From Thermoclostridium caenicola (GTDB lineage Bacteria > Bacillota > Clostridia > DSM-8532): 52,869 nucleotides of DNA. The position numbers and the translations under genes are program-made. This document shows positions 1 to 52,869 of this stretch, one piece after another; within the stretch, counting starts at the first letter, position 1, and every line of letters starts with the position of its first letter. The DNA lies in NCBI RefSeq assembly GCF_900142095.1, contig NZ_FQZP01000013.1, positions 1 through 52,869 of the forward strand, in the 5' to 3' direction. Under the pieces are notes generated by a model. The model was not told where the DNA came from, ran no database searches, and was given only the letters and a program-made list of their open reading frames with translations.

Positions 1-290
1 GTACCTTCCGTCCTTCACCAGCATGGCTATGGTCTTAGGATCTTTCAAATCATTCTTTGTCGGACTGTTATCGTCCAGTTCCTTCGTACATTTCATGTTG
101 AGTGCGTGACATTGATGACAAATGTAAAAAACAAATAAGCGCCTGAAAAACGGCCTGAATACAGGGCTTTCAGGTGATTTGCCATCTGCCGAAAATGTGC
201 TTTTTGGCGGCGGAGATGCCGGGAAACCCTGTATTTTTATGTGTGTGATTATTTGTGGAAACACATCCACAGCCTTTCGGGGCGGCTTCC
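1..290 (-). pseudogene. IS110-family transposase remnant, cut by window edge
   Basis: Reading the minus strand, an open frame ends at the window edge with KELDDNSPTKND, then DPKTIA and LVKDGRY, which match the segment following the first catalytic block of IS110-family (DEDD, RuvC-like) transposases. The frame runs upstream to about position 390 through a degenerate N-terminal part containing VDVFPQ. The conserved EPTGHYW-type segment expected between the two parts is missing, so the copy appears internally deleted. A related fragment lies at 52285-52640 in the same orientation and shares a near-identical stretch (around 92-117 here, around 52461-52486 there). Non-functional; the family call is from motif memory. 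Confidence 0.6.
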
Positions 291-451
291 GGCGGGAGGG
301 GTTGTGTAGACGGAAAAGACGAGGTTTGAAATGGTTTGATGTGTTTCGCGGGAATAAATACATCAATTTAAAACTCAATGAAAAGGCCTGAAACGCATCG
401 CTTTACTCAGACTTTAAATAATATTAATTTATTTTTTTAAAATTACGGAAA

Positions 452-488
452 GAAAAATGGTTTTCTAATCGTCAAATACAATAGAGAC
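452..488 (+). promoter_or_regulatory. Putative ECF sigma promoter of the secreted-protein operon
   Basis: The stretch contains GAAAAATGG, TTTTCTAATCGTC and AAATACAATAG. It aligns almost base for base with the stretch at 2555-2591 upstream of the ECF sigma gene, including an identical ATCGTC core. CGTC is the usual -10 core of ECF promoters in Firmicutes. It lies about 90 bp before the first gene start. Functional assignment is inferred. Confidence 0.55.
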
Positions 489-574
489 AACAAAGACTTT
501 TTTAAAGGGGATGATACCATTGTTTTAATATAACAACAATATTGCGCTATTAACAAAAAAAGGAGTGAAATTTC

Positions 575-1114
575 ATGAAAAAAATTATTGCACTCGCTGC
601 GGCTATTACTGTATTATCAGTATTCACAGTGAGTTTGGCTGCCGGGGCTTTCGCAAGTACAAATAACAACAATGTTCCAGAGCCATCAGTTCCGGCTACC
701 TCTGAAACTACAACCTTGCCCGATTCCGCATCCTCAAGCAGTGATTCTTTAAATATATTAACGGAGAATACAAACTTTCAGAATCATGGCTTTGAGGTTA
801 AGGCGCTGACTGAAGCGGTAAAATTGGATAAGACTGCTGCAATTAAGAAAGCAAATGAGAGCGTCGGCAAACAAATTAGCACGAAAGCAGAATCAATTAC
901 TGCCGTATTAGCAAAATTCACAGATACAGAAACGCCTGTATTGCCTGAATCTAATATTGCATTAAAGGATTACCCCGTTTGGATTGTGACATATCATGGC
1001 GTCACGTTACAGAAACAAGGGATGGCCGGCGGTACAGTGTATGCAGATCAAAATGTTGTAATTGACGCTAATAGTGGTGAAGTGCTTGAAACGTTCTCTT
1101 ATAGCATCAAATAA
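575..1114 (+). CDS. Secreted protein with C-terminal PepSY-like segment
   Basis: 179 aa. The start follows an AAGGAG site. Residues 1-27 form a classical signal peptide (MKKIIALAAA, a hydrophobic core, then AFAS), so the product should be exported. A Ser/Thr/Pro/Asn-rich linker (about 28-65) precedes a folded C-terminal part ending in VVIDANSGEVLETF, the DANSGEVL-type signature seen in PepSY/YpmB-like extracytoplasmic domains. It is the first of three co-directional exported-protein genes that end at a terminator near 2501 and sit downstream of a predicted ECF promoter. Its role is unknown; a cell-envelope or inhibitor role controlled by the neighbouring sigma factor is inference. Confidence 0.75.
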   Translation: MKKIIALAAAITVLSVFTVSLAAGAFASTNNNNVPEPSVPATSETTTLPDSASSSSDSLNILTENTNFQNHGFEVKALTEAVKLDKTAAIKKANESVGKQISTKAESITAVLAKFTDTETPVLPESNIALKDYPVWIVTYHGVTLQKQGMAGGTVYADQNVVIDANSGEVLETFSYSIK

Positions 1115-1237
1115 CGTGCCTGAATAACTATTGTTTTATTAATGAGAACAAAAATCAGAGGAGATGACTTCATTGGGCTTATGAATATTAGTCCGTTATT
1201 TAGATTGCGAGAATGATGAAAAGGATGGTGATTAGCT

Positions 1238-1930
1238 GTGCGGTTCGACAGGATTATTGGCAGATCAAAGACCCCTAAATTACTTGTACTACTTATCGCG
1301 ATCCTATTTTTAGTAGGGTGGAATGCTGAACCAGCCTTAGCGCAAAATTTATACGCCATTGCAACTGTTGATGCTCCAAGCGCTAATGAAAATTTCCTTG
1401 GAGGATATGCGCAATGGAAAACTCCAACACAATATACAACTGTTGATGGAGGTTTTACCTCTCAGGTTATATGGGTGACGACTCAAAACCAACAATACCG
1501 ATGGGTGGAAGTTGGCCTAACTAAAGGCTGGAAAGGTGACGACAGCATTTGGACAATGTATTGGGCAGAGTACACACCAACGTATAACGAGTATAAAGTT
1601 ACATCAGTTACACCCGGCTCAACAGGTTCTTTGCACCACTACCAGGTACAATACGATGCATATAATACTTGGGGAGCTTATATTGACTACACAAAAGTTG
1701 GTACGTCAACTCAGTCAGCAGGAACTTTAGCGGTTGATGTGGGCGCAGAAGTAACAAGTTCTCAAAATACACTTACAACAACTTATCCAGAGTATATGCA
1801 AGTCTTAAAAGCCGGCACATGGAAATATTGGAAAGATGCCGGAAGCATAAGCGAGTATGATGATTCACCTTTTGTTTGGGAATGGCGAGACACTGGAACA
1901 TATAAACTAGGGAAAACCTATAAAAATTAG
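1238..1930 (+). CDS. Secreted beta-rich protein, unknown function
   Basis: 230 aa, GTG start with AAAGGATGG upstream. A signal peptide spans about residues 1-36 (RSKTPK, then LLVLLIAILFLVGW, ending ALAQ). The mature part is rich in Trp, Tyr and Thr, with RWVEVGLTKGW and WTMYWAEYT about 30 residues apart. This resembles secreted concanavalin/neprosin-like beta-sandwich proteins, but I cannot name a family with confidence. It has no Cys and no cell-wall anchor, so it is probably released. It lies between two other exported-protein genes and overlaps the RBS region of the next, consistent with co-transcription. Confidence 0.75.
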   Translation: MRFDRIIGRSKTPKLLVLLIAILFLVGWNAEPALAQNLYAIATVDAPSANENFLGGYAQWKTPTQYTTVDGGFTSQVIWVTTQNQQYRWVEVGLTKGWKGDDSIWTMYWAEYTPTYNEYKVTSVTPGSTGSLHHYQVQYDAYNTWGAYIDYTKVGTSTQSAGTLAVDVGAEVTSSQNTLTTTYPEYMQVLKAGTWKYWKDAGSISEYDDSPFVWEWRDTGTYKLGKTYKN

Positions 1931-1942
1931 GAGGTGGTGATA

Positions 1943-2467
1943 ATGATTAAACGGCCAAACAAATGGATGGTAGTATCTGCTCTGTCAATCATTATAATAG
2001 CTTTACTTGCTTTTAGTGCATTAGCCATGGGAGAAAAAGTGTCAAATGTTCCTTTACCGTTGAACGCTTCTTCTGAATCCGAATACAAAATGCCAAAGAA
2101 CTTGCCAGGCAAATCGGGTGGACCATACTTGTCTTCGACTGAAATAGAAAAGGTTTCTGTTGATGTTGCTAAAGCTCGTGGAGAATTATCACCCAGCATT
2201 ATAGACTCAATTATGACCACACACGGTTTGCTTATTGAAGAAGGCGTGTTCAGCCCCTCATACTCTGTAGCTAATGACCGCGAAGTATATCTTGTAACAT
2301 TGACCGGGGAATTTACGTTTACAAGGGTACGTCCAGGTGCTGACCCAATCAAAGCGTCTTATGTCAATATAGAGATAGATGCGACAACAGGTGATGTTTT
2401 AGCGGTTGGAACCTCAACTGCGACTAAAGACAAGGAGATTCTGCAAAGACTAAAGATATCAGAGTAA
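1943..2467 (+). CDS. Exported protein related in style to the 575-1114 product
   Basis: 174 aa from the ATG at 1943, chosen because AGGAGGTGG lies 7-8 nt upstream; an in-frame GTG at 1934 falls inside that site. Residues 1-28 are a signal peptide or N-terminal anchor (VVSALSIIIIALLAFSALA). The C-terminal region carries NIEIDATTGDVLAVG, matching the DANSGEVL signature of the first gene in the operon and SVLVDDATGEVMAF in the anti-sigma factor at 3146. This suggests one extracytoplasmic domain type spread over the regulon. Biochemical role unknown. Confidence 0.75.
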   Translation: MIKRPNKWMVVSALSIIIIALLAFSALAMGEKVSNVPLPLNASSESEYKMPKNLPGKSGGPYLSSTEIEKVSVDVAKARGELSPSIIDSIMTTHGLLIEEGVFSPSYSVANDREVYLVTLTGEFTFTRVRPGADPIKASYVNIEIDATTGDVLAVGTSTATKDKEILQRLKISE

Positions 2468-2500
2468 TTTATTCTACAGAAAAATGTTTTATAGTAAAAA

Positions 2501-2538
2501 AATCACCGCAATCCTTAATTTGGGTTGCGGTGATTTTT
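2501..2538 (+). terminator. Intrinsic terminator after secreted-protein operon
   Basis: AATCACCGCAA (2501-2511) pairs perfectly with TTGCGGTGATT (2525-2535) and is followed by a T run. It sits 34 nt after the last stop codon and just before the sigma operon promoter. Confidence 0.9.
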
Positions 2539-2554
2539 ATGCCTTATTGCGAAT

Positions 2555-2591
2555 GAAAAACGATTTTGTTATCGTCTAATATAAAATAGGG
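2555..2591 (+). promoter_or_regulatory. Putative autoregulated ECF promoter of the sigma operon
   Basis: GAAAAACGATTTTGTT, ATCGTC and TAATATAAAATAG correspond position by position to the site at 452-488. It lies 59 bp upstream of the ATG at 2650, as expected for ECF autoregulation. Confidence 0.55.
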
Positions 2592-2649
2592 ATATTTTAG
2601 TAGAATTGGAGAGCGTTTATTGGAACGCAGCCGATCGGGGAGCAGGTTA

Positions 2650-3162
2650 ATGGCGAATGATTTTGATGATATTGAATGTTTAGTTAAGACTTATGGAAAA
2701 GATGTTTTAAGAATATGCCGTTATTATCTACGCAATAGTCAGGACGCGGAAGATGCCTTTCAGGAAGTCTTTATTAAACTAATAAGGAAACGCTCTACAT
2801 TTCGTGGCAAATCCGAGTTTAAAACATGGCTGACAAGAATTGCCATTAATACGTGTAAAGATTTTCTAAAAAGCCGTTCGTTAAGGAATAGTACAGACGA
2901 AAGCATTCTCGACTGCAACGATTGCGTTGATGCTGCAAAATATGATGAATATGATGAGCTTTATCATATTATAACTACATTACCTTTGGATTATAAAGAC
3001 GTAATATTGCTTAAATACTATTACGGCTACACATCAAAAGAAATTGCGAGAATACTTAAACTAACAGAGCCTGCCGTAAACTCAAGATTGCATAGAGCAA
3101 AAAATTATCTCAAAAAAATATTAACTGAGAAAGGATGGTCGGATTATGAATACCTCGATTGA
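2650..3162 (+). CDS. ECF-type RNA polymerase sigma factor
   Basis: 170 aa from the ATG at 2650 (MANDFDD), with GGGGAG 7 nt upstream; a TTG at 2620 would add 10 residues. Region 2 is seen at about residues 10-80 (LRNSQDAEDAFQEVFIKL, then FKTWLTRIAINTCKDF), and region 4 with its helix-turn-helix at about 105-160 (LPLDYKDVILLKYYYG, then EIARILKLTEPAVNSRLHR). Length and lack of region 3 fit the ECF class. The last 17 nt overlap the anti-sigma gene, implying translational coupling. It probably recognises the paired CGTC promoters at 452 and 2555 (inference). Confidence 0.92.
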   Translation: MANDFDDIECLVKTYGKDVLRICRYYLRNSQDAEDAFQEVFIKLIRKRSTFRGKSEFKTWLTRIAINTCKDFLKSRSLRNSTDESILDCNDCVDAAKYDEYDELYHIITTLPLDYKDVILLKYYYGYTSKEIARILKLTEPAVNSRLHRAKNYLKKILTEKGWSDYEYLD

Positions 3163-4060
3163 AAAAGCACTTCATAAAGGATTGGATGACGTTGAGGTTC
3201 CACCGCGGCTGGAAGTTCAAACAATAGAAAAAATTAGGGAGAAATCAAAAATTACTTTTTTCAATTTTAGATTGAACAGGAAATATGTTTCCATTGCCGC
3301 ATGTGTGGTGGTGGTTGTTATTGCTTTTATAGGTGTTCAGCCATATATCAATAACAATAATATTCTCCCAAGTGAAAAAGGATTAGACCAGCCGAGCGTT
3401 CAGGCTCCCTCTTCTACTAATCTTGATAATACAGGACAAAACAGTGCAGTTTATCATAACATAGATATATCGCAGATTATTAGGCAACCATATGAAGCAA
3501 ACGTACCGGCAAGCTATTTTTTTCAAAATTGGCTTCAGTTTGTAAAGAAAAACCCGGGTGTCGGTTCACATTGGGATAACCAACAATTTAATAAAGATAG
3601 TATAGAATCAGTTCTGCATATATCTATTATTTCACCTGTTCTTCCCAAAGGGGATTATACGACAACACAAAGCGTTTTGGTGGACGACGCAACTGGTGAA
3701 GTCATGGCATTCCGTACAGACTATTATTACTACAACAAAGATACGTTGGAATTTCAAAACCGCTTCAGCGTCTTTTATTTCTTAGTAGATTATTTCAACA
3801 CAGAAGAACTGGAACAAGTCCAAAATGTAACCAAGCCAAACGGACAAATCCATATAGATGATTTTTATCCATCAACCAATGTAAATGCAAAGGTACCTCA
3901 TGTTAGGAAGTTGATATACTTGGAAAACAGAGTCGGTATTGCCATTGAAGCAGAAGCAGATGTTGTCAAGACTGAAGACAAAGTTGATGAAGAAAAAAGC
4001 CGTGAACGTTATGAGGAAACCGACAAACAACTTATTGGCTTGATGAAATCTATAATCTGA
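3146..4060 (+). CDS. Membrane anti-sigma factor (cognate of 2650 sigma)
   Basis: 304 aa. A short cytoplasmic N-terminus (about 1-48, including VPPRLEVQTIEKIREK) should bind the sigma factor. One transmembrane helix follows (about 49-68, VSIAACVVVVVIAFIGV), then a roughly 235-residue extracytoplasmic domain. That domain contains SVLVDDATGEVMAF, the same signature as in the secreted proteins at 575 and 1943, and ends in an acidic helical tail. No zinc-binding HxxxCxxC motif is seen, so it is not a ZAS-type anti-sigma factor. Position and overlap with the sigma gene are the main evidence. Confidence 0.8.
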   Translation: MNTSIEKALHKGLDDVEVPPRLEVQTIEKIREKSKITFFNFRLNRKYVSIAACVVVVVIAFIGVQPYINNNNILPSEKGLDQPSVQAPSSTNLDNTGQNSAVYHNIDISQIIRQPYEANVPASYFFQNWLQFVKKNPGVGSHWDNQQFNKDSIESVLHISIISPVLPKGDYTTTQSVLVDDATGEVMAFRTDYYYYNKDTLEFQNRFSVFYFLVDYFNTEELEQVQNVTKPNGQIHIDDFYPSTNVNAKVPHVRKLIYLENRVGIAIEAEADVVKTEDKVDEEKSRERYEETDKQLIGLMKSII

Positions 4061-4597
4061 GGCAACGTTGCGCAAAGGTGCCGGATTATTGAGCAGGGCG
4101 GTGCAGCTATTTAAGCATAGGAGAAACTCAAGCCTCTTTTCATGCACATGGACATGCCAAATCAGACCGCCAAGTTTCAATTGTTGTCTTGATTCGGCTT
4201 GTCGCCGCGACAATAAAATCAGAACAGAAATTATAAAACAAACATAGTTAACAAACGTTAATCTTAAAAAAAGAAAGGCGGAATCTACATTGTACCATAT
4301 TTCGCAAGGGAAAAATGAAGCAATATCCATAAGCGCAAACAAGAAAAATTCGGCATGACAACACCTGCCGGACTTAAATAATAGCTGAGCGTATGGCGGG
4401 TGCTGCCGTGTAGGTTGGAGCTTAAGAGGTTGATATTGTATGATATGTACTTCATGCAATATCAAGCGGTTCTCTGCCAATATACATAAGGCAAAAGCTA
4501 TACGCCGGAAAAGATTCCATCCCCGTATAAAAAGACAATACAGCGCAAAAAGAGATGACGACCCTTAGGCAGGGCACTGCTTGATAGAATAGTTTTT
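4061..4597 (+). other. Gene-poor gap containing the likely left prophage boundary
   Basis: No convincing gene. The open frame on the minus strand (3872-4480) runs antisense into the anti-sigma gene, has no usable RBS and an unlikely composition. The stretch lies between the last host gene and the first phage gene, so the left attachment site should be here. It contains the inverted repeat at 4430-4465. ACAGCGCAAA (about 4539) has its complement TTTGCGCTGT (about 4641) around the terminator at 4598. Confidence 0.5.
4430..4465. repeat. Inverted repeat near predicted prophage left end
   Basis: TTGATATTG (4430-4438) and CAATATCAA (4457-4465) are perfect 9-bp arms around an 18-bp centre whose edges (TATGA / TCATG) almost continue the symmetry. 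No T tract follows, so it is not a terminator. The size and symmetry resemble a recombinase or regulator binding site; function unproven. Confidence 0.45.
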
Positions 4598-4637
4598 GCG
4601 GCCGAGTTTACGGATTTCAGTAAACTCGGCCGCTTTT
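4598..4637 (+). terminator. Strong 14-bp intrinsic terminator
   Basis: GCGGCCGAGTTTAC (4598-4611) pairs perfectly with GTAAACTCGGCCGC (4620-4633), followed by TTTT. A T run also precedes the stem (A run on the other strand), so it may act in both directions and insulate prophage from host transcription. Confidence 0.85.
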
Positions 4638-4718
4638 GTCTTTGCGCTGTTTTACAGAGATGCCGCAGCCCTCCCCGCCTCCTTTCCCATGAGTTTTCGG
4701 GAAAGGAGGTGGAAATGG

Positions 4719-5111
4719 ATGGACAAGGAGTATTTTATTGAAATAAACGGCAGGCAAATTCCGGTAAGCAAGGAAGTATATTATGCCTTCAAGCGCCCTG
4801 CTTGGAGAGAGCGCAAGCGCAGGCAGGTTCGCGCGGAAAAGGAGCTCTCGCTCGAAGCGTTTGCGGACGCGGGGTTTGAGATTCCTTCCGGGCAGGCGCT
4901 GGTTGACGAGATCGTCGAGGACAAGCTGTTATTAGACATGCTGTCCAAGGCGCTTTCGGAACTGACCGAGGAGGAGCGGGTTCTGATTGACGAGCTGTTC
5001 TTTAACGATAAGTCGGAACGCGAAATAGCTCGTGAAATAGGTGTATCCCAACCGGCCATACATAAGCGCCGTAACCGCATACTGGAAAAATTAAAAAAAT
5101 TGATGACTTAA
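4719..5111 (+). CDS. Sigma-70 region 4-like phage regulator
   Basis: 130 aa from the ATG at 4719 (MDKEYFIEING), preceded by GGAAAGGAGGTGG; an upstream extension of the frame to 4596 would run through the terminator and is rejected. The C-terminal half (about 75-130) is a region 4-type helix-turn-helix: LTEEERVLIDELFFNDKSE, then EIAREIGVSQPAIHKRR. No region 2 is visible, so it cannot be a full sigma factor. Such small proteins are common on clostridial mobile elements. It is the first gene of the prophage early block, with a terminator right after it, and may control early transcription (inference). Confidence 0.8.
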   Translation: MDKEYFIEINGRQIPVSKEVYYAFKRPAWRERKRRQVRAEKELSLEAFADAGFEIPSGQALVDEIVEDKLLLDMLSKALSELTEEERVLIDELFFNDKSEREIAREIGVSQPAIHKRRNRILEKLKKLMT

Positions 5112-5118
5112 GGTTATC

Positions 5119-5159
5119 AACCACCCCCAAACTTTCCTTTGGATTGTGAGGGGGTTTTT
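5119..5159 (+). terminator. Intrinsic terminator
   Basis: ACCCCC (5123-5128) and GGGGGT (5150-5155) enclose a 21-nt loop and are followed by a T run. It separates the first regulator gene from the replication genes. Confidence 0.7.
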
Positions 5160-5186
5160 AATTGCCCCGAAACGGAGGTGAGAGAC

Positions 5187-5378
5187 ATGAGAAAAAGCGT
5201 GAACGCCGCTTTGACGCAGAGCGAGGAAACGACGGAAGAACTGGTAGGCATCCTGACCGCCATCAGCATAGTGTCAAAACGGCTGGCAAAAAAGCTGGCG
5301 ACGCTTGAAAAGCCGCCTGACGAAGGGAGGGACAAAACGGATGGAACAGCCGAAGCCGCTTCTGCCCATGCCGATTAA
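5187..5378 (+). CDS. Small phage protein, unknown
   Basis: 63 aa (MRKSVNAALTQSEE) with ACGGAGGTG 8 nt before the ATG. It is predicted alpha-helical, charged, and without membrane segments: SEETTEELVGILTAISIVSKRLAKKLATLEK. The 3' end overlaps the helicase gene start by 38 nt, so both are probably translated from one message. Similar small helical proteins often precede SNF2 helicases in clostridial phages, but I recognise no domain. Confidence 0.65.
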   Translation: MRKSVNAALTQSEETTEELVGILTAISIVSKRLAKKLATLEKPPDEGRDKTDGTAEAASAHAD

Positions 5379-6813
5379 AGCCGCGCCGTATAAGCATCAG
5401 ATCGACGCTTTCAATTTCGTATGCGGCAAGTTCGGCCTGATTCCGGCGAGCGGGATGGCATCTTCCGGCGCGGCTCTGCTCATGGAAATGGGCACCGGAA
5501 AGACCATAACCAGCATTGCGGTCGCCGGCGCTTTGTATCAGACTGGCAAAATCCACAGGATTCTGGTGGTGGCCCCGCTCTCCATCCTTGGTGTTTGGCG
5601 GGAAGAGTTCGAGAAATTCGCGGATTTCGATTACAGCCTTGCGGTTCTTGAAGGCAGCACCGCAAAGAAGATCGATACCCTGCGGCACATGCGCGGCTCT
5701 CCCCTGCAAGTCGCGGTGATCAATTATGAATCGGCATGGCGTCTGGAAAAGGAACTTGCCGCATGGAATCCCGACCTGCTCATCGCGGACGAAGGCCACA
5801 AGATCAAAACCCATAACATTGCGGCGTCCAAGGCCATGCACCGGCTGGGCGCAAGGGCGCGGTACAGGCTGCTGCTCACAGGGACGGTCATTACCAACAA
5901 GGCCATCGACGTGTTCAGCCAGTACAAATTCTTGAGTCCCGCCGTCTTTGGCCAAAGCTTCTATGCGTTCCGCAATAGATACTTCGATATGGTTGGCTAT
6001 GGCAACCATACGCCAGTGCTGAAAAAATCAATGGAACAGGATTTGATGAAAAGGATTCACAGCATTGCATTCCGGGCGACCAAAGCGGAGTGCCTGGATT
6101 TGCCGGAAACCACCGATATTATTCGCCATATTGAGCTTGAGCCTGTCACTTTAAAGAAATATAAAGAGCTTGTCAAACAAAGCTATACTGAGCTGGCAGC
6201 TGGAGAAGTAACAGCTACAAACATACTGACACGCTTGCTTCGTCTTTCGCAATTAACCGGCGGCTTCATCGGAAGCGATGACGGTGGGAAAATCGAGCAA
6301 GTCAGTGATGCCAAGTTGAAAGCTCTTGAGGATATCCTTGAAAGCAGTATTCAAGAAGGACATAAGCTGGTTGTCATAGCAAGGTTTATCCCTGAAATTC
6401 ATGCTATATGCAGGTTGTTGGAGAAAAAGAACATCGGCTATGCATGTATTTATGGTGCGACTAAGGATCGCCAAGGGCAAGTAAACCGGTTTCAATGTGA
6501 TCCCGACTGCATGGTGTTTGTAGGCCAGATTGCAACCGCTGGACTCGGTATTACGCTGACCGCTGCAAGCACAATGGTATTTTACTCCCTTGATTATTCC
6601 ATGTCGAATTTCGAGCAGACAAAGGCCCGCATCCATAGAGTTGGACAGAAGAATGGCTGCACATATATCTACCTTATTGCCAAGGGTACTGTGGATTCAA
6701 AAATCCTGACTGCTCTACGCAATAAGGCAGATCTTGCAAAAATGCTGATAGACGACTACCGCAAAGGAGCAAATCCTTTTGCCCCAGAGGGAGGTGAAAG
6801 CTATGAGCGATAA
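5341..6813 (+). CDS. SNF2-family DEAD/H helicase
   Basis: 490 aa from the ATG at 5341, which has GGGAGG about 10 nt upstream. The two-lobed SF2 helicase core is complete: Walker A EMGTGKT (about 50-56), motif II DEGH (150-153), motif III LLLTGT (177-182), then in the second lobe ATAGLGITLT and motif VI ARIHRVGQ (about 425-435), which carries the arginine finger. Members translocate on double-stranded DNA using ATP. In phage replication blocks like this one they stand beside polymerase and primase genes, so a role in replication fork or template remodelling is likely (inference). It overlaps the next gene by 11 nt. Confidence 0.93.
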   Translation: MEQPKPLLPMPIKAAPYKHQIDAFNFVCGKFGLIPASGMASSGAALLMEMGTGKTITSIAVAGALYQTGKIHRILVVAPLSILGVWREEFEKFADFDYSLAVLEGSTAKKIDTLRHMRGSPLQVAVINYESAWRLEKELAAWNPDLLIADEGHKIKTHNIAASKAMHRLGARARYRLLLTGTVITNKAIDVFSQYKFLSPAVFGQSFYAFRNRYFDMVGYGNHTPVLKKSMEQDLMKRIHSIAFRATKAECLDLPETTDIIRHIELEPVTLKKYKELVKQSYTELAAGEVTATNILTRLLRLSQLTGGFIGSDDGGKIEQVSDAKLKALEDILESSIQEGHKLVVIARFIPEIHAICRLLEKKNIGYACIYGATKDRQGQVNRFQCDPDCMVFVGQIATAGLGITLTAASTMVFYSLDYSMSNFEQTKARIHRVGQKNGCTYIYLIAKGTVDSKILTALRNKADLAKMLIDDYRKGANPFAPEGGESYER

Positions 6814-7219
6814 TGCGATGTTTGAACTTGCTGACCGTCTGAAGGAGCTGCGCGAGGCAAAGAAGGCTGTTGAAGAGGAACTGAAAAGCATAAATGCGGA
6901 GATTGACGAGGTCGAATACCGTCTGTCTGAGCTGATGATCAGCAGTGAGACGCAAAACTTCACAAGAGCAGGAACAATGTTCTGCCTTTCAACGACAACA
7001 AGAGCCAGTGCTGCCGCAGGCATGAAGGAGGAACTGTTTGACGCACTACGCAGTAAAGGCTTTGGAGAACTCATCTATGAAACAGTCAATGCAAATTCTC
7101 TGTCAGCATTTGTTAAAGAACAGATTGCCGAGAATGGAGACGAGATTCCCGACTGGTTGAAAGGCCTTGTGAATGTCTTCGAAAAGACAACAGTAACTAT
7201 GCGAAAAGCGGCAAGGTAA
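6803..7219 (+). CDS. Coiled-coil phage protein, unknown
   Basis: 138 aa; the ATG at 6803 has GAGGGAGGTG upstream and overlaps the helicase stop. Residues about 5-50 are a strongly charged coiled coil (LADRLKELREAKKAVEEELK, then INAEIDEVEYRLSELM). The second half looks globular (MKEELFDALRSKGFGELIYE, then VNANSLSAFVKEQIAENG). It is translationally coupled to the helicase, which suggests a helper or nucleic-acid-handling role, but no known family is recognised. Confidence 0.8.
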   Translation: MSDNAMFELADRLKELREAKKAVEEELKSINAEIDEVEYRLSELMISSETQNFTRAGTMFCLSTTTRASAAAGMKEELFDALRSKGFGELIYETVNANSLSAFVKEQIAENGDEIPDWLKGLVNVFEKTTVTMRKAAR

Positions 7220-7326
7220 ATAGTTTCATTGCGCAATGCTCAAGGAATAACGGTTCTAAGATCAAAGTTTCAAAGAACAATGATATAGATTACATTTCAA
7301 ATTCATATTTACGGAGGTATAAAAGC

Positions 7327-8079
7327 ATGAAAAACAATGAACTCGTAACTATTAACGAAAATACAGGTTTTCTTCAGCTCGCTGATTTCAATCTTGACGA
7401 GGCAATGGCATCAGAACTTGACGGTCTTGACATGACTTTTGAACGCATAAAAATCCCGTCCGCAGGCAGCACAGTATTCGAAGTACCCGGGGAAAATCCC
7501 GGAGAACCTGATACTGTCAAAGAATTCTCAGCGGTAATTCTTTATCATCATCCACTTTATGCATACTACAAGGACAAGTATACCGGAGGCAGTAACCCAC
7601 CGGATTGCGGAAGCTTTGATGGTATAACCGGCGAAGGAGACCCCGGGGGAAGCTGTGCCAAATGCCCATATAATCAGTTCGGTTCGGGGGAAAACGGCAG
7701 CAAAGCTTGCAAGAACCGCCGCAGGATATATGTACTGCGTGAAGGGGAGATTTTCCCGTTGATACTCTCATTGCCAACAGGATCGTTGAAAGAGTTTTCC
7801 CGCTACATCAAAAGGCTGCTTTCTAAAGGTAAAAAATCGAACAGCGTAGTTACCCGCTTTTCATTGAAAAAGGCGACCAATTCAAGCGGTATCACCTATT
7901 CACAGGCTCAGTTTGCTGTAGATCGGAATCTGACCGCTGACGAATATGCGTTGATATCCAAGCTTTCCGAGCAGGTCAAAGCATTCAGTACCCGAGTCGG
8001 CCATGACACTGAACCTGCCGGTGAAGAGGTAATAAATGTAGACCCTGAATCAGGTGAAATTACTGAGCCGCTTAAGTGA
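7327..8079 (+). CDS. Conserved phage protein with Cys cluster, possibly ssDNA-binding
   Basis: 250 aa, start after ACGGAGGT. The central part has a possible zinc site with four Cys between about residues 97 and 134: CGSFDGITGEGDPGG, CAKCPYN and KACKNRR. The following segment (IYVLREGEIFPLILSLPTGS) and the acidic tail (NVDPESGEITEPLK) are typical of phage proteins encoded beside DNA polymerases; an acidic C-terminus is also a feature of ssDNA-binding proteins. Position between helicase and polymerase supports a replication role. No firm family call. Confidence 0.75.
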   Translation: MKNNELVTINENTGFLQLADFNLDEAMASELDGLDMTFERIKIPSAGSTVFEVPGENPGEPDTVKEFSAVILYHHPLYAYYKDKYTGGSNPPDCGSFDGITGEGDPGGSCAKCPYNQFGSGENGSKACKNRRRIYVLREGEIFPLILSLPTGSLKEFSRYIKRLLSKGKKSNSVVTRFSLKKATNSSGITYSQAQFAVDRNLTADEYALISKLSEQVKAFSTRVGHDTEPAGEEVINVDPESGEITEPLK

Positions 8080-8085
8080 TCAAAG

Positions 8086-8121
8086 GCCCTATCGGAGAGT
8101 AACTTCTATCTCCGATAGGGC
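8086..8121 (+). other. Perfect 13-bp hairpin before polymerase RBS
   Basis: GCCCTATCGGAGA (8086-8098) and TCTCCGATAGGGC (8109-8121) form a perfect stem with a 10-nt loop and no T tract. It ends a few bases before the AAAGGAG of the polymerase gene, so it may tune translation or mRNA stability rather than terminate transcription. Confidence 0.6.
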
Positions 8122-8136
8122 GGAAAGGAGAACCGC

Positions 8137-10059
8137 ATGGGATACAAATGTGTTTATATGCTGTCTGAAATACAAGAGTATCTGAAAAACACTGTCCTAT
8201 TTGCTTTCGACTTTGAAACGTCACCCCGCGATAAATGGAGGAACGATAAAAGTGCAGCTCTGGATGCTCATAAAGCAGATATTACAGGGATCAGTTTTTC
8301 AGTATCAGAAGGGACTGCTATATATGTTCCACTTAAACATCGTAGCGGGCGAAATGCAGAGAACCAGGCGGCAATATGGGATTATCTGAAATTACTATTC
8401 GAATCAAAAGATGTAATAAAAGTTGCTCATAATCTGGCTTTTGAGTCTATGTTCCTTTACGCAAGAGGTATCGTCCTTCAAAAGCCTTGCTATGACACGA
8501 TTGCAGCATCACAACTTACATTAAAAAGCAAGTGGGAGTTCAGAAGTCTTGCTGACAGCGGATTAAAAACGCTTGCACCTGCACTCTGCAAAGCAGAAAT
8601 GACAGAATTCTCAACGGTTACTGAAGGTCGGTTTTTCGATGAATTGAACCCTCAGGATGAGAAGACTGTCCGCTACGCTTGTGCTGACAGCGACTACACT
8701 CTTCGCTTGTATCATGTTTTCAATCAGTGGTTTGATAGATTTTTACCCAAACACAGAACTATTGTGGAAGAGGTAGAATCGCCTACATCAGTATATGTCG
8801 GGATAATGAAGTATAACGGCATATTGGTGGATAAGTCAGCCATGCTGAAGAAACAAGCGGAAGCCGCAGAAAAGATTGTCAGTATCAGAAAAGAGATTAC
8901 CGGAATTATCGGCAATGTAGAGATTGGGGCAAATGCTTCAACTTCAGCATTTAAAAAATATCTTTTTGTGGATCTCGGTCTTCCGGTCATGAAAACGACC
9001 GCAAAACATCAGGAAGCTGCCGATGATGAAACCATGATCCTATTAAAAGGATGGTGTGAATCCAACAGGCCTGAACTTGCTCGCTTATTTGAACTGGTGC
9101 AGGAATACCGCAAGTGGGGAAAACTCAAATCCACCTATATAGACGGGTATCTTCGATTTATTGATGAGGATACCGGCAGGATTCATCCGGACCTTATACC
9201 ATTGGGGACAGAGACAGGCAGATTTGCGTCAAGAAACCCGAATATGCAGAATTGTCCGCAGAAAGACAATGACCCAATAGGCGTACGGAAATTTATCATT
9301 TCGCCAGCCGGAAAGGTTCTTTTATCCCTTGACTTTTCACAGATAGAACTGCGCGTCGGAGCGTTTTATTGCAGGGACAAACGTATGCTGGAAACCTATC
9401 GTACTGGCGGTGATATCCATGCTCAGACCACTTCTGTTATTTACCGCATTCCTTTTGAGGAGGCAGCAGACAAAAATGCTCCACATTATAAAGAGCGTAG
9501 GACCATTGCAAAGAACTGCAATTTCGGTGTGTTCTATGGCCTGTTTCCTACTGGCTTACAGAGAACACTTAAATTTAAAGCTGGGCTGAACCCAACTTTG
9601 TCCGAATGTGAGACCATCATTCAAAACTTGAAATCCGGATACCCCGGTCTTGCCAAATGGCAGGATGAGGTAAAAAAGCGGGCTGCTGTAAGCTGCTATA
9701 CAGAAACATGGCTGGGCAGGCGAAGATACCTGCTGGGAATTCGGTCATCAGATTGGGGCAAGAAGTCGTTTGCCGAGCGGTGCGCATTAAATACACCTAT
9801 TCAAGGTACAGCGGCAGATATTCTAAAGCTTGCCTGTGGGCGCATCATCAGTGGACTTCCCGAAAGGCTCTGGCTGAAACCTATACTGCAGATACATGAC
9901 GAGCTGGTTTTTGAATTACCGGAAGACAAGGCGGACGAAGCAGTTGTTTTTATAAAAGAGTGTATGGAAACACAACCCTTCCCTGAATTTGATGTACCTA
10001 TTGTGGCAGAGGCTTCGGTAGGGAGAAATTTTGGAGAAATGAAAGAAATGGAGGATTGA
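8137..10059 (+). CDS. Phage DNA polymerase I (family A) with 3'-5' exonuclease domain
   Basis: 640 aa, start at the ATG 6 nt after AAAGGAG. The N-terminal DnaQ-like exonuclease shows ExoI FDFET (D25, E27) and ExoIII YACADSDY (about 180). ExoII reads HNLAFESMF, with Glu where Asp is more usual. Polymerase motifs follow: A LDFSQIELR (about 397-405), B RRTIAKNCNFGVFYG (about 450-464) and C IHDELVF (about 584-590). No 5' nuclease domain, as usual for phage enzymes. It should replicate the phage genome together with the PrimPol-helicase downstream. Confidence 0.96.
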   Translation: MGYKCVYMLSEIQEYLKNTVLFAFDFETSPRDKWRNDKSAALDAHKADITGISFSVSEGTAIYVPLKHRSGRNAENQAAIWDYLKLLFESKDVIKVAHNLAFESMFLYARGIVLQKPCYDTIAASQLTLKSKWEFRSLADSGLKTLAPALCKAEMTEFSTVTEGRFFDELNPQDEKTVRYACADSDYTLRLYHVFNQWFDRFLPKHRTIVEEVESPTSVYVGIMKYNGILVDKSAMLKKQAEAAEKIVSIRKEITGIIGNVEIGANASTSAFKKYLFVDLGLPVMKTTAKHQEAADDETMILLKGWCESNRPELARLFELVQEYRKWGKLKSTYIDGYLRFIDEDTGRIHPDLIPLGTETGRFASRNPNMQNCPQKDNDPIGVRKFIISPAGKVLLSLDFSQIELRVGAFYCRDKRMLETYRTGGDIHAQTTSVIYRIPFEEAADKNAPHYKERRTIAKNCNFGVFYGLFPTGLQRTLKFKAGLNPTLSECETIIQNLKSGYPGLAKWQDEVKKRAAVSCYTETWLGRRRYLLGIRSSDWGKKSFAERCALNTPIQGTAADILKLACGRIISGLPERLWLKPILQIHDELVFELPEDKADEAVVFIKECMETQPFPEFDVPIVAEASVGRNFGEMKEMED

Positions 10060-10063
10060 TGTT

Positions 10064-10885
10064 ATGAATAACTTACAGGTTTTTAAGAATACAGAATTTG
10101 GAGAACTTAAAGTACTCGTTATTGATGGAAAGGAATACTTTCCTGCAACGGATTGTGCAAGGATGCTAGGATATAGTAACCCTCGTGATGCGATACAACG
10201 CCATTGCAAACCAGACGGGGTCGTGAAACACGACGGGGTCACCTTAACTACAAATCAATATGGTGTCTCGACTGAACAGCATGTTGAACGGACTTATATT
10301 ACAGAGGGAAATCTATATCGTCTCATTATACGTAGCAAACTTCCTGCTGCTGAACGCTTTGAAAGATGGGTCTTTGATGAAGTGCTGCCCACGATCAGAA
10401 AATATGGAGTTTATGCTACAGATAAAGTTATCGAAGAGATGATTTCTAATCCGGAGTATGGTATCAGGATTTTCTCTGAACTGAAGGCAGAACGCGACAG
10501 ACGGAAAGCTTTAGAAATAGAGAATGCAAAGAATAAACAGATTATCAGTGAGTTGAAGCCCAAAGCGAGCTATTATGATCTCATATTGCAAAATAAAAGC
10601 CTTGTGCCGATCAGCAAGATTGCCAAGGATTACGGAATGTCTGGCCGCGCTTTCAATAAGCTGCTTCATGAGCTTGGAGTACAGTACAAAATGGGAAACT
10701 GCTGGCTTTTATATCAGGAGTACGCCGATCAAGGATACACGCAGTCCAAGACTCATGCTATTAATGCAGAAAGAAGCGTAATGCACACATATTGGACACA
10801 AAAAGGAAGGCTATTTATCTATGACCTTCTTAAAAACAAGAAAGGTATATTGCCTGTAATCGAACGTGAACAAAAAAGCGCATAG
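10064..10885 (+). CDS. Phage antirepressor, Bro-N and KilAC domains
   Basis: 273 aa, starting 5 nt after the polymerase stop. The N-terminal Bro domain spans about 5-110 (YFPATDCARMLGYSNPRDAI, later YITEGNLYRLIIRSKL and FERWVFDEVLPTIRKYG). The C-terminal KilAC DNA-binding domain spans about 150-270 (PISKIAKDYGMSGRAFN, then THAINAERSVMHTYWTQKGR). Such proteins control lytic switch genes or bind phage DNA. The name antirepressor is customary; no CI-type repressor target was found in this window, so its actual partner is unknown. Confidence 0.92.
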   Translation: MNNLQVFKNTEFGELKVLVIDGKEYFPATDCARMLGYSNPRDAIQRHCKPDGVVKHDGVTLTTNQYGVSTEQHVERTYITEGNLYRLIIRSKLPAAERFERWVFDEVLPTIRKYGVYATDKVIEEMISNPEYGIRIFSELKAERDRRKALEIENAKNKQIISELKPKASYYDLILQNKSLVPISKIAKDYGMSGRAFNKLLHELGVQYKMGNCWLLYQEYADQGYTQSKTHAINAERSVMHTYWTQKGRLFIYDLLKNKKGILPVIEREQKSA

Positions 10886-10900
10886 GCAGGGGGTAATACC

Positions 10901-11326
10901 ATGAGTATCAGCAAGTTTAACGCGGAAGGATATTACGACCCCACACCTTATGAAGCATTGCTTAGGATTGAGCGAGAGGCCAGGAAAGCGCCTTACAGAC
11001 CGATGGTATTTATCTGCAGCCCATATGCTGGAGATATAGAACGTAATATCCGTAAGGCTCAGGGGTACTGCCGCTTTGCAGTGAGCAGGAATTGCATACC
11101 TATTGCTCCGCACCTCTTGTTTCCGCAGTTTATGGACGACGATGACGAACAAATGCGGGATCTGGGCTTGTTTTTTGGCATGGTGCTGATGTCAAAGTGT
11201 TCTGAAGTGTGGGTGTTTGGCAGAAAGATTACTAAAGGAATGTCCATTGAAATTGAGAAGGCAAAGCAGCGCAGCATTCCGATCCGGTATTTTAATGAAC
11301 GATGCGAGGAGGTGCGGTGTCAGTGA
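10901..11326 (+). CDS. DUF4406/DUF7768-like nucleotide-fold protein
   Basis: 141 aa. VFICSPYAGDIERNIRKAQ (about 31-49), APHLLFPQFMDD and SEVWVFGRKITKGM match the small phage family related to nucleoside 2-deoxyribosyltransferases, with a SPYAG nucleotide-binding-like loop and an alternating beta-alpha fold. The substrate is unknown; a role in nucleotide metabolism during phage growth is plausible from the fold. The stop codon overlaps the GTG start of the PrimPol gene. Confidence 0.8.
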   Translation: MSISKFNAEGYYDPTPYEALLRIEREARKAPYRPMVFICSPYAGDIERNIRKAQGYCRFAVSRNCIPIAPHLLFPQFMDDDDEQMRDLGLFFGMVLMSKCSEVWVFGRKITKGMSIEIEKAKQRSIPIRYFNERCEEVRCQ

Positions 11327-13878
11327 GCATCTCATTCCCTCAAGAACTGGCTGACCGGAAGCAATGGATCTGCTGGCGTCTGGAACCAAACACAAAAGAC
11401 GGAAAAGACAGTAAAATCCCTTATAATCCCTTAACCGGCAGAAAGGCCTCAAGCACTAACCCAAACGACTGGTCGACCCTTGACGATGCGATTGCGGCGA
11501 AAGAACAATACCTCTATACCGGATTGGGTTTTGTGTTCGCAAAAGGAGGAGGCTTAGTAGGAGTTGACATCGATCACTGCCGCGACAAAAATACTGGGGA
11601 ATTAAACGATACCGCCAAGGCTATCCTTGAGCGGTTTCCGTCCTATACGGAAATCAGTCCTTCAGGAACCGGGCTTCATATCTTCTATAAAGGGGAGATG
11701 CCTGCCAAAGGCAATAAAAACACAAAAACCGGCGTTGAAATGTATGCTCACAGCAGGTACTTCACAATGACTGGCGAGCGACTGCCAGGGACTCCTGATT
11801 ACATTACTGAAGATAACGGGGCACTGGCCTGGATACATGATAACTATATCAAAAGTAAGAAGCGGAGCGGGAAAAGTAAGAAAAACCGCAAGAATACAAA
11901 GCTAGAACCGCTTACGGATGAGGAAATCCTGGAGAAAGCCCGGACAGCCGAAAACCATAAGGAATTTAACCTGCTATGGGAAGGAAAATGGCAGGAAGCG
12001 GCCTATCCCAGCCAGTCCGAAGCTGACCTTGCCCTTTGCTGTATGCTGGCTTTCTGGTCGGGTAAAAACAAAGAGCAGATGGACAGGCTGTTCAGAAAAT
12101 CCGGGTTGTTCCGGGAAAAATGGGATACGGTACATCATGCAAGCGGTGCAACCTATGGACAGGAAACACTGGATAAGGCCATCGAAACCACAGAGAACGT
12201 ATACAGTCGCGAGAGCGAGTCAGCTATCTTTGAATATGAGGGCAGGTATTACCGCACTAAAGGCGAAAGCGTGTATCCTATAACAAACTTTATCATCCAG
12301 CCGGTGGAGATGATTGTATCGGAAGACGAAACGCAGATGACCGCCGATCTTGTTACAACCCGCGATGAAATATACCGTCAGACCTTTATGACCACCGACT
12401 TCAATAACATCCAAAAATTTAAAAATATCTTGAACCGCCGGACAATATCCTTAGGCTATTTTGGCTCTGAAGGGGATTTGGAACTGCTGAAGGGTTATAT
12501 ATCCGAAATGGAATGGGTACGGAAGACAGGGGTCAAGGCTCTTGGAATTTATGAGCATGGCGGACGGATGGTCTATGTTTCAACGGACGGCGCCATTGAA
12601 GCGGGAGGTAAAATTGTTGAAGATATTGTGCAGCTTGATAAGTATAAAAGCATAACAACCGATATCCTTACCTTTGAACCATTGACAAAGGAACAGCTTG
12701 TCATGCTTGGAGAGTGGATCCTCAGCTATAACGAACCTATAAAAACGGTGTCAGTGATGGCATGGGTAGCCGGATGCTTTATTAAACCGCATCTTAAAAA
12801 AACAGGCATTAAGTTTCCACACTTATTGCTTGTCGGAGAACAGGGCAGCGGAAAGAGTAATACATTGGAGCGGGTTATTCTGCCGGTATTTTCATGCAGT
12901 AAAATTCGCGCGGCTACACAGGTTACTGCATTTACATTGATGAAGGAATCTGCATCATCAAATCTGATACCACAGCTGATGGATGAGTTCAAACCTTCAA
13001 AGATAGACAAATTAAAGCTTAATGCCTTATACAACCATCTTCGTGATGCATATGACGGGCACGAAGGTGTCCGCGGCCGGGCGGATCAAAGTGCTGTTAC
13101 TTATGAACTGTTGGCACCTATTATTGTAGCTGGTGAGGAATCGCCGGATGAAGCGGCTATCAGGGAAAGAAGCATTGAATTGCTTTTCAGCAAGAAGGAC
13201 TTAAAACCGGCCAGCCACAGGCAAGCATTTTATAAGTTGTGTGCAAAAGCGGATCTGCTGGGCAGCTTCGGTCGGAGCCTGCTGGATATAGCGCTCAGAG
13301 TATCGCCCGTGGATGCGGAGAAATGGTATGAGGAAGCAAAGTCAGAGATATCTGATGAGTTTCCATCCCGTATCGTCAATAATCTCGCCTGTTGCTATGC
13401 CGGATTGAGCCTAGTAAACAAACTGTGTGAATTCCTTAATGTTACATGGTCTGAAGTGTTTCCCATTAACAAAGGGGCGTGTATTCGATATCTTCAAAAC
13501 GGTGTGCAGGAATACTTGCTGGATGGCGGCAGCAACAACAAGACTATTGTAGAACAGACGCTGGAAATCATGGCCCGGATGAAACTGGCTCCGAATCAAG
13601 ACTACACTTTTGATAAAGGAGGCAATGTTATCGGGATTCGTTTCTGTGATGTATATGACCGCTATACCAAGTACAGACGCGATTATGCAATCACAGGTGA
13701 ATGTCTTCCGTATAACCAGTTTCTGAAGCAATTGAGGCAAAGTGACTTTTTTCTGGAGAGCAATAAAACGATGCGTTTCGGGAACGAAACTAAGAAAGCG
13801 TGGGCTCTTGATTTTTCGATATTGAAAGAGCGATGCGATGTGAGCGGCTTTGAGATCACAGATATTGAGCCTCTTTAA
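11323..13878 (+). CDS. Primase-polymerase / SF3-like helicase (bifunctional replication protein)
   Basis: 851 aa from the GTG at 11323, preferred because GAGGAGGTG lies 8-10 nt upstream; an in-frame ATG at 11302 is inside that site. The N-terminal PrimPol-type primase shows catalytic GVDIDHC (D81, D83) and SPSGTGLHIFYKG (about 108-120). The C-terminal half is a P-loop ATPase with LLLVGEQGSGKSN (Walker A about 504-511) and a downstream acidic MDEF motif. Fused primase-helicases of this kind initiate replication of phages and plasmids. The iteron array directly downstream is its likely target (inference). Confidence 0.9.
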   Translation: MSISFPQELADRKQWICWRLEPNTKDGKDSKIPYNPLTGRKASSTNPNDWSTLDDAIAAKEQYLYTGLGFVFAKGGGLVGVDIDHCRDKNTGELNDTAKAILERFPSYTEISPSGTGLHIFYKGEMPAKGNKNTKTGVEMYAHSRYFTMTGERLPGTPDYITEDNGALAWIHDNYIKSKKRSGKSKKNRKNTKLEPLTDEEILEKARTAENHKEFNLLWEGKWQEAAYPSQSEADLALCCMLAFWSGKNKEQMDRLFRKSGLFREKWDTVHHASGATYGQETLDKAIETTENVYSRESESAIFEYEGRYYRTKGESVYPITNFIIQPVEMIVSEDETQMTADLVTTRDEIYRQTFMTTDFNNIQKFKNILNRRTISLGYFGSEGDLELLKGYISEMEWVRKTGVKALGIYEHGGRMVYVSTDGAIEAGGKIVEDIVQLDKYKSITTDILTFEPLTKEQLVMLGEWILSYNEPIKTVSVMAWVAGCFIKPHLKKTGIKFPHLLLVGEQGSGKSNTLERVILPVFSCSKIRAATQVTAFTLMKESASSNLIPQLMDEFKPSKIDKLKLNALYNHLRDAYDGHEGVRGRADQSAVTYELLAPIIVAGEESPDEAAIRERSIELLFSKKDLKPASHRQAFYKLCAKADLLGSFGRSLLDIALRVSPVDAEKWYEEAKSEISDEFPSRIVNNLACCYAGLSLVNKLCEFLNVTWSEVFPINKGACIRYLQNGVQEYLLDGGSNNKTIVEQTLEIMARMKLAPNQDYTFDKGGNVIGIRFCDVYDRYTKYRRDYAITGECLPYNQFLKQLRQSDFFLESNKTMRFGNETKKAWALDFSILKERCDVSGFEITDIEPL

Positions 13879-13888
13879 CCTCAAAAAA

Positions 13889-14158
13889 GGTAACAAGGTA
13901 ACAAAAAGGTAACACCCGAAACGCTGATGAATAGCCACTTGTTACCTATGTTACCTTTGTTACCTCAACTTTATATATACGCGCGAGAGATGAAATTATT
14001 TTTTGAAAAATAAAAAATAAAAAAATATAAATATTTGTGTCTATACCTACCCCAAAAAAGAGGTAACAAGGTAACAAAATCCGCAAATGCGCTTGTAAAG
14101 CGGGTTTGAGAAGTTACCTTTTTAGAAATACCGGGGTAACAAGAGGGGAAAAGGTAAC
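13889..14158. repeat. GGTAAC iteron array with AT-rich core, candidate phage replication origin
   Basis: Eleven GGTAAC hexamers occur in 270 bp. Seven are direct (13889, 13897, 13908, 14062, 14070, 14135, 14153) and four inverted (13941, 13950, 13959, 14113), spaced mostly 8-11 bp within clusters. The two main clusters flank a very AT-rich stretch (about 13971-14045) that could unwind. Location right after the PrimPol-helicase gene supports an origin. The non-coding stretch holds no gene. Confidence 0.7.
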
Positions 14159-14179
14159 ATTTTTGGAGGATAAGCGGTT

Positions 14180-14482
14180 ATGTCTGAAAAGAGTATTGTG
14201 ACTAAAATCCTGCGGTACTTAAAGACAGTACCGGGGTGTTTCTGTTGGAAGGAACATGGCGGTATGTACGGGACAGCAGGAATACCAGACATTATTGCCT
14301 GTGTAAATGGGCGGTTTATAGCTTTTGAAGTAAAAACCCCATCGGGAAAGACAACAAAACTGCAGGAAGCAACCATCAAAAAAATCCTCAATGCCGGAGG
14401 AGTGGCGGCGGTTGTCCATTCGGTAGATGAGGTGAAGGTTATTCTGGAAAAGCATGGCCTTCTGCAAAGAACGAAGATATAA
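14180..14482 (+). CDS. VRR-NUC domain nuclease
   Basis: 100 aa, start 11 nt after TTGGAGG. It is a compact PD-(D/E)XK-type nuclease: GMYGTAGIPDIIACVNGRF holds the catalytic Asp and IAFEVKTPSGKTTKLQ holds the catalytic Glu and Lys. Stand-alone VRR-NUC proteins of this size are common beside phage primase-helicases and probably cut Holliday or replication intermediates. It follows the candidate origin and precedes the late regulator. Confidence 0.9.
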   Translation: MSEKSIVTKILRYLKTVPGCFCWKEHGGMYGTAGIPDIIACVNGRFIAFEVKTPSGKTTKLQEATIKKILNAGGVAAVVHSVDEVKVILEKHGLLQRTKI

Positions 14483-14573
14483 CGAACAAGGAAACAAGCA
14501 CTGCAAAGCAACGAAAAAAAGCACACTGCTTCAAAGATCAAGGTTTTTTATCTTGATTTTTTGGAGGTGCGAT

Positions 14574-15029
14574 ATGCTGATTGCATGGCAGTATTTAGAT
14601 AAAAAAGCGGCTGCTGTTGAAGCTTTGAAAGATTACAGCAGCATGCAGTACATTATCGAGCACAGTGATGAGGATATATATGAAGTTGAAACCCGTATGA
14701 CAAGCCCTCATAGTGCAAAGATTACCGGAGTTCCGGGCAAACACAATCCCAAAAGCGGCGAAGAACGCCTTGCTGCTTGCCTTGACGAGATTGATGTGTT
14801 GAAAGAACGTTACAGGCGGGCATTGGAATATATGGAGTGGTTCAAGCCTGCTTGGGAAGCCCTGTCGGAGGAAGAACAGTTTATACTGACAGAATTTTTT
14901 GTTAATGATGTGAGCAAGACAGAAGCTGTAGCAAACATCGGAGAGAAGCTGTTTCTTGAAAGAGCACAGGTGTACCGCAGGAAAGACAAGGCGCTTAATC
15001 ATCTGGCACTGCTTTTATACGGGAAGTAG
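14574..15029 (+). CDS. DUF1492/ArpU-like late transcription regulator
   Basis: 151 aa from the ATG at 14574 (TTGGAGGTGC 6 nt upstream). The N-terminal helical region (about 1-70) includes a TSPHSAKITGVPGKHNPKSG linker typical of DUF1492 phage proteins. The C-terminal half (about 90-150) resembles a sigma region 4 fold: WEALSEEEQFILTEFFVND, KTEAVANIGEKLFLERAQV, YRRKDKALN. In Gram-positive phages this class (ArpU, RinA, DUF1492) activates late genes. The two promoters with tandem ATGAGAT boxes begin 3 nt after its stop and are the obvious targets (inference). Confidence 0.82.
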   Translation: MLIAWQYLDKKAAAVEALKDYSSMQYIIEHSDEDIYEVETRMTSPHSAKITGVPGKHNPKSGEERLAACLDEIDVLKERYRRALEYMEWFKPAWEALSEEEQFILTEFFVNDVSKTEAVANIGEKLFLERAQVYRRKDKALNHLALLLYGK

Positions 15030-15031
15030 AA

Positions 15032-15076
15032 ATGAGATTTTTATGAGATGTAAAACACAGGTATCCCATATATAAT
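15032..15076 (+). promoter_or_regulatory. Putative late promoter module 1 (tandem ATGAGAT boxes)
   Basis: ATGAGAT at 15032-15038, TTTT, ATGAGAT at 15043-15049, then 21 nt to TATAAT (15071-15076). The boxes are 11 bp apart, one helical turn. The same layout with identical spacing recurs at 15393. A 10-bp palindrome ATGATATCAT (15075-15084) overlaps the expected start point. Confidence 0.7.
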
Positions 15077-15103
15077 GATATCATGAAAAAATGTCATTAA
15101 AAC

Positions 15104-15131
15104 GCATAAGCCCTTCGGGGCTTTTTTATGC
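15104..15131 (+). terminator. Terminator just downstream of late promoter 1
   Basis: AAGCCC, TTCG tetraloop, GGGCTT, then a T run; GCAT/ATGC at the ends can extend it. It lies only about 20 nt past the predicted start point, so it would make a short leader RNA unless bypassed. Confidence 0.8.
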
Positions 15132-15153
15132 CATAAAACAGGAGTGAGGGAAG

Positions 15154-15384
15154 ATGGTTGACAAATGCTTTGGCAGCAACGGAAGGAATGGCTGCAATAT
15201 ACTGACTGTACGCAAGTGTCAGCAAGATAAATGTTCATTCTATAAGAGCACCCAAGATTTAGAGGAAGACAGAAAAAAAGCTTATCTTTTGCTTGCAGCT
15301 TTACCACCCGATATGCAGCGGTATATCTCCGATAAGTATTATAACGGCAGGATGCCATGGGTGAAAAGCAATTGTGCTGTTTAG
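15154..15384 (+). CDS. Small Cys-rich phage protein
   Basis: 76 aa, ATG after CAGGAGTGAGG. The N-terminal third carries four Cys in CFGSNGRNGC and KCQQDKCSF, suggesting a small metal-binding knuckle. The remainder is helical (LEEDRKKAYLLLAALPPDMQ, then RYISDKYYNGRMPW). It sits alone between the two late promoter modules, upstream of the HNH gene, a common location for small zinc-finger proteins in clostridial phages. Function unknown. Confidence 0.75.
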   Translation: MVDKCFGSNGRNGCNILTVRKCQQDKCSFYKSTQDLEEDRKKAYLLLAALPPDMQRYISDKYYNGRMPWVKSNCAV

Positions 15385-15392
15385 TATTCCAG

Positions 15393-15437
15393 ATGAGATT
15401 TTTATGAGATGAAATTCAGTAAAAAACCAAATATAAT
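15393..15437 (+). promoter_or_regulatory. Putative late promoter module 2 (tandem ATGAGAT boxes)
   Basis: ATGAGAT at 15393-15399, TTTT, ATGAGAT at 15404-15410, 21 nt, TATAAT at 15432-15437: exactly the geometry of module 1, while the 21-nt spacer sequences differ. Confidence 0.7.
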
Positions 15438-15459
15438 GGTATTGTGAAAAGTTATGGAT

Positions 15460-15494
15460 AAGCCTTCATGGGATGAACCTGTGAGGGCTTTTTT
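15460..15494 (+). terminator. Terminator just downstream of late promoter 2
   Basis: AAGCCTTCA (15460-15468) pairs with TGAGGGCTT (15482-15490; one G-U) and is followed by a T run. It lies about 20 nt after the predicted start point and just before the HNH gene RBS. Confidence 0.75.
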
Positions 15495-15518
15495 AATACC
15501 CGAAAAGGAGGTGGCCAG

Positions 15519-15878
15519 ATGCCAAGAAAGCCAAAAAGGCCTTGCTCCTTTCCCGGCTGTCCTGAGCTGACGGACGGAAGGTACTGCGACACGCATCAAA
15601 GGCAAATGGATGCTTATTACAACAAATATGAACGAGATCCCCAAACAAGAAAACGCTATGACCGGAGATGGAAACGCATCAGGGACAGATATATATCAGA
15701 GCATCCGCTTTGCGAGGAGTGTCAAAAGTACGGAAGGCTAACACCAGCCGAAGAGGTACATCATATTATCCCTTTATCCAAAGGCGGAACCAATGCAGAC
15801 AGTAACCTTATGAGCCTGTGCAAACAATGCCACTCATCGATTACTGCCCGCGAAGGAGAGCGATGGGCAAGAAAATAA
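15519..15878 (+). CDS. Phage HNH endonuclease
   Basis: 119 aa, start after AAAAGGAGGTGG. The N-terminus has a Cys cluster (CSFPGCPELTDGRYCDTH). The HNH core reads CEECQKYGRLTPAEEVHHII, then NADSNLMSLCKQCHS, giving His-Asn-His plus two CxxC zinc pairs. Short HNH proteins directly upstream of the terminase genes take part in DNA packaging in HK97-type phages. The gene follows late promoter 2 and is followed by the structured repeat at 15880. Confidence 0.93.
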   Translation: MPRKPKRPCSFPGCPELTDGRYCDTHQRQMDAYYNKYERDPQTRKRYDRRWKRIRDRYISEHPLCEECQKYGRLTPAEEVHHIIPLSKGGTNADSNLMSLCKQCHSSITAREGERWARK

Positions 15879-15879
15879 T

Positions 15880-15985
15880 GGGGTCCCCGAAAAGTCGTTT
15901 GACTTTTTGGGGAGAGGAGCAGCCCTGAAGCGGTAAGCCTTTCGCGCTTGCGTGAAAGCGATGAGCGGAGGGCGCTGCGACGAAG
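15880..15985 (+). repeat. Two-hairpin RNA-like element, copy A
   Basis: Hairpin 1 (15880-15914) has CCCC/GGGG outside and AAAAGTC/GACTTTT inside. Hairpin 2 (15939-15958) is CTTTCGCG, CTTG loop, CGTGAAAG. The segment GGGGAGAGGA lies between. Copy B at 29705 keeps both hairpins with compensating base changes, so RNA structure rather than protein coding seems conserved. The rest of this non-coding stretch up to 16089 shows nothing clear. Confidence 0.55.
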
Positions 15986-16089
15986 GGGGGGTCAAAATCT
16001 CTGGTGAAGCAGTTTTGTGCAACGGGCGGGGGGTCACGCGCGAAAAATCGCAGTTTCAAACGGGGTATATCCCCTGTTTATTTTTACAT

Positions 16090-16123
16090 GAATCGAGGTG
16101 ATGTGTATGGCAAAGGACGGTAC
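16090..16123 (+). repeat. 34-bp direct repeat, left copy
   Basis: Identical to 18226-18259: starts GAATCGAGGTGATGTG and ends AAAGGACGGTAC. It covers the RBS and first codons of the small terminase gene. The two copies bracket the reverse-strand sigma cassette. Confidence 0.85.
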
Positions 16124-16214
16124 AAACAGAGGCGGTGCACATACAAGCGATGTGGCTGTAGCAATTAAAAGGTGTCAGGTCAGATTAAAACTATCAAGTA
16201 GATTCTCGGAATAA
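16107..16214 (+). pseudogene. Truncated small-terminase 5' end
   Basis: A 35-codon frame beginning MAKDGTNRGGAH, matching the start of the intact small terminase (MAKDGTSRGGAR at 18243) before diverging and stopping. It has the same RBS region as the intact gene. Best read as the broken or duplicated end created when the 2.1-kb sigma cassette entered this locus. Confidence 0.65.
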
Positions 16215-16250
16215 AAAGGATGGGAGCGGCTTCCACAAACCGCTCCCATT
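16214..16250 (-). terminator. Terminator of reverse-strand sigma cassette
   Basis: TGGGAGCGG (16221-16229) and CCGCTCCCA (16240-16248) form a 9-bp stem. On the minus strand it is followed by CCTTTTTATT, placing it just after the stop of the 431-aa gene. Confidence 0.8.
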
Positions 16251-16262
16251 AAAAAATATACG

Positions 16263-17558
16263 TTATTTCTTAATCTGTTGCAGTATATCAAACATAGTTT
16301 CCGGCGTAGCGCCTTTGACACTGAGTTCCACCAGAACATTCCCGTACAATACGCCGAATCTCATTCGAATATCTGGCTGATCACCCGAATCCGAAACCTC
16401 ATAAGTCCTTGCCCGTACTGCATCGAGCGTCAGCTCGTCTATAAGGAAGATTGGATTGTCAACAATCTCCCGTAAATCGTCGGGTACTGAGTCGGCGCGG
16501 GGAATGGGATAGAGCGAAAGGTCGTAATTCTTCCTGTCGGCAACAGATGTGATACGCGCTTTGTCGTTACCATCAAGATATGAAACACGCCAATCGATAT
16601 ACCCCATGCCCTTTTCCCAACGGACATTTAGTTCATTCCGCTCTTGATTGATAAAGCGCAAAGCGTCCTGAAAAACAAACCCTTCTGGGAGTGTTGCTGG
16701 TAGGTACGCACCGAAATCGGCATCTGCGTGAGCTTCATCCAGATTAAGCCGATCCTCGCGCAGCTCGGGTACGACAGGATGGAGTACGCTGAGATCGGCT
16801 GCTCCTCCTTCAATCAGAAGACCGATTAACTCAGAGATTTCATCTTTAAGAGCTTCCTTTTCTGCCTCCGCTCCGCCAAGCTCAACATAGTAGGCTATAC
16901 CGGAAAGCTTGAAGTATGCAAAATAAATGACGTTTCTTAGCCCCTTACTGTTTGGTTTGGTTTCAAAATAGCCCGCTGTAACCGCTGTTCCAAGAACGTC
17001 TGAGGATCTTGCTTCGACATCAAACTTATAGTCGAGTACGACTTCGCCGGGTGCTAGCTGGATATATGTCTTGAGTCCGGTGGCAGATACGGCGTGGGCA
17101 TCAATATTGAATAGGGAGGCTCCCCTTTCATCGCTTTGGAAATTAGCGGTGGCCGTAATACTGTGCGTCTCTGTCAGGCCGGGAAAAACTGCCTTCAGCT
17201 CTTTATCAGTCAGTTCCTGCCAGAAATGTCCCGGGATAGCGATATCGGCTGCGGCCCGAAAATCGGCTTTATTGAAATACAGAGTGTATTTGCTTGACGT
17301 GTCGGGTGAGGCTGCATCTTCGCTGGGCTGCGAAACAGACGGGTTATTCCACGGCGTCGGTGTCACATTATGTTGTAGTAGCTGAGGCATTGTAACAACG
17401 CTCAATAAGATAACGGCAAGACAGGCAAAGGCTATGGCATAGCGTTTAACCGTGAACGGGCAGCGAACAGGTCTGGCATCAGTAGCACAAGACACGAGCT
17501 TCTGGTGCAGTGTGTCAGAAACCGATATTTTATTCATGTATTCGTTATATGCTTTCAT
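16263..17558 (-). CDS. Membrane anti-sigma factor in prophage cassette
   Basis: 431 aa; start at 17558 supported by AAAGGAGG. The cytoplasmic N-terminus (about 1-38) precedes one transmembrane helix (about 40-60, IAFACLAVILLSVVTMPQLL), a Ser/Pro-rich linker, and a large extracytoplasmic region. That region has two apparent lobes: about 95-245, and about 275-430 resembling DUF4367-type domains (LPATLPEGFVFQDALRF, then VLYGNVLVELSVKG). Its start overlaps the sigma gene end by 14 nt. The pair sits backwards among phage late genes, so it is cargo rather than a virion gene. Confidence 0.82.
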   Translation of the reverse strand: MKAYNEYMNKISVSDTLHQKLVSCATDARPVRCPFTVKRYAIAFACLAVILLSVVTMPQLLQHNVTPTPWNNPSVSQPSEDAASPDTSSKYTLYFNKADFRAAADIAIPGHFWQELTDKELKAVFPGLTETHSITATANFQSDERGASLFNIDAHAVSATGLKTYIQLAPGEVVLDYKFDVEARSSDVLGTAVTAGYFETKPNSKGLRNVIYFAYFKLSGIAYYVELGGAEAEKEALKDEISELIGLLIEGGAADLSVLHPVVPELREDRLNLDEAHADADFGAYLPATLPEGFVFQDALRFINQERNELNVRWEKGMGYIDWRVSYLDGNDKARITSVADRKNYDLSLYPIPRADSVPDDLREIVDNPIFLIDELTLDAVRARTYEVSDSGDQPDIRMRFGVLYGNVLVELSVKGATPETMFDILQQIKK

Positions 17559-18036
17559 AATCGTCCTCCTTTAAAACAGATTTGAGCTTTTGCCGGGCAC
17601 GAGTCAGATGGCTTCTGATAGTAGCTTCCTTTTGTCCGGTCAGACCGGAAATGTCCTTAATGGAATAACCTTCGTAATAGAACAAATGGATGACAGTGCG
17701 GTATTTGGGCGGTAAGGCCAGAATTCGCTCCAACAATTCATGCTGCTTCAGATCCATAGCAGGATATGAATCAAGAAGCGGTTCCGTACGTTTTCGCCAA
17801 GGGGATCGCAGACAGCTGTTGCAGAGGTTTACTGTTACCCTGATAAGCCATGCCTTCTCATGCTCCTCCGATTCGAATTCGGGAGCCTTTTCGTAAGCAC
17901 GCAAAAATGCCTCCTGCACCACGTCCTCGGCATCGGATACGTTTCCTGTAATAGCAAGTGCAGTGCGATAAAGCCTGTTTTCATGTTTTGTTACAAACAC
18001 CTCAAAGTCCTCTGGCCGGCAGGACTTATATGCCAT
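17545..18036 (-). CDS. ECF-type sigma factor in prophage cassette
   Basis: 163 aa from the ATG at 18036 (MAYKSCRPEDF), which has AAGGAGGTGG upstream. Region 2: ITGNVSDAEDVVQEAFLRAY and EKAWLIRVTVNLC (about 30-80). Region 4: LPPKYRTVIHLFYYEGYSI, then ISGLTGQKEATIRSHLTRAR (about 105-150). It is distinct from the host sigma at 2650. It is preceded by its own ECF-like promoter and coupled to the anti-sigma gene. As a lysogen-expressed gene it could let the prophage alter host envelope-stress transcription (inference). Confidence 0.92.
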   Translation of the reverse strand: MAYKSCRPEDFEVFVTKHENRLYRTALAITGNVSDAEDVVQEAFLRAYEKAPEFESEEHEKAWLIRVTVNLCNSCLRSPWRKRTEPLLDSYPAMDLKQHELLERILALPPKYRTVIHLFYYEGYSIKDISGLTGQKEATIRSHLTRARQKLKSVLKEDDYESI

Positions 18037-18069
18037 TCGCTCCACCTCCTTCACCCTATATACGCTTTA

Positions 18070-18095
18070 GACGACAAAAAGGCTGCATAGTATCC
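18070..18095 (-). promoter_or_regulatory. Putative autoregulated ECF promoter of prophage sigma
   Basis: On the minus strand: GGATAC (18095-18090), 16 nt, CGTC (18073-18070), followed by TAAAG. Spacing and the CGTC core fit Firmicutes ECF promoters. It lies 34 bp before the ATG at 18036. Confidence 0.5.
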
Positions 18096-18225
18096 CGAAA
18101 ACTTATAAGCTTAACTATGTTTTTGATAGAAAAAGCTTTACCAGTTATCTTCATGTAATATCAACCGGCAGATTCTTCGCATTAATTCATGAGAACTTGT
18201 GAAAAACACAATGCCATTATTTATA

Positions 18226-18259
18226 GAATCGAGGTGATGTGTATGGCAAAGGACGGTAC
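18226..18259 (+). repeat. 34-bp direct repeat, right copy
   Basis: Identical to 16090-16123 and containing the RBS and start of the intact small terminase. With the left copy it defines the borders of the roughly 2.1-kb inserted sigma cassette. Confidence 0.85.
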
Positions 18260-18794
18260 CAGCCGCGGCGGAGCGCGTATTGGCGCGGGACAGAAGAAAA
18301 AACCTCTGGCGGATAAGATTTTGGAAGGAAATCCAGGCAGACGCAAGCTTATGGTAATGGAGTTTACGGACACTGCGGATCTGGAGGGACAGAACATGCC
18401 GCCGCCGAGGGATTATCTTGCCGCAAAGCAGAAGAACGGAAAAACAACACTGGCGGTGGAAATATACGAAAAAACATGGCGGTGGCTTAAGGAACGCCGG
18501 TGTGATCATCTTATACCTGCGCAGCTTATCGAGCAATATGCCCAGAGCGTGGCGCGGTGGATCCAGTGTGAGGAATGCATTACCGAGTTTGGCTTTCTTG
18601 CCAAGCATCCGACCACCGGCAACGCCATTCCCTCGCCTTATGTGGCCATGAGCCAAAGCTTCATGAAGCAGGCCAACAACCTGTGGTATCAGATTTACCA
18701 AGTAGTGCGCGAAAACTGTGCGTCGGATTATAAAGGCGCGACGCCCCACGACGACGCTATGGAGCGGCTGCTTACGGCAAGAAGAGGTGGCTGA
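18243..18794 (+). CDS. Phage terminase small subunit (P27 family)
   Basis: 183 aa from the ATG at 18243 with GAGGTGATG upstream. The N-terminus GGARIGAGQKKKPLADKIL, then EGNPGRRKL is the hallmark of the P27 family. Later blocks include LIPAQLIEQYAQSVARWIQC and PSPYVAMSQSFMKQANNLW. The subunit recognises pac/cos DNA and loads the large subunit at 24572. Normally the two are adjacent; here about 5.8 kb of methyltransferase and amidoligase genes separate them. Its 5' end is duplicated at 16107. Confidence 0.92.
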   Translation: MAKDGTSRGGARIGAGQKKKPLADKILEGNPGRRKLMVMEFTDTADLEGQNMPPPRDYLAAKQKNGKTTLAVEIYEKTWRWLKERRCDHLIPAQLIEQYAQSVARWIQCEECITEFGFLAKHPTTGNAIPSPYVAMSQSFMKQANNLWYQIYQVVRENCASDYKGATPHDDAMERLLTARRGG

Positions 18795-18795
18795 T

Positions 18796-20094
18796 TTGAA
18801 CATACAGAAAATCAAAGCCGAGCTTTTGAATCCCGCGGCATATAATCCGCGCAAGGACTTAAAGCCCGGCGATAAGGAATATGAAAAACTTAAGCGTTCC
18901 ATCGAGGAGTTTGGGTATGTCGAGCCGGTCATTTGGAACAGTCAGACCGGCAATGTGGTAGGTGGCCACCAGCGGCTGAAGGTGCTGCTGGATTTGGGGC
19001 AGACCGAAATCGACTGCGTCGTAGTGGAGCTTAACCCGCAGAGGGAAAAAGCGCTTAACCTTGCTCTTAATAAGATTCAGGGAGAGTGGGACGAGAATAA
19101 ACTGGCTGAACTGATGGCTGAGTTGGACGCAGGTGCATTTGATGTTTCGCTTACCGGTTTTGACGCATCTGAAATCGACGAACTGCTGAGCCGATGGTAC
19201 TCCAAGGAAGCGGTGCAGGACAGCTTCGACATAGACAAGGCGCACGAGGAAATCGTGCAGCGCGAGCCGGTAACGAAGCGGGGCGATATCTGGCTTCTCG
19301 GGAATCATCGTTTGATGTGCGGCGACTCCACGAGCGAGGCTGACTTCGCAAAGCTCATGGACGGAGCGCATGCTCAAATGGCGGTTACTTCCCCTCCATA
19401 TGGGGTAGGCAAAGAATATGAAAAAGCCGGGATTGAGCCATGGTTCGAGACAGTACGCCCAGTGATTAGAAACCTGTGCAGGTATGCAGATATTGTCTGC
19501 TGGAACTTAGGTGATCTCTATGCCACCGGCTCTCAGTTTATTGAACCCACCAGTGTTTACAGTGTGAATATGTTTTTGGACAATGGTTACCGCCCTATCT
19601 GGATCCGCATTTGGAAGAAACAAGGGCAAAATTTCGGTGTAGGACCTTATCATCTTGTTTCAAACAAGCCGGTTCAGCAGTATGAGTATATTTCAGCCTT
19701 CAGCAATAAAGGAGAAGTTGAGGAATATAACGATCAGGAATATGTATGGCTTTCAGCCTTTGCGGGACACAGTTATAAATTTGTGAAACGGCTTACAAAG
19801 GAAGAACGCAAGAAATGGGGCTATGCTGGGATATGGGAGATGACCACTGTACGGGCAAACAAGGAGCATCCTGCAATGTTCCCTGTAGAGCTTCCATGGC
19901 GGTGCATCAAAATGCACAGCGACAAAGGCGGCATTGTGCTTGAGCCGTTTTCAGGCAGCGGCACCACTATAATTGCGGCTGAACAGACCGAGCGCAAATG
20001 CTACGCAATGGAGTTATCCCCTGTTTACTGTGATTTAGCTGTTAAGCGCTGGGAGGAATTCACCGGTGAAAAAGCCGTCAAACTGGAGGGTTAA
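18796..20094 (+). CDS. ParB-domain fused DNA methyltransferase 1 (SPPY type)
   Basis: 432 aa from the TTG at 18796, just after the small-terminase stop, with GAGGTGG 6-7 nt upstream. The ParB-like domain spans about 1-120 (NPRKDLKPGD, then GNVVGGHQRLKVL). The methyltransferase domain has catalytic TSPPYGVG (about 197) before the AdoMet loop EPFSGSGTTIIAAE (about 379), i.e. beta-class order. SPPY is most often N4-cytosine but does not settle the base. Codon use shifts from GC-rich to AT-richer just before the SPPY motif, suggesting a recombination joint. Probably protects or marks phage DNA. Confidence 0.9.
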   Translation: MNIQKIKAELLNPAAYNPRKDLKPGDKEYEKLKRSIEEFGYVEPVIWNSQTGNVVGGHQRLKVLLDLGQTEIDCVVVELNPQREKALNLALNKIQGEWDENKLAELMAELDAGAFDVSLTGFDASEIDELLSRWYSKEAVQDSFDIDKAHEEIVQREPVTKRGDIWLLGNHRLMCGDSTSEADFAKLMDGAHAQMAVTSPPYGVGKEYEKAGIEPWFETVRPVIRNLCRYADIVCWNLGDLYATGSQFIEPTSVYSVNMFLDNGYRPIWIRIWKKQGQNFGVGPYHLVSNKPVQQYEYISAFSNKGEVEEYNDQEYVWLSAFAGHSYKFVKRLTKEERKKWGYAGIWEMTTVRANKEHPAMFPVELPWRCIKMHSDKGGIVLEPFSGSGTTIIAAEQTERKCYAMELSPVYCDLAVKRWEEFTGEKAVKLEG

Positions 20095-20099
20095 GATTT

Positions 20100-21353
20100 A
20101 TGGATATACTGAAAATACCAGCAGAAAAACTAAAACCTTCTAAATATAATCCGCGGAAAGATTTAAAGCCTGGTGACCCTGAATATGAAAAATTACGTCG
20201 GTCTATTGAAGAGTTTGGGTATGTAGAGCCGGTCATATGGAATAAACGCACCGGGAACATTGTCGGCGGACATCAGCGTTATAAAGTACTTACAGCTTTG
20301 GGGTACAAGGAGATCGACTGTGTTGTAGTTGATTTGGATGAACAGCGGGAAAAGGCACTCAATGTTGCACTGAATAAAATCAGCGGCGAGTTTGATATTC
20401 CGCTTTTGACTGATCTGCTTATGGATTTAAATGAAGATGGTTTTGACGTTTCTCTTACCGGGTTTGATGCTTCGGAAATTGATGAGTTGTTCCGTGATAA
20501 AACAGCCGCTAATGTCAAAGAGGATAATTTCGATACAGAAAAGGCAATTGCAGAGATTAAAACTCCGGTTACCAAAAAGGGCGACATATGGGTACTTGGC
20601 AGCCACCGTCTGATGTGCGGTGATAGCACCATGCTTTCAGATGTGCAAAAGCTGATGAACGGACAAAAGGCGAGATTTGTTTTCACCGACCCACCATGGA
20701 ATGTTGATTACGGTTCAGATACCAGGCATCCAAGCTGGAAGCCAAGACAAATTCTAAATGACAATATGAGCACCGAAGAATTCGGCGCTTTTTTATTGCG
20801 CGCTTTTAAATGCATGAAAGAGGTTTCTGAAGCCGGATGCATGACCTATGTGGTAATGAGTGCTCAGGAATGGGGCAGTTTGATGAACGTCATGCGGGAG
20901 GCAGGGTATCACTGGTCGAGCACAATTATATGGAAAAAAGACAGCTTGGTACTATCAAGAAAGGACTATCATACCCAGTACGAGCCGATCTGGTATGGTT
21001 GGCTTGAAGGAACACGCCTTTGCCCGCTTAAAGACCGTAAACAGTCAGATGTTTGGGAGATACCCCGTCCTAAAGTATCGGAGGAGCACCCTACCATGAA
21101 GCCGGTATCGCTTGTAGCAAAGGCAATGCTCAATAGTTCCCATATTGGAGATTTAACTCTTGACCTGTTCGGTGGTTCTGGTACGACAATGATTGCGGCA
21201 CAGCAGACCGGGCGGGTTTGTTTTATGATGGAGCTTGACTCGAAATACTGCGATGTGATTGTAAAGCGCTATGTTTCACAATTTGGCGCAGATTCAGTAT
21301 TCTTGGTAACAGGTAGTGAAAAAATACCTTACGCGGAAACACAGATTGATTAA
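20100..21353 (+). CDS. ParB-domain fused DNA methyltransferase 2 (DPPW type)
   Basis: 417 aa, starting 5 nt after the previous stop. The ParB-like half is close to that of the upstream gene (shared RSIEEFGYVEPVIWN, GGHQR, FDVSLTGFDASEIDEL, HRLMCGDST), so the two arose by tandem duplication. The catalytic domain differs: FTDPPWNVDYG (about 200) is a DPPW motif typical of N6-adenine enzymes, and DLFGGSGTTMIAAQ (about 359) binds AdoMet. The two genes could therefore modify different bases while using related ParB-like targeting modules (inference). Confidence 0.9.
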   Translation: MDILKIPAEKLKPSKYNPRKDLKPGDPEYEKLRRSIEEFGYVEPVIWNKRTGNIVGGHQRYKVLTALGYKEIDCVVVDLDEQREKALNVALNKISGEFDIPLLTDLLMDLNEDGFDVSLTGFDASEIDELFRDKTAANVKEDNFDTEKAIAEIKTPVTKKGDIWVLGSHRLMCGDSTMLSDVQKLMNGQKARFVFTDPPWNVDYGSDTRHPSWKPRQILNDNMSTEEFGAFLLRAFKCMKEVSEAGCMTYVVMSAQEWGSLMNVMREAGYHWSSTIIWKKDSLVLSRKDYHTQYEPIWYGWLEGTRLCPLKDRKQSDVWEIPRPKVSEEHPTMKPVSLVAKAMLNSSHIGDLTLDLFGGSGTTMIAAQQTGRVCFMMELDSKYCDVIVKRYVSQFGADSVFLVTGSEKIPYAETQID

Positions 21354-21394
21354 AAATGTCCTTGCTTTCCCCTTAAAACAGAGCGTTAATGTAC

Positions 21395-21423
21395 CCCGCC
21401 AATAAAGAAAGGTGGGATTTTTT
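21395..21423 (+). terminator. Terminator-like hairpin upstream of 21470 gene
   Basis: CCCGCC (21395-21400) and GGTGGG (21411-21416; one G-U) with a 10-nt loop, followed by a T run. One of several such signals lying inside the predicted late operon. Confidence 0.6.
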
Positions 21424-21469
21424 ATGATCATCAGAGCAATTTCAGCTTTTCCGGAGGGAGGTGTACGGA

Positions 21470-22144
21470 ATGAGAAATAACAGCTTCCGCTTTTCACAGA
21501 AGGTTGCCGGCCAGGAGAGGAAAGTCATTGCCGCAATAATCGCCGAGGCCCTCGGAGGCCAGGTGCGCTATGCCGGAGCGCCGGGCTTTACCTACGAAGC
21601 TGATGGCTGGACGGTTGACAGGAACAGCGTGGTGCATTCGCCGGAAATCGGCCTTGACAAAATCAAAAGCGTCAGGCCGGTGATCGACGCGATGAATATC
21701 GCCGGGCTGTCAGCGGAGGAAAACATGACGATTGCGCTTGCTTTGCACGGCTTTGGCGAGGCGAGCCTTGAAAACCTTAAAAACCTGCTGGCAAGCAAGG
21801 AAACGCTGCTCAAGAAAGCGCTGTCTGTCAAGCGCAATATTGAAGTTTCGGCTGAAAACGGCGAAATCACATTCCCTTTTTGGAATGCGACTTTAAATGC
21901 CGACGAGGTGCAGACATATATCACGCTTGCAAGGCAGATGGCGGAACAGGCAAAGACACAGAAGCGCGTGCTGGCTGCCGAAAAACCGGCGGACAATGAA
22001 AAGTATGCCTTCCGCTGCTTCCTGCTTAGGCTGGGGTTTATCGGGGATGAATTCAGAACTGAGCGCAAGGTGCTGCTTTCAAGGCTGTCCGGCAACGGGG
22101 CGTACCGGAAAGGCAGAGCAAAGGCGGCGGATGGAGATGACTGA
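21470..22144 (+). CDS. Amidoligase-like paralogue, probably non-catalytic
   Basis: 224 aa from the ATG at 21470 (CCGGAGGGAGGTG upstream). The C-terminal block NEKYAFRCFLLRLGFIGDEF lines up with NEKFAMRTYLNRIGLIGDEF of the amidoligase at 22843. The N-terminal AEALGGQVRYAG, then a DGW motif parallels AEFLGGRVESG and DGRVWKF there. The amidoligase ExE, HxH and ELRGFN catalytic motifs are absent, so it is likely a substrate-binding or regulatory partner, or a degenerate copy. This relationship is read directly from the sequences; the function is inference. GC-rich, like the rest of this cassette. Confidence 0.75.
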   Translation: MRNNSFRFSQKVAGQERKVIAAIIAEALGGQVRYAGAPGFTYEADGWTVDRNSVVHSPEIGLDKIKSVRPVIDAMNIAGLSAEENMTIALALHGFGEASLENLKNLLASKETLLKKALSVKRNIEVSAENGEITFPFWNATLNADEVQTYITLARQMAEQAKTQKRVLAAEKPADNEKYAFRCFLLRLGFIGDEFRTERKVLLSRLSGNGAYRKGRAKAADGDD

Positions 22145-22466
22145 TTTTCAAAACACCGCCTTCTTTGTGCGGCGTCCGTTTGCGATCGAGGATTTGAGAA
22201 AACCGCATCCGCATAAGGAGGAAAAGCCTTTTGCGGTTGTGAAAACTATCGGGCTTTCAAAGATTGACTATGAGAACTTTATTGCCGATCTGTGCGTCGG
22301 CCGCCGGTTTATCGAGGAAAATAAGGAACTCTGCCGCATTGACGAAGACGGGGTATGGCAATGCCTGCTGGTACAGCGGCGCGGGCGGCCGGACGGAGTC
22401 CTGGTGATGCCGGACGACACGGATTATCCCAAATACGCCGCATATTATCCGGGAGGAGAGGATTGA
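22131..22466 (+). CDS. Conserved small phage protein (DUF6329-like)
   Basis: 111 aa; start ATG at 22131 overlaps the previous gene by 14 nt, with a second in-frame ATG at 22137. RBS is weak, fitting coupled translation. Features: FVRRPFAIEDLRKPHP, then SKIDYENFIADLCVGRRFIE, WQCLLVQRRGRPDGVLVMP and YPKYAAYYPGGED. I associate this pattern with a small family encoded with phage amidoligases, but the family number is from memory. No catalytic residues are obvious. Confidence 0.65.
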   Translation: MEMTDFQNTAFFVRRPFAIEDLRKPHPHKEEKPFAVVKTIGLSKIDYENFIADLCVGRRFIEENKELCRIDEDGVWQCLLVQRRGRPDGVLVMPDDTDYPKYAAYYPGGED

Positions 22467-22469
22467 AAG

Positions 22470-22700
22470 ATGAGCGCAGGAGGCTTTCCTTCAAAAGAAA
22501 CTGTTCAAAGGCTGAGAGAGGAATATCCGCCCGGAACGCGCGTGGAGCTCATCCGCATGGATGATCCGTACGCCGCGCTGAAACCGGGAGATCAAGGCAC
22601 TGTTTCATTTGTGGATGATATAGGGACTATTTTTGTGGATTGGGACTGCGGTTCAACCCTCGGCGCGGCCTATGGCGCGGACATGATCAGAAAGCTGTAA
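22470..22700 (+). CDS. DUF4314 family protein
   Basis: 76 aa, RBS GGGAGGAGAGG. The sequence YPPGTRVELIRMDDPYA, GDQGTVSFVDD, GTIFVDWDCGSTLG and YGADMI is characteristic of DUF4314, a small KOW/SH3-like beta-barrel family found in phage and mobile-element operons. No function is established. The 142 bp downstream, before the amidoligase gene, have no gene of their own and are bracketed by ATGTACAC at 22701 and again near 22792. Confidence 0.8.
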   Translation: MSAGGFPSKETVQRLREEYPPGTRVELIRMDDPYAALKPGDQGTVSFVDDIGTIFVDWDCGSTLGAAYGADMIRKL

Positions 22701-22842
22701 ATGTACACAAATTAAGACGCGAAAAATTGCTCAAAATCCTGCGGAAACTCATGCAGAATTGCCTTGCTATCCTGTGTTTTCAATGGCCTAATGTACACTG
22801 CCGAAGGGCAGAAAACACAGAGAAAGCGAGGAGAATGGCGCA

Positions 22843-23742
22843 ATGCTTGAAACGAGATTCGGGATCGAGGTAGAATTTACAGGTATTACAAGGGCGCAGG
22901 CGGCAAAGGTCGCCGCGGAGTTTTTGGGCGGGAGGGTCGAAAGCGGCAGCGACTACTACAACACGCAGAAAGTTATCGCGCCGGACGGACGGGTTTGGAA
23001 ATTCATGAGCGACGGGAGCATCCGGACGCAGAAAAAGGAACGCGGCCGGATTGTGGAGGCGGGCCGGGAATACAGCGTGGAGCTGGTAAGCCCCATACTC
23101 ACCTACCGGGAGGACATTGAAACCCTGCAGGAGCTGATCAGGAGGCTCCGCAAGGCGGGCGGCTTCAGCAACAGCAGTGCAGGAATTCATGTCCATCTTG
23201 ACAGCGCAAACCACACGCCAAGAAGCATCCGCAACTTCATCAACATCATTGCCAGCAAGAACGACCTGCTCTACAAGGCGCTGCAGATTGAGCCGGAAAG
23301 GATGCGTTTTTGCAAGAAGATGGACGCGGCGCTGGTGGAGAAGATAAACCGCCGCAAGCCGAAGACCATGGCGGCCATTGAGAGCATCTGGTATGAGGGT
23401 TACAGCGAAAGCCGCAGCCAGCGATATCATGGAAGTCGGTACTATTTTCTCAATCTGCACAGCTTTTTCAACGGCAACGGTACGATCGAGCTTCGCGGCT
23501 TCAACAGCGAACTCCACGCCGGGATAATAAGGAGCTACATCGTCCTTGCCTTGGCGCTCAACCATCAGGCGCTGACGCAAAAATGCGCTTCCAGCAAAAA
23601 GCCGCAGGTCGAGAACGAGAAGTTTGCCATGCGGACATATCTCAACCGCATAGGACTTATTGGTGATGAGTTCAAAAATTGTCGGGAGCACCTTTGCAAA
23701 CACTTGGGCGGCAACGCGGCATGGCGGTTTCGGGCGGCATAG
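22843..23742 (+). CDS. Phage amidoligase (COOH-NH2 ligase fold)
   Basis: 299 aa, RBS GAGGAG. Motifs of the GS-related amidoligase family in order: RFGIEVEFTG (ExE, about 5-14), KFMSDGSI, EYSVELVSPIL (about 76-86), AGIHVHLD (HxH, about 111-118), RYYFLNLHSF and GTIELRGFN (about 215-223). The enzyme should join a carboxylate to an amine with ATP, forming an isopeptide or peptide bond. With the adjacent gamma-glutamylcyclotransferase it matches the predicted phage peptide-modification systems described by comparative genomics. The target (capsid protein, host wall peptide or small peptide) is unknown. Confidence 0.9.
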   Translation: MLETRFGIEVEFTGITRAQAAKVAAEFLGGRVESGSDYYNTQKVIAPDGRVWKFMSDGSIRTQKKERGRIVEAGREYSVELVSPILTYREDIETLQELIRRLRKAGGFSNSSAGIHVHLDSANHTPRSIRNFINIIASKNDLLYKALQIEPERMRFCKKMDAALVEKINRRKPKTMAAIESIWYEGYSESRSQRYHGSRYYFLNLHSFFNGNGTIELRGFNSELHAGIIRSYIVLALALNHQALTQKCASSKKPQVENEKFAMRTYLNRIGLIGDEFKNCREHLCKHLGGNAAWRFRAA

Positions 23743-23752
23743 ATAGACAAGC

Positions 23753-23776
23753 GCAGGGGCGGATCTCCGCCCCTGC
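23753..23776 (+). other. Perfect 10-bp hairpin after amidoligase gene
   Basis: GCAGGGGCGG, ATCT loop, CCGCCCCTGC, with no T tract. It starts 10 nt after the stop. More likely an mRNA 3'-end or stability element than a terminator. Confidence 0.55.
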
Positions 23777-23803
23777 CTTGGTAAATACAAGGAGGATGAT
23801 ACG

Positions 23804-24271
23804 ATGAGCAAAGAAAAAGGAACCATATATTTAGCATACGGAAGCAATCTGAACTTAAGGCAGATGGCATACCGCTGCCCGACGGCAAAAGTGCTGGGGA
23901 GTGCAAAACTCACAGGCTACCGGCTGTTATTCCGGGGCGGCAATGGAGGCGCGGTGGCGACGATAGAAAGGCAAAAAGGCGGAAGCGTGCCGGTACTGCT
24001 CTGGAGAATCACGCCTTATGACGAGGAAGCGCTGGACCGCTATGAAGGCTATCCGCATCTATACAGGAAAGAAACGGTTAAGGTGCGTTTCAAAGGACAG
24101 TGGTTGTCCGCAATGGTGTATATCATGAATGAAGGTAGACCTTTGGGAGCACCGAGTCGTTACTATTACGAGGTGATTCGGCAGGGCTATATAGATGCGG
24201 GTTTTGATATTTCGTTTCTCAATAAAGCGGTAAGAGATTCAATTTCAGCGGCAGAGAAGTCAGAGGTGTAG
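23804..24271 (+). CDS. Gamma-glutamylcyclotransferase-like (AIG2/GGCT) protein
   Basis: 155 aa, RBS AAGGAGG. YLAYGSNLNLRQMAYRCP (about 9-26) is the substrate-binding loop, and DRYEGYPHLYRKETV (about 77-91) contains the catalytic Glu of the GGCT fold. These enzymes cyclise gamma-glutamyl groups to 5-oxoproline, i.e. they undo gamma-glutamyl amide bonds. Next to an amidoligase this suggests a make-and-break or trimming pair acting on a gamma-glutamyl linkage (inference). Confidence 0.9.
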   Translation: MSKEKGTIYLAYGSNLNLRQMAYRCPTAKVLGSAKLTGYRLLFRGGNGGAVATIERQKGGSVPVLLWRITPYDEEALDRYEGYPHLYRKETVKVRFKGQWLSAMVYIMNEGRPLGAPSRYYYEVIRQGYIDAGFDISFLNKAVRDSISAAEKSEV

Positions 24272-24274
24272 GAC

Positions 24275-24469
24275 ATGGGTAACGAGAATCTGATAACTGA
24301 TAAGATTTATCGGCAGATTATGGCCATACGGGACAGCGGTGCCTGCAATATGTTTGACTTGCCAAGAGTACAGGAAGAGGCATATAAAATGGGGTTTTAT
24401 GAATTAGTAGTATTTCTTAATGAACACAAGAAAGAATATGCCGAGTTTATCCTGACAGGCAAACGATAA
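24275..24469 (+). CDS. DUF5049 family small protein
   Basis: 64 aa, starting 4 nt after the cyclotransferase stop. IYRQIMAIRDSGACNMFDL, then VQEEAYKMGFYELVVFLNEH, ending YAEFILTG, match the small helical DUF5049 family that accompanies phage amidoligase and terminase genes. No enzymatic motif. Probably a small accessory or regulatory protein of the same cassette. Confidence 0.8.
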   Translation: MGNENLITDKIYRQIMAIRDSGACNMFDLPRVQEEAYKMGFYELVVFLNEHKKEYAEFILTGKR

Positions 24470-24510
24470 CGGTTATAACGTAACAAGTTTCATAGAAATC
24501 CACTAAAGAG

Positions 24511-24539
24511 AGGAACTTCATCCATGAGGTTCCTTTTTT
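24511..24539 (+). terminator. Terminator-like hairpin just before large terminase
   Basis: AGGAACTTCA (24511-24520) pairs with TGAGGTTCCT (24525-24534; one G-U), loop TCCA, then a T run. If active, late transcription must read through it to reach the terminase. Confidence 0.7.
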
Positions 24540-24571
24540 CTTGCTCAATTTTAGGAAAGGAGGCGGCAAAG

Positions 24572-26176
24572 CTGCGGAAGTTAAAGCGATATAAACCAAC
24601 CAAGTTTATGGCGGAAGGTTCTCGATATGACAAGGAAGCGGCGGACGCCGCTGTTACTTTTATAAACTGCCTGAAGCATACCAAGGGTGAATGGTATGGA
24701 ATGCCTTTTGAATTAATTGACTGGCAGGAACAGATTGTCCGGGATATATTCGGAATCTTGAAACCTAACGGATACAGGCAGTTTAACACTGCCTATATAG
24801 AAATTCCAAAAAAGCAGGGTAAGAGCGAACTTGCAGCGGCAATTGCTTTATATCTTACCTGCGGTGATTTCGAGCATGGCGGCGAGGTTTACGGATGTGC
24901 GTCTGATCGTCAGCAGGCATCCATTGTTTTCGACGTTGCAGTAGATATGGTGGAACAGTGTCCGGCATTAAAATCTCGAATTAAACCAATGTTGTCACAG
25001 AAGCGGCTGGTTTATAAACCGTTAGGCAGTTTTTATCAGGTGCTTTCAGCGGAGGCATATACAAAACATGGCCTAAACGTCCATGGTGTGGTATTTGACG
25101 AACTTCATGCTCAGCCAAACAGGGATCTTTATGATGTAATGCTTCACGGATCTGGCGATGCAAGAAAACAACCGCTGTTTTTCCTGATCACAACTGCTGG
25201 CACAGACCGCAATTCCATCTGCTGGGAAGTACATCAAAAGGCTGAGGATATTCTTCAAGGGCGTAAGATAGATCCGACTTTCTACCCTGTTATCTACAGC
25301 GCAGCCGATACCGATGACTGGACAAGCGAAAAGGTATGGAGAAAGGTTAACCCGTCACTGGGCATTACAGTCGACATCGAAAAATTGAGGGTGGCTTGTG
25401 AAAATGCCAAGCAAAATCCTGCAGAGGAAAATTTATTCCGTCAGCTCCGCTTAAATCAGTGGGTGAAACAATCGGTGCGCTGGATGCCAATGGATAAATG
25501 GGATAAGTGTGCGTTTCCTGTTGATGCAGAAAAATTGCGCGGCAGAACCTGTTACGGTGGGCTTGATCTGTCATCTACTACCGATATTACCGCATTTGTA
25601 CTGGTGTTTCCGCCGCTGGATGATTCGGACAAATATCAGATTCTACCTTTTTTCTGGATACCGGAGGAGAATATTGATCAGCGTGTGCGGAGAGATCATG
25701 TGCCTTATGATGTCTGGGAGAGGCAAGGCTTTTTATATACCACCGAGGGTAACGTCGTGCATTATGGCTTTATCGAAACCTTTATTGAGGAACTCGGAAT
25801 GAAATATAACATTAAGGAAATAGCCTTTGACCGCTGGGGCGCGGTGCAGATGACGCAGAACCTCGAAGCCTTAGGCTTTACGGTTGTTCCGTTTGGTCAG
25901 GGTTTCAAGGATATGTCACCGCCTACAAAAGAGTTGATGAAGCTGACATTGGAAGAACGCATCGCCCATGGTGGTAATCCAGTACTGCGGTGGATGATGG
26001 ACAATATCTATGTCAAAACCGATCCCGCCGGAAACATTAAGCCTGATAAAGAAAAATCCACCGAGAGAATAGATGGTGCGGTAGCGTTAATTATGGCGCT
26101 TGACCGCGCGTTAAGGCATGACGGGGATGAACGCAACGGATCAATTTATGATGAAAGGGGGCTGTTGATTATATGA
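24572..26176 (+). CDS. Phage terminase large subunit
   Basis: 534 aa from position 24572. AAAGGAGG (24556-24563) stands 8 nt before a CTG codon, and the protein from there (LRKLKRYKPTKFMAEGS) fits the usual start of this family, so CTG initiation is likely. Alternatives are ATG 24524, which overlaps a terminator hairpin, and ATG 24608. ATPase: PKKQGKSE (Walker A, about 79-86) and VVFDELHA (Walker B, about 172-179). RNase H-like nuclease: GLDLSSTTD (about 330), FDRWG (about 417) and ERIDGAVAL (about 498). It cuts and pumps phage DNA into the procapsid through the portal at 26173. Confidence 0.95.
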   Translation: MRKLKRYKPTKFMAEGSRYDKEAADAAVTFINCLKHTKGEWYGMPFELIDWQEQIVRDIFGILKPNGYRQFNTAYIEIPKKQGKSELAAAIALYLTCGDFEHGGEVYGCASDRQQASIVFDVAVDMVEQCPALKSRIKPMLSQKRLVYKPLGSFYQVLSAEAYTKHGLNVHGVVFDELHAQPNRDLYDVMLHGSGDARKQPLFFLITTAGTDRNSICWEVHQKAEDILQGRKIDPTFYPVIYSAADTDDWTSEKVWRKVNPSLGITVDIEKLRVACENAKQNPAEENLFRQLRLNQWVKQSVRWMPMDKWDKCAFPVDAEKLRGRTCYGGLDLSSTTDITAFVLVFPPLDDSDKYQILPFFWIPEENIDQRVRRDHVPYDVWERQGFLYTTEGNVVHYGFIETFIEELGMKYNIKEIAFDRWGAVQMTQNLEALGFTVVPFGQGFKDMSPPTKELMKLTLEERIAHGGNPVLRWMMDNIYVKTDPAGNIKPDKEKSTERIDGAVALIMALDRALRHDGDERNGSIYDERGLLII

Positions 26177-27495
26177 GTGTATTTTCCCGTTTGTTCAAAG
26201 CAAGGGACAAGCCGAAAAACAGCCTGTTCGGCAATGCTTACAGCTTTTTCTTCGGCGGCACATCCAGCGGCAAGGCTGTCAACGAGCGGACGGCCATGCA
26301 GACAACGGCAGTGTATTCCTGTGTAAGGATACTTGCGGAAGCAATTGCCGGGCTTCCGCTTCATGTGTACCGCTATAAAGAAGACGGTGGCAAAGAAAAA
26401 GCGTTGACCCACCCGCTCTATTATTTACTCCATGATGAACCAAACCCTGAGATGACTTCATTCGTGTTCCGAGAAACACTGATGAGTCATCTTCTTTTAT
26501 GGGGAAATGCTTACGCTCAAATTATTAGGGACGGTTCCGGACGAGTGCTGGCGCTTTATCCACTTTTGCCAAACAAAATGACGGTAGACAGGGCTCCAAA
26601 CGGAGAACTGTTTTACAGTTATCGGCGCGACAGCGATGAGAGTAGGGTTAATCCAAAAGCAGGCCTTATATACCTACGAAGTGATGAGGTTCTTCACATC
26701 CCGGGACTCGGTTTTGACGGACTGATCGGATACTCCCCTATTGCTATGGCCAAGAACGCCATAGGCATGGCTATTGCCTGTGAGGAGTATGGTGCATCCT
26801 TTTTTGCCAACGGAGCAAATCCGGGTGGCGTTCTGGAACATCCCGGTGTACTAAAGGATCCGGCAAAGGTGCGGGAAAGCTGGAACGCTGTTTATCAAGG
26901 AAGTGCCAATGCTCATCGCATTGCAGTTCTGGAAGAGGGAATGAAGTTTCAACCAATCGGCATTCCACCCGAACAGGCACAGTTTTTAGAGACAAGAAAG
27001 TTCCAGATAAATGAAATTGCTCGGATATTCCGAGTACCTCCCCATATGGTTGGAGATCTTGAAAAGTCAAGCTTTTCAAACATCGAACAGCAATCTCTGG
27101 AATTTGTTAAATACACGCTTGACCCGTGGGTGGTGCGTTGGGAACAGGCTCTCCAAAAAGCGCTGCTTTTACCATCAGAGAAGCGGGCATACTTTGTCAA
27201 ATTCAATGTAGATGGCCTTCTGCGCGGTGATTATGCAAGCCGCATGAATGGTTATGCTGTAGCTCGCCAGAACGGCTGGATGTCTGCTAACGATATCCGC
27301 GAGCTTGAGGACATGAACCGGATGCCGGCGGAGTTGGGTGGAGATCTGTATCTTGTTAACGGTAACATGACCAGGCTTGCCGATGCAGGTGCATTTGCAG
27401 GCAAAAACAATGCTGAAACGGAGGGATCAAAAGTTGATCAAATCACAAAAACAAAAACCGGTTCGCCGCTTCTGGAACTGGATACAAAACGATGA
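26173..27495 (+). CDS. HK97-family portal protein
   Basis: 440 aa, overlapping the terminase by 4 nt. Typical sequence: TAMQTTAVYSCVRILAEAIA, GLPLHVYRY, LLHDEPNPEMTSFVFRETLM, LLWGNAYAQIIRD, FRVPPHMVGDLEKSSFSNIE and WVVRWEQALQKALL. It forms the dodecameric ring at one capsid vertex, is the docking site for the terminase, and later carries the connector proteins at 29397 and 29813. The 3' end overlaps the protease gene by 62 nt. Confidence 0.95.
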   Translation: MSVFSRLFKARDKPKNSLFGNAYSFFFGGTSSGKAVNERTAMQTTAVYSCVRILAEAIAGLPLHVYRYKEDGGKEKALTHPLYYLLHDEPNPEMTSFVFRETLMSHLLLWGNAYAQIIRDGSGRVLALYPLLPNKMTVDRAPNGELFYSYRRDSDESRVNPKAGLIYLRSDEVLHIPGLGFDGLIGYSPIAMAKNAIGMAIACEEYGASFFANGANPGGVLEHPGVLKDPAKVRESWNAVYQGSANAHRIAVLEEGMKFQPIGIPPEQAQFLETRKFQINEIARIFRVPPHMVGDLEKSSFSNIEQQSLEFVKYTLDPWVVRWEQALQKALLLPSEKRAYFVKFNVDGLLRGDYASRMNGYAVARQNGWMSANDIRELEDMNRMPAELGGDLYLVNGNMTRLADAGAFAGKNNAETEGSKVDQITKTKTGSPLLELDTKR

Positions 27496-28159
27496 TGGCA
27501 GCCGGACATTATATATTGACGGCCCAATAGCTGAAGAAAGCTGGCTGGGAGACGAAGTAACTCCCAAACAGTTCAAATCAGAGCTGTTGTCCGGAGAGGG
27601 TGATATAACGATCTGGATCAACAGCCCTGGCGGAGATATATTTGCAGCTAATCAAATTTACAACATGCTTATGGATTACAAAGGCAAAGTGACGGTAAAG
27701 ATTGACGGTATTGCAGCCAGCGCCGCTTCGGTCATAGCTATGGCCGGAGGTGACGTCTTTATGTCACCAGTCAGCATGATGATGATTCACAACCCTATGA
27801 CAATAGCCATCGGTGATACAGAAGAAATGGAGAAAGCTATTGCAATGCTGGAAGAAATAAAGGAATCCATCATCAACGCTTATGAACTGAAAACCGGACT
27901 TTCCAGGGCAAAAATATCGCACCTAATGGATGCAGAAAGCTGGTTTAACGCAAGAAAAGCGGTGGAACTTGGCTTTGCCGATGGAATCTTGTTTATGGAG
28001 GATGAATCATTCCCATCCGAATTTGAAGTATCAGGAGGAATGATCTTCAGTAGGCAGGCAGTAACAAATTCCATCCTGCAAAAGCTTAAACCAAAAGAAA
28101 AACCAAAAGGAACACCAATTGAGTCGCTTGAAAAGCGGCTTTTTTTATTAAAACCTTAA
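27434..28159 (+). CDS. ClpP-type prohead maturation protease
   Basis: 241 aa from the TTG at 27434 (MIKSQKQKPVRRFWNW), with GGAGGGA 7 nt upstream; the frame is open further up inside the portal gene. Serine protease triad of the ClpP/crotonase fold: DGIAASAASVIAMAGG (Ser about 97), MMMIHNPM (His about 118) and LGFADGI (Asp about 181); oxyanion segment WINSPGGDI. It cleaves the scaffold part of the capsid protein during assembly. A terminator-like hairpin is embedded in its last codons. Confidence 0.94.
   Translation: MIKSQKQKPVRRFWNWIQNDDGSRTLYIDGPIAEESWLGDEVTPKQFKSELLSGEGDITIWINSPGGDIFAANQIYNMLMDYKGKVTVKIDGIAASAASVIAMAGGDVFMSPVSMMMIHNPMTIAIGDTEEMEKAIAMLEEIKESIINAYELKTGLSRAKISHLMDAESWFNARKAVELGFADGILFMEDESFPSEFEVSGGMIFSRQAVTNSILQKLKPKEKPKGTPIESLEKRLFLLKP
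28122..28147 (+). terminator. Intragenic terminator at end of protease gene
   Basis: AGTCGCTT (28122-28129) pairs with AAGCGGCT (28133-28140; one G-U) with a 3-nt loop, and a T run follows, all within the coding sequence and just before the capsid gene. It may lower or gate downstream expression. Confidence 0.6.
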
Positions 28160-28172
28160 GGAGGATTTGATT

Positions 28173-29375
28173 ATGAGCAAAATACTGGAACTGCGTGAAA
28201 AACGCGCTAAAGTATGGGAAGCTGCTAAAGCTTTCCTCGACAGCAAACGCGGGAACGACGGACTGCTTTCACCGGAGGATACCGCGACTTATGAAAAAAT
28301 GGAAGCCGACGTTATTGCGCTGGGCAAAGAAATAGAGCGTCTTGAGCGTCAGGCTGCCATAGATTTGGAACTGTCAAAACCGTTGAATATTCCTATTACA
28401 GACAAACCCACTTCCATATCTGGCAACAATGAAAAAACCGGACGTGCCAGCGATGAGTACAGGCAGTCTTTCTGGAACATGATGCGCGGCAGGCGCAAAT
28501 ATGACGTACACAACGCGCTGCAGATTGGAGAGGACACCGAAGGAGGATATCTTGTTCCCGACGACTTTGAGCGTACTCTTGTGGAAGCACTGGAGGAGGA
28601 GAATATCTTTAGGCAGATTGCCAATGTTATTACCACGTCCAGCGGTGACAAGAAAATTCCTGTGGTGGCAAGCAAGGGTACTGCATCCTGGGTGGATGAG
28701 GAAGGCCAGATTCCCGAAAGCGACGATTCCTTTGCACAGGTATCCATTGGCGCATATAAGCTGGCTACTATGATCAAGGTATCAGAGGAATTGTTAAACG
28801 ATAGTGTATTTAACCTTGAACAGTATATAGCCAAAGAATTCGCCCGCCGAATCGGAGCAAAAGAGGAGGAAGCATTTTTTATCGGTGACGGATCTGGCAA
28901 GCCAACCGGTATCTTGGCAGATAACGGCGGTGGCGAGATAGGAGTAACTGCGGCGAGTGCAACAGCCATTACCCTTGACGAGATCATGGACTTGTTCTAC
29001 AGCCTAAAGTCTCCGTACCGCAGGAACGCTGTATTCATTATGAATGATTCGACAATTAAAGCTATAAGGAAGCTCAAAGACAACAACGGTCAGTATCTCT
29101 GGCAGCCTTCTGTAACTGCTGGAACACCGGATACTATCCTCAATCGTCCAGTTAAAACTTCTGCATTTATGCCAGCCATTGCCGCCGGAGCAAAAACGAT
29201 TGTATTCGGCGATTTTTCTTATTACTGGGTGGCAGACCGTCAGGGCAGGGTTTTTAAGCGGCTTAATGAGTTGTATGCTGCGACCGGACAAGTTGGATTC
29301 ATGGCAACCCAGCGTGTAGATGGCAAGCTGGTACTGTCTGAAGCAGTCAAGATACTGCAGCAGAAATCAGCTTAA
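28173..29375 (+). CDS. HK97-family major capsid protein
   Basis: 400 aa from the ATG at 28173 (AAGGAGG upstream). An N-terminal helical delta domain (about 1-75, LELREKRAKVWEAAKAFLD, then ADVIALGKEIERLERQAA) acts as scaffold and is expected to be removed by the protease. The core follows: TEGGYLVPDDFERTLVEAL, TTSSGDKKIPVV, FFIGDGSGKPTGIL, RRNAVFIMNDSTIKAIRKL, TIVFGDFSYYWVADR. Order portal-protease-capsid is canonical for HK97-type phages. Confidence 0.96.
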   Translation: MSKILELREKRAKVWEAAKAFLDSKRGNDGLLSPEDTATYEKMEADVIALGKEIERLERQAAIDLELSKPLNIPITDKPTSISGNNEKTGRASDEYRQSFWNMMRGRRKYDVHNALQIGEDTEGGYLVPDDFERTLVEALEEENIFRQIANVITTSSGDKKIPVVASKGTASWVDEEGQIPESDDSFAQVSIGAYKLATMIKVSEELLNDSVFNLEQYIAKEFARRIGAKEEEAFFIGDGSGKPTGILADNGGGEIGVTAASATAITLDEIMDLFYSLKSPYRRNAVFIMNDSTIKAIRKLKDNNGQYLWQPSVTAGTPDTILNRPVKTSAFMPAIAAGAKTIVFGDFSYYWVADRQGRVFKRLNELYAATGQVGFMATQRVDGKLVLSEAVKILQQKSA

Positions 29376-29396
29376 TGAAAACGGAGGTGCTGCGGC

Positions 29397-29705
29397 ATGG
29401 AACTATTGGAGAAGGTTAAAGCAAACCTCATATTGCAGCACAGCGAAGATGACGCACTTTTACAAGAGTATATCAAAGCCGCAGTGGCCTATGCGGAAAG
29501 TTACCAGAAAAAGCCGGAAGGATATTATGCCGAAAACCCCATGCCGCCTACTACTGAGCAGGCTGTCATTATGCTGTCGAGCCATTTTTATGAAAGCAGG
29601 GATGGCTCGACGGCCGGTTTTTTCGGGGATAGCGTGCAGGCCGGGCAGCAGGTGTGGAATACGGTGAATATGCTGCTGCGGCTTGACCGGGATTGGAAGA
29701 TATAG
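29397..29705 (+). CDS. Head-tail connector protein (gp6-like)
   Basis: 102 aa, RBS ACGGAGGTG. Small all-helical protein: LLEKVKANLILQHSEDDALL, then YIKAAVAYAESYQ, EQAVIMLSSHFYESRD and WNTVNMLLRLDRDW match the HK97 gp6 / phage_gp6-type DNA-packaging connector that stacks under the portal. It is immediately downstream of the capsid gene, as in related phages. Its stop codon touches the second copy of the two-hairpin element. Confidence 0.88.
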   Translation: MELLEKVKANLILQHSEDDALLQEYIKAAVAYAESYQKKPEGYYAENPMPPTTEQAVIMLSSHFYESRDGSTAGFFGDSVQAGQQVWNTVNMLLRLDRDWKI

Positions 29706-29790
29706 GGGCCCCCGCAAAGTCATCCGACTTTGTGGGGAGAGGACGAACAACGGAATGAATGAGCTTTTCGCGCTTGCGCGGAAACGAATG
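29705..29790 (+). repeat. Two-hairpin RNA-like element, copy B
   Basis: Hairpin 1 (29705-29737): CCCC/GGGG outside, CAAAGTC/GACTTTG inside, loop ATCC. Hairpin 2 (29765-29784): TTTTCGCG, CTTG loop, CGCGGAAA. GGGGAGAGGA lies between. The inner A:T pair of copy A becomes C:G here, a compensating change. Confidence 0.55.
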
Positions 29791-29812
29791 ATATGGAGTT
29801 TGTGAGGACGAT

Positions 29813-30148
29813 ATGAGCTTTGGGAAAATGAACACCTTTGTGGACATCATCTCAGTCAAGCCGGTTAAGGATAGTGAGGGTTTTGCTGAAAAAGGTGATG
29901 TTATTCTTGCTTCGGTAAGGGCATACAAGGAAGACAGGCATGGCAGTGAAAAATGGGCAAACAGGGCGGCGTTTTCGCAGGCGTCTGCCCTGTTCCGCTT
30001 CCGTAAGATACCTAACCTTGAAATTACCACAGATCTTGTACTCGTTTGCAGCGATGGCAGGTACAACATTATCAGTGTTGAGGACGTAAAAGGACGTGGA
30101 ATGTATATTGAGGTGCTTGCGGAAAAAGTGAAATCAAGCAAAGCATAA
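29813..30148 (+). CDS. Head-tail adaptor / head closure protein
   Basis: 111 aa. KMNTFVDIISVKPVKDSEGF, RAYKEDRHGSEKWANRAAF and FRFRKIPNLEITTDLVLVCS form the small beta-barrel expected of SPP1 gp16-type head closure proteins (phage head-tail joining family). It closes the connector after packaging and offers the tail attachment surface. Position between the gp6-like and gp10-like genes supports the call. Confidence 0.85.
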   Translation: MSFGKMNTFVDIISVKPVKDSEGFAEKGDVILASVRAYKEDRHGSEKWANRAAFSQASALFRFRKIPNLEITTDLVLVCSDGRYNIISVEDVKGRGMYIEVLAEKVKSSKA

Positions 30149-30164
30149 AAGGAGGGGCTGCAAC

Positions 30165-30596
30165 GTGGCTAAGGTGGAAGTTAAATTGCCGGAACAGTTC
30201 TTGCTCAAGTTATCCAGACTTGGAGAAAGAACAGACGAAATCATACCTAAGGTGCTGGAAGCAGGCGGGGAAGTGGTTCTTTCAAAAGTGAAGTCCAATC
30301 TTCAGTCAGTTATCGGGAGCGGCACTAAATATCCGTCCAGAGCAACCGGTGAATTGGTAAATGCTTTGGGACTCTCTCCTGCCAAACAGGACAGGGATGG
30401 AAACCACAACATAAAAATCGGCTTTACTGAACCAAGGAAGGATGGGGAAAGCAATGCGAAGATTGCCAATATTATTGAGTATGGCAAGTCCGGGCAGCCT
30501 CCAAGGCCCTTTTTGAAACCTGCAAAATCGGCTACAAGGAAGTCCTGCATCGAAGCAATGAAGTCAAGACTGGAACAGGAGCTGGGTCGTATATGA
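30165..30596 (+). CDS. HK97 gp10-like tail/connector protein
   Basis: 143 aa from a GTG with AAGGAGGGG upstream. EQFLLKLSRLGERTDEIIPK, VLEAGGEVVLSKVKSNL, ANIIEYGKSGQPPRPFLKPA and ATRKSCIEAMKSRLEQELGRI are typical of the HK97 gp10 family, a neck/tail-completion protein. It overlaps the next gene by 4 nt (ATGA). Confidence 0.9.
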   Translation: MAKVEVKLPEQFLLKLSRLGERTDEIIPKVLEAGGEVVLSKVKSNLQSVIGSGTKYPSRATGELVNALGLSPAKQDRDGNHNIKIGFTEPRKDGESNAKIANIIEYGKSGQPPRPFLKPAKSATRKSCIEAMKSRLEQELGRI

Positions 30597-30937
30597 GCAT
30601 ATTGTCAGAGTTAAACTCGTTATTGGATGCTTTGGGCATACCCATTGAAACCGGGGTATTTAGCGGTGTACCGCCAGATGAGTACCTTGTCATTACTCCG
30701 ATGACAGATACATTTGAAGTTTTTGCAGACAACCGGCCTCAGGTAGAAACCCAGGAGGTAAGGTTGTCTTTATTTATAAAGGGAAACTACACTGCCCGTA
30801 AAAACGAAATAGTGAACACATTGCTTCAAGCAGGCTTTACCATTACCGACAGGCGGTATATAGGCCATGAGGACGATACCGTCTATCACCACTATGCCAT
30901 TGATGTGGCAAAAGAGTATGAAGTAAAGGAGGAATGA
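30593..30937 (+). CDS. Putative tail terminator / completion protein
   Basis: 114 aa. LNSLLDALGIPIETGVFSG, DEYLVITPMTDTFEVFADN, QEVRLSLFIKGNYTARKNEI and a C-terminal YHHYAIDVAKEYEV strand suit the tail terminator fold (DUF3168-like position and size). The assignment rests mainly on synteny: gp10-like gene, this gene, then tail tube. It overlaps both neighbours by 4 nt, indicating a coupled operon. Confidence 0.75.
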   Translation: MSILSELNSLLDALGIPIETGVFSGVPPDEYLVITPMTDTFEVFADNRPQVETQEVRLSLFIKGNYTARKNEIVNTLLQAGFTITDRRYIGHEDDTVYHHYAIDVAKEYEVKEE

Positions 30938-31542
30938 AAAACATGGCCACAATCGGACTGGACAGGTTATATTATGCCAAAATAACTGAGAATGAAAACG
31001 GAGAAGAGACATACGCCACGCCTGTTCCGCTGGCTAAGGCTATTACGGCAGAGCTTTCTGTGGAGCTGGCAGAGGCGACGCTTTATGCCGATGACGGGGC
31101 GGCAGAAGTGGTCAAGGAATTTCAAAGCGGCACACTGACTCTTGGTGTTGCAGATATCGGAGTAGACGCTGCTGAGGTTTTGACGGGAGCCACCCTTGAT
31201 GACAATAAGGTGCTGATTTCCACCAGCGAGGATGGTGGCGCGCCTGTAGCAATCGGCTTTAGAGCCAAGAAAGCTAACGGCAAGTACAGGTATTTTTGGC
31301 TTTACAGGGTTAAATTCGGCATCCCGGCGACAAATCTGCAGACGAAGGGCGACAGCATTACCTTTTCGACACCCACCATTGAAGGGACAGTCATGAGACG
31401 TAACAAACCAGATGGCCAGGGAAAGCACCCTTGGAAGGCGGAGGTCAGCGAAGACGATCCCGGTGTATCGCCTGAAACTATTACCGGCTGGTATACGGAA
31501 GTTTATGAGCCGGTATTTGCTGTGGGAGGAGGCAGCGAATAA
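30934..31542 (+). CDS. Major tail (tube) protein
   Basis: 202 aa, AAAGGAGG upstream; MKNM start at 30934 or MATIGLD at 30943. IGLDRLYYAKITENENGEE, ELSVELAEATLYADD, LTLGVADIGVDAAEVLTGA and RYFWLYRVKFGIP match the siphovirus major tail protein (phi13-type). Copies stack as hexamer rings around the tape measure to form the non-contractile tube. Followed by the two-frame tail chaperone, as is typical. Confidence 0.92.
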   Translation: MKNMATIGLDRLYYAKITENENGEETYATPVPLAKAITAELSVELAEATLYADDGAAEVVKEFQSGTLTLGVADIGVDAAEVLTGATLDDNKVLISTSEDGGAPVAIGFRAKKANGKYRYFWLYRVKFGIPATNLQTKGDSITFSTPTIEGTVMRRNKPDGQGKHPWKAEVSEDDPGVSPETITGWYTEVYEPVFAVGGGSE

Positions 31543-31925
31543 TGCAGGATAATGACAGAAGCGCAATTATCAAAATCGGCGATGAAGAATATCAGCTTAT
31601 TCTAACCACTAAAGCGACAAAGGAGATTGCAAAAAGGTACGGCGGTCTTGAAAACCTCGGCACGAAACTGATGAAAACCGAGAACTTCGAGATGGCTCTT
31701 GACGAAGTGGTATGGCTGATTACACTGCTGGCTAACCAGTGCATTCTGATACACAATCTCAAACATCAGGATAAGCATGAACTCCTTACCGAAGAGACAG
31801 TGGAACTTCTCACATCTCCTTTGGAACTGGCAGCATATAAAGACGCTATCATGAAAGCGATGTTCAAAGGCACCAAAAGAAATGTTGAAAGTGAGGATGA
31901 TTTAAAAAACACACCGGCCGAGTGA
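31542..31925 (+). CDS. Tail assembly chaperone, short form (gpG-like)
   Basis: 127 aa, overlapping the tube gene stop by 1 nt. IKIGDEEYQLILTTKATKEI, AKRYGGLENLGTKLM and DEVVWLITLLANQCI are typical of the gpG-type chaperone that coats the tape measure before tube assembly. Ends DDLKNTPAE at a TGA that lies inside a frameshift signal (31904-31949). A fraction of ribosomes should shift to make the longer gpGT form using the frame that ends at 32113. Confidence 0.88.
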   Translation: MQDNDRSAIIKIGDEEYQLILTTKATKEIAKRYGGLENLGTKLMKTENFEMALDEVVWLITLLANQCILIHNLKHQDKHELLTEETVELLTSPLELAAYKDAIMKAMFKGTKRNVESEDDLKNTPAE

Positions 31926-31949
31926 GCGATGAGGAATCGTTCACTCGGC
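31904..31949 (+). promoter_or_regulatory. Programmed -1 ribosomal frameshift signal
   Basis: Slippery A AAA AAC (31904-31910) lies in the correct phase of the 0 frame (TTA AAA AAC). A 6-nt spacer follows, then a 14-bp stem: GCCGAGTGAGCGAT (31917-31930), loop GAGGA, ATCGTTCACTCGGC (31936-31949; one G-U). Confidence 0.9.
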
Positions 31950-32113
31950 TTTTATATTACGGCACTGTCCAGCTTAATCGTTCAGAGGAAGAAGTATGGC
32001 TCATGCCTATTGGATACCTGCTTGATTTATGGGAGTGCCATAAGCAGTTTTTAGGACTGTCCAAACCGAAGCGTATGCTGACCATTGATGATGTGATACC
32101 TTATGGAATATAA
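31910..32113 (+). CDS. Tail assembly chaperone extension (gpT-like, reached by -1 frameshift)
   Basis: After the slip the reading continues HTGRVSDEESFTRLLYYGT, then EEEVWLMPIGYLLDLWECH and LTIDDVIPYGI*, giving a fusion of about 190 residues. A GTG at 31922 could also start a 63-aa product, but RBS support is poor, and the heptamer plus hairpin argue for frameshifting. In lambda-type phages the extension recruits tube subunits to the tape-measure-chaperone complex; the same is inferred here. Confidence 0.85.
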   Translation, partial: HTGRVSDEESFTRLLYYGTVQLNRSEEEVWLMPIGYLLDLWECHKQFLGLSKPKRMLTIDDVIPYGI

Positions 32114-32121
32114 GCAGCAAA

Positions 32122-32149
32122 AAAGCAGGGTGGCTGTAATCCCTGCTTT
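32122..32149. terminator. Bidirectional terminator between tail chaperone and PIN toxin
   Basis: AAAGCAGGG (32122-32130) and CCCTGCTTT (32141-32149) with a 10-nt loop. An outer pair AAGCAGC / GCTGCTT extends it, and T runs occur on both strands. It sits between convergent genes. Confidence 0.8.
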
Positions 32150-32161
32150 AAAAAGCTGCTT

Positions 32162-32566
32162 TTATTCCATTTGCAAAAACTCTGCCGCTGTTACGATCTT
32201 TGGGTTTGTTACGCCGGATTCAAGGAAATCCCTGTCTCCGGTTACAAGCACGTCAGCTTTTGCCGCAATGGCCGCCCTGAGTATTGGCCTGTCGGATGCG
32301 TCCCGGACAAGCGCCTCATCCGACACGTCAACTGCGGGAGTTGGAACAACTTCAAGAACGGTAAGCGCAATCGCCAAAAAGCGTTCAAGCGCCTGGATCT
32401 TATGGGGGAATTTCCGGTTGTATACCCGGCGAAGCTCATCGATGTTTTGATCGCAAACCATACCGTGGTTGGGGTGTGTTACAGCTTTAATGTACGCCTG
32501 ATAAGGCGTTCCTTCGCAGCTCAAGGAAGCGGAGATCAGGATGTTGGTGTCAATTAACACTCTCAT
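32162..32566 (-). CDS. PIN-domain toxin of a type II toxin-antitoxin pair
   Basis: 134 aa. MRVLIDTNILISASL supplies the first catalytic Asp (D6); IDELRRVYNRKFP, DASDRPILRAAIAAKADVL and VTGDRDFLE supply the other acidic residues of the PIN ribonuclease fold. It overlaps the antitoxin stop by 4 nt (ATGA), the usual antitoxin-first layout on the minus strand. Inserted against the direction of the tail operon, so it is cargo expressed in the lysogen. Substrate RNA unknown. Confidence 0.88.
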   Translation of the reverse strand: MRVLIDTNILISASLSCEGTPYQAYIKAVTHPNHGMVCDQNIDELRRVYNRKFPHKIQALERFLAIALTVLEVVPTPAVDVSDEALVRDASDRPILRAAIAAKADVLVTGDRDFLESGVTNPKIVTAAEFLQME

Positions 32567-32835
32567 AGACCTTCAATCTCCGCGCGGACGTCCTTCACCA
32601 GATCCATAACATCGTCATCATTGCGGATCCCGGCTTTTTCCGCTTCGCCCTCCATTTCTTTCTGTAGCATTTTCATGGCGTAGACAGCGGAGTTCATAAG
32701 AATAACCCGGTCTTCCTCGCAAATGAGGGTGACGCGGTCTCCGGTGGAAAGGCGAAGTTTGGAGCGGATATCTTTTGGCAGCGTGATCTGGCCTTTTGCC
32801 ATTACCTTTGCATTATCAACTATGGGAACGTTCAT
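32563..32835 (-). CDS. AbrB/MazE-type antitoxin
   Basis: 90 aa. The swapped-hairpin DNA-binding domain is clear: NAKVMAKGQITLPKDIRSKL, then RLSTGDRVTLICEEDRVILMN (about 7-48), followed by a helical acidic tail (MKMLQKEMEGEAEKAG, DLVKDVRAEIEGL) expected to clamp the PIN toxin. RBS AAGGAGG. A promoter with tandem AGTAGGGAA repeats lies upstream and probably mediates autorepression. The pair stabilises the prophage or acts in phage exclusion (inference). Confidence 0.88.
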   Translation of the reverse strand: MNVPIVDNAKVMAKGQITLPKDIRSKLRLSTGDRVTLICEEDRVILMNSAVYAMKMLQKEMEGEAEKAGIRNDDDVMDLVKDVRAEIEGL

Positions 32836-32872
32836 GCTAAGTCCTCCTTTTTAGGATTTGAAAAGCAGGAAA

Positions 32873-32922
32873 TTCCCTACTTTCCCTACTATTAGTATAT
32901 GCCAAACCGCATTGAAATACAA
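32873..32922 (-). promoter_or_regulatory. Promoter and operator repeats of the toxin-antitoxin operon
   Basis: Minus strand: TTGTAT (32922-32917), 17 nt, TATACT (32899-32894), then two tandem AGTAGGGAA copies (32890-32882 and 32881-32873) over the start region, a likely binding site for the AbrB-type antitoxin. Confidence 0.65.
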
Positions 32923-32968
32923 TAGCCTTTTATAATTTTTTAATTTTTACTCGAAAGGAGGCGGTTAT

Positions 32969-35257
32969 GTGGCAGACAATTTTGGCCTGAAGATCGGGAT
33001 TGAAGGCGAAAAGGAATTTAAAAACGCCATTCGTGAGATCAATCAAAGTTTTAAGGTACTGGGTAGCGAAATGAACCTGGTCGTATCTCAGTTCGACAAG
33101 CAGGATAAGTCAGTTGAAGCTGTTACTGCAAGAAACAAGGTGCTTAACAAAGAGATCGAATTGCAGAAAGAAAAAATAGCTACTTTGGAGAAAGCCCTTG
33201 CCAATGCCGCCTCATCTTTCGGGGAGACCGACAAGCGGACGCAGTCCTGGCAGATACAGCTTAACAACGCCAAAGCAGAGCTGAACAAAATGGAGCGCGA
33301 GCTGGAAGCGAACAACAAAGCGCTGGACAATGCGGGAAAAGAGTTTGACGAAGCGGAAAAACAGGCGGACGAATTTGGCAGAGAAATTAAAAAGGCCGCG
33401 GATCAGGCAGACGATGCAGGCGGGCGCTTTGAAAAACTGGGAGGTGTATTGAAAGGTATCGGTGTGGCCATGGGAGCGGCGCTTGCAGCCATTGGTACAG
33501 CAGCGGTTGGTGCTGGCAAGGCGCTGGTGGATATGTCGGTCAATTCGGCTGCCTATGCCGATGAAATCCTTACCGCTTCAACCGTAACCGGCATGTCCAC
33601 CGACAGCCTGCAGGCGTATAAATACGCTGCAGAGCTTGTGGATGTCTCCTTGGATACTTTAACGGGCAGCATGGCAAGGAACGTTAGATCCATGTCTTCC
33701 GCTCGGAAAGGCACCGGCGAGGTCGCAGACGCTTACCGGAGGCTTGGCGTTTCAGTCACCGACGCCAGCGGCAACCTGCGTGACAGCGAAACAGTCTATT
33801 GGGAAACCATAGACGCACTTGGCAAGGTGTCAAACGAAACCGAGCGCGACGCGCTGGCCATGCAAATTTTCGGTAAATCGGCCCAAGAACTAAACCCCCT
33901 GATCGCGCAGGGTTCGGTAGGGATAGCGGAGCTGACCGAGGAAGCAAAACGTATGGGTGCGGTTATGAGCGAAGATTCGCTGAATGCTCTCGGCAAATTT
34001 GATGACAGTATCCAGCGGCTCAAAGCAGGCAGCGCAGCAGCCAAGAACATGCTGGGTACCGTATTGCTTCCCCAGCTTCAGATATTGGCCGACGACGGAG
34101 TTACGCTTCTTGGGGAATTTACTCGTGGGTTATCTGAAGCGGGTGGCGACTGGACAAAGATAAGCGAGGTCATCGGCAATACGGTGGGAAGCCTTGTAAA
34201 TATGCTGATGGAAAACCTACCGAAACTCATTCAGGTAGGCTTGGATATTGTCACATCCATCGGCGGTGCAATAGTGGAGAACCTCCCAGTCATTATCGAC
34301 GCGGCGGTTCAGATTGTCATGACCCTGTTGCAGGCTTTAATCGATGCGCTACCGCAGATAACAGAAGGCGCTTTTCAACTTGTCATGGCGCTGGTGCAGG
34401 GGATTATCGACAACCTACCCGCGCTGGTGGAAGCAGCAGTGCAAATGATTGTGACACTGGCATCCGGTATCGGGAAGGCGCTTCCGGAGCTGATACCCGC
34501 TGTTGTCGAAGCCATTCTCCTAATTGCCGAGGTGCTTCTTGGTAATATGGACAAAATCCTTGAAGCTGCTTTTACATTGATTCAGGGACTGGCGCAGGGA
34601 CTTTTAAATGCATTGCCAGAACTAATTGAAGCACTGCCGAGGATAATTACAACAATCATTGACTTTGTGACGAACAATATGCCGAAGATCATAGAATTAG
34701 GAATTACGCTTATCGTACAGCTTGCTGTCGGGCTTGTGAAAGCCATTCCAGAACTAGTAAAGTCTTTACCTCAGATTGTTGCGGCTATTATAGAAGGTTT
34801 GGGCAAGGCGGTTGTTTCAGTAGTTGAGATTGGTAAGAACATTGTAAAAGGCATCTGGGAAGGTATTAAAAGCCTTGGTAGCTGGATTAAGGATAAGGTT
34901 TCCGGTTTCTTTTCCGGTGTTGTTGATGGAGTAAAGAATTTCCTCGGAATCAGATCTCCGTCCACTGTTTTTGAAGGTATTGGCGGCAATATGGCACTGG
35001 GTATTGGTGAGGGATTTGACAAGGCTATGGCCAGAGTGGCAGACGATATGCAAAATGCAGTGCCGACAGATTTTAATATATCTCCTGACATTAATGTAAG
35101 TGGACGAGGTGAATTTAGCGGTTTAGCTTCTGGACCGCTTGTTGTGGTACAGCAGATGATTGTTCGTGGTGAAGAAGACATACGTAGGATTTCACAGGAG
35201 TTATATAACCTGATGCAGACAGGTTCAAGGGCGCAGGGACGTTTTATAACAGCATAA
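32969..35257 (+). CDS. Tail tape measure protein
   Basis: 762 aa from the GTG at 32969 (AAAGGAGG upstream). An N-terminal helical/coiled-coil region spans about 1-160 (LQKEKIATLEKALANAASSF, ADEFGREIKKAADQADDAGG), then a Gly/Ala segment (GVLKGIGVAMGAALAAIG). A long hydrophobic array from about 405 to 620 contains repeated units such as NLPALVEAAVQMIVTLASGI and ALPELIEALPRIITTIIDFV. It ends in a region with LGIRSPSTVFEGIGGNMALG, common in tape measures. Length should set a tail of roughly 110 nm at the usual 1.5 angstrom per residue. Confidence 0.94.
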   Translation: MADNFGLKIGIEGEKEFKNAIREINQSFKVLGSEMNLVVSQFDKQDKSVEAVTARNKVLNKEIELQKEKIATLEKALANAASSFGETDKRTQSWQIQLNNAKAELNKMERELEANNKALDNAGKEFDEAEKQADEFGREIKKAADQADDAGGRFEKLGGVLKGIGVAMGAALAAIGTAAVGAGKALVDMSVNSAAYADEILTASTVTGMSTDSLQAYKYAAELVDVSLDTLTGSMARNVRSMSSARKGTGEVADAYRRLGVSVTDASGNLRDSETVYWETIDALGKVSNETERDALAMQIFGKSAQELNPLIAQGSVGIAELTEEAKRMGAVMSEDSLNALGKFDDSIQRLKAGSAAAKNMLGTVLLPQLQILADDGVTLLGEFTRGLSEAGGDWTKISEVIGNTVGSLVNMLMENLPKLIQVGLDIVTSIGGAIVENLPVIIDAAVQIVMTLLQALIDALPQITEGAFQLVMALVQGIIDNLPALVEAAVQMIVTLASGIGKALPELIPAVVEAILLIAEVLLGNMDKILEAAFTLIQGLAQGLLNALPELIEALPRIITTIIDFVTNNMPKIIELGITLIVQLAVGLVKAIPELVKSLPQIVAAIIEGLGKAVVSVVEIGKNIVKGIWEGIKSLGSWIKDKVSGFFSGVVDGVKNFLGIRSPSTVFEGIGGNMALGIGEGFDKAMARVADDMQNAVPTDFNISPDINVSGRGEFSGLASGPLVVVQQMIVRGEEDIRRISQELYNLMQTGSRAQGRFITA

Positions 35258-35270
35258 TGGAGGGAAGCAT

Positions 35271-36044
35271 ATGGGATTTATCTACAATGGAATATCGTCG
35301 CAAAGTATGAAAATACGAGCAAGACTTACCAAATGGCAGGTCTCCCCTGCCCTGCGCAATTCCTTTGAAACTGTGCCGGGCAAAGCAGGTATTGCAGATT
35401 TTGGCTGCGACATATCAGAACGAAACATAATAATTAGCTGTAGTGTGCTTCCCCAGCGCAGTTTTGCCGATCTTGTATCGGTTCTTGATAATGTTGCTGA
35501 ATGGTTAAATCCGGAAAACGGGCTTAAACAACTTGTTATAGATGATTTGCCCGACCGATATTTCATGGCTCGCTTATCAGAAGCGGTTGACTGTGAGCGA
35601 TTACTGCGGACAGCGGGCAGCTTTGAACTTCGGTTTGTTTGTCCCGACCCGTATGTTTACGCGTTGGAAGATGAGGTATTTGTTTTTTCTGAAACAGGTC
35701 TGCATGAGCTGGAGAGGGTTAAAGGAAATGCGGATTCCAATCCGGTTTATCTATTGAAGGGTTTGATATCAACGTCCTCATCAAGCTATATTTCGCTTAT
35801 TACGAACGGCGAGGAATTGAGAATTGTTGGTTCATTATCTGAAGGTGAAACTCTGATTGTCGACTCCGGCATGGTAACAGCTAAGGTTATTGATGAAACA
35901 GGCCGAACCTTGAGAAATGGTCTTCCCAGCCTGCAGGATCTGAATTTTCCAATTCTCAGGAAAGGTGTTAATCATATTGAGATTGCCGCAGAAAACGCGA
36001 CCTTTACTGAGTTAAAAATACAGGCAAAAAGCAGATGGAGGTGA
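35271..36044 (+). CDS. Distal tail protein (Dit)
   Basis: 257 aa. FIYNGISSQSMKIRARLTKW, ETVPGKAGIADFG, ISCSVLPQRSFADLVSVLD, GLKQLVIDDLPDRYFMARLS and FELRFVCPDPYVYA match the siphovirus Dit family. It forms the hub ring at the tail tip to which the endopeptidase at 36049 docks. The gene order tape measure-Dit-Tal is standard. A C-terminal domain (about 150-257) probably adds a small beta-sandwich. Confidence 0.88.
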   Translation: MGFIYNGISSQSMKIRARLTKWQVSPALRNSFETVPGKAGIADFGCDISERNIIISCSVLPQRSFADLVSVLDNVAEWLNPENGLKQLVIDDLPDRYFMARLSEAVDCERLLRTAGSFELRFVCPDPYVYALEDEVFVFSETGLHELERVKGNADSNPVYLLKGLISTSSSSYISLITNGEELRIVGSLSEGETLIVDSGMVTAKVIDETGRTLRNGLPSLQDLNFPILRKGVNHIEIAAENATFTELKIQAKSRWR

Positions 36045-36048
36045 TAAC

Positions 36049-38571
36049 ATGGCGATAAAATCAATCCTGACAAACCAAGAGGATTTTACCGGTGAGTTTC
36101 CTGTAACATCAAGGACGTCTGCTTTATGGCGATTTAATGAAAAAACACCAGACGAAAATCTTCAGCTTATAGACTCATCGGGACATGGCAGACATTTTAC
36201 CATCTCCGGCTGGTCAGGGACATCGGCAAACCTTATTGCTGGAAGATTCGGAAGATACTTTAGGCAAAATATTGTTAATCCGACTTCTGAAAAGACCCAT
36301 CTTATAGCAGAAAATGATGGGAGTTTCTTTAGCAATCTGGGCGAAAAGATTGTTGTAGGAGGTTGGATTAATCCTACCACCTATTCGGTCGGCCAGACAT
36401 ATATACCCATATTCAATACCCGCCAAGGACCCGGTCAGCCAATTTTTTATGTTTCACTTTATCAAGGGAGACTTAGGCTTATGTTGTATAACTCCTCCGG
36501 CACACTAATCTACGACCAGAGTGAAACAGCTACCATTACCTTGAAAAACGGCGGCTGGTATTTTATCGCCTCCATCATTGAAGTAAGCAACAAAAAGGTA
36601 CAGAACATCATATGCGATCGCAGCGACGGGGCAACCTGGGTGTCGCCTGTGCGTTCCTTTTCGGGAGAGTTGAATCGGGAATGTATAGCAGACATTATTA
36701 TGGGGATGCATGCAAATACCTACTACTATGCCGGAGGCTTCGACGACTGGTTTCTGGAAACGGACTCACAGCTTACAGCTGATGATTTGCTGTTATATTT
36801 TAAGTCGTCTTTACATGCAAACGGTGGGGATGCGGCTTCGGATGTAGATGCTTTGGCAGAGCCTGGCGCAGTCACCCTTAAAGCAACAGATGGCGAGTAT
36901 CCTGCAAGTGGCGTACTTTATACAAGGGCGGTTCCATGTGCATTATCGGGCAGCGGTCGTGTAGCTGTGACAAGCGAATATACTGCAGGTGTTACGTCAG
37001 TGTCTTTAGTAGAGACCAGCACAAGCGATGATCTTGAAGAATGGTCTGCATGGCAGGCTGTGGGAACCAGCGGTGAACTTCAATCGCCAAATCGGCAATA
37101 TATAAGGTTCCGTGTTACCCTTACCAGCAGCGATCCGTTGAGGACGCCAAAACTTCTGGAAATACAGCTTCATGATATACCGAAAGCGCCCTATGAGAAA
37201 TTAGGCTTTGCCCGTCCTGTGATTTTGGACAAAAACGGAGCATGGGAAGCTGTTCTTGAAAATGCTTTTGATGTCATTGTCACTGGTGAGGTGAACGGTG
37301 CGGATACGCTGGAATTCAAGCTTCCGTTCCATGATCCAAAAAGAAGCACACTGGAAAATGAAAAACAAGTGCAAATCGTAAATGACATTTACCGGATCCG
37401 TACCTTAACGGATAATAAAGGTGAAGATGGGCGTGTTATTACGCAAGTATATGCTGAAGCGGTGTTTTACGATCTGTCTTTCAGTGCGGAAAAAGAACCT
37501 AGGGAATTCAATGCAGATACTGCAGATGTTCCGATGCAATATGCACTTTTGGGTACAGGCTGGACAGTAGGTAATGTTACTGTCACTACGAAACGGACAT
37601 GGCAGTGTGCAGAAAAAAATGCTTTATCCATCCTTCGAGCCGTACAGAATATTTATGGCGGCGATCTGGTGTTTGACAGCGCCAACCGCCAGGTACACCT
37701 TTTGACTTTTAGCGGTACCGACAGCGGAGCGCTTTTTTCATATAGAAAGAACCTGAAAAGTATTCAGCGGGTAGTCGATACACGCGAATTAGTGACAAGG
37801 CTCTATGCTTATGGAAAGGACGGAATGACCTTCGCTTCAATTAATGGAGGTAAGGAATACGTGGAAGATTACACTTTTTCCAGTGAAGTGAAGGTGTCGA
37901 CGCTTGATTGTTCGTCGTTTACAAATCCGTATCAGATGCTGGAATATGCAAAAATGCGGCTTGCAGAATATTCGAAGCCTCGCGTTTCTTATGTACTGTC
38001 TGCAATGGATTTATCTGCGCTAACCGGTTATGAGCACGAAGCATGGAAACTGGGTGATATTGTTACAGTGGACGATAAGGAACTAGGCCTTTTGGTAAAG
38101 ACTCGTGTTGTGAGAAGGCAGTATAACTTGCAGGAGCCATGGAAAACAGTGATTGAGCTTTCAACTAAACTGCGGGAACTCGGCGATTCTTCAGCACAGT
38201 GGGACAAGGCAGCGGATGCGCTGTCCTCAGCAGAGTTGATAAACCGTCAGGAAATTAAAGATATGGTGCCATTCAACCATCTGCGCAATTCCAGAGCGGA
38301 TGATGGTTTTGCCTACTGGGTCAATTCCGGTTTTGAAGTAGACACTGAGAATGGTGTTTCGGGAACTGCTTCCTTCAAGGCTGTTGGTGTACTTGGTATG
38401 ACAAAGAGTCTGTCACAGACGGTATACCCAGCGACACGTAAAAGCTATACATTTTCAGCGCAGATTGCTTCCGAAAACCTTGAAAAGGGCGAAAACGGCC
38501 AAGTTGGTGTTGAGATAGTCATTGAATACGAGGACGGTACAACAGAAACAAGATTTATAGACCTGATTTGA
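36049..38571 (+). CDS. Tail-associated endopeptidase / tail fibre hub with N-terminal lectin-like domain
   Basis: 840 aa. Residues about 20-245 look like a concanavalin/LamG fold (LWRFNEKTPDENLQLIDSSG, EKIVVGGWINPTTYSVGQ, GFDDWFLETDSQLTADDLLL). About 380-740 carry the prophage tail endopeptidase module (NDIYRIRTLTDNKGEDGRV, QYALLGTGWTVGNVTV, NIYGGDLVFDSANRQVHLL, SIQRVVDTRELVTRLYAYGK). The last 90 residues resemble a carbohydrate-binding module. Unusually the lectin-like domain precedes the hub module; it may help bind the cell surface. Confidence 0.85.
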   Translation: MAIKSILTNQEDFTGEFPVTSRTSALWRFNEKTPDENLQLIDSSGHGRHFTISGWSGTSANLIAGRFGRYFRQNIVNPTSEKTHLIAENDGSFFSNLGEKIVVGGWINPTTYSVGQTYIPIFNTRQGPGQPIFYVSLYQGRLRLMLYNSSGTLIYDQSETATITLKNGGWYFIASIIEVSNKKVQNIICDRSDGATWVSPVRSFSGELNRECIADIIMGMHANTYYYAGGFDDWFLETDSQLTADDLLLYFKSSLHANGGDAASDVDALAEPGAVTLKATDGEYPASGVLYTRAVPCALSGSGRVAVTSEYTAGVTSVSLVETSTSDDLEEWSAWQAVGTSGELQSPNRQYIRFRVTLTSSDPLRTPKLLEIQLHDIPKAPYEKLGFARPVILDKNGAWEAVLENAFDVIVTGEVNGADTLEFKLPFHDPKRSTLENEKQVQIVNDIYRIRTLTDNKGEDGRVITQVYAEAVFYDLSFSAEKEPREFNADTADVPMQYALLGTGWTVGNVTVTTKRTWQCAEKNALSILRAVQNIYGGDLVFDSANRQVHLLTFSGTDSGALFSYRKNLKSIQRVVDTRELVTRLYAYGKDGMTFASINGGKEYVEDYTFSSEVKVSTLDCSSFTNPYQMLEYAKMRLAEYSKPRVSYVLSAMDLSALTGYEHEAWKLGDIVTVDDKELGLLVKTRVVRRQYNLQEPWKTVIELSTKLRELGDSSAQWDKAADALSSAELINRQEIKDMVPFNHLRNSRADDGFAYWVNSGFEVDTENGVSGTASFKAVGVLGMTKSLSQTVYPATRKSYTFSAQIASENLEKGENGQVGVEIVIEYEDGTTETRFIDLI

Positions 38572-38581
38572 GGGTGATGAT

Positions 38582-38776
38582 ATGGCATATTTCAATCAGA
38601 TTGCACACAGTATTTCTCCCAAAAGTATCAGCAGAGTCAAATCTATCACCATCAGGCTGTGCGTCACTGACTGCACCGGCACAGTGTACTTTACAGACTT
38701 ATTGCTTCAGGGCGGTTCGGTTTCCACTGGATGGATCGGGCATGTATGCGAAATCCGGTGGACATTGGACGGGTAA
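38582..38776 (+). CDS. Short tail protein, paralogue of 39785 N-terminus
   Basis: 64 aa, RBS GAGGGTGATGA. Its IRLCVTDCTGTVYFTDLLLQ matches TLKISDCNGIIYFTDLQLQ in the next phage gene at 39785, so the two share a roughly 50-residue domain. It ends naturally with EIRWTLDG. The erm gene lies between the two, in reverse orientation. Probably a small tail-tip or adsorption component; no named family. Confidence 0.7.
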   Translation: MAYFNQIAHSISPKSISRVKSITIRLCVTDCTGTVYFTDLLLQGGSVSTGWIGHVCEIRWTLDG

Positions 38777-38789
38777 TGAGCCGCTAAAA

Positions 38790-39578
38790 TTATTTTCTGC
38801 CTAACACATGCTCCCAGTAGCATCGGAAAAGGCAGAGCCACTGAACATAAAGAATCTCTGTAGGAGTAATATTTTTATTTTGCACACCAGCCTGACGGAA
38901 TGCCCTAGATAACTGCTTGCTTGTAAAAAGACTGCGGAATCCATATTTTAGTGCCTTTGAAACAAATTGTTCATAGGCAAACCACTGGTTTGCGGGTATG
39001 TCCGGTTGGCTCTTTTTCTTAAGGTGAAGAAGTACTGCATCAACGCTTGGTTTGGGATGGAAATCCTCCCTGCTGAAATAGTAAGCAATATCTAAATCGA
39101 ACTTGGGCTTTATAAGCAGAGAACGCAATGATTCTGAAGGCTCACCCATAAAACGTTTGGCTGCGCCTTTTTCCATGGTAAGCCATGCTTCAGAAGGTGC
39201 GTTTTTGCATTCCGTCAATTTTCGCATAATATCCGTAGTGAAGCAAAAAGGGATATTTGAAAAAACTTTATAATCTTCATAATTAGGAAGTTTCCATTTC
39301 AAAAAGTCCTGATGATATATACGGATATTTTTGACGTCCTTGAATTTTGCTGTCAATTTATTATATAAACGGCCGTCAATTTCAATTGCCGAAACTTTCC
39401 GGCATCTTTTTATCAAGAAACCTGTTATATGACCCTTTCCCGGACCAATTTCAATAACATGATCTTTTTTGTTAAGGGTTGTTCTGCGAATAATTCTGTT
39501 GATAATTTTGTAACTTGTTAAAAAGTTTTGAGATACCCAAATGGGCGGAGTTGTCCCTTTTTTTCTATTTTGGGGCAT
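38790..39578 (-). CDS. erm: Erm-type 23S rRNA adenine-N6-methyltransferase
   Basis: 262 aa, start ATG at 39578 with AAAGAGGTG upstream. Rossmann methyltransferase of the Erm/KsgA group: SQNFLTSYKIINRII (about 16-30), VIEIGPGKGHITGFL (AdoMet loop, 41-55), IYHQDFLKW, and catalytic SNIPFCFTTDI (107-117). The NIPF motif and SQNFL start indicate Erm rather than KsgA, which normally has NLPY. MEKGAAKRF and HPKPSVDAVLLHL are Erm-like. It should methylate A2058 of 23S rRNA and give macrolide-lincosamide-streptogramin B resistance. It is AT-rich and sits backwards between two paralogous tail genes with its own promoter, leader peptide and attenuator, i.e. a moron. The exact Erm class cannot be assigned by eye. 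Confidence 0.9.
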   Translation of the reverse strand: MPQNRKKGTTPPIWVSQNFLTSYKIINRIIRRTTLNKKDHVIEIGPGKGHITGFLIKRCRKVSAIEIDGRLYNKLTAKFKDVKNIRIYHQDFLKWKLPNYEDYKVFSNIPFCFTTDIMRKLTECKNAPSEAWLTMEKGAAKRFMGEPSESLRSLLIKPKFDLDIAYYFSREDFHPKPSVDAVLLHLKKKSQPDIPANQWFAYEQFVSKALKYGFRSLFTSKQLSRAFRQAGVQNKNITPTEILYVQWLCLFRCYWEHVLGRK

Positions 39579-39583
39579 AAAAA

Positions 39584-39704
39584 TACACCTCTTTCGTTTT
39601 TTCGTAATCGAAAAAGGTGCACAAAAACAAAGATGCTGCTATGAGCTATCTTTCTTTCTGTGCACTTTTATTTACGAATACGAAAAATACCATACATAGG
39701 TGTA
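39584..39704 (-). promoter_or_regulatory. Translational attenuator of erm
   Basis: The leader RNA can fold into one long rod. TACACCT (39704-39698) pairs with AGGTGTA (39590-39584), which includes the erm Shine-Dalgarno. TTTCGT pairs with ACGAAA, TTCGTAA with TTACGAA, AAAAGTGCACA with TGTGCACCTTTT (one bulge), and AAAGAT with ATCTTT near the tip. The SD is thus masked until ribosome stalling in the leader opens the 5' arm. Confidence 0.75.
39668..39697 (-). CDS. ermL: Erm leader peptide MYGIFRIRK
   Basis: A nine-codon frame on the minus strand, with GGAGG about 13 nt upstream, lying wholly inside the attenuator hairpin. The sequence carries R-I-R (and R-K), the basic-X-basic pattern known to cause macrolide-dependent ribosome stalling in Erm leaders. 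Stalling there would disrupt the TTCGTAA/TTACGAA and TTTCGT/ACGAAA arms and free the erm RBS. Too short for usual gene calling. Confidence 0.75.
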   Translation of the reverse strand: MYGIFRIRK

Positions 39705-39734
39705 TACTAGCCTCCAAATATAAAATCAAATTAT

Positions 39735-39763
39735 AGTTTAGCATTAATGCCTATGTTTGTCAA
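39735..39763 (-). promoter_or_regulatory. Promoter of erm leader
   Basis: Minus strand TTGACA (39763-39758), 17 nt, TAAACT (39740-39735); a TATAAT overlaps at 39735-39730 with a longer spacer. The perfect -35 lies between the erm leader and the RBS of the downstream tail gene. Confidence 0.7.
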
Positions 39764-39784
39764 ATGGTTTTGGAGGAAAAAACT

Positions 39785-40360
39785 ATGAAGTTTTCAAGGT
39801 TTGCAGAAACCATACAATTAAAAAACAATAATCATGTGGTGAGCGTAACTGTGACACTCAAGATTTCCGACTGTAACGGAATTATCTATTTCACCGACCT
39901 GCAGCTTCAGGATGGAGATCAGTTGACAGGCTATACCGTCCACACCAGCAAAATGCTAACGAAAATGCAGGAAAACGGGCAGCCAGTTCCGCCCCGGCAT
40001 TATAACGGTGTGGTGCGAACAGCGGAGACTGTAATTTTATTCAACCTGGGTAAAACTTCTGTTGGTCTTGACTGCTATATCTATCCTATACAGGATATGG
40101 CCGCAGGAAGTATTGAAATGTCCCAAGGTATGGGCGCGCATAAGGTAAAGTTTCTTGACCCGGTTAACGCAGGCGATGAGCTGGCGCTCAAGGCTTCCAC
40201 CCGCCAATGCATTAAAAACGGAAGTCCCACTCGTAAGGATGGGTTTTATCAATACTCTGCGGCATGGGATAGCAAACATATGGTGAAGCTGGAGGAGAGG
40301 AAATCGGCGCGAGTGCTCTTTGAGTTTCAGGAGATGCAGGAAGGCGGTGATCGGTTGTGA
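39785..40360 (+). CDS. Tail-tip structural protein, unknown
   Basis: 191 aa from the ATG at 39785 (MKFSRFAETIQ), preceded by TGGAGGAAAAAAC; the frame is open to 39764 but that start would cover the RBS. The first 50 residues are homologous to the 64-aa protein at 38582. The remainder (QNGQ-like linker, then GSIEMSQGMGAHKVKFLDPV, GDELALKAS, SARVLFEFQEMQ) looks beta-rich. It overlaps the hydrolase gene by 4 nt, so it is probably a tail-fibre or baseplate component. Confidence 0.72.
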   Translation: MKFSRFAETIQLKNNNHVVSVTVTLKISDCNGIIYFTDLQLQDGDQLTGYTVHTSKMLTKMQENGQPVPPRHYNGVVRTAETVILFNLGKTSVGLDCYIYPIQDMAAGSIEMSQGMGAHKVKFLDPVNAGDELALKASTRQCIKNGSPTRKDGFYQYSAAWDSKHMVKLEERKSARVLFEFQEMQEGGDRL

Positions 40361-42825
40361 GGGATTTCTTGAAAGGCAAGCGGTGCATGGTGTGGAGCTT
40401 TATGGGAAATACCCGGATGTATCAGGCACTTTCCAATTACGGCGACCGCTTTGATACGGTAGGCATTTTTACTTTTGAGGTTGACGCAACAGGCACAATT
40501 ACTGAAACCGGTACCAGCATCAGCAGCATGCTTCCGTATATTCAGAAATGGCCTCATATTAAGTGGCTGCTCACTATTATGAATCATGGAATAGCCAATA
40601 TTTTTACTGCACTTCGCAACAACGAAAACGGTGCAAAGGATAAGTTTCTTACTGAAATCATCCGAATCATGAACAAGTACCCATGGTGCGCTGGGGTAGA
40701 TATTGACCTGGAACGCGGCGGCGGTTATGAAAACAAGGATGCGGCGAATGCTTTATTTAGGGATATATACAATACAGTTAAGTCTTATGATGCAACAAAG
40801 CTTGTCAACATCTGCCTGCCTGGTATGACCGGCGTTCAAGGCTCGGTGGGCGGTGAAAACTGGTGTGTTTATGCCGATCTTAACGACTATTGCGATACCG
40901 CCGCCATCATGAGCTATGGCATGGCATGGGCGGGCTCTGCTCCCGGCCCAGTATCTCCTCGTGACTGGCTTGAGGGCATATATGATTATGCTGTTTCCGT
41001 TATGTCACCCGATAAGATATTCATGGGGTTGCCTGCTTATGGCTGGAACTGGAGGATTCATGATACACCTGAAAACCTTGGAATAACCTATCGAGGGGTG
41101 TCTAATACCTACTATGCGGCAAAATACTGGATGACTGGGGTTTACAATTTCACAGGCGATGCACCGCCCCAGCCGTTTATTCCAATTGTGGCTTACTGGG
41201 ATGACTATAACAAAGTACCTTGGGCTCTTCCTCATGTATATGACTATATGGAAGGATGGGATGCTGTATCTTGGGAATATCCGCTGCTAAAAGGGGTTTA
41301 TAACAGGCGAAGATATTTGACAAGCTATGGCAAGGAGCAGAAAGCGGAGTTCGGAACCATTTATATTGACAGGAACGGAGTTCCAGATGAATATGAAGGA
41401 AATGTCATTATTACTGATGAGATGGCCTCACTTGGAGATGACCAGGCGTCAGCAGAGTACCGTTTTGAGATAACAGAAGCGGGATATTACGATATTGCAG
41501 TACAGCTTTGCTTTCCTTACTGGGACAAAAATGCGATTATCGTTTCCCTTGATGGTGACTCAAAGACTTTCAGCGAGAACCGTTTATGGTGGCCATACTG
41601 GAGAAGAGTTTGCTGGTTGACACTTGCAAAAGGTGTATTTCTCCAAGAGGGAACGCATGCTGTCAGCATAAGCGGTGGTGTGCCGGGAGTACAGTTTTAC
41701 GGTTTTAGGGTTTGCAGTGGATTTTCGGAGTATCCCTTTGCCGGTGAAGCCAGCTTTATGCTCTCTCCTCGTCGGTTCAAGGATGTAAATGGTGTGATGG
41801 TTGAGCCGGATCGAGGTTTTAAACTGACCTTTGAAATGTTGCGAAGAAAACCCGACTCGGCGCTTATTTGGTATGAGGATTTTCGGGACAGGAACATCCT
41901 GCCCGAAAACTATTGGACTGTGCTGGACGGCGAATGGGATGTTTGGCAAGACCCAGACAGCACAGAAAGTCGCCCATATTCCCAGCTCGAGGGATATGGC
42001 AAACTTGCATGGAAATACGACGGGTTTTCCGATATCCATATCCGGGCAAGGCTGGCTTTCCCTCAAAATAGCAGTGGACGGGCTGGGGTGTTCCTTGGGG
42101 ATATTTTCTGCTGCTTAAATTATGACACGCAAAGAGTCGAGCTTTATCAAGGTAATTCCTTGCTTGGTAGCTATTCCACCAGTTTCTCAAAAACTGCAGA
42201 TGCCGATCTTCGTGCTAATCCGAATATGTATACTATAGAGATGCGAAAACGCGGCAATAAGGTAAGAGTATATTCAGGTGCAGCTTCACCCCTGCGTTTC
42301 ACAGTGAATGTAAACGGTGGTAGTGGTTATGCAGGGTACTGCTCGGACAACCGGACGGTATGCGAGCTACTGAGACTGGGCGATGCATGGGTATATGAAC
42401 CATACGAGCGTTTTGATGTGGAACTTCCGGATGGAAATATAACCAGCTTTGGCAGGCTTGCTCGCACTGGTGTCACGTGGGATGATGAATTTCAGGTGTT
42501 TTCAGTAAATAGCGATGTGGAGGAATCGGCAACTCGCAATGAGGACATTTCGATGGACTATGATTTTTTCCACTCGCAGCTTTTGACGCTTTCCTGCGGT
42601 AATGACTATGAAGTAAAGATTATACCGAAAGACATCAATATCTGGATATCCCGTCTCTTCCTCGGAGATGCAGATGGTTTTTCTATTCTGTATTATCAGG
42701 ATGTGGACAGCCTTGTTTACTGGGCAAACGAAGCGGCTTATCGATGGAAACTGCGAGGTATAGCTATCTGGTCGCTTGGACAGGAGGATATGAGGCTGTG
42801 GGAGGCACTCCCGAAACAAATATAG
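40357..42825 (+). CDS. Tail-associated GH18-family glycoside hydrolase
   Basis: 822 aa. The N-terminal TIM-barrel half contains the GH18 signature WCAGVDIDLERGGG (D114, D116, catalytic E118), then KLVNICLPGMTG, AAIMSYGMAWAG and DKIFMGLPAYGWNWR. The last strand of the barrel appears at the very C-terminus (WKLRGIAIWSLGQEDMRLWE, about 798-817), so about 400 residues of beta-rich domains (about 340-740) seem inserted in the barrel. GH18 enzymes cut chitin or peptidoglycan-type beta-1,4 links; here wall or surface-glycan degradation during adsorption is likely. Confidence 0.85.
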   Translation: MRDFLKGKRCMVWSFMGNTRMYQALSNYGDRFDTVGIFTFEVDATGTITETGTSISSMLPYIQKWPHIKWLLTIMNHGIANIFTALRNNENGAKDKFLTEIIRIMNKYPWCAGVDIDLERGGGYENKDAANALFRDIYNTVKSYDATKLVNICLPGMTGVQGSVGGENWCVYADLNDYCDTAAIMSYGMAWAGSAPGPVSPRDWLEGIYDYAVSVMSPDKIFMGLPAYGWNWRIHDTPENLGITYRGVSNTYYAAKYWMTGVYNFTGDAPPQPFIPIVAYWDDYNKVPWALPHVYDYMEGWDAVSWEYPLLKGVYNRRRYLTSYGKEQKAEFGTIYIDRNGVPDEYEGNVIITDEMASLGDDQASAEYRFEITEAGYYDIAVQLCFPYWDKNAIIVSLDGDSKTFSENRLWWPYWRRVCWLTLAKGVFLQEGTHAVSISGGVPGVQFYGFRVCSGFSEYPFAGEASFMLSPRRFKDVNGVMVEPDRGFKLTFEMLRRKPDSALIWYEDFRDRNILPENYWTVLDGEWDVWQDPDSTESRPYSQLEGYGKLAWKYDGFSDIHIRARLAFPQNSSGRAGVFLGDIFCCLNYDTQRVELYQGNSLLGSYSTSFSKTADADLRANPNMYTIEMRKRGNKVRVYSGAASPLRFTVNVNGGSGYAGYCSDNRTVCELLRLGDAWVYEPYERFDVELPDGNITSFGRLARTGVTWDDEFQVFSVNSDVEESATRNEDISMDYDFFHSQLLTLSCGNDYEVKIIPKDINIWISRLFLGDADGFSILYYQDVDSLVYWANEAAYRWKLRGIAIWSLGQEDMRLWEALPKQI

Positions 42826-42845
42826 GTTAATAGTTTTATTTATTC

Positions 42846-42876
42846 AGCGCTTTGCTATAAGGCAGGGCGCTTTTTT
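42846..42876 (+). terminator. Terminator between tail and lysis genes
   Basis: AGCGC (42846-42850) pairs with GCGCT (42867-42871), extended by TTTGC/GGCAGG with two G-U pairs, followed by a T run. Confidence 0.65.
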
Positions 42877-42912
42877 ATATGCAAAACTCAAGTTGAACGG
42901 AGGGTTAAGACA

Positions 42913-43332
42913 ATGAAAACAGTATGGAACTGGATACAGGCGGTTTTTACTGCTATTGGCGGATTTCTTGGCTGGTTTCTTGGAGGGCTGGATGGATTTT
43001 TGTATGCACTCATCGCTTTTGTAGCCATTGACTATGTGACCGGAGTGATGTGTGCCGTTGTAGACAGAAAGCTTTCGAGTGAAGTCGGGGCCAAGGGCAT
43101 CTTTAAGAAAGTGCTTATTTTTGTACTTGTAGGTGTGGGACACATAATCGACAGCCAGGTGCTCGGCAATGGCGGGGCAATTCGGACAGCAGTGATTTTC
43201 TTTTACCTAAGTAATGAAGGAGTTTCAATTCTTGAGAATGCAGCACATATAGGACTGCCCATTCCTGAAAAGCTGAAGAACGCATTGGAACAACTGCATG
43301 GCCGCTCAAATGAGGAGGATGAAAAGAAATGA
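42913..43332 (+). CDS. Phage holin (TcdE/phi-LC3-type, holin family 4)
   Basis: 139 aa, RBS ACGGAGGG. Three hydrophobic segments: about 8-26 (VFTAIGGFLGWFLGGLDG), about 28-48 (YALIAFVAIDYVTGVMCAVV) and about 64-95 (VLIFVLVGVGHIIDSQVLG, AVIFFYLSNEG), ending in a charged tail (SNEEDEKK). IDYVTGV followed by a GAKGIFKK loop is the signature of toxin-secretion/phage-lysis holins. It forms membrane holes that release the amidase, whose gene overlaps by 4 nt. Confidence 0.93.
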   Translation: MKTVWNWIQAVFTAIGGFLGWFLGGLDGFLYALIAFVAIDYVTGVMCAVVDRKLSSEVGAKGIFKKVLIFVLVGVGHIIDSQVLGNGGAIRTAVIFFYLSNEGVSILENAAHIGLPIPEKLKNALEQLHGRSNEEDEKK

Positions 43333-44333
43333 AGCTTTTTACTAAATACATGACGCGAAACGATTGCTATACAGCAGGCCGCAAAATCACGCCTAAAGGA
43401 ATCATGGTACATTCGACAGCTGTGCCGGGTGTAATGGCGGCTGAGTGGTTTTCCCGTTGGAACAAATCTTACAAGGCCGGCGAAATAAACAGGCAGGTAT
43501 GTGTTCACGCTTTTGTAGACGATAAAGAGGTTTGGCAATACCTGCCTTGGGATCATCGCGGGTGGCATGCGGGAGGAGCAGCCAACAATACCCATATTGG
43601 CTTTGAAATCTGTGAGCCTGCTGGGTTTTCGTATAAATCCGGGTCGGTAATGGTGGGTTATGATGCAGCAAAGCAGGAAGATTATTTCCGTAAAGCGTGG
43701 CAGAATGCTGTTGAACTCTGCGTTATGCTCTGCAAGAAGTACGGTCTTAATGAGAATGACATCATCTGCCACTCCGAAGGATATAAGCTCGGTATTGCCA
43801 GCAACCATGCTGATGTGATGCACTGGTTTCCCAAGCATGGGGAGAATATGGACACTTTCCGTAAAGCAGTAAAAAAAGCGCTGGAGAACAGTACAGATAT
43901 CAATACTGATATTGGAATTGGAGATATGGTGGAGTTTAAGGTCAGTGTAAAGAATTACTACCCCGGCAGTGTGGAAGTTCCAACGTGGGTCAAAAATGAC
44001 TATTACCACAGGGTCACACAGACTTTATACAAAGGCAAGCCGGTCATAAAAGGCGGCAAAGAATGTGTATTGCTTGGCAAAAAGGTTAAGAAATCCGGCG
44101 GTCAAGAGATTGCAGGCATAAACACTTGGGTAGCAAAAGAAAACCTTGTAATTGTAAACAGCATTCCTGATAACAAGTGCAATAGAACCTATACAGTGCA
44201 AAAAGGCGACACCTTATGGAGAATAGCGGAAAAAGAACTCGGTAGAGGAACAAGATATCCGGAGATCAAGAAACTGAATAGCCTGACTACGGATACTATT
44301 TACCCCGGACAAGTTCTGAAATTGCCTAAATAA
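43329..44333 (+). CDS. Endolysin: N-acetylmuramoyl-L-alanine amidase with LysM
   Basis: 334 aa. The amidase_2 domain (about 1-165) shows MVHSTAVPG (zinc His), HAFVDDKEVWQYLPWDHRG, HIGFEICEP and CHSEGYKLGIASNHADV. The middle (about 190-275) is an SH3-like region (GDMVEFKVSVKNYYPGS, CVLLGKKVKK). The C-terminal LysM (about 285-334) reads TYTVQKGDTLWRIAEKEL, then IYPGQVLKLPK. It cleaves the peptide stem from muramic acid at lysis. A terminator follows. Confidence 0.95.
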   Translation: MKLFTKYMTRNDCYTAGRKITPKGIMVHSTAVPGVMAAEWFSRWNKSYKAGEINRQVCVHAFVDDKEVWQYLPWDHRGWHAGGAANNTHIGFEICEPAGFSYKSGSVMVGYDAAKQEDYFRKAWQNAVELCVMLCKKYGLNENDIICHSEGYKLGIASNHADVMHWFPKHGENMDTFRKAVKKALENSTDINTDIGIGDMVEFKVSVKNYYPGSVEVPTWVKNDYYHRVTQTLYKGKPVIKGGKECVLLGKKVKKSGGQEIAGINTWVAKENLVIVNSIPDNKCNRTYTVQKGDTLWRIAEKELGRGTRYPEIKKLNSLTTDTIYPGQVLKLPK

Positions 44334-44340
44334 CGATAAA

Positions 44341-44372
44341 GGACAGCCAATCGCGGCTGTCCCAAGTTTTTA
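44341..44372 (+). terminator. Terminator after lysis genes
   Basis: GGACAGCC (44341-44348) and GGCTGTCC (44355-44362), 6-nt loop, then a T run. It marks the end of the late operon. Confidence 0.85.
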
Positions 44373-44386
44373 TAGGAGGTGCTTGA

Positions 44387-44605
44387 ATGATAGAGGCGGC
44401 TAATCATTTACCATATAACCCGCAGGAAACGAACTATACAAAGATATCACAGGAGGAAATTCAAAGAGAGGTTGATTACTGGCGGGCGTACAAAATTCTG
44501 CAGAGGATGCTTAAGGCGGGACTGATTTCAGAAGAAGAATTCAACAAAATCGACAAGTTGAACCGCAAAACTTTCACGCCGATGTATGCACAGCTTATGG
44601 CCTAA
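44387..44605 (+). CDS. SHOCT-domain small protein
   Basis: 72 aa, RBS TAGGAGGTG. ISQEEIQREVDYWRAYKILQ, then MLKAGLISEEEFNKIDKLN is the short C-terminal (SHOCT) helical motif. SHOCT proteins regularly precede large serine recombinase operons in clostridial prophages and may regulate or assist recombination, though this is not established. It lies after the lysis terminator and so belongs to the integration module. Confidence 0.85.
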   Translation: MIEAANHLPYNPQETNYTKISQEEIQREVDYWRAYKILQRMLKAGLISEEEFNKIDKLNRKTFTPMYAQLMA

Positions 44606-44666
44606 TTAGCTTGCTATTAGCGGCACACAGAGGTAACATGTCACATGCCCAAAGGAGGTGAAAACA

Positions 44667-46235
44667 GTGAGAAAGGTAACAAGGATTGATGGAAACAATG
44701 CTCTCCAAGCTTTCAAGCCAAAGGTGAGGGTAGCGGCTTATTGCAGGGTTTCAACAGACAGTGATGAGCAAATGGCAAGCCTGGAAGCACAAAAGGACCA
44801 TTATGAATCCTATATAAAAGCAAATCCTGATTGGGAATTTGCAGGGATTTATTATGATGAAGGCATATCAGGCACAAAAAAGGAAAACCGAACTGGACTT
44901 TTGAGACTGCTTGCAGATTGCGAAAACAAAAAAATTGACTTTATTATAACCAAGTCGGTCAGCAGATTTGCCAGAAACACAACCGACTGTATTGAGATGG
45001 TGAGAAAACTTACCGATCTCGGTGTTTTCATCTATTTCGAGAAAGAGAATATAAACACACAGCGCATGGAAGGCGAATTGGTGCTGACAATTTTGAGCAG
45101 TCTTGCAGAAAACGAGTCATTATCCATTGCAGAAAATAGTAAGTGGTCTATCAGACGTAGGTTCCAAAACGGAACATACAAAATTTCGTATCCTCCCTAT
45201 GGTTACGATTATGTGGATGGAAAGCTATTTATCAATAAAGAACAGGCTGAAATCATAAAGCGGATTTTTTCCGAGGCTTTGGACGGTAAAGGCACACAGA
45301 TAATTGCAGATGGGCTAAATTCGGATAAAATCCCAACAAAGAGAGGTTCACACTGGACAGCGACAACTATCCGCGGCATTTTAAGCAATGAAAAATATAC
45401 TGGGGATGTCCTTCTGCAAAAAACCTATACAGATGAGAATTTTAAGCGGCATTATAATCATGGGGAAAAAGATCAATACATGATAAAAGATCATCATGAA
45501 GCCATTATATCCCATGAGGAATTTGAAGCCGTCAAAGAAATATTGAAGCAAAGAGGTAAAGAAAAAGGCGTAATCAAGGGAAGCAGTAAATATCAAAACC
45601 GCTACCCTTTCTCGGGGAAAATCAAATGCGCAGAATGTGGCAGCAGTTTTAAGCGTCGAATTCATGGCAGTGGTAATCATAAATACATTGCCTGGTGCTG
45701 CACAAAGCATATAAAAGACGCTTCGGCTTGTTCAATGAAATTTGTCAGAGAGGATGGGATCCATCAGGCCTTTGTTGTTATGATGAATAAGCTTATTTTC
45801 GGACATAAGTTCATTCTAAGGCCATTGCTACAAAGTTTAAAGGAAACAAATTACTCAGAAAATATAGCGAAGATTCAAGAGCTGGAAATAAAAATCAAAG
45901 AAAATACAGAACGGGTTCAGGTAATCATGGGACTTATGGCTAAGGGATACCTGGAACCCGCTCTTTTTAATACACAGAAAAATGAGCTGCTTAAAGAAGC
46001 GGCCTTATTAAAGGAACAAAAAGAAGCCATAAAACATACAATCGATGGGAGTCAGACTATCCTCTTTGAGGTTGAAAAGCTTTTTAAATTTGCAACGAAG
46101 GCTGAAAAGCAGATTGATGCATTTGATAGCGATATATTTGAGAACTTTATTGAAGAAATCATTGTGTTTTCACAGGAGGAAATAGGTTTCAAAATGAAAT
46201 GCGGGTTGAACTTAAGGGAAAGGTTGATGAAATGA
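44667..46235 (+). CDS. Large serine recombinase 1
   Basis: 522 aa from the GTG at 44667 (AAAGGAGG upstream; the GTG at 44658 overlaps the RBS). The resolvase catalytic domain has [15 protein letters not shown] (nucleophile S29), DEGISGT, and IITKSVSRFARNT (about 95-107). The recombinase domain spans about 165-270 (PPYGYDYVDGKLFINKEQAE). The zinc ribbon about 320-350 (KIKCAECGSSFKRR, WCCTKH) is followed by a C-terminal coiled coil (EIKIKENTERVQVIMGLMAK). Catalyses site-specific integration or excision. First gene of a three-gene recombinase operon. Confidence 0.95.
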   Translation: MRKVTRIDGNNALQAFKPKVRVAAYCRVSTDSDEQMASLEAQKDHYESYIKANPDWEFAGIYYDEGISGTKKENRTGLLRLLADCENKKIDFIITKSVSRFARNTTDCIEMVRKLTDLGVFIYFEKENINTQRMEGELVLTILSSLAENESLSIAENSKWSIRRRFQNGTYKISYPPYGYDYVDGKLFINKEQAEIIKRIFSEALDGKGTQIIADGLNSDKIPTKRGSHWTATTIRGILSNEKYTGDVLLQKTYTDENFKRHYNHGEKDQYMIKDHHEAIISHEEFEAVKEILKQRGKEKGVIKGSSKYQNRYPFSGKIKCAECGSSFKRRIHGSGNHKYIAWCCTKHIKDASACSMKFVREDGIHQAFVVMMNKLIFGHKFILRPLLQSLKETNYSENIAKIQELEIKIKENTERVQVIMGLMAKGYLEPALFNTQKNELLKEAALLKEQKEAIKHTIDGSQTILFEVEKLFKFATKAEKQIDAFDSDIFENFIEEIIVFSQEEIGFKMKCGLNLRERLMK

Positions 46236-46690
46236 TGAGCCATATACCTTTTGGATATACCATTCAAAACGGCAAGGCTGTTGTTAACGAAAAGGAAGCG
46301 GTTAAGATAAAGGAGCTGTTTGGGGCTTATCTTTCCGGGCTTTCTTTAACTGAAGCGGCCAAAAACGCGGGTATTAAGCGCTGCCATACATCTATTGCAA
46401 GAATGCTGACAGATAAACGGTATGTTGAGGATAAATTTTATCCGCCAATTATCAGCAGGGACACATTCGAAAAAGCACAACTTGAAAGACGCAGACGAGC
46501 TGAGGCGCTTGGCAGGATTTATGAACATAAAGGAAATGAAAAGAAATGCCTGAATTTTAGGTTTCATGCTTCAATGCCAGATAATCTATACGATGATCCA
46601 TTTCAGCAGGCAGAGTATGCTTATAGTCTTATCAAGAGCGAGGTGATTTTAGATGACAACCAGGAATGTTACGATAATTCCTGCTCGTAA
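46232..46690 (+). CDS. Recombinase-domain protein lacking catalytic domain
   Basis: 152 aa from the ATG at 46232, overlapping the recombinase 1 stop by 4 nt. It contains only the recombinase (DNA-binding) domain: [39 protein letters not shown] and [20 protein letters not shown], equivalent to the middle of large serine recombinases. No resolvase domain with YCRVSTDS and no zinc ribbon are present. Not an obvious decay product, since it has its own start and is translationally coupled on both sides. It could be a directionality or accessory DNA-binding factor (inference). Confidence 0.85.
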
Positions 46691-48221
46691 GCGAATTGGG
46701 AATAGTGCAAAGGCCGAGGAATTGCCTAAGCTTCGGGTGGCAGCCTATTGCCGTGTTTCTACGGACAGCGAAGAGCAGGCAACCAGTTATGAAGCGCAAA
46801 TTGAGCACTACACAAACTACATTAAAAGCAATCCCGAATGGGAGTTAGCAGGCATATTTGCGGATGAAGGGATTACTGGAACCAACACGAAAAAGCGTGA
46901 AGAGTTTAACCGGATGATAGAAGAATGTATGCAGGGCAAAATCGATATGATAATTACGAAATCTATCAGCCGTTTTGCAAGAAATACGCTGGACTGCCTA
47001 AAGTACATAAGGCAGCTTAAAGAAAAAAATATTCCAGTTTACTTTGAAAAGGAAAATATAAACACATTGGATTCCAAAGGAGAAATCCTGTTGACCATTA
47101 TGGCATCTTTGGCACAGCAAGAAAGCCAATCGTTAAGCCAGAATGTAAAACTGGGTATTCAGTACCGATATCAGCAAGGAAAAATCCATATCAATCACAA
47201 CCGGTTTCTTGGCTATACAAAGGATAAGGATGGCAATTTAGTTATCGTACCTGAAGAAGCTGAGATCGTCAAACGCATTTACAGAGAATATCTTGAAGGT
47301 TCCAGTATGCTACAGATAGCAAGAGGTCTGGAAGCTGACGGAATTCTGACAGGTGCAGGCAATCACAGATGGCATACCAGCACCATCAATAAGATTTTGA
47401 GGAATGAAAAATATATCGGTGATGCGCTGTTGCAGAAAACCTATACAGTAGATTTTTTATCGAAGAAAAGGGTGGCCAATAACGGCATAGTTCCTCAATA
47501 CTATGTAGAAAACAGCCATGAGCCCATAATCCCGCGTGAAATTTATATGCAGGTTCAGGAAGAGCTTGTCCGCAGAAGATGTGTGCATATAAGTAAGAAC
47601 GGAAAGAAGAGAAACTACAGCAATAATCATCCCTTATCCCAAATGGTGTTCTGCGGCAAGTGTCATGAAGTATTCCGCAGGGTTCATTGGAATAACCGAG
47701 GAAAGAAATCAATCGTATGGAGATGCGTCAGCAGATTGGAAAACACCGGTTTGTTTTGTACCGCTTCCACTATACTTGAAGATACTCTCAAAGAGAAGAT
47801 TGTAGAAGCTATCAATATAGCCGTCAGCGGGAAAAACTCTTTCCTGGCTATACTGAAAAAGAATATTGAAACCGTATTAAGCGAGGATTTGGATGAGAGT
47901 ACAGCAGATATTGATAAAAGGCTGGAAGAACTCCAAACCGAGTTGATCCAAAAGGCAAATTCAAAGGAAGCATACGATAATATTGTCAACGAGATTTACC
48001 ACTTACGGGACTTAAGGCAAGAAACACTTTCAAGAAACGCTCTTCGCCAAGATAAGAGGGATCGGATTGCTGAAATGTCGGACTTCCTTAACACGCAAAC
48101 CGGTGATATTACGGAGTTTGATGATAAACTGGTCAGAAAACTGGTTGAAAAAGCAACGGTATATGATGACAGGATATTGGTTGAATTTAAGTCTGGGTTA
48201 GAAATAGAAGTGAATCTATAG
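46653..48221 (+). CDS. Large serine recombinase 2
   Basis: 522 aa, overlapping the previous gene by 38 nt. Catalytic domain: [16 protein letters not shown] (nucleophile S36), [20 protein letters not shown] (about 110-122). Recombinase domain about 185-290 ([36 protein letters not shown]). Zinc ribbon about 330-365 ([21 protein letters not shown]) and coiled coil ([20 protein letters not shown]). Clearly homologous to recombinase 1 but diverged, so the pair may act together, as paired recombinases do in some cassette elements, or be used for opposite reactions. Confidence 0.95.
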
Positions 48222-48236
48222 GATTAAAATAAGATT

Positions 48237-48281
48237 GCCGCCAGTTGAGGAGGAAACCTTCTTAATTGGCGGCGTTTTTAT
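48237..48281 (+). terminator. Terminator after recombinase operon
   Basis: GCCGCCAGTT (48237-48246) pairs with AATTGGCGGC (48264-48273; one G-U), followed by GTTTTTATTTTT. It probably lies close to the right prophage end. Confidence 0.85.
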
Positions 48282-48308
48282 TTTTATACAAATGTATAAA
48301 CAAATATA

Positions 48309-48337
48309 TAGACAAATAAATATTTTTCATGTATAAT
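48309..48337 (+). promoter_or_regulatory. Sigma-A-type promoter of the Phd/HARE operon
   Basis: TAGACA (48309-48314), 17 nt, TATAAT (48332-48337), 20 bp before the start codon at 48357 with GAGGTGGTG between. Confidence 0.65.
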
Positions 48338-48356
48338 TGTAATGAGGTGGTGAATT

Positions 48357-48758
48357 ATGGATATTAGAATAGATAGCTTAATTCCCTTTGATTCATTGAA
48401 AACCAATATAGACCATGTATTCTCTGTTGTTGATAAAAACGGAAAAGTTGTTCTGCTTAAAGATAATAAGCCGGTTTATATAGTCTTAAAATACGATGAA
48501 AATAATTTAGCTGATACAGGAATTGGCATGCAAGAAATGCCTAATTTTACGCTTCATGAAGCTATGAAAATTGTCTTATCAGAGGCAGAAAACAAAACGA
48601 TGCATGCTGCTGAACTTGCCGATGAGATATATAGGCGTAGGCTGTATTTAAAAAAGGATGGCAGTAAGGCGGAATATACACAGATAAGGGCAAGGTGCGG
48701 GCATTACCCTGATATGTTTGAAGCATTGCCGGGAAACCGTATCAAATTAAAAGATTAA
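48357..48758 (+). CDS. Phd/YefM-like plus HARE-HTH fusion protein
   Basis: 133 aa. The N-terminal half (about 1-60: LIPFDSLKTNIDHVFSVVDK, then GKVVLLKDNKPVYIVLKYD) has the pattern of Phd/YefM antitoxin DNA-binding domains. The C-terminal half (about 64-132: TLHEAMKIVLSEAENKTMHA, AELADEIYRRRLYLKKDGS, YTQIRARCGHYPDMFEALPG) matches the HARE-type winged helix found in regulators linked to modified DNA. No toxin gene follows; instead a DNA glycosylase gene does, 44 nt downstream. Likely an autoregulating DNA-binding protein. Host or prophage membership is uncertain because the exact right boundary is unknown. Confidence 0.7.
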   Translation: MDIRIDSLIPFDSLKTNIDHVFSVVDKNGKVVLLKDNKPVYIVLKYDENNLADTGIGMQEMPNFTLHEAMKIVLSEAENKTMHAAELADEIYRRRLYLKKDGSKAEYTQIRARCGHYPDMFEALPGNRIKLKD

Positions 48759-48802
48759 AGTATAGCGCTAAGCATGAGGAGAAGCTATGGAAAGGTGATA
48801 AT

Positions 48803-49537
48803 ATGGCGGAACATTTGCTTGTAACAATAGGAAAAGCACGATTTAGTGATTCACAAAGACATCTTATTCCTTTTGTTAATGACATAGAACAAGATAAATT
48901 TCTTAACGATATTGAAAACACGCCCCATGCTTTTGTTTTAGCCTGCTTGATGGATAGGCAGATTAAAGCGGAGCGAGCGTGGTCAATTCCCTTTAGAATA
49001 AGGGAGATTATAGGAAGCTTTAAAATTGATGATTTAGCCAGCGTTTCACTTGAAGAGTACAAGAATATTTTTAATAGAAATGTCTTGCATAGATTTAACG
49101 ATACAATGGCAGAAGTGTTTTATTCTGCAGTTCAGGATATTAAAGTAAAGTATAATGGGGATGCTTCGCGAATATGGAGCAACAACCCTAGTAGCGCAAA
49201 AGTGGTTTATGAATTCTTGCAGTTTAAAGGAAGCGGCAAAAAAATTGCCACAATGGCGGCTAATATTCTTGCCAGACAATTTAAGATCCCGTTTTCTGAT
49301 TATTACTCAATTGACATATCACCAGATGTGCATATTCTAAGAGTAATGCGACGGACAGGTTTGGTTGACAATAACGCTGATTTAGATTCAATTATCTATA
49401 AGGCAAGAGAGTTAAATCCTGAGTTTCCTGGGATTATAGATTTTTCATGCTGGGAGATCGGGCGAACCTGGTGCAGGCCGAGTAATCCTAATTGCAACGA
49501 ATGTATTATTAATTCTGAATGCAAGAAGAGGGTTTAA
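48803..49537 (+). CDS. Endonuclease III-like HhH DNA glycosylase with [4Fe-4S] cluster
   Basis: 244 aa. The helix-hairpin-helix EFLQFKGSGKKIATMAANIL (about 140-159) includes a Lys at the EndoIII catalytic position; SIDISPDVHILRVMRRTGL (about 173-191) holds the HhH-GPD Asp region. C-terminal Cys at 224, 231, 234 and 240 have the exact C-x6-C-x2-C-x5-C spacing of the EndoIII iron-sulfur cluster. The N-terminal 100 residues are unlike standard Nth. Damaged or modified bases are the expected substrate. Pairing with the HARE-HTH gene suggests processing of modified, possibly phage, DNA (inference). Confidence 0.85.
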   Translation: MAEHLLVTIGKARFSDSQRHLIPFVNDIEQDKFLNDIENTPHAFVLACLMDRQIKAERAWSIPFRIREIIGSFKIDDLASVSLEEYKNIFNRNVLHRFNDTMAEVFYSAVQDIKVKYNGDASRIWSNNPSSAKVVYEFLQFKGSGKKIATMAANILARQFKIPFSDYYSIDISPDVHILRVMRRTGLVDNNADLDSIIYKARELNPEFPGIIDFSCWEIGRTWCRPSNPNCNECIINSECKKRV

Positions 49538-49593
49538 ACAATTTTTACATAATAAGATATATTTTGCGGCAGTTTGCCTTGGAGGTGATATAG

Positions 49594-50139
49594 TTGAAAC
49601 GTATAAGTGTTCTACTTGTAATAGGACTGGTAATTATAATCCTTGCTGGCTGTGGAGGGGTAGAAACACGAGAAAAAATATTACCGGATGGTAGGAAACT
49701 TATAATTGATGCTGCTGGAAAAATCATATCTGATAGTAATCCTGAACCACTTGAAGGGTATACCTATGACGAACAGACAGGACGGTATGTTAATGAAACT
49801 ACCGGCATTTGGTATATCGTTGAAAATGGGCAAAAGGTAATACCGCCCGAAGAATACTTTGATCCTGATGAAGTAGGCATACCCAGCGGTATAAATATTT
49901 CAAACCGTCCCGACGATGTATGGGAACTTAAAGAGGTACGTGAGGTAACCATTCAATCAGGAGATACGCTGGTTGATATTATCAACCCGTACTTTATGAA
50001 TGAACATTACAGAATGAATTATGAATGGTATGCTAAACAGGTTCTGGAACTTAACAACATTACCGAACCTAACTTTATAAAAGCGGGAGAAACTTTAAAG
50101 ATACCGATTTATATTGACAAAGGTGCAAAAGTGAACTAG
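49594..50139 (+). CDS. Lipoprotein with LysM-like domain
   Basis: 181 aa from a TTG with GGAGGTGATATAG upstream. Signal peptide with lipobox LAGC (Cys about 20): MKRISVLLVIGLVIIILAGC. The mature part has a YTYDEQTGRYVNETTGIWYI segment, and a C-terminal LysM-like stretch (about 118-178: EVTIQSGDTLVDIINPYFM, then KQVLELNNITEPNFI, GETLKIPIY). Expected to be tethered to the outer face of the membrane and to contact peptidoglycan. Not obviously phage-related. Confidence 0.82.
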   Translation: MKRISVLLVIGLVIIILAGCGGVETREKILPDGRKLIIDAAGKIISDSNPEPLEGYTYDEQTGRYVNETTGIWYIVENGQKVIPPEEYFDPDEVGIPSGINISNRPDDVWELKEVREVTIQSGDTLVDIINPYFMNEHYRMNYEWYAKQVLELNNITEPNFIKAGETLKIPIYIDKGAKVN

Positions 50140-50172
50140 TGAGTGGTAGCATGAAACAGTTAAAAAACGTGT

Positions 50173-50219
50173 TGCTGTTCTCTGCCTGGTTTCTATAAAA
50201 GACCGGAACAGGGTATTTT
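50173..50219 (+). terminator. Possible terminator
   Basis: CTGTTC and GAACAG enclose about 25 nt with a weak inner GGT/ACC pair; followed by GGGTATTTTTATTATT. Modest stem, so low confidence. Confidence 0.4.
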
Positions 50220-50251
50220 TATTATTGTTAAGCTGAAAGGGATGATAAAGA

Positions 50252-50725
50252 TTGGCTCAAATACAATCATTGATGCGGGCTGTAATAAACTTTTATAATT
50301 TTAACAACAGAAATGCTCCCGTAGTAATCACAAGAGTAAAAGAACACGACAGTGAAAGAATGTGCATGGACAGACTAGAAAGAGCAATTTTTGACTCATG
50401 TGATGAAGACTGCAAGGCAACTCCATCAAGATATGCAATATGGGGAGAAGACATCCGTAGCCTTAGTATTTCTGCAAAAGAAGCAATGAAAAACGGGAAC
50501 ATCGAACAAGCAGAAAAATCAATGAATCAAGTTATTAATAGTATGGGCGCATTTATAGACGCTCAATTGATACTCAGCAATTTGCCTGGAAACATCAGCT
50601 TTGTAAAATCAAAAGATATTATTAAATCCTATATAACCAGCTTACTAGAAAACAACGAAGCATCAGATCCTGAAACGGATTATTTAATTGACAGTATGAA
50701 AGAGATAATGAACAGCATTGAATAA
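50252..50725 (+). CDS. Hypothetical helical protein
   Basis: 157 aa, TTG start with AAAGGGATG upstream. No signal peptide or membrane segment. Residues about 35-50 contain a small Cys set (CMDRLERAIFDSCDEDC). The C-terminal two thirds are helical (ISAKEAMKNGNIEQAEKSMN, IDAQLILSNLPG, DIIKSYITSLLENNE). No family recognised. It lies between a lipoprotein gene and a membrane protein gene in the host flank. Confidence 0.7.
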   Translation: MAQIQSLMRAVINFYNFNNRNAPVVITRVKEHDSERMCMDRLERAIFDSCDEDCKATPSRYAIWGEDIRSLSISAKEAMKNGNIEQAEKSMNQVINSMGAFIDAQLILSNLPGNISFVKSKDIIKSYITSLLENNEASDPETDYLIDSMKEIMNSIE

Positions 50726-50819
50726 AGGGATTGATTAATAAAAGAGTCATTTATCATGCAACTAGAATCCGAAATCTAATTCCCTATCAAATAGAGGAAA
50801 TATGACAAGGAGGGTTAAA

Positions 50820-52181
50820 ATGTCAACTGAATTGACACAGGAAAAATTGAAGAAAATAGCAGTTGCTCACAGAATAAATCCTTACGCGGATATTATTCCA
50901 TACGAGCTTGGGTTTGGTTTTCCGCAAATATACTATTCTGGTTTTTTCACTCAACCAGATGAATTCATTATATATGCAGCACCAGCATACACGTTTAAAG
51001 ATAAAACACAGATAACCGGTTATACAGGCAGAACCGCCGGTGTAAGTGTGCGTGTTGCAAAAGGAGTTTCCCTTCGAACTGGTGGCTATGGAGGAAAGCC
51101 AATAAGAGGAACTGTTAGGGACTGCAATTATGGTGATATCATTATTACTAATAAGCGTGTTGTTTTTATCGGAAAAGATGATAATTTTGATTTTGCCGTA
51201 GAGAAAATAACTGCAGTAAAAATACTCGATGCTTTTAGTTTCGTAATTAAAGCTGGCCGTTCATCTAAAAACATTGGTACAGATGCGGCTATTTTAAATT
51301 ACATAACAGGATTTATTAACTACAGTATACAAGCTTATAATGAAGGACGTAATTTGTTTGAAAAACGCGCAGAACTAGAAAGGGGTATTAGTCAAGAAGA
51401 AATTGAACTTTGTAATCAAGTACGTAATATGATAAATAAAATAAAGATCAGAAAATTAAATAAAAATGGCTGCCTCTGGACTGTCGCTAAAATTCTCGGT
51501 GTTACAGTAGTTTTGGCAATAATTTCGCTTATTGTTATTTTGATTGCTGTTCCCAAAAATGAGAATGTAAAAGAGAATGAACCTACTGTCACTGATAAAA
51601 GTATTATTGAATTACTTACTCTACCTAATCATCCTTTAATTTATGATAATTATACCGATGCTGTTAATTTCTATAAAAATATTGGGGATTCCCGAATTGA
51701 GGTTACAACAATAAGTGAACATGCACAAAAGCAAAGAAACCTCAAATCAATACATGATGATAAAACAATACTGTATCTAATCCAGCACTCAACAAATAAA
51801 GACTATATTGGCACGATTCAAATCAATTTGTATGATTCTACCGGGAAAGATATGACTTTAGAAGGTGCTGTTGAGTTGATCACAAGTTATCTCCCCGATT
51901 ACTTTGGAAAGTACTATCGCATGACGGATTGTTACAAATATGAGAACGATGGTACTGTTATTTATGTTTATGCTGCAAGGCTTAATGATGCTGGAATTGT
52001 CTTTCAAAATGAGTCTGCACCATATCTTTCTCCTTATTATTACATAAAGTTAATTAAATATGCTGACGGAGAACATTGGAAACTAGAAACGGGGTATTCA
52101 GCTAATGGTGGTAAAGATAAAGGGTGGATTGAAAAATATGCAGAGCCTTGGGAATTTAACTTTGCTGATTATTTATCATAA
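50820..52181 (+). CDS. Membrane protein with PH/GRAM-like cytoplasmic domain
   Basis: 453 aa from the ATG at 50820 (AAGGAGGG upstream; an ATG at 50802 lacks an RBS). The N-terminal cytoplasmic part has a PH/GRAM-like segment: YGDIIITNKRVVFIGKDDNF, then FAVEKITAVKILDAFSFVIK (about 100-145). A single transmembrane helix lies at about 222-246 (VAKILGVTVVLAIISLIVIL). The external domain (about 250-453) is Tyr-rich and may bind a ligand (SYLPDYFGKYYRMTD, IYVYAARLNDAGIVF). Function unknown; an envelope sensing role is possible. Confidence 0.75.
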   Translation: MSTELTQEKLKKIAVAHRINPYADIIPYELGFGFPQIYYSGFFTQPDEFIIYAAPAYTFKDKTQITGYTGRTAGVSVRVAKGVSLRTGGYGGKPIRGTVRDCNYGDIIITNKRVVFIGKDDNFDFAVEKITAVKILDAFSFVIKAGRSSKNIGTDAAILNYITGFINYSIQAYNEGRNLFEKRAELERGISQEEIELCNQVRNMINKIKIRKLNKNGCLWTVAKILGVTVVLAIISLIVILIAVPKNENVKENEPTVTDKSIIELLTLPNHPLIYDNYTDAVNFYKNIGDSRIEVTTISEHAQKQRNLKSIHDDKTILYLIQHSTNKDYIGTIQINLYDSTGKDMTLEGAVELITSYLPDYFGKYYRMTDCYKYENDGTVIYVYAARLNDAGIVFQNESAPYLSPYYYIKLIKYADGEHWKLETGYSANGGKDKGWIEKYAEPWEFNFADYLS

Positions 52182-52284
52182 CGGAACCATTCAATTTATC
52201 AAATAAGAAATATATTATGTCTGAAAGTTCAAGAACATACATAATACTGCCATTACCATCAAGCTGGGAAAAGAGGGTCGGCAT

Positions 52285-52640
52285 TTACTGCTGTGTAAGT
52301 ACAATTAATAAGATTGAATGGTATAGCCATGATATACAGATTGATTTGTTTCCTTGAACGTCGGTTTTCAGAAAAAAAGACCGAAAAACCCATTGACATG
52401 TTCCCGTAAACGTAAGGTTCAAAAAATAAGCCCAAGACATCAATCCGAGCGGCTCAAGCCATGTGGAGTGCGTGATATTGATGTCAAAGGTTGAGAAATA
52501 AAAAACTGAAAAGCTTGTAAATAAAGGGTTTCCAGACATTTAGCTTTTCTCGAGTCCGATCTGCCGGATGTGGCAATGTCAGGAAACCATTATTTTTGTT
52601 GTTTGCGGGAACATATCAACCGTCGCGAAAATTAATAGTT
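52285..52640 (-). pseudogene. IS110-family transposase remnant, second copy
   Basis: The minus strand carries GNPLFTSFSVFYFSTFDINI, then THSTWLEPLGLMSWAYFLN, fitting the N-terminal RuvC-like region of IS110 transposases around the EPTGHYW-type motif. VDMFPQTTKIMV lies upstream in the same frame, interrupted by stop codons. Downstream the frame is lost. Around 52461-52486 it is almost identical to about 92-117 at the left end, and weaker similarity extends upstream in both. Decayed and inactive. Confidence 0.5.
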
Positions 52641-52819
52641 GAGTTACCAGATTAGATAACCCCCTTTTTTACAGGGGGTTGAGGAAATAAGATAGATATT
52701 TATTGCTTATTAACTAGTTAACTCATTTATTAATGATATTTTTCATTTATTATCTTTGATTCTATATACCTCACGATAAAGTATAATATTTTTCGCAAAT
52801 TCATAGAAGTCCAATAAAA

Positions 52820-52848
52820 ATGACATGGACGTAACCGTTTGGTAGAAT
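52820..52848 (+). promoter_or_regulatory. Candidate promoter reading out of the window
   Basis: ATGACA (52820-52825), 17 nt, TAGAAT (52843-52848): five of six matches in each hexamer. No gene follows within the window. Confidence 0.45.
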
Positions 52849-52869
52849 TAAGTTAGCACACAAAATACC

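Follow-up and report, generated by a model that had tools for sequence, protein, structure and literature searches.

An endonuclease III-like iron-sulfur glycosylase in a variable cargo slot of clostridial prophages: a candidate anti-phage enzyme

The stretch of DNA analysed here, called the window, comprises 52,869 nucleotides of Thermoclostridium caenicola (contig NZ_FQZP01000013.1 of assembly GCF_900142095.1) and carries a prophage whose replication, head, tail and lysis genes lie on the forward strand within the approximate limits 4596..44333. Matches to PHROGs in this body include DNA polymerase, primase, terminase, portal, major head protein, tape measure, endolysin and DNA methyltransferase. 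It is followed on the same strand by serine recombinase 1 of 525 aa (44658..46235; Pfam Resolvase, Recombinase and Zn_ribbon_recom), a small recombinase-domain protein of 163 aa (46199..46690; Pfam Recombinase, E=6.5e-6), and serine recombinase 2 of 522 aa (46653..48221; assigned by Pfam), the fixed left neighbour of a cargo slot. An intrinsic terminator at 48236..48274 (+), composed of an 18-pair stem and then TTTTTATTTT, closes the recombinase operon; the region 48225-48290 has a fold energy of -36.1 kcal/mol (z -9.9), and comparable hairpins are found in relatives. The slot thus described spans from the last serine recombinase and the terminator (48221/48274) to a distal repeat at about 52335. 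The two open reading frames named in a preliminary description of this DNA are present at 48357-48758 (133 aa) and 48803-49537 (244 aa), on the forward strand and 44 bp apart. They had been placed next to a prophage end; they are located towards the integrase end, but inside the cargo zone of the prophage and not merely adjacent to it.

The entrance of the slot has three direct ACAAAT repeats with a period of 12 (48288..48317, +), recognised by pattern match and conservation and probably serving as an operator. The triple repeat has one exact match in the window and none in 100 shuffles. Among related loci (numbered with L; genomes with G), it occupies the equivalent position in L009, L014, L107, L109-112, L135/136 and others, has one base changed in L108, L119, L149 and L151, and is kept even in L135/L136, whose first slot protein, Phd/HARE, is only 56% identical. 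A longer version of the repeat gave six matches in viral contigs, all six at Phd/HARE loci. A sigma-70-like promoter, TAGACA-17-TATAAT (48309..48337, +), agrees with the consensus at 11 of 12 bases and has its -35 box inside the third ACAAAT repeat. Promoter, operator and terminator are all conserved.

The gene behind this promoter (48357..48758, +) encodes a Phd/HARE-HTH protein of 133 aa, assigned by weak Pfam matches, fold and conservation. The proposed fusion of a Phd-like N-terminus to a HARE-HTH domain is borne out to the extent that both domains are weakly matched and two DNA-binding folds are modelled, but the Pfam scores are below their cut-offs and the fold scores are weak: PF02604 matches the N-terminus with E=0.013 (cut-off not reached), and HARE-HTH PF05066 matches the C-terminus with E=1.7e-4 and 22.4 bits (gathering cut-off 25.9). 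The AlphaFold2 model (pLDDT 77, pTM 0.51) has two small DNA-binding folds, of which the N-terminal part weakly resembles the DNA-binding domain of phage P1 Phd (2.5 A over 38 columns, E=0.3) and the C-terminal part weakly resembles forkhead/winged-helix domains, all fold matches having E>0.01. A constant toxin gene beside Phd/HARE was sought across the loci and not found; the next gene varies by locus.

A profile search found Phd/HARE in 12 of 398 genomes of the phylum and 10 of 391 of the class; about 15 viral contigs also have it. Most prophage copies directly follow the last serine recombinase, and a few chromosomal copies without recombinases are known from L121, L123, L124 and L152-L154. 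It stands beside the glycosylase gene only in near-identical copies (>=94%) and one frameshifted copy in G518. Judged by this distribution, the Phd/HARE gene belongs to the prophage and not to the glycosylase. In L125, with a layout common to L107, NUDIX and SRA-HNH genes are located between the operator and Phd/HARE, so the promoter appears to serve the cargo. This entrance layout is usual for an autorepressed operon, and Phd/HARE presumably binds the ACAAAT repeats; the protein is likely to be an autoregulator of the cargo operon. HARE-HTH domains have been proposed as sensors of DNA base modification (discussed in PMC11037411).

The second gene (48803-49537, +) encodes an iron-sulfur DNA glycosylase of the HhH-GPD type with 244 aa, identified by its ORF, Pfam, TIGR03252, alignment, fold and selection. 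Pfam HhH-GPD matches it with E=0.0033 and 18.2 bits, below the gathering score of 26.2. Among named families, TIGR03252 comes closest (E=1.3e-17, residues 26-161), with 64 bits where the cut-off is 136.5. A full-length alignment of 59 sequences has invariant residues in the first half at V45, C48, P63, H96, W125, F138, F141, G143 and G145, and in the second half at K147, L156, D175, R184, P209, G210, G220, C224 and C231. K147 (codon 49241-49243, +) is within the HhH motif GSGKK, and this residue and D175 (codon 49325-49327, +), both assigned from alignment and fold, are at the positions of the catalytic Lys and Asp of Nth. The four-cysteine cluster claimed in the preliminary description is intact as C224-x6-C231-x2-C234-x5-C240 (codons within 49472-49522, +; from the alignment), which is the iron-sulfur pattern of Nth/MutY and is kept across the 59-member family, with C234 and C240 nearly invariant (>90% of the 59).

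The AlphaFold2 model of the glycosylase (pLDDT 95.9, pTM 0.90) matches endonuclease III over residues 1-244 with Z 16.2 and an rmsd of 3.1 over 201 residues, followed by human NTHL1, ROS1 and MutY. With the EndoIII fold, the HhH GxGxK motif and the catalytic Asp all present, the modelled protein is a member of the HhH-GPD superfamily. The first 100 residues had been called non-standard; because the model aligns with endonuclease III over its whole length, the N-terminus is no separate domain but only diverged sequence. A further structural match is the queuosine glycosylase DUF2419 with Z 13.7, and MutY and OGG have similar scores; this match was considered as a clue to a deazaguanine substrate and dropped as too unspecific.

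The glycosylase shares with Nth and MutY the full-length fold (Z 16.2 for Nth, about 13 for MutY), the HhH motif, the Asp and the cysteine spacing, and with Nth the Lys, but it differs from them in being only 12-20% identical, far below family cut-offs. It has a signature of its own, consisting of PHAFVLACxMDRQIKAERAW, LHRF and GDASxIW, with a conserved SDYYSIDIS before the Asp. The N-terminal half (LHRF..., GDA..IW) is common to TIGR03252, described as a putative HhH-GPD-type base excision DNA repair protein, whereas the TIGR03252 sisters compared are 186-215 aa long and have neither the region of the catalytic Asp nor an FeS cluster. The TIGR01083 equivalog model for endonuclease III gives 18.3 bits, missing the cut-off of 211.7, and the host genome has a separate MutY gene and two tandem Nth-like genes. 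By these comparisons the glycosylase is distinct from housekeeping Nth and does not cluster with it; such clustering would have refuted the reading in the preliminary description. PADLOC has no model matching it. Between near-identical copies the glycosylase dN/dS is 0.04-0.20, and the coding sequences of both the glycosylase and Phd/HARE are, on sequence comparison, under strong purifying selection.

A scan of GTDB genomes found at least 77 loci with relatives of the glycosylase, ranging from Bacillota to Planctomycetota, Gemmatimonadota and archaea, a lower bound given that only two peptide patterns were used. Three viral contigs also encode relatives. In its own class the glycosylase occurs in three of 391 sampled genomes, two of them with 94-95% identical copies in other families. 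The window protein clusters in the tree with Clostridium and Fermentithermobacillaceae sequences, and phyla are intermingled elsewhere. Near-identical copies in distant families and the mixing of phyla in the tree point to horizontal transfer and indicate a sporadic, horizontally moving family. Broken copies also occur: those of L035 and L122 are frameshifted or truncated, that of L061 is truncated, and that of L020 has a premature stop. Searches by tblastn gave no match in annotated phages and only distant TIGR03252-like proteins in plasmids. A Rhizobium plasmid (L167:1782-3070) carries a distant relative of 186 aa in a short operon, where its gene overlaps that of a dTMP kinase.

Three further genes lie behind the glycosylase on the forward strand. 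The first encodes a LysM lipoprotein of 181 aa (49594..50139; Pfam LysM 1.7e-6, OCRE-like 4.2e-6), which accompanies the glycosylase also in L012, L013 and L061. The second encodes a cargo protein of 157 aa with no assigned function (50252..50725) on a module, 50215-50796, that moves as a unit; its gene is behind the lipoprotein gene in the window, L013 and L061, and between Phd/HARE and the glycosylase in L009 and L015. Position 50796, at which four loci lose homology, was considered as the right end of the prophage and ruled out, being a module boundary inside the cargo zone. The third is an ORF for a membrane protein of 459 aa (50802..52181), probably cargo as it is between the two borders of the slot; searches with Pfam, TIGR-type and PADLOC models found no significant family for it. 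The zone is closed by the conserved distal repeat (52335..52545), with copies of 71-86% identity behind other cargo in 13 loci (L009, L012-L015, L118, L119, L125, L129, L131, L149, L150 and L151). Because the repeat lies behind varying cargo, the zone has a fixed entrance and a fixed exit. It is an interspersed repeat, with another copy (73%) elsewhere in the host genome. Window positions 94-354 and 52335-52545 belong to one interspersed repeat family, and the window ends are alike over about 80 bp (73%).

The cargo of the slot varies widely. The glycosylase occupies it in the window, L009 and L012-L015, and as a frameshifted copy in L122, accompanied in L012 by a GIY-YIG protein and in L015 by a DUF4062/PDC-S60 protein. 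Other occupants include two GmrSD_N proteins forming a type IV restriction pair, GmrSD (L118, L119); GmrSD N+C with ADP-ribosylglycohydrolase (L127-L129), in L129 as GmrSD_N+C with DUF4268; an SRA-HNH type IV enzyme with NUDIX (L013, L125, L118); PsyrTA (L120; PsyrT 4e-274, PsyrA 6e-98); Banzai BnzB-like proteins (L131, L150; BnzB 1.3e-66 in L150); a Mokosh MkoA-like protein (L151, 1.6e-110); HEC-05 (L135, L136; 1.8e-232 in L135); a DpdF-like helicase (L126, L149); and Schlafen AlbA_2 (L133 and relatives). The CBASS genes of L118 are located beyond the distal repeat and are not counted as cargo. A neighbourhood survey of the kind suggested in the preliminary description thus found the HARE gene repeatedly beside restriction and defence cargo, but the glycosylase is not its constant partner.

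Comparisons between loci indicate how the cargo is exchanged. In L118 and L119, 3937 bp of GmrSD cargo are 99.95% identical, whereas the Phd/HARE genes are 81% identical; likewise, L126 and L149 have 1977 bp of DpdF-like cargo in common at 99.7% identity, with recombinases only 69-72% identical. Conversely, the recombinase of the window is 94.6% identical to that of L119 with different cargo, and the DNA of serine recombinase 2 is 93.7-95.5% identical in L012, L015, L119 and L149, all with different cargo. As read from these alignments, cassettes move between prophages, and the cargo in relatives consists mostly of recognisable defence genes. With fixed flanks, variable cargo, known defence families and cassette exchange all found, the slot is very probably a prophage defence hotspot. 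It also takes genes not known as defence: in L009:3891-9465 (G111), the stretch from the glycosylase to the distal repeat includes two BlaI/M56 sensor pairs; the left part of the G111 prophage is interrupted by an IS21-type insertion. In L013:9992-15613, two copies of the distal repeat flank an arsenic resistance operon directly behind the defence cargo, like an added second cassette. Multi-gene cargo in L151:6790-12328 and L131:10408-14774 includes several proteins that match no known family, among them those of 653 and 550 aa in L151 and of 342 and 335 aa in L150/L131, and may hold parts of unnamed defence systems. More slots were sought in the order of G472, where no new ones were found.

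Relatives outside the slot occur in several defence operons. The glycosylase gene follows the type I gene hsdR at a distance of 5 bp in L039 and type III Res at 29 bp in L021, is part of a type III Mod-AAA-Res-glycosylase-PDDEXK row in L053, overlaps druE (DruE3) of Druantia in L025, and adjoins a PLD-SNF2 helicase in L019. A fragment follows hsdR in L087, with HsdR assigned by similarity to L039, and in L036:8228-12238 a relative is flanked by two ADP-ribosylglycohydrolase genes. These contexts are individual loci, listed as cases.

Because the slot in relatives holds known anti-virus systems and has a built-in switch gene, the glycosylase is a good candidate for a novel type of bacterial defence against competing viruses. 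Its most plausible role, favoured here with some reserve, is that of anti-phage base-excision cargo in a prophage defence slot under Phd/HARE control. Phd/HARE, which is predicted to have two DNA-binding domains and lacks a toxin partner, would bind the ACAAAT repeats and repress its own promoter and thereby the cargo. Once repression is relieved, the glycosylase would flip out and excise a base by which foreign DNA can be told apart, most likely a modified one in the DNA of an infecting phage; the neighbour genes of relatives suggest hydroxymethyl- or glycosyl-pyrimidine and 7-deazaguanine as candidate substrates. The Lys would attack C1', and the enzyme would then nick the strand as a bifunctional enzyme of the Nth type. 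The incoming phage genome would accumulate abasic sites and breaks, and the prophage would in this way shield its host from competitor phages. The earlier idea of a defence against modified DNA is upheld as far as context goes, with GmrSD, SRA-HNH and other systems in the same slot and relatives in or beside restriction and Druantia operons. Against it, the LysM lipoprotein and the 157-aa and 459-aa proteins beside the glycosylase are no recognised defence genes.

Many relatives of the glycosylase are solitary among housekeeping genes, with gltX, aconitase B and acetate kinase as neighbours, and for this reason an accessory repair enzyme also fits. Such an enzyme would remove oxidised or deaminated bases as a general fitness gene, and its place in a defence slot would be incidental. 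The EndoIII-like fold and the intact Lys, Asp and FeS cluster agree with this role, and the NUDIX protein of L013 resembles the MutT and pyrimidine dNTP diphosphatase models about equally, both below cut-offs. However, the host already has its two Nth-like proteins and MutY, the presence of the glycosylase is very sporadic, its slot partners are mostly defence genes, and its placement with restriction systems in other phyla is operon-like; general repair is an unlikely explanation.

On the phage contig L090 (6714-10771), a relative lies divergently beside ParB-like, DpdA-like, QueC and queuosine-precursor transporter genes, and the phage contig L035 is similar, with the ParB-like, DpdA-like and QueC genes; the transporter is found in L090 only. 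From its gene content, this neighbourhood is a 7-deazaguanine modification cluster. The cluster, together with the unspecific DUF2419 match, would agree with a function for the phage itself, namely base editing of phage or host DNA, for instance within a modification pathway or by stripping a mark read by host defences. Nevertheless, the genes examined in the window prophage show only ParB-linked methyltransferases and no such cluster, and stand-alone defence systems replace the glycosylase in the slot. The L035 copy is frameshifted, and therefore that phage can do without it. A phage-own function is accordingly improbable.

A dedicated pair of Phd/HARE and glycosylase, the unit first proposed, with HARE recognising the modification and directing or controlling the enzyme, is very improbable, because Phd/HARE occurs with at least ten other types of cargo; the two genes stand side by side on one strand in the window, L013 and L014, where they are presumably transcribed together, but another gene lies between them in L009 and L015, and most glycosylase relatives are without Phd/HARE.

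The favoured anti-phage reading has precedents in other enzyme families. Brig1 and Brig3 are published anti-phage DNA glycosylases of the UDG superfamily (PMC11078745, PMC13160076), and restriction glycosylases belong to the R.PabI family (PMC10273834); base excision as a form of immunity is known so far from these two kinds of enzyme. The window glycosylase is similar to Brig1 and Brig3 in being located on mobile or defence DNA, and an FeS cluster is also found in the closest structural homologue of Brig1. ADP-ribosylglycohydrolases, recurrent neighbours of Brig1 and of the Brig3 operon, flank the relative in L036 and occur in the slot (L129). Unlike those UDG-superfamily enzymes, the window protein is an HhH-GPD protein with a modelled EndoIII fold and a catalytic Lys; its best structural matches are of the EndoIII/MutY type, and a UDG-superfamily fold was not found. 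No HhH-GPD defence glycosylase was found in the literature searched.

P2/P4-type prophages have defence hotspots in which exchangeable cassettes occupy a fixed place. The slot described here differs from them: it lies behind clostridial serine recombinases, its entrance carries a dedicated terminator, operator, promoter and regulator gene, and a repeat marks its exit. To our knowledge, there is no description of a Phd/HARE prophage slot. Two linked novelties are thus suggested by the sequence, a branch of HhH-GPD glycosylases and a regulated prophage slot. The broader proposal, that HhH-GPD FeS glycosylase/lyases excising modified phage bases form a second, independent branch of base-excision immunity within a self-regulated, exchangeable slot switched by Phd/HARE, is put forward tentatively, with the chances slightly against it. 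If true, such a branch of EndoIII-type lyases would kill through strand nicks in addition to abasic sites, would be spread over many phyla, and would offer a means to read modified bases. The slot is useful whatever the glycosylase does, as its operator signature points to defence cassettes of clostridial prophages, including unnamed ones.

The prophage body of the window also carries several other genes of note. An Erm-family 23S rRNA methyltransferase gene (38790-39578, -; NF000499 243.9 bits, cut-off 212) lies on the opposite strand in the tail region, and a PIN toxin and AbrB-type antitoxin pair (32162-32835, -) lies between tail genes. An ECF sigma factor gene with a neighbour of 431 aa is present inside the prophage at 16263-18054 (-). 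On the forward strand, two adjacent ParB-domain proteins are encoded at 18718-21353, the first matching ParB-linked DNA methyltransferases and the second starting alike; from this pair, the prophage may methylate its own DNA.
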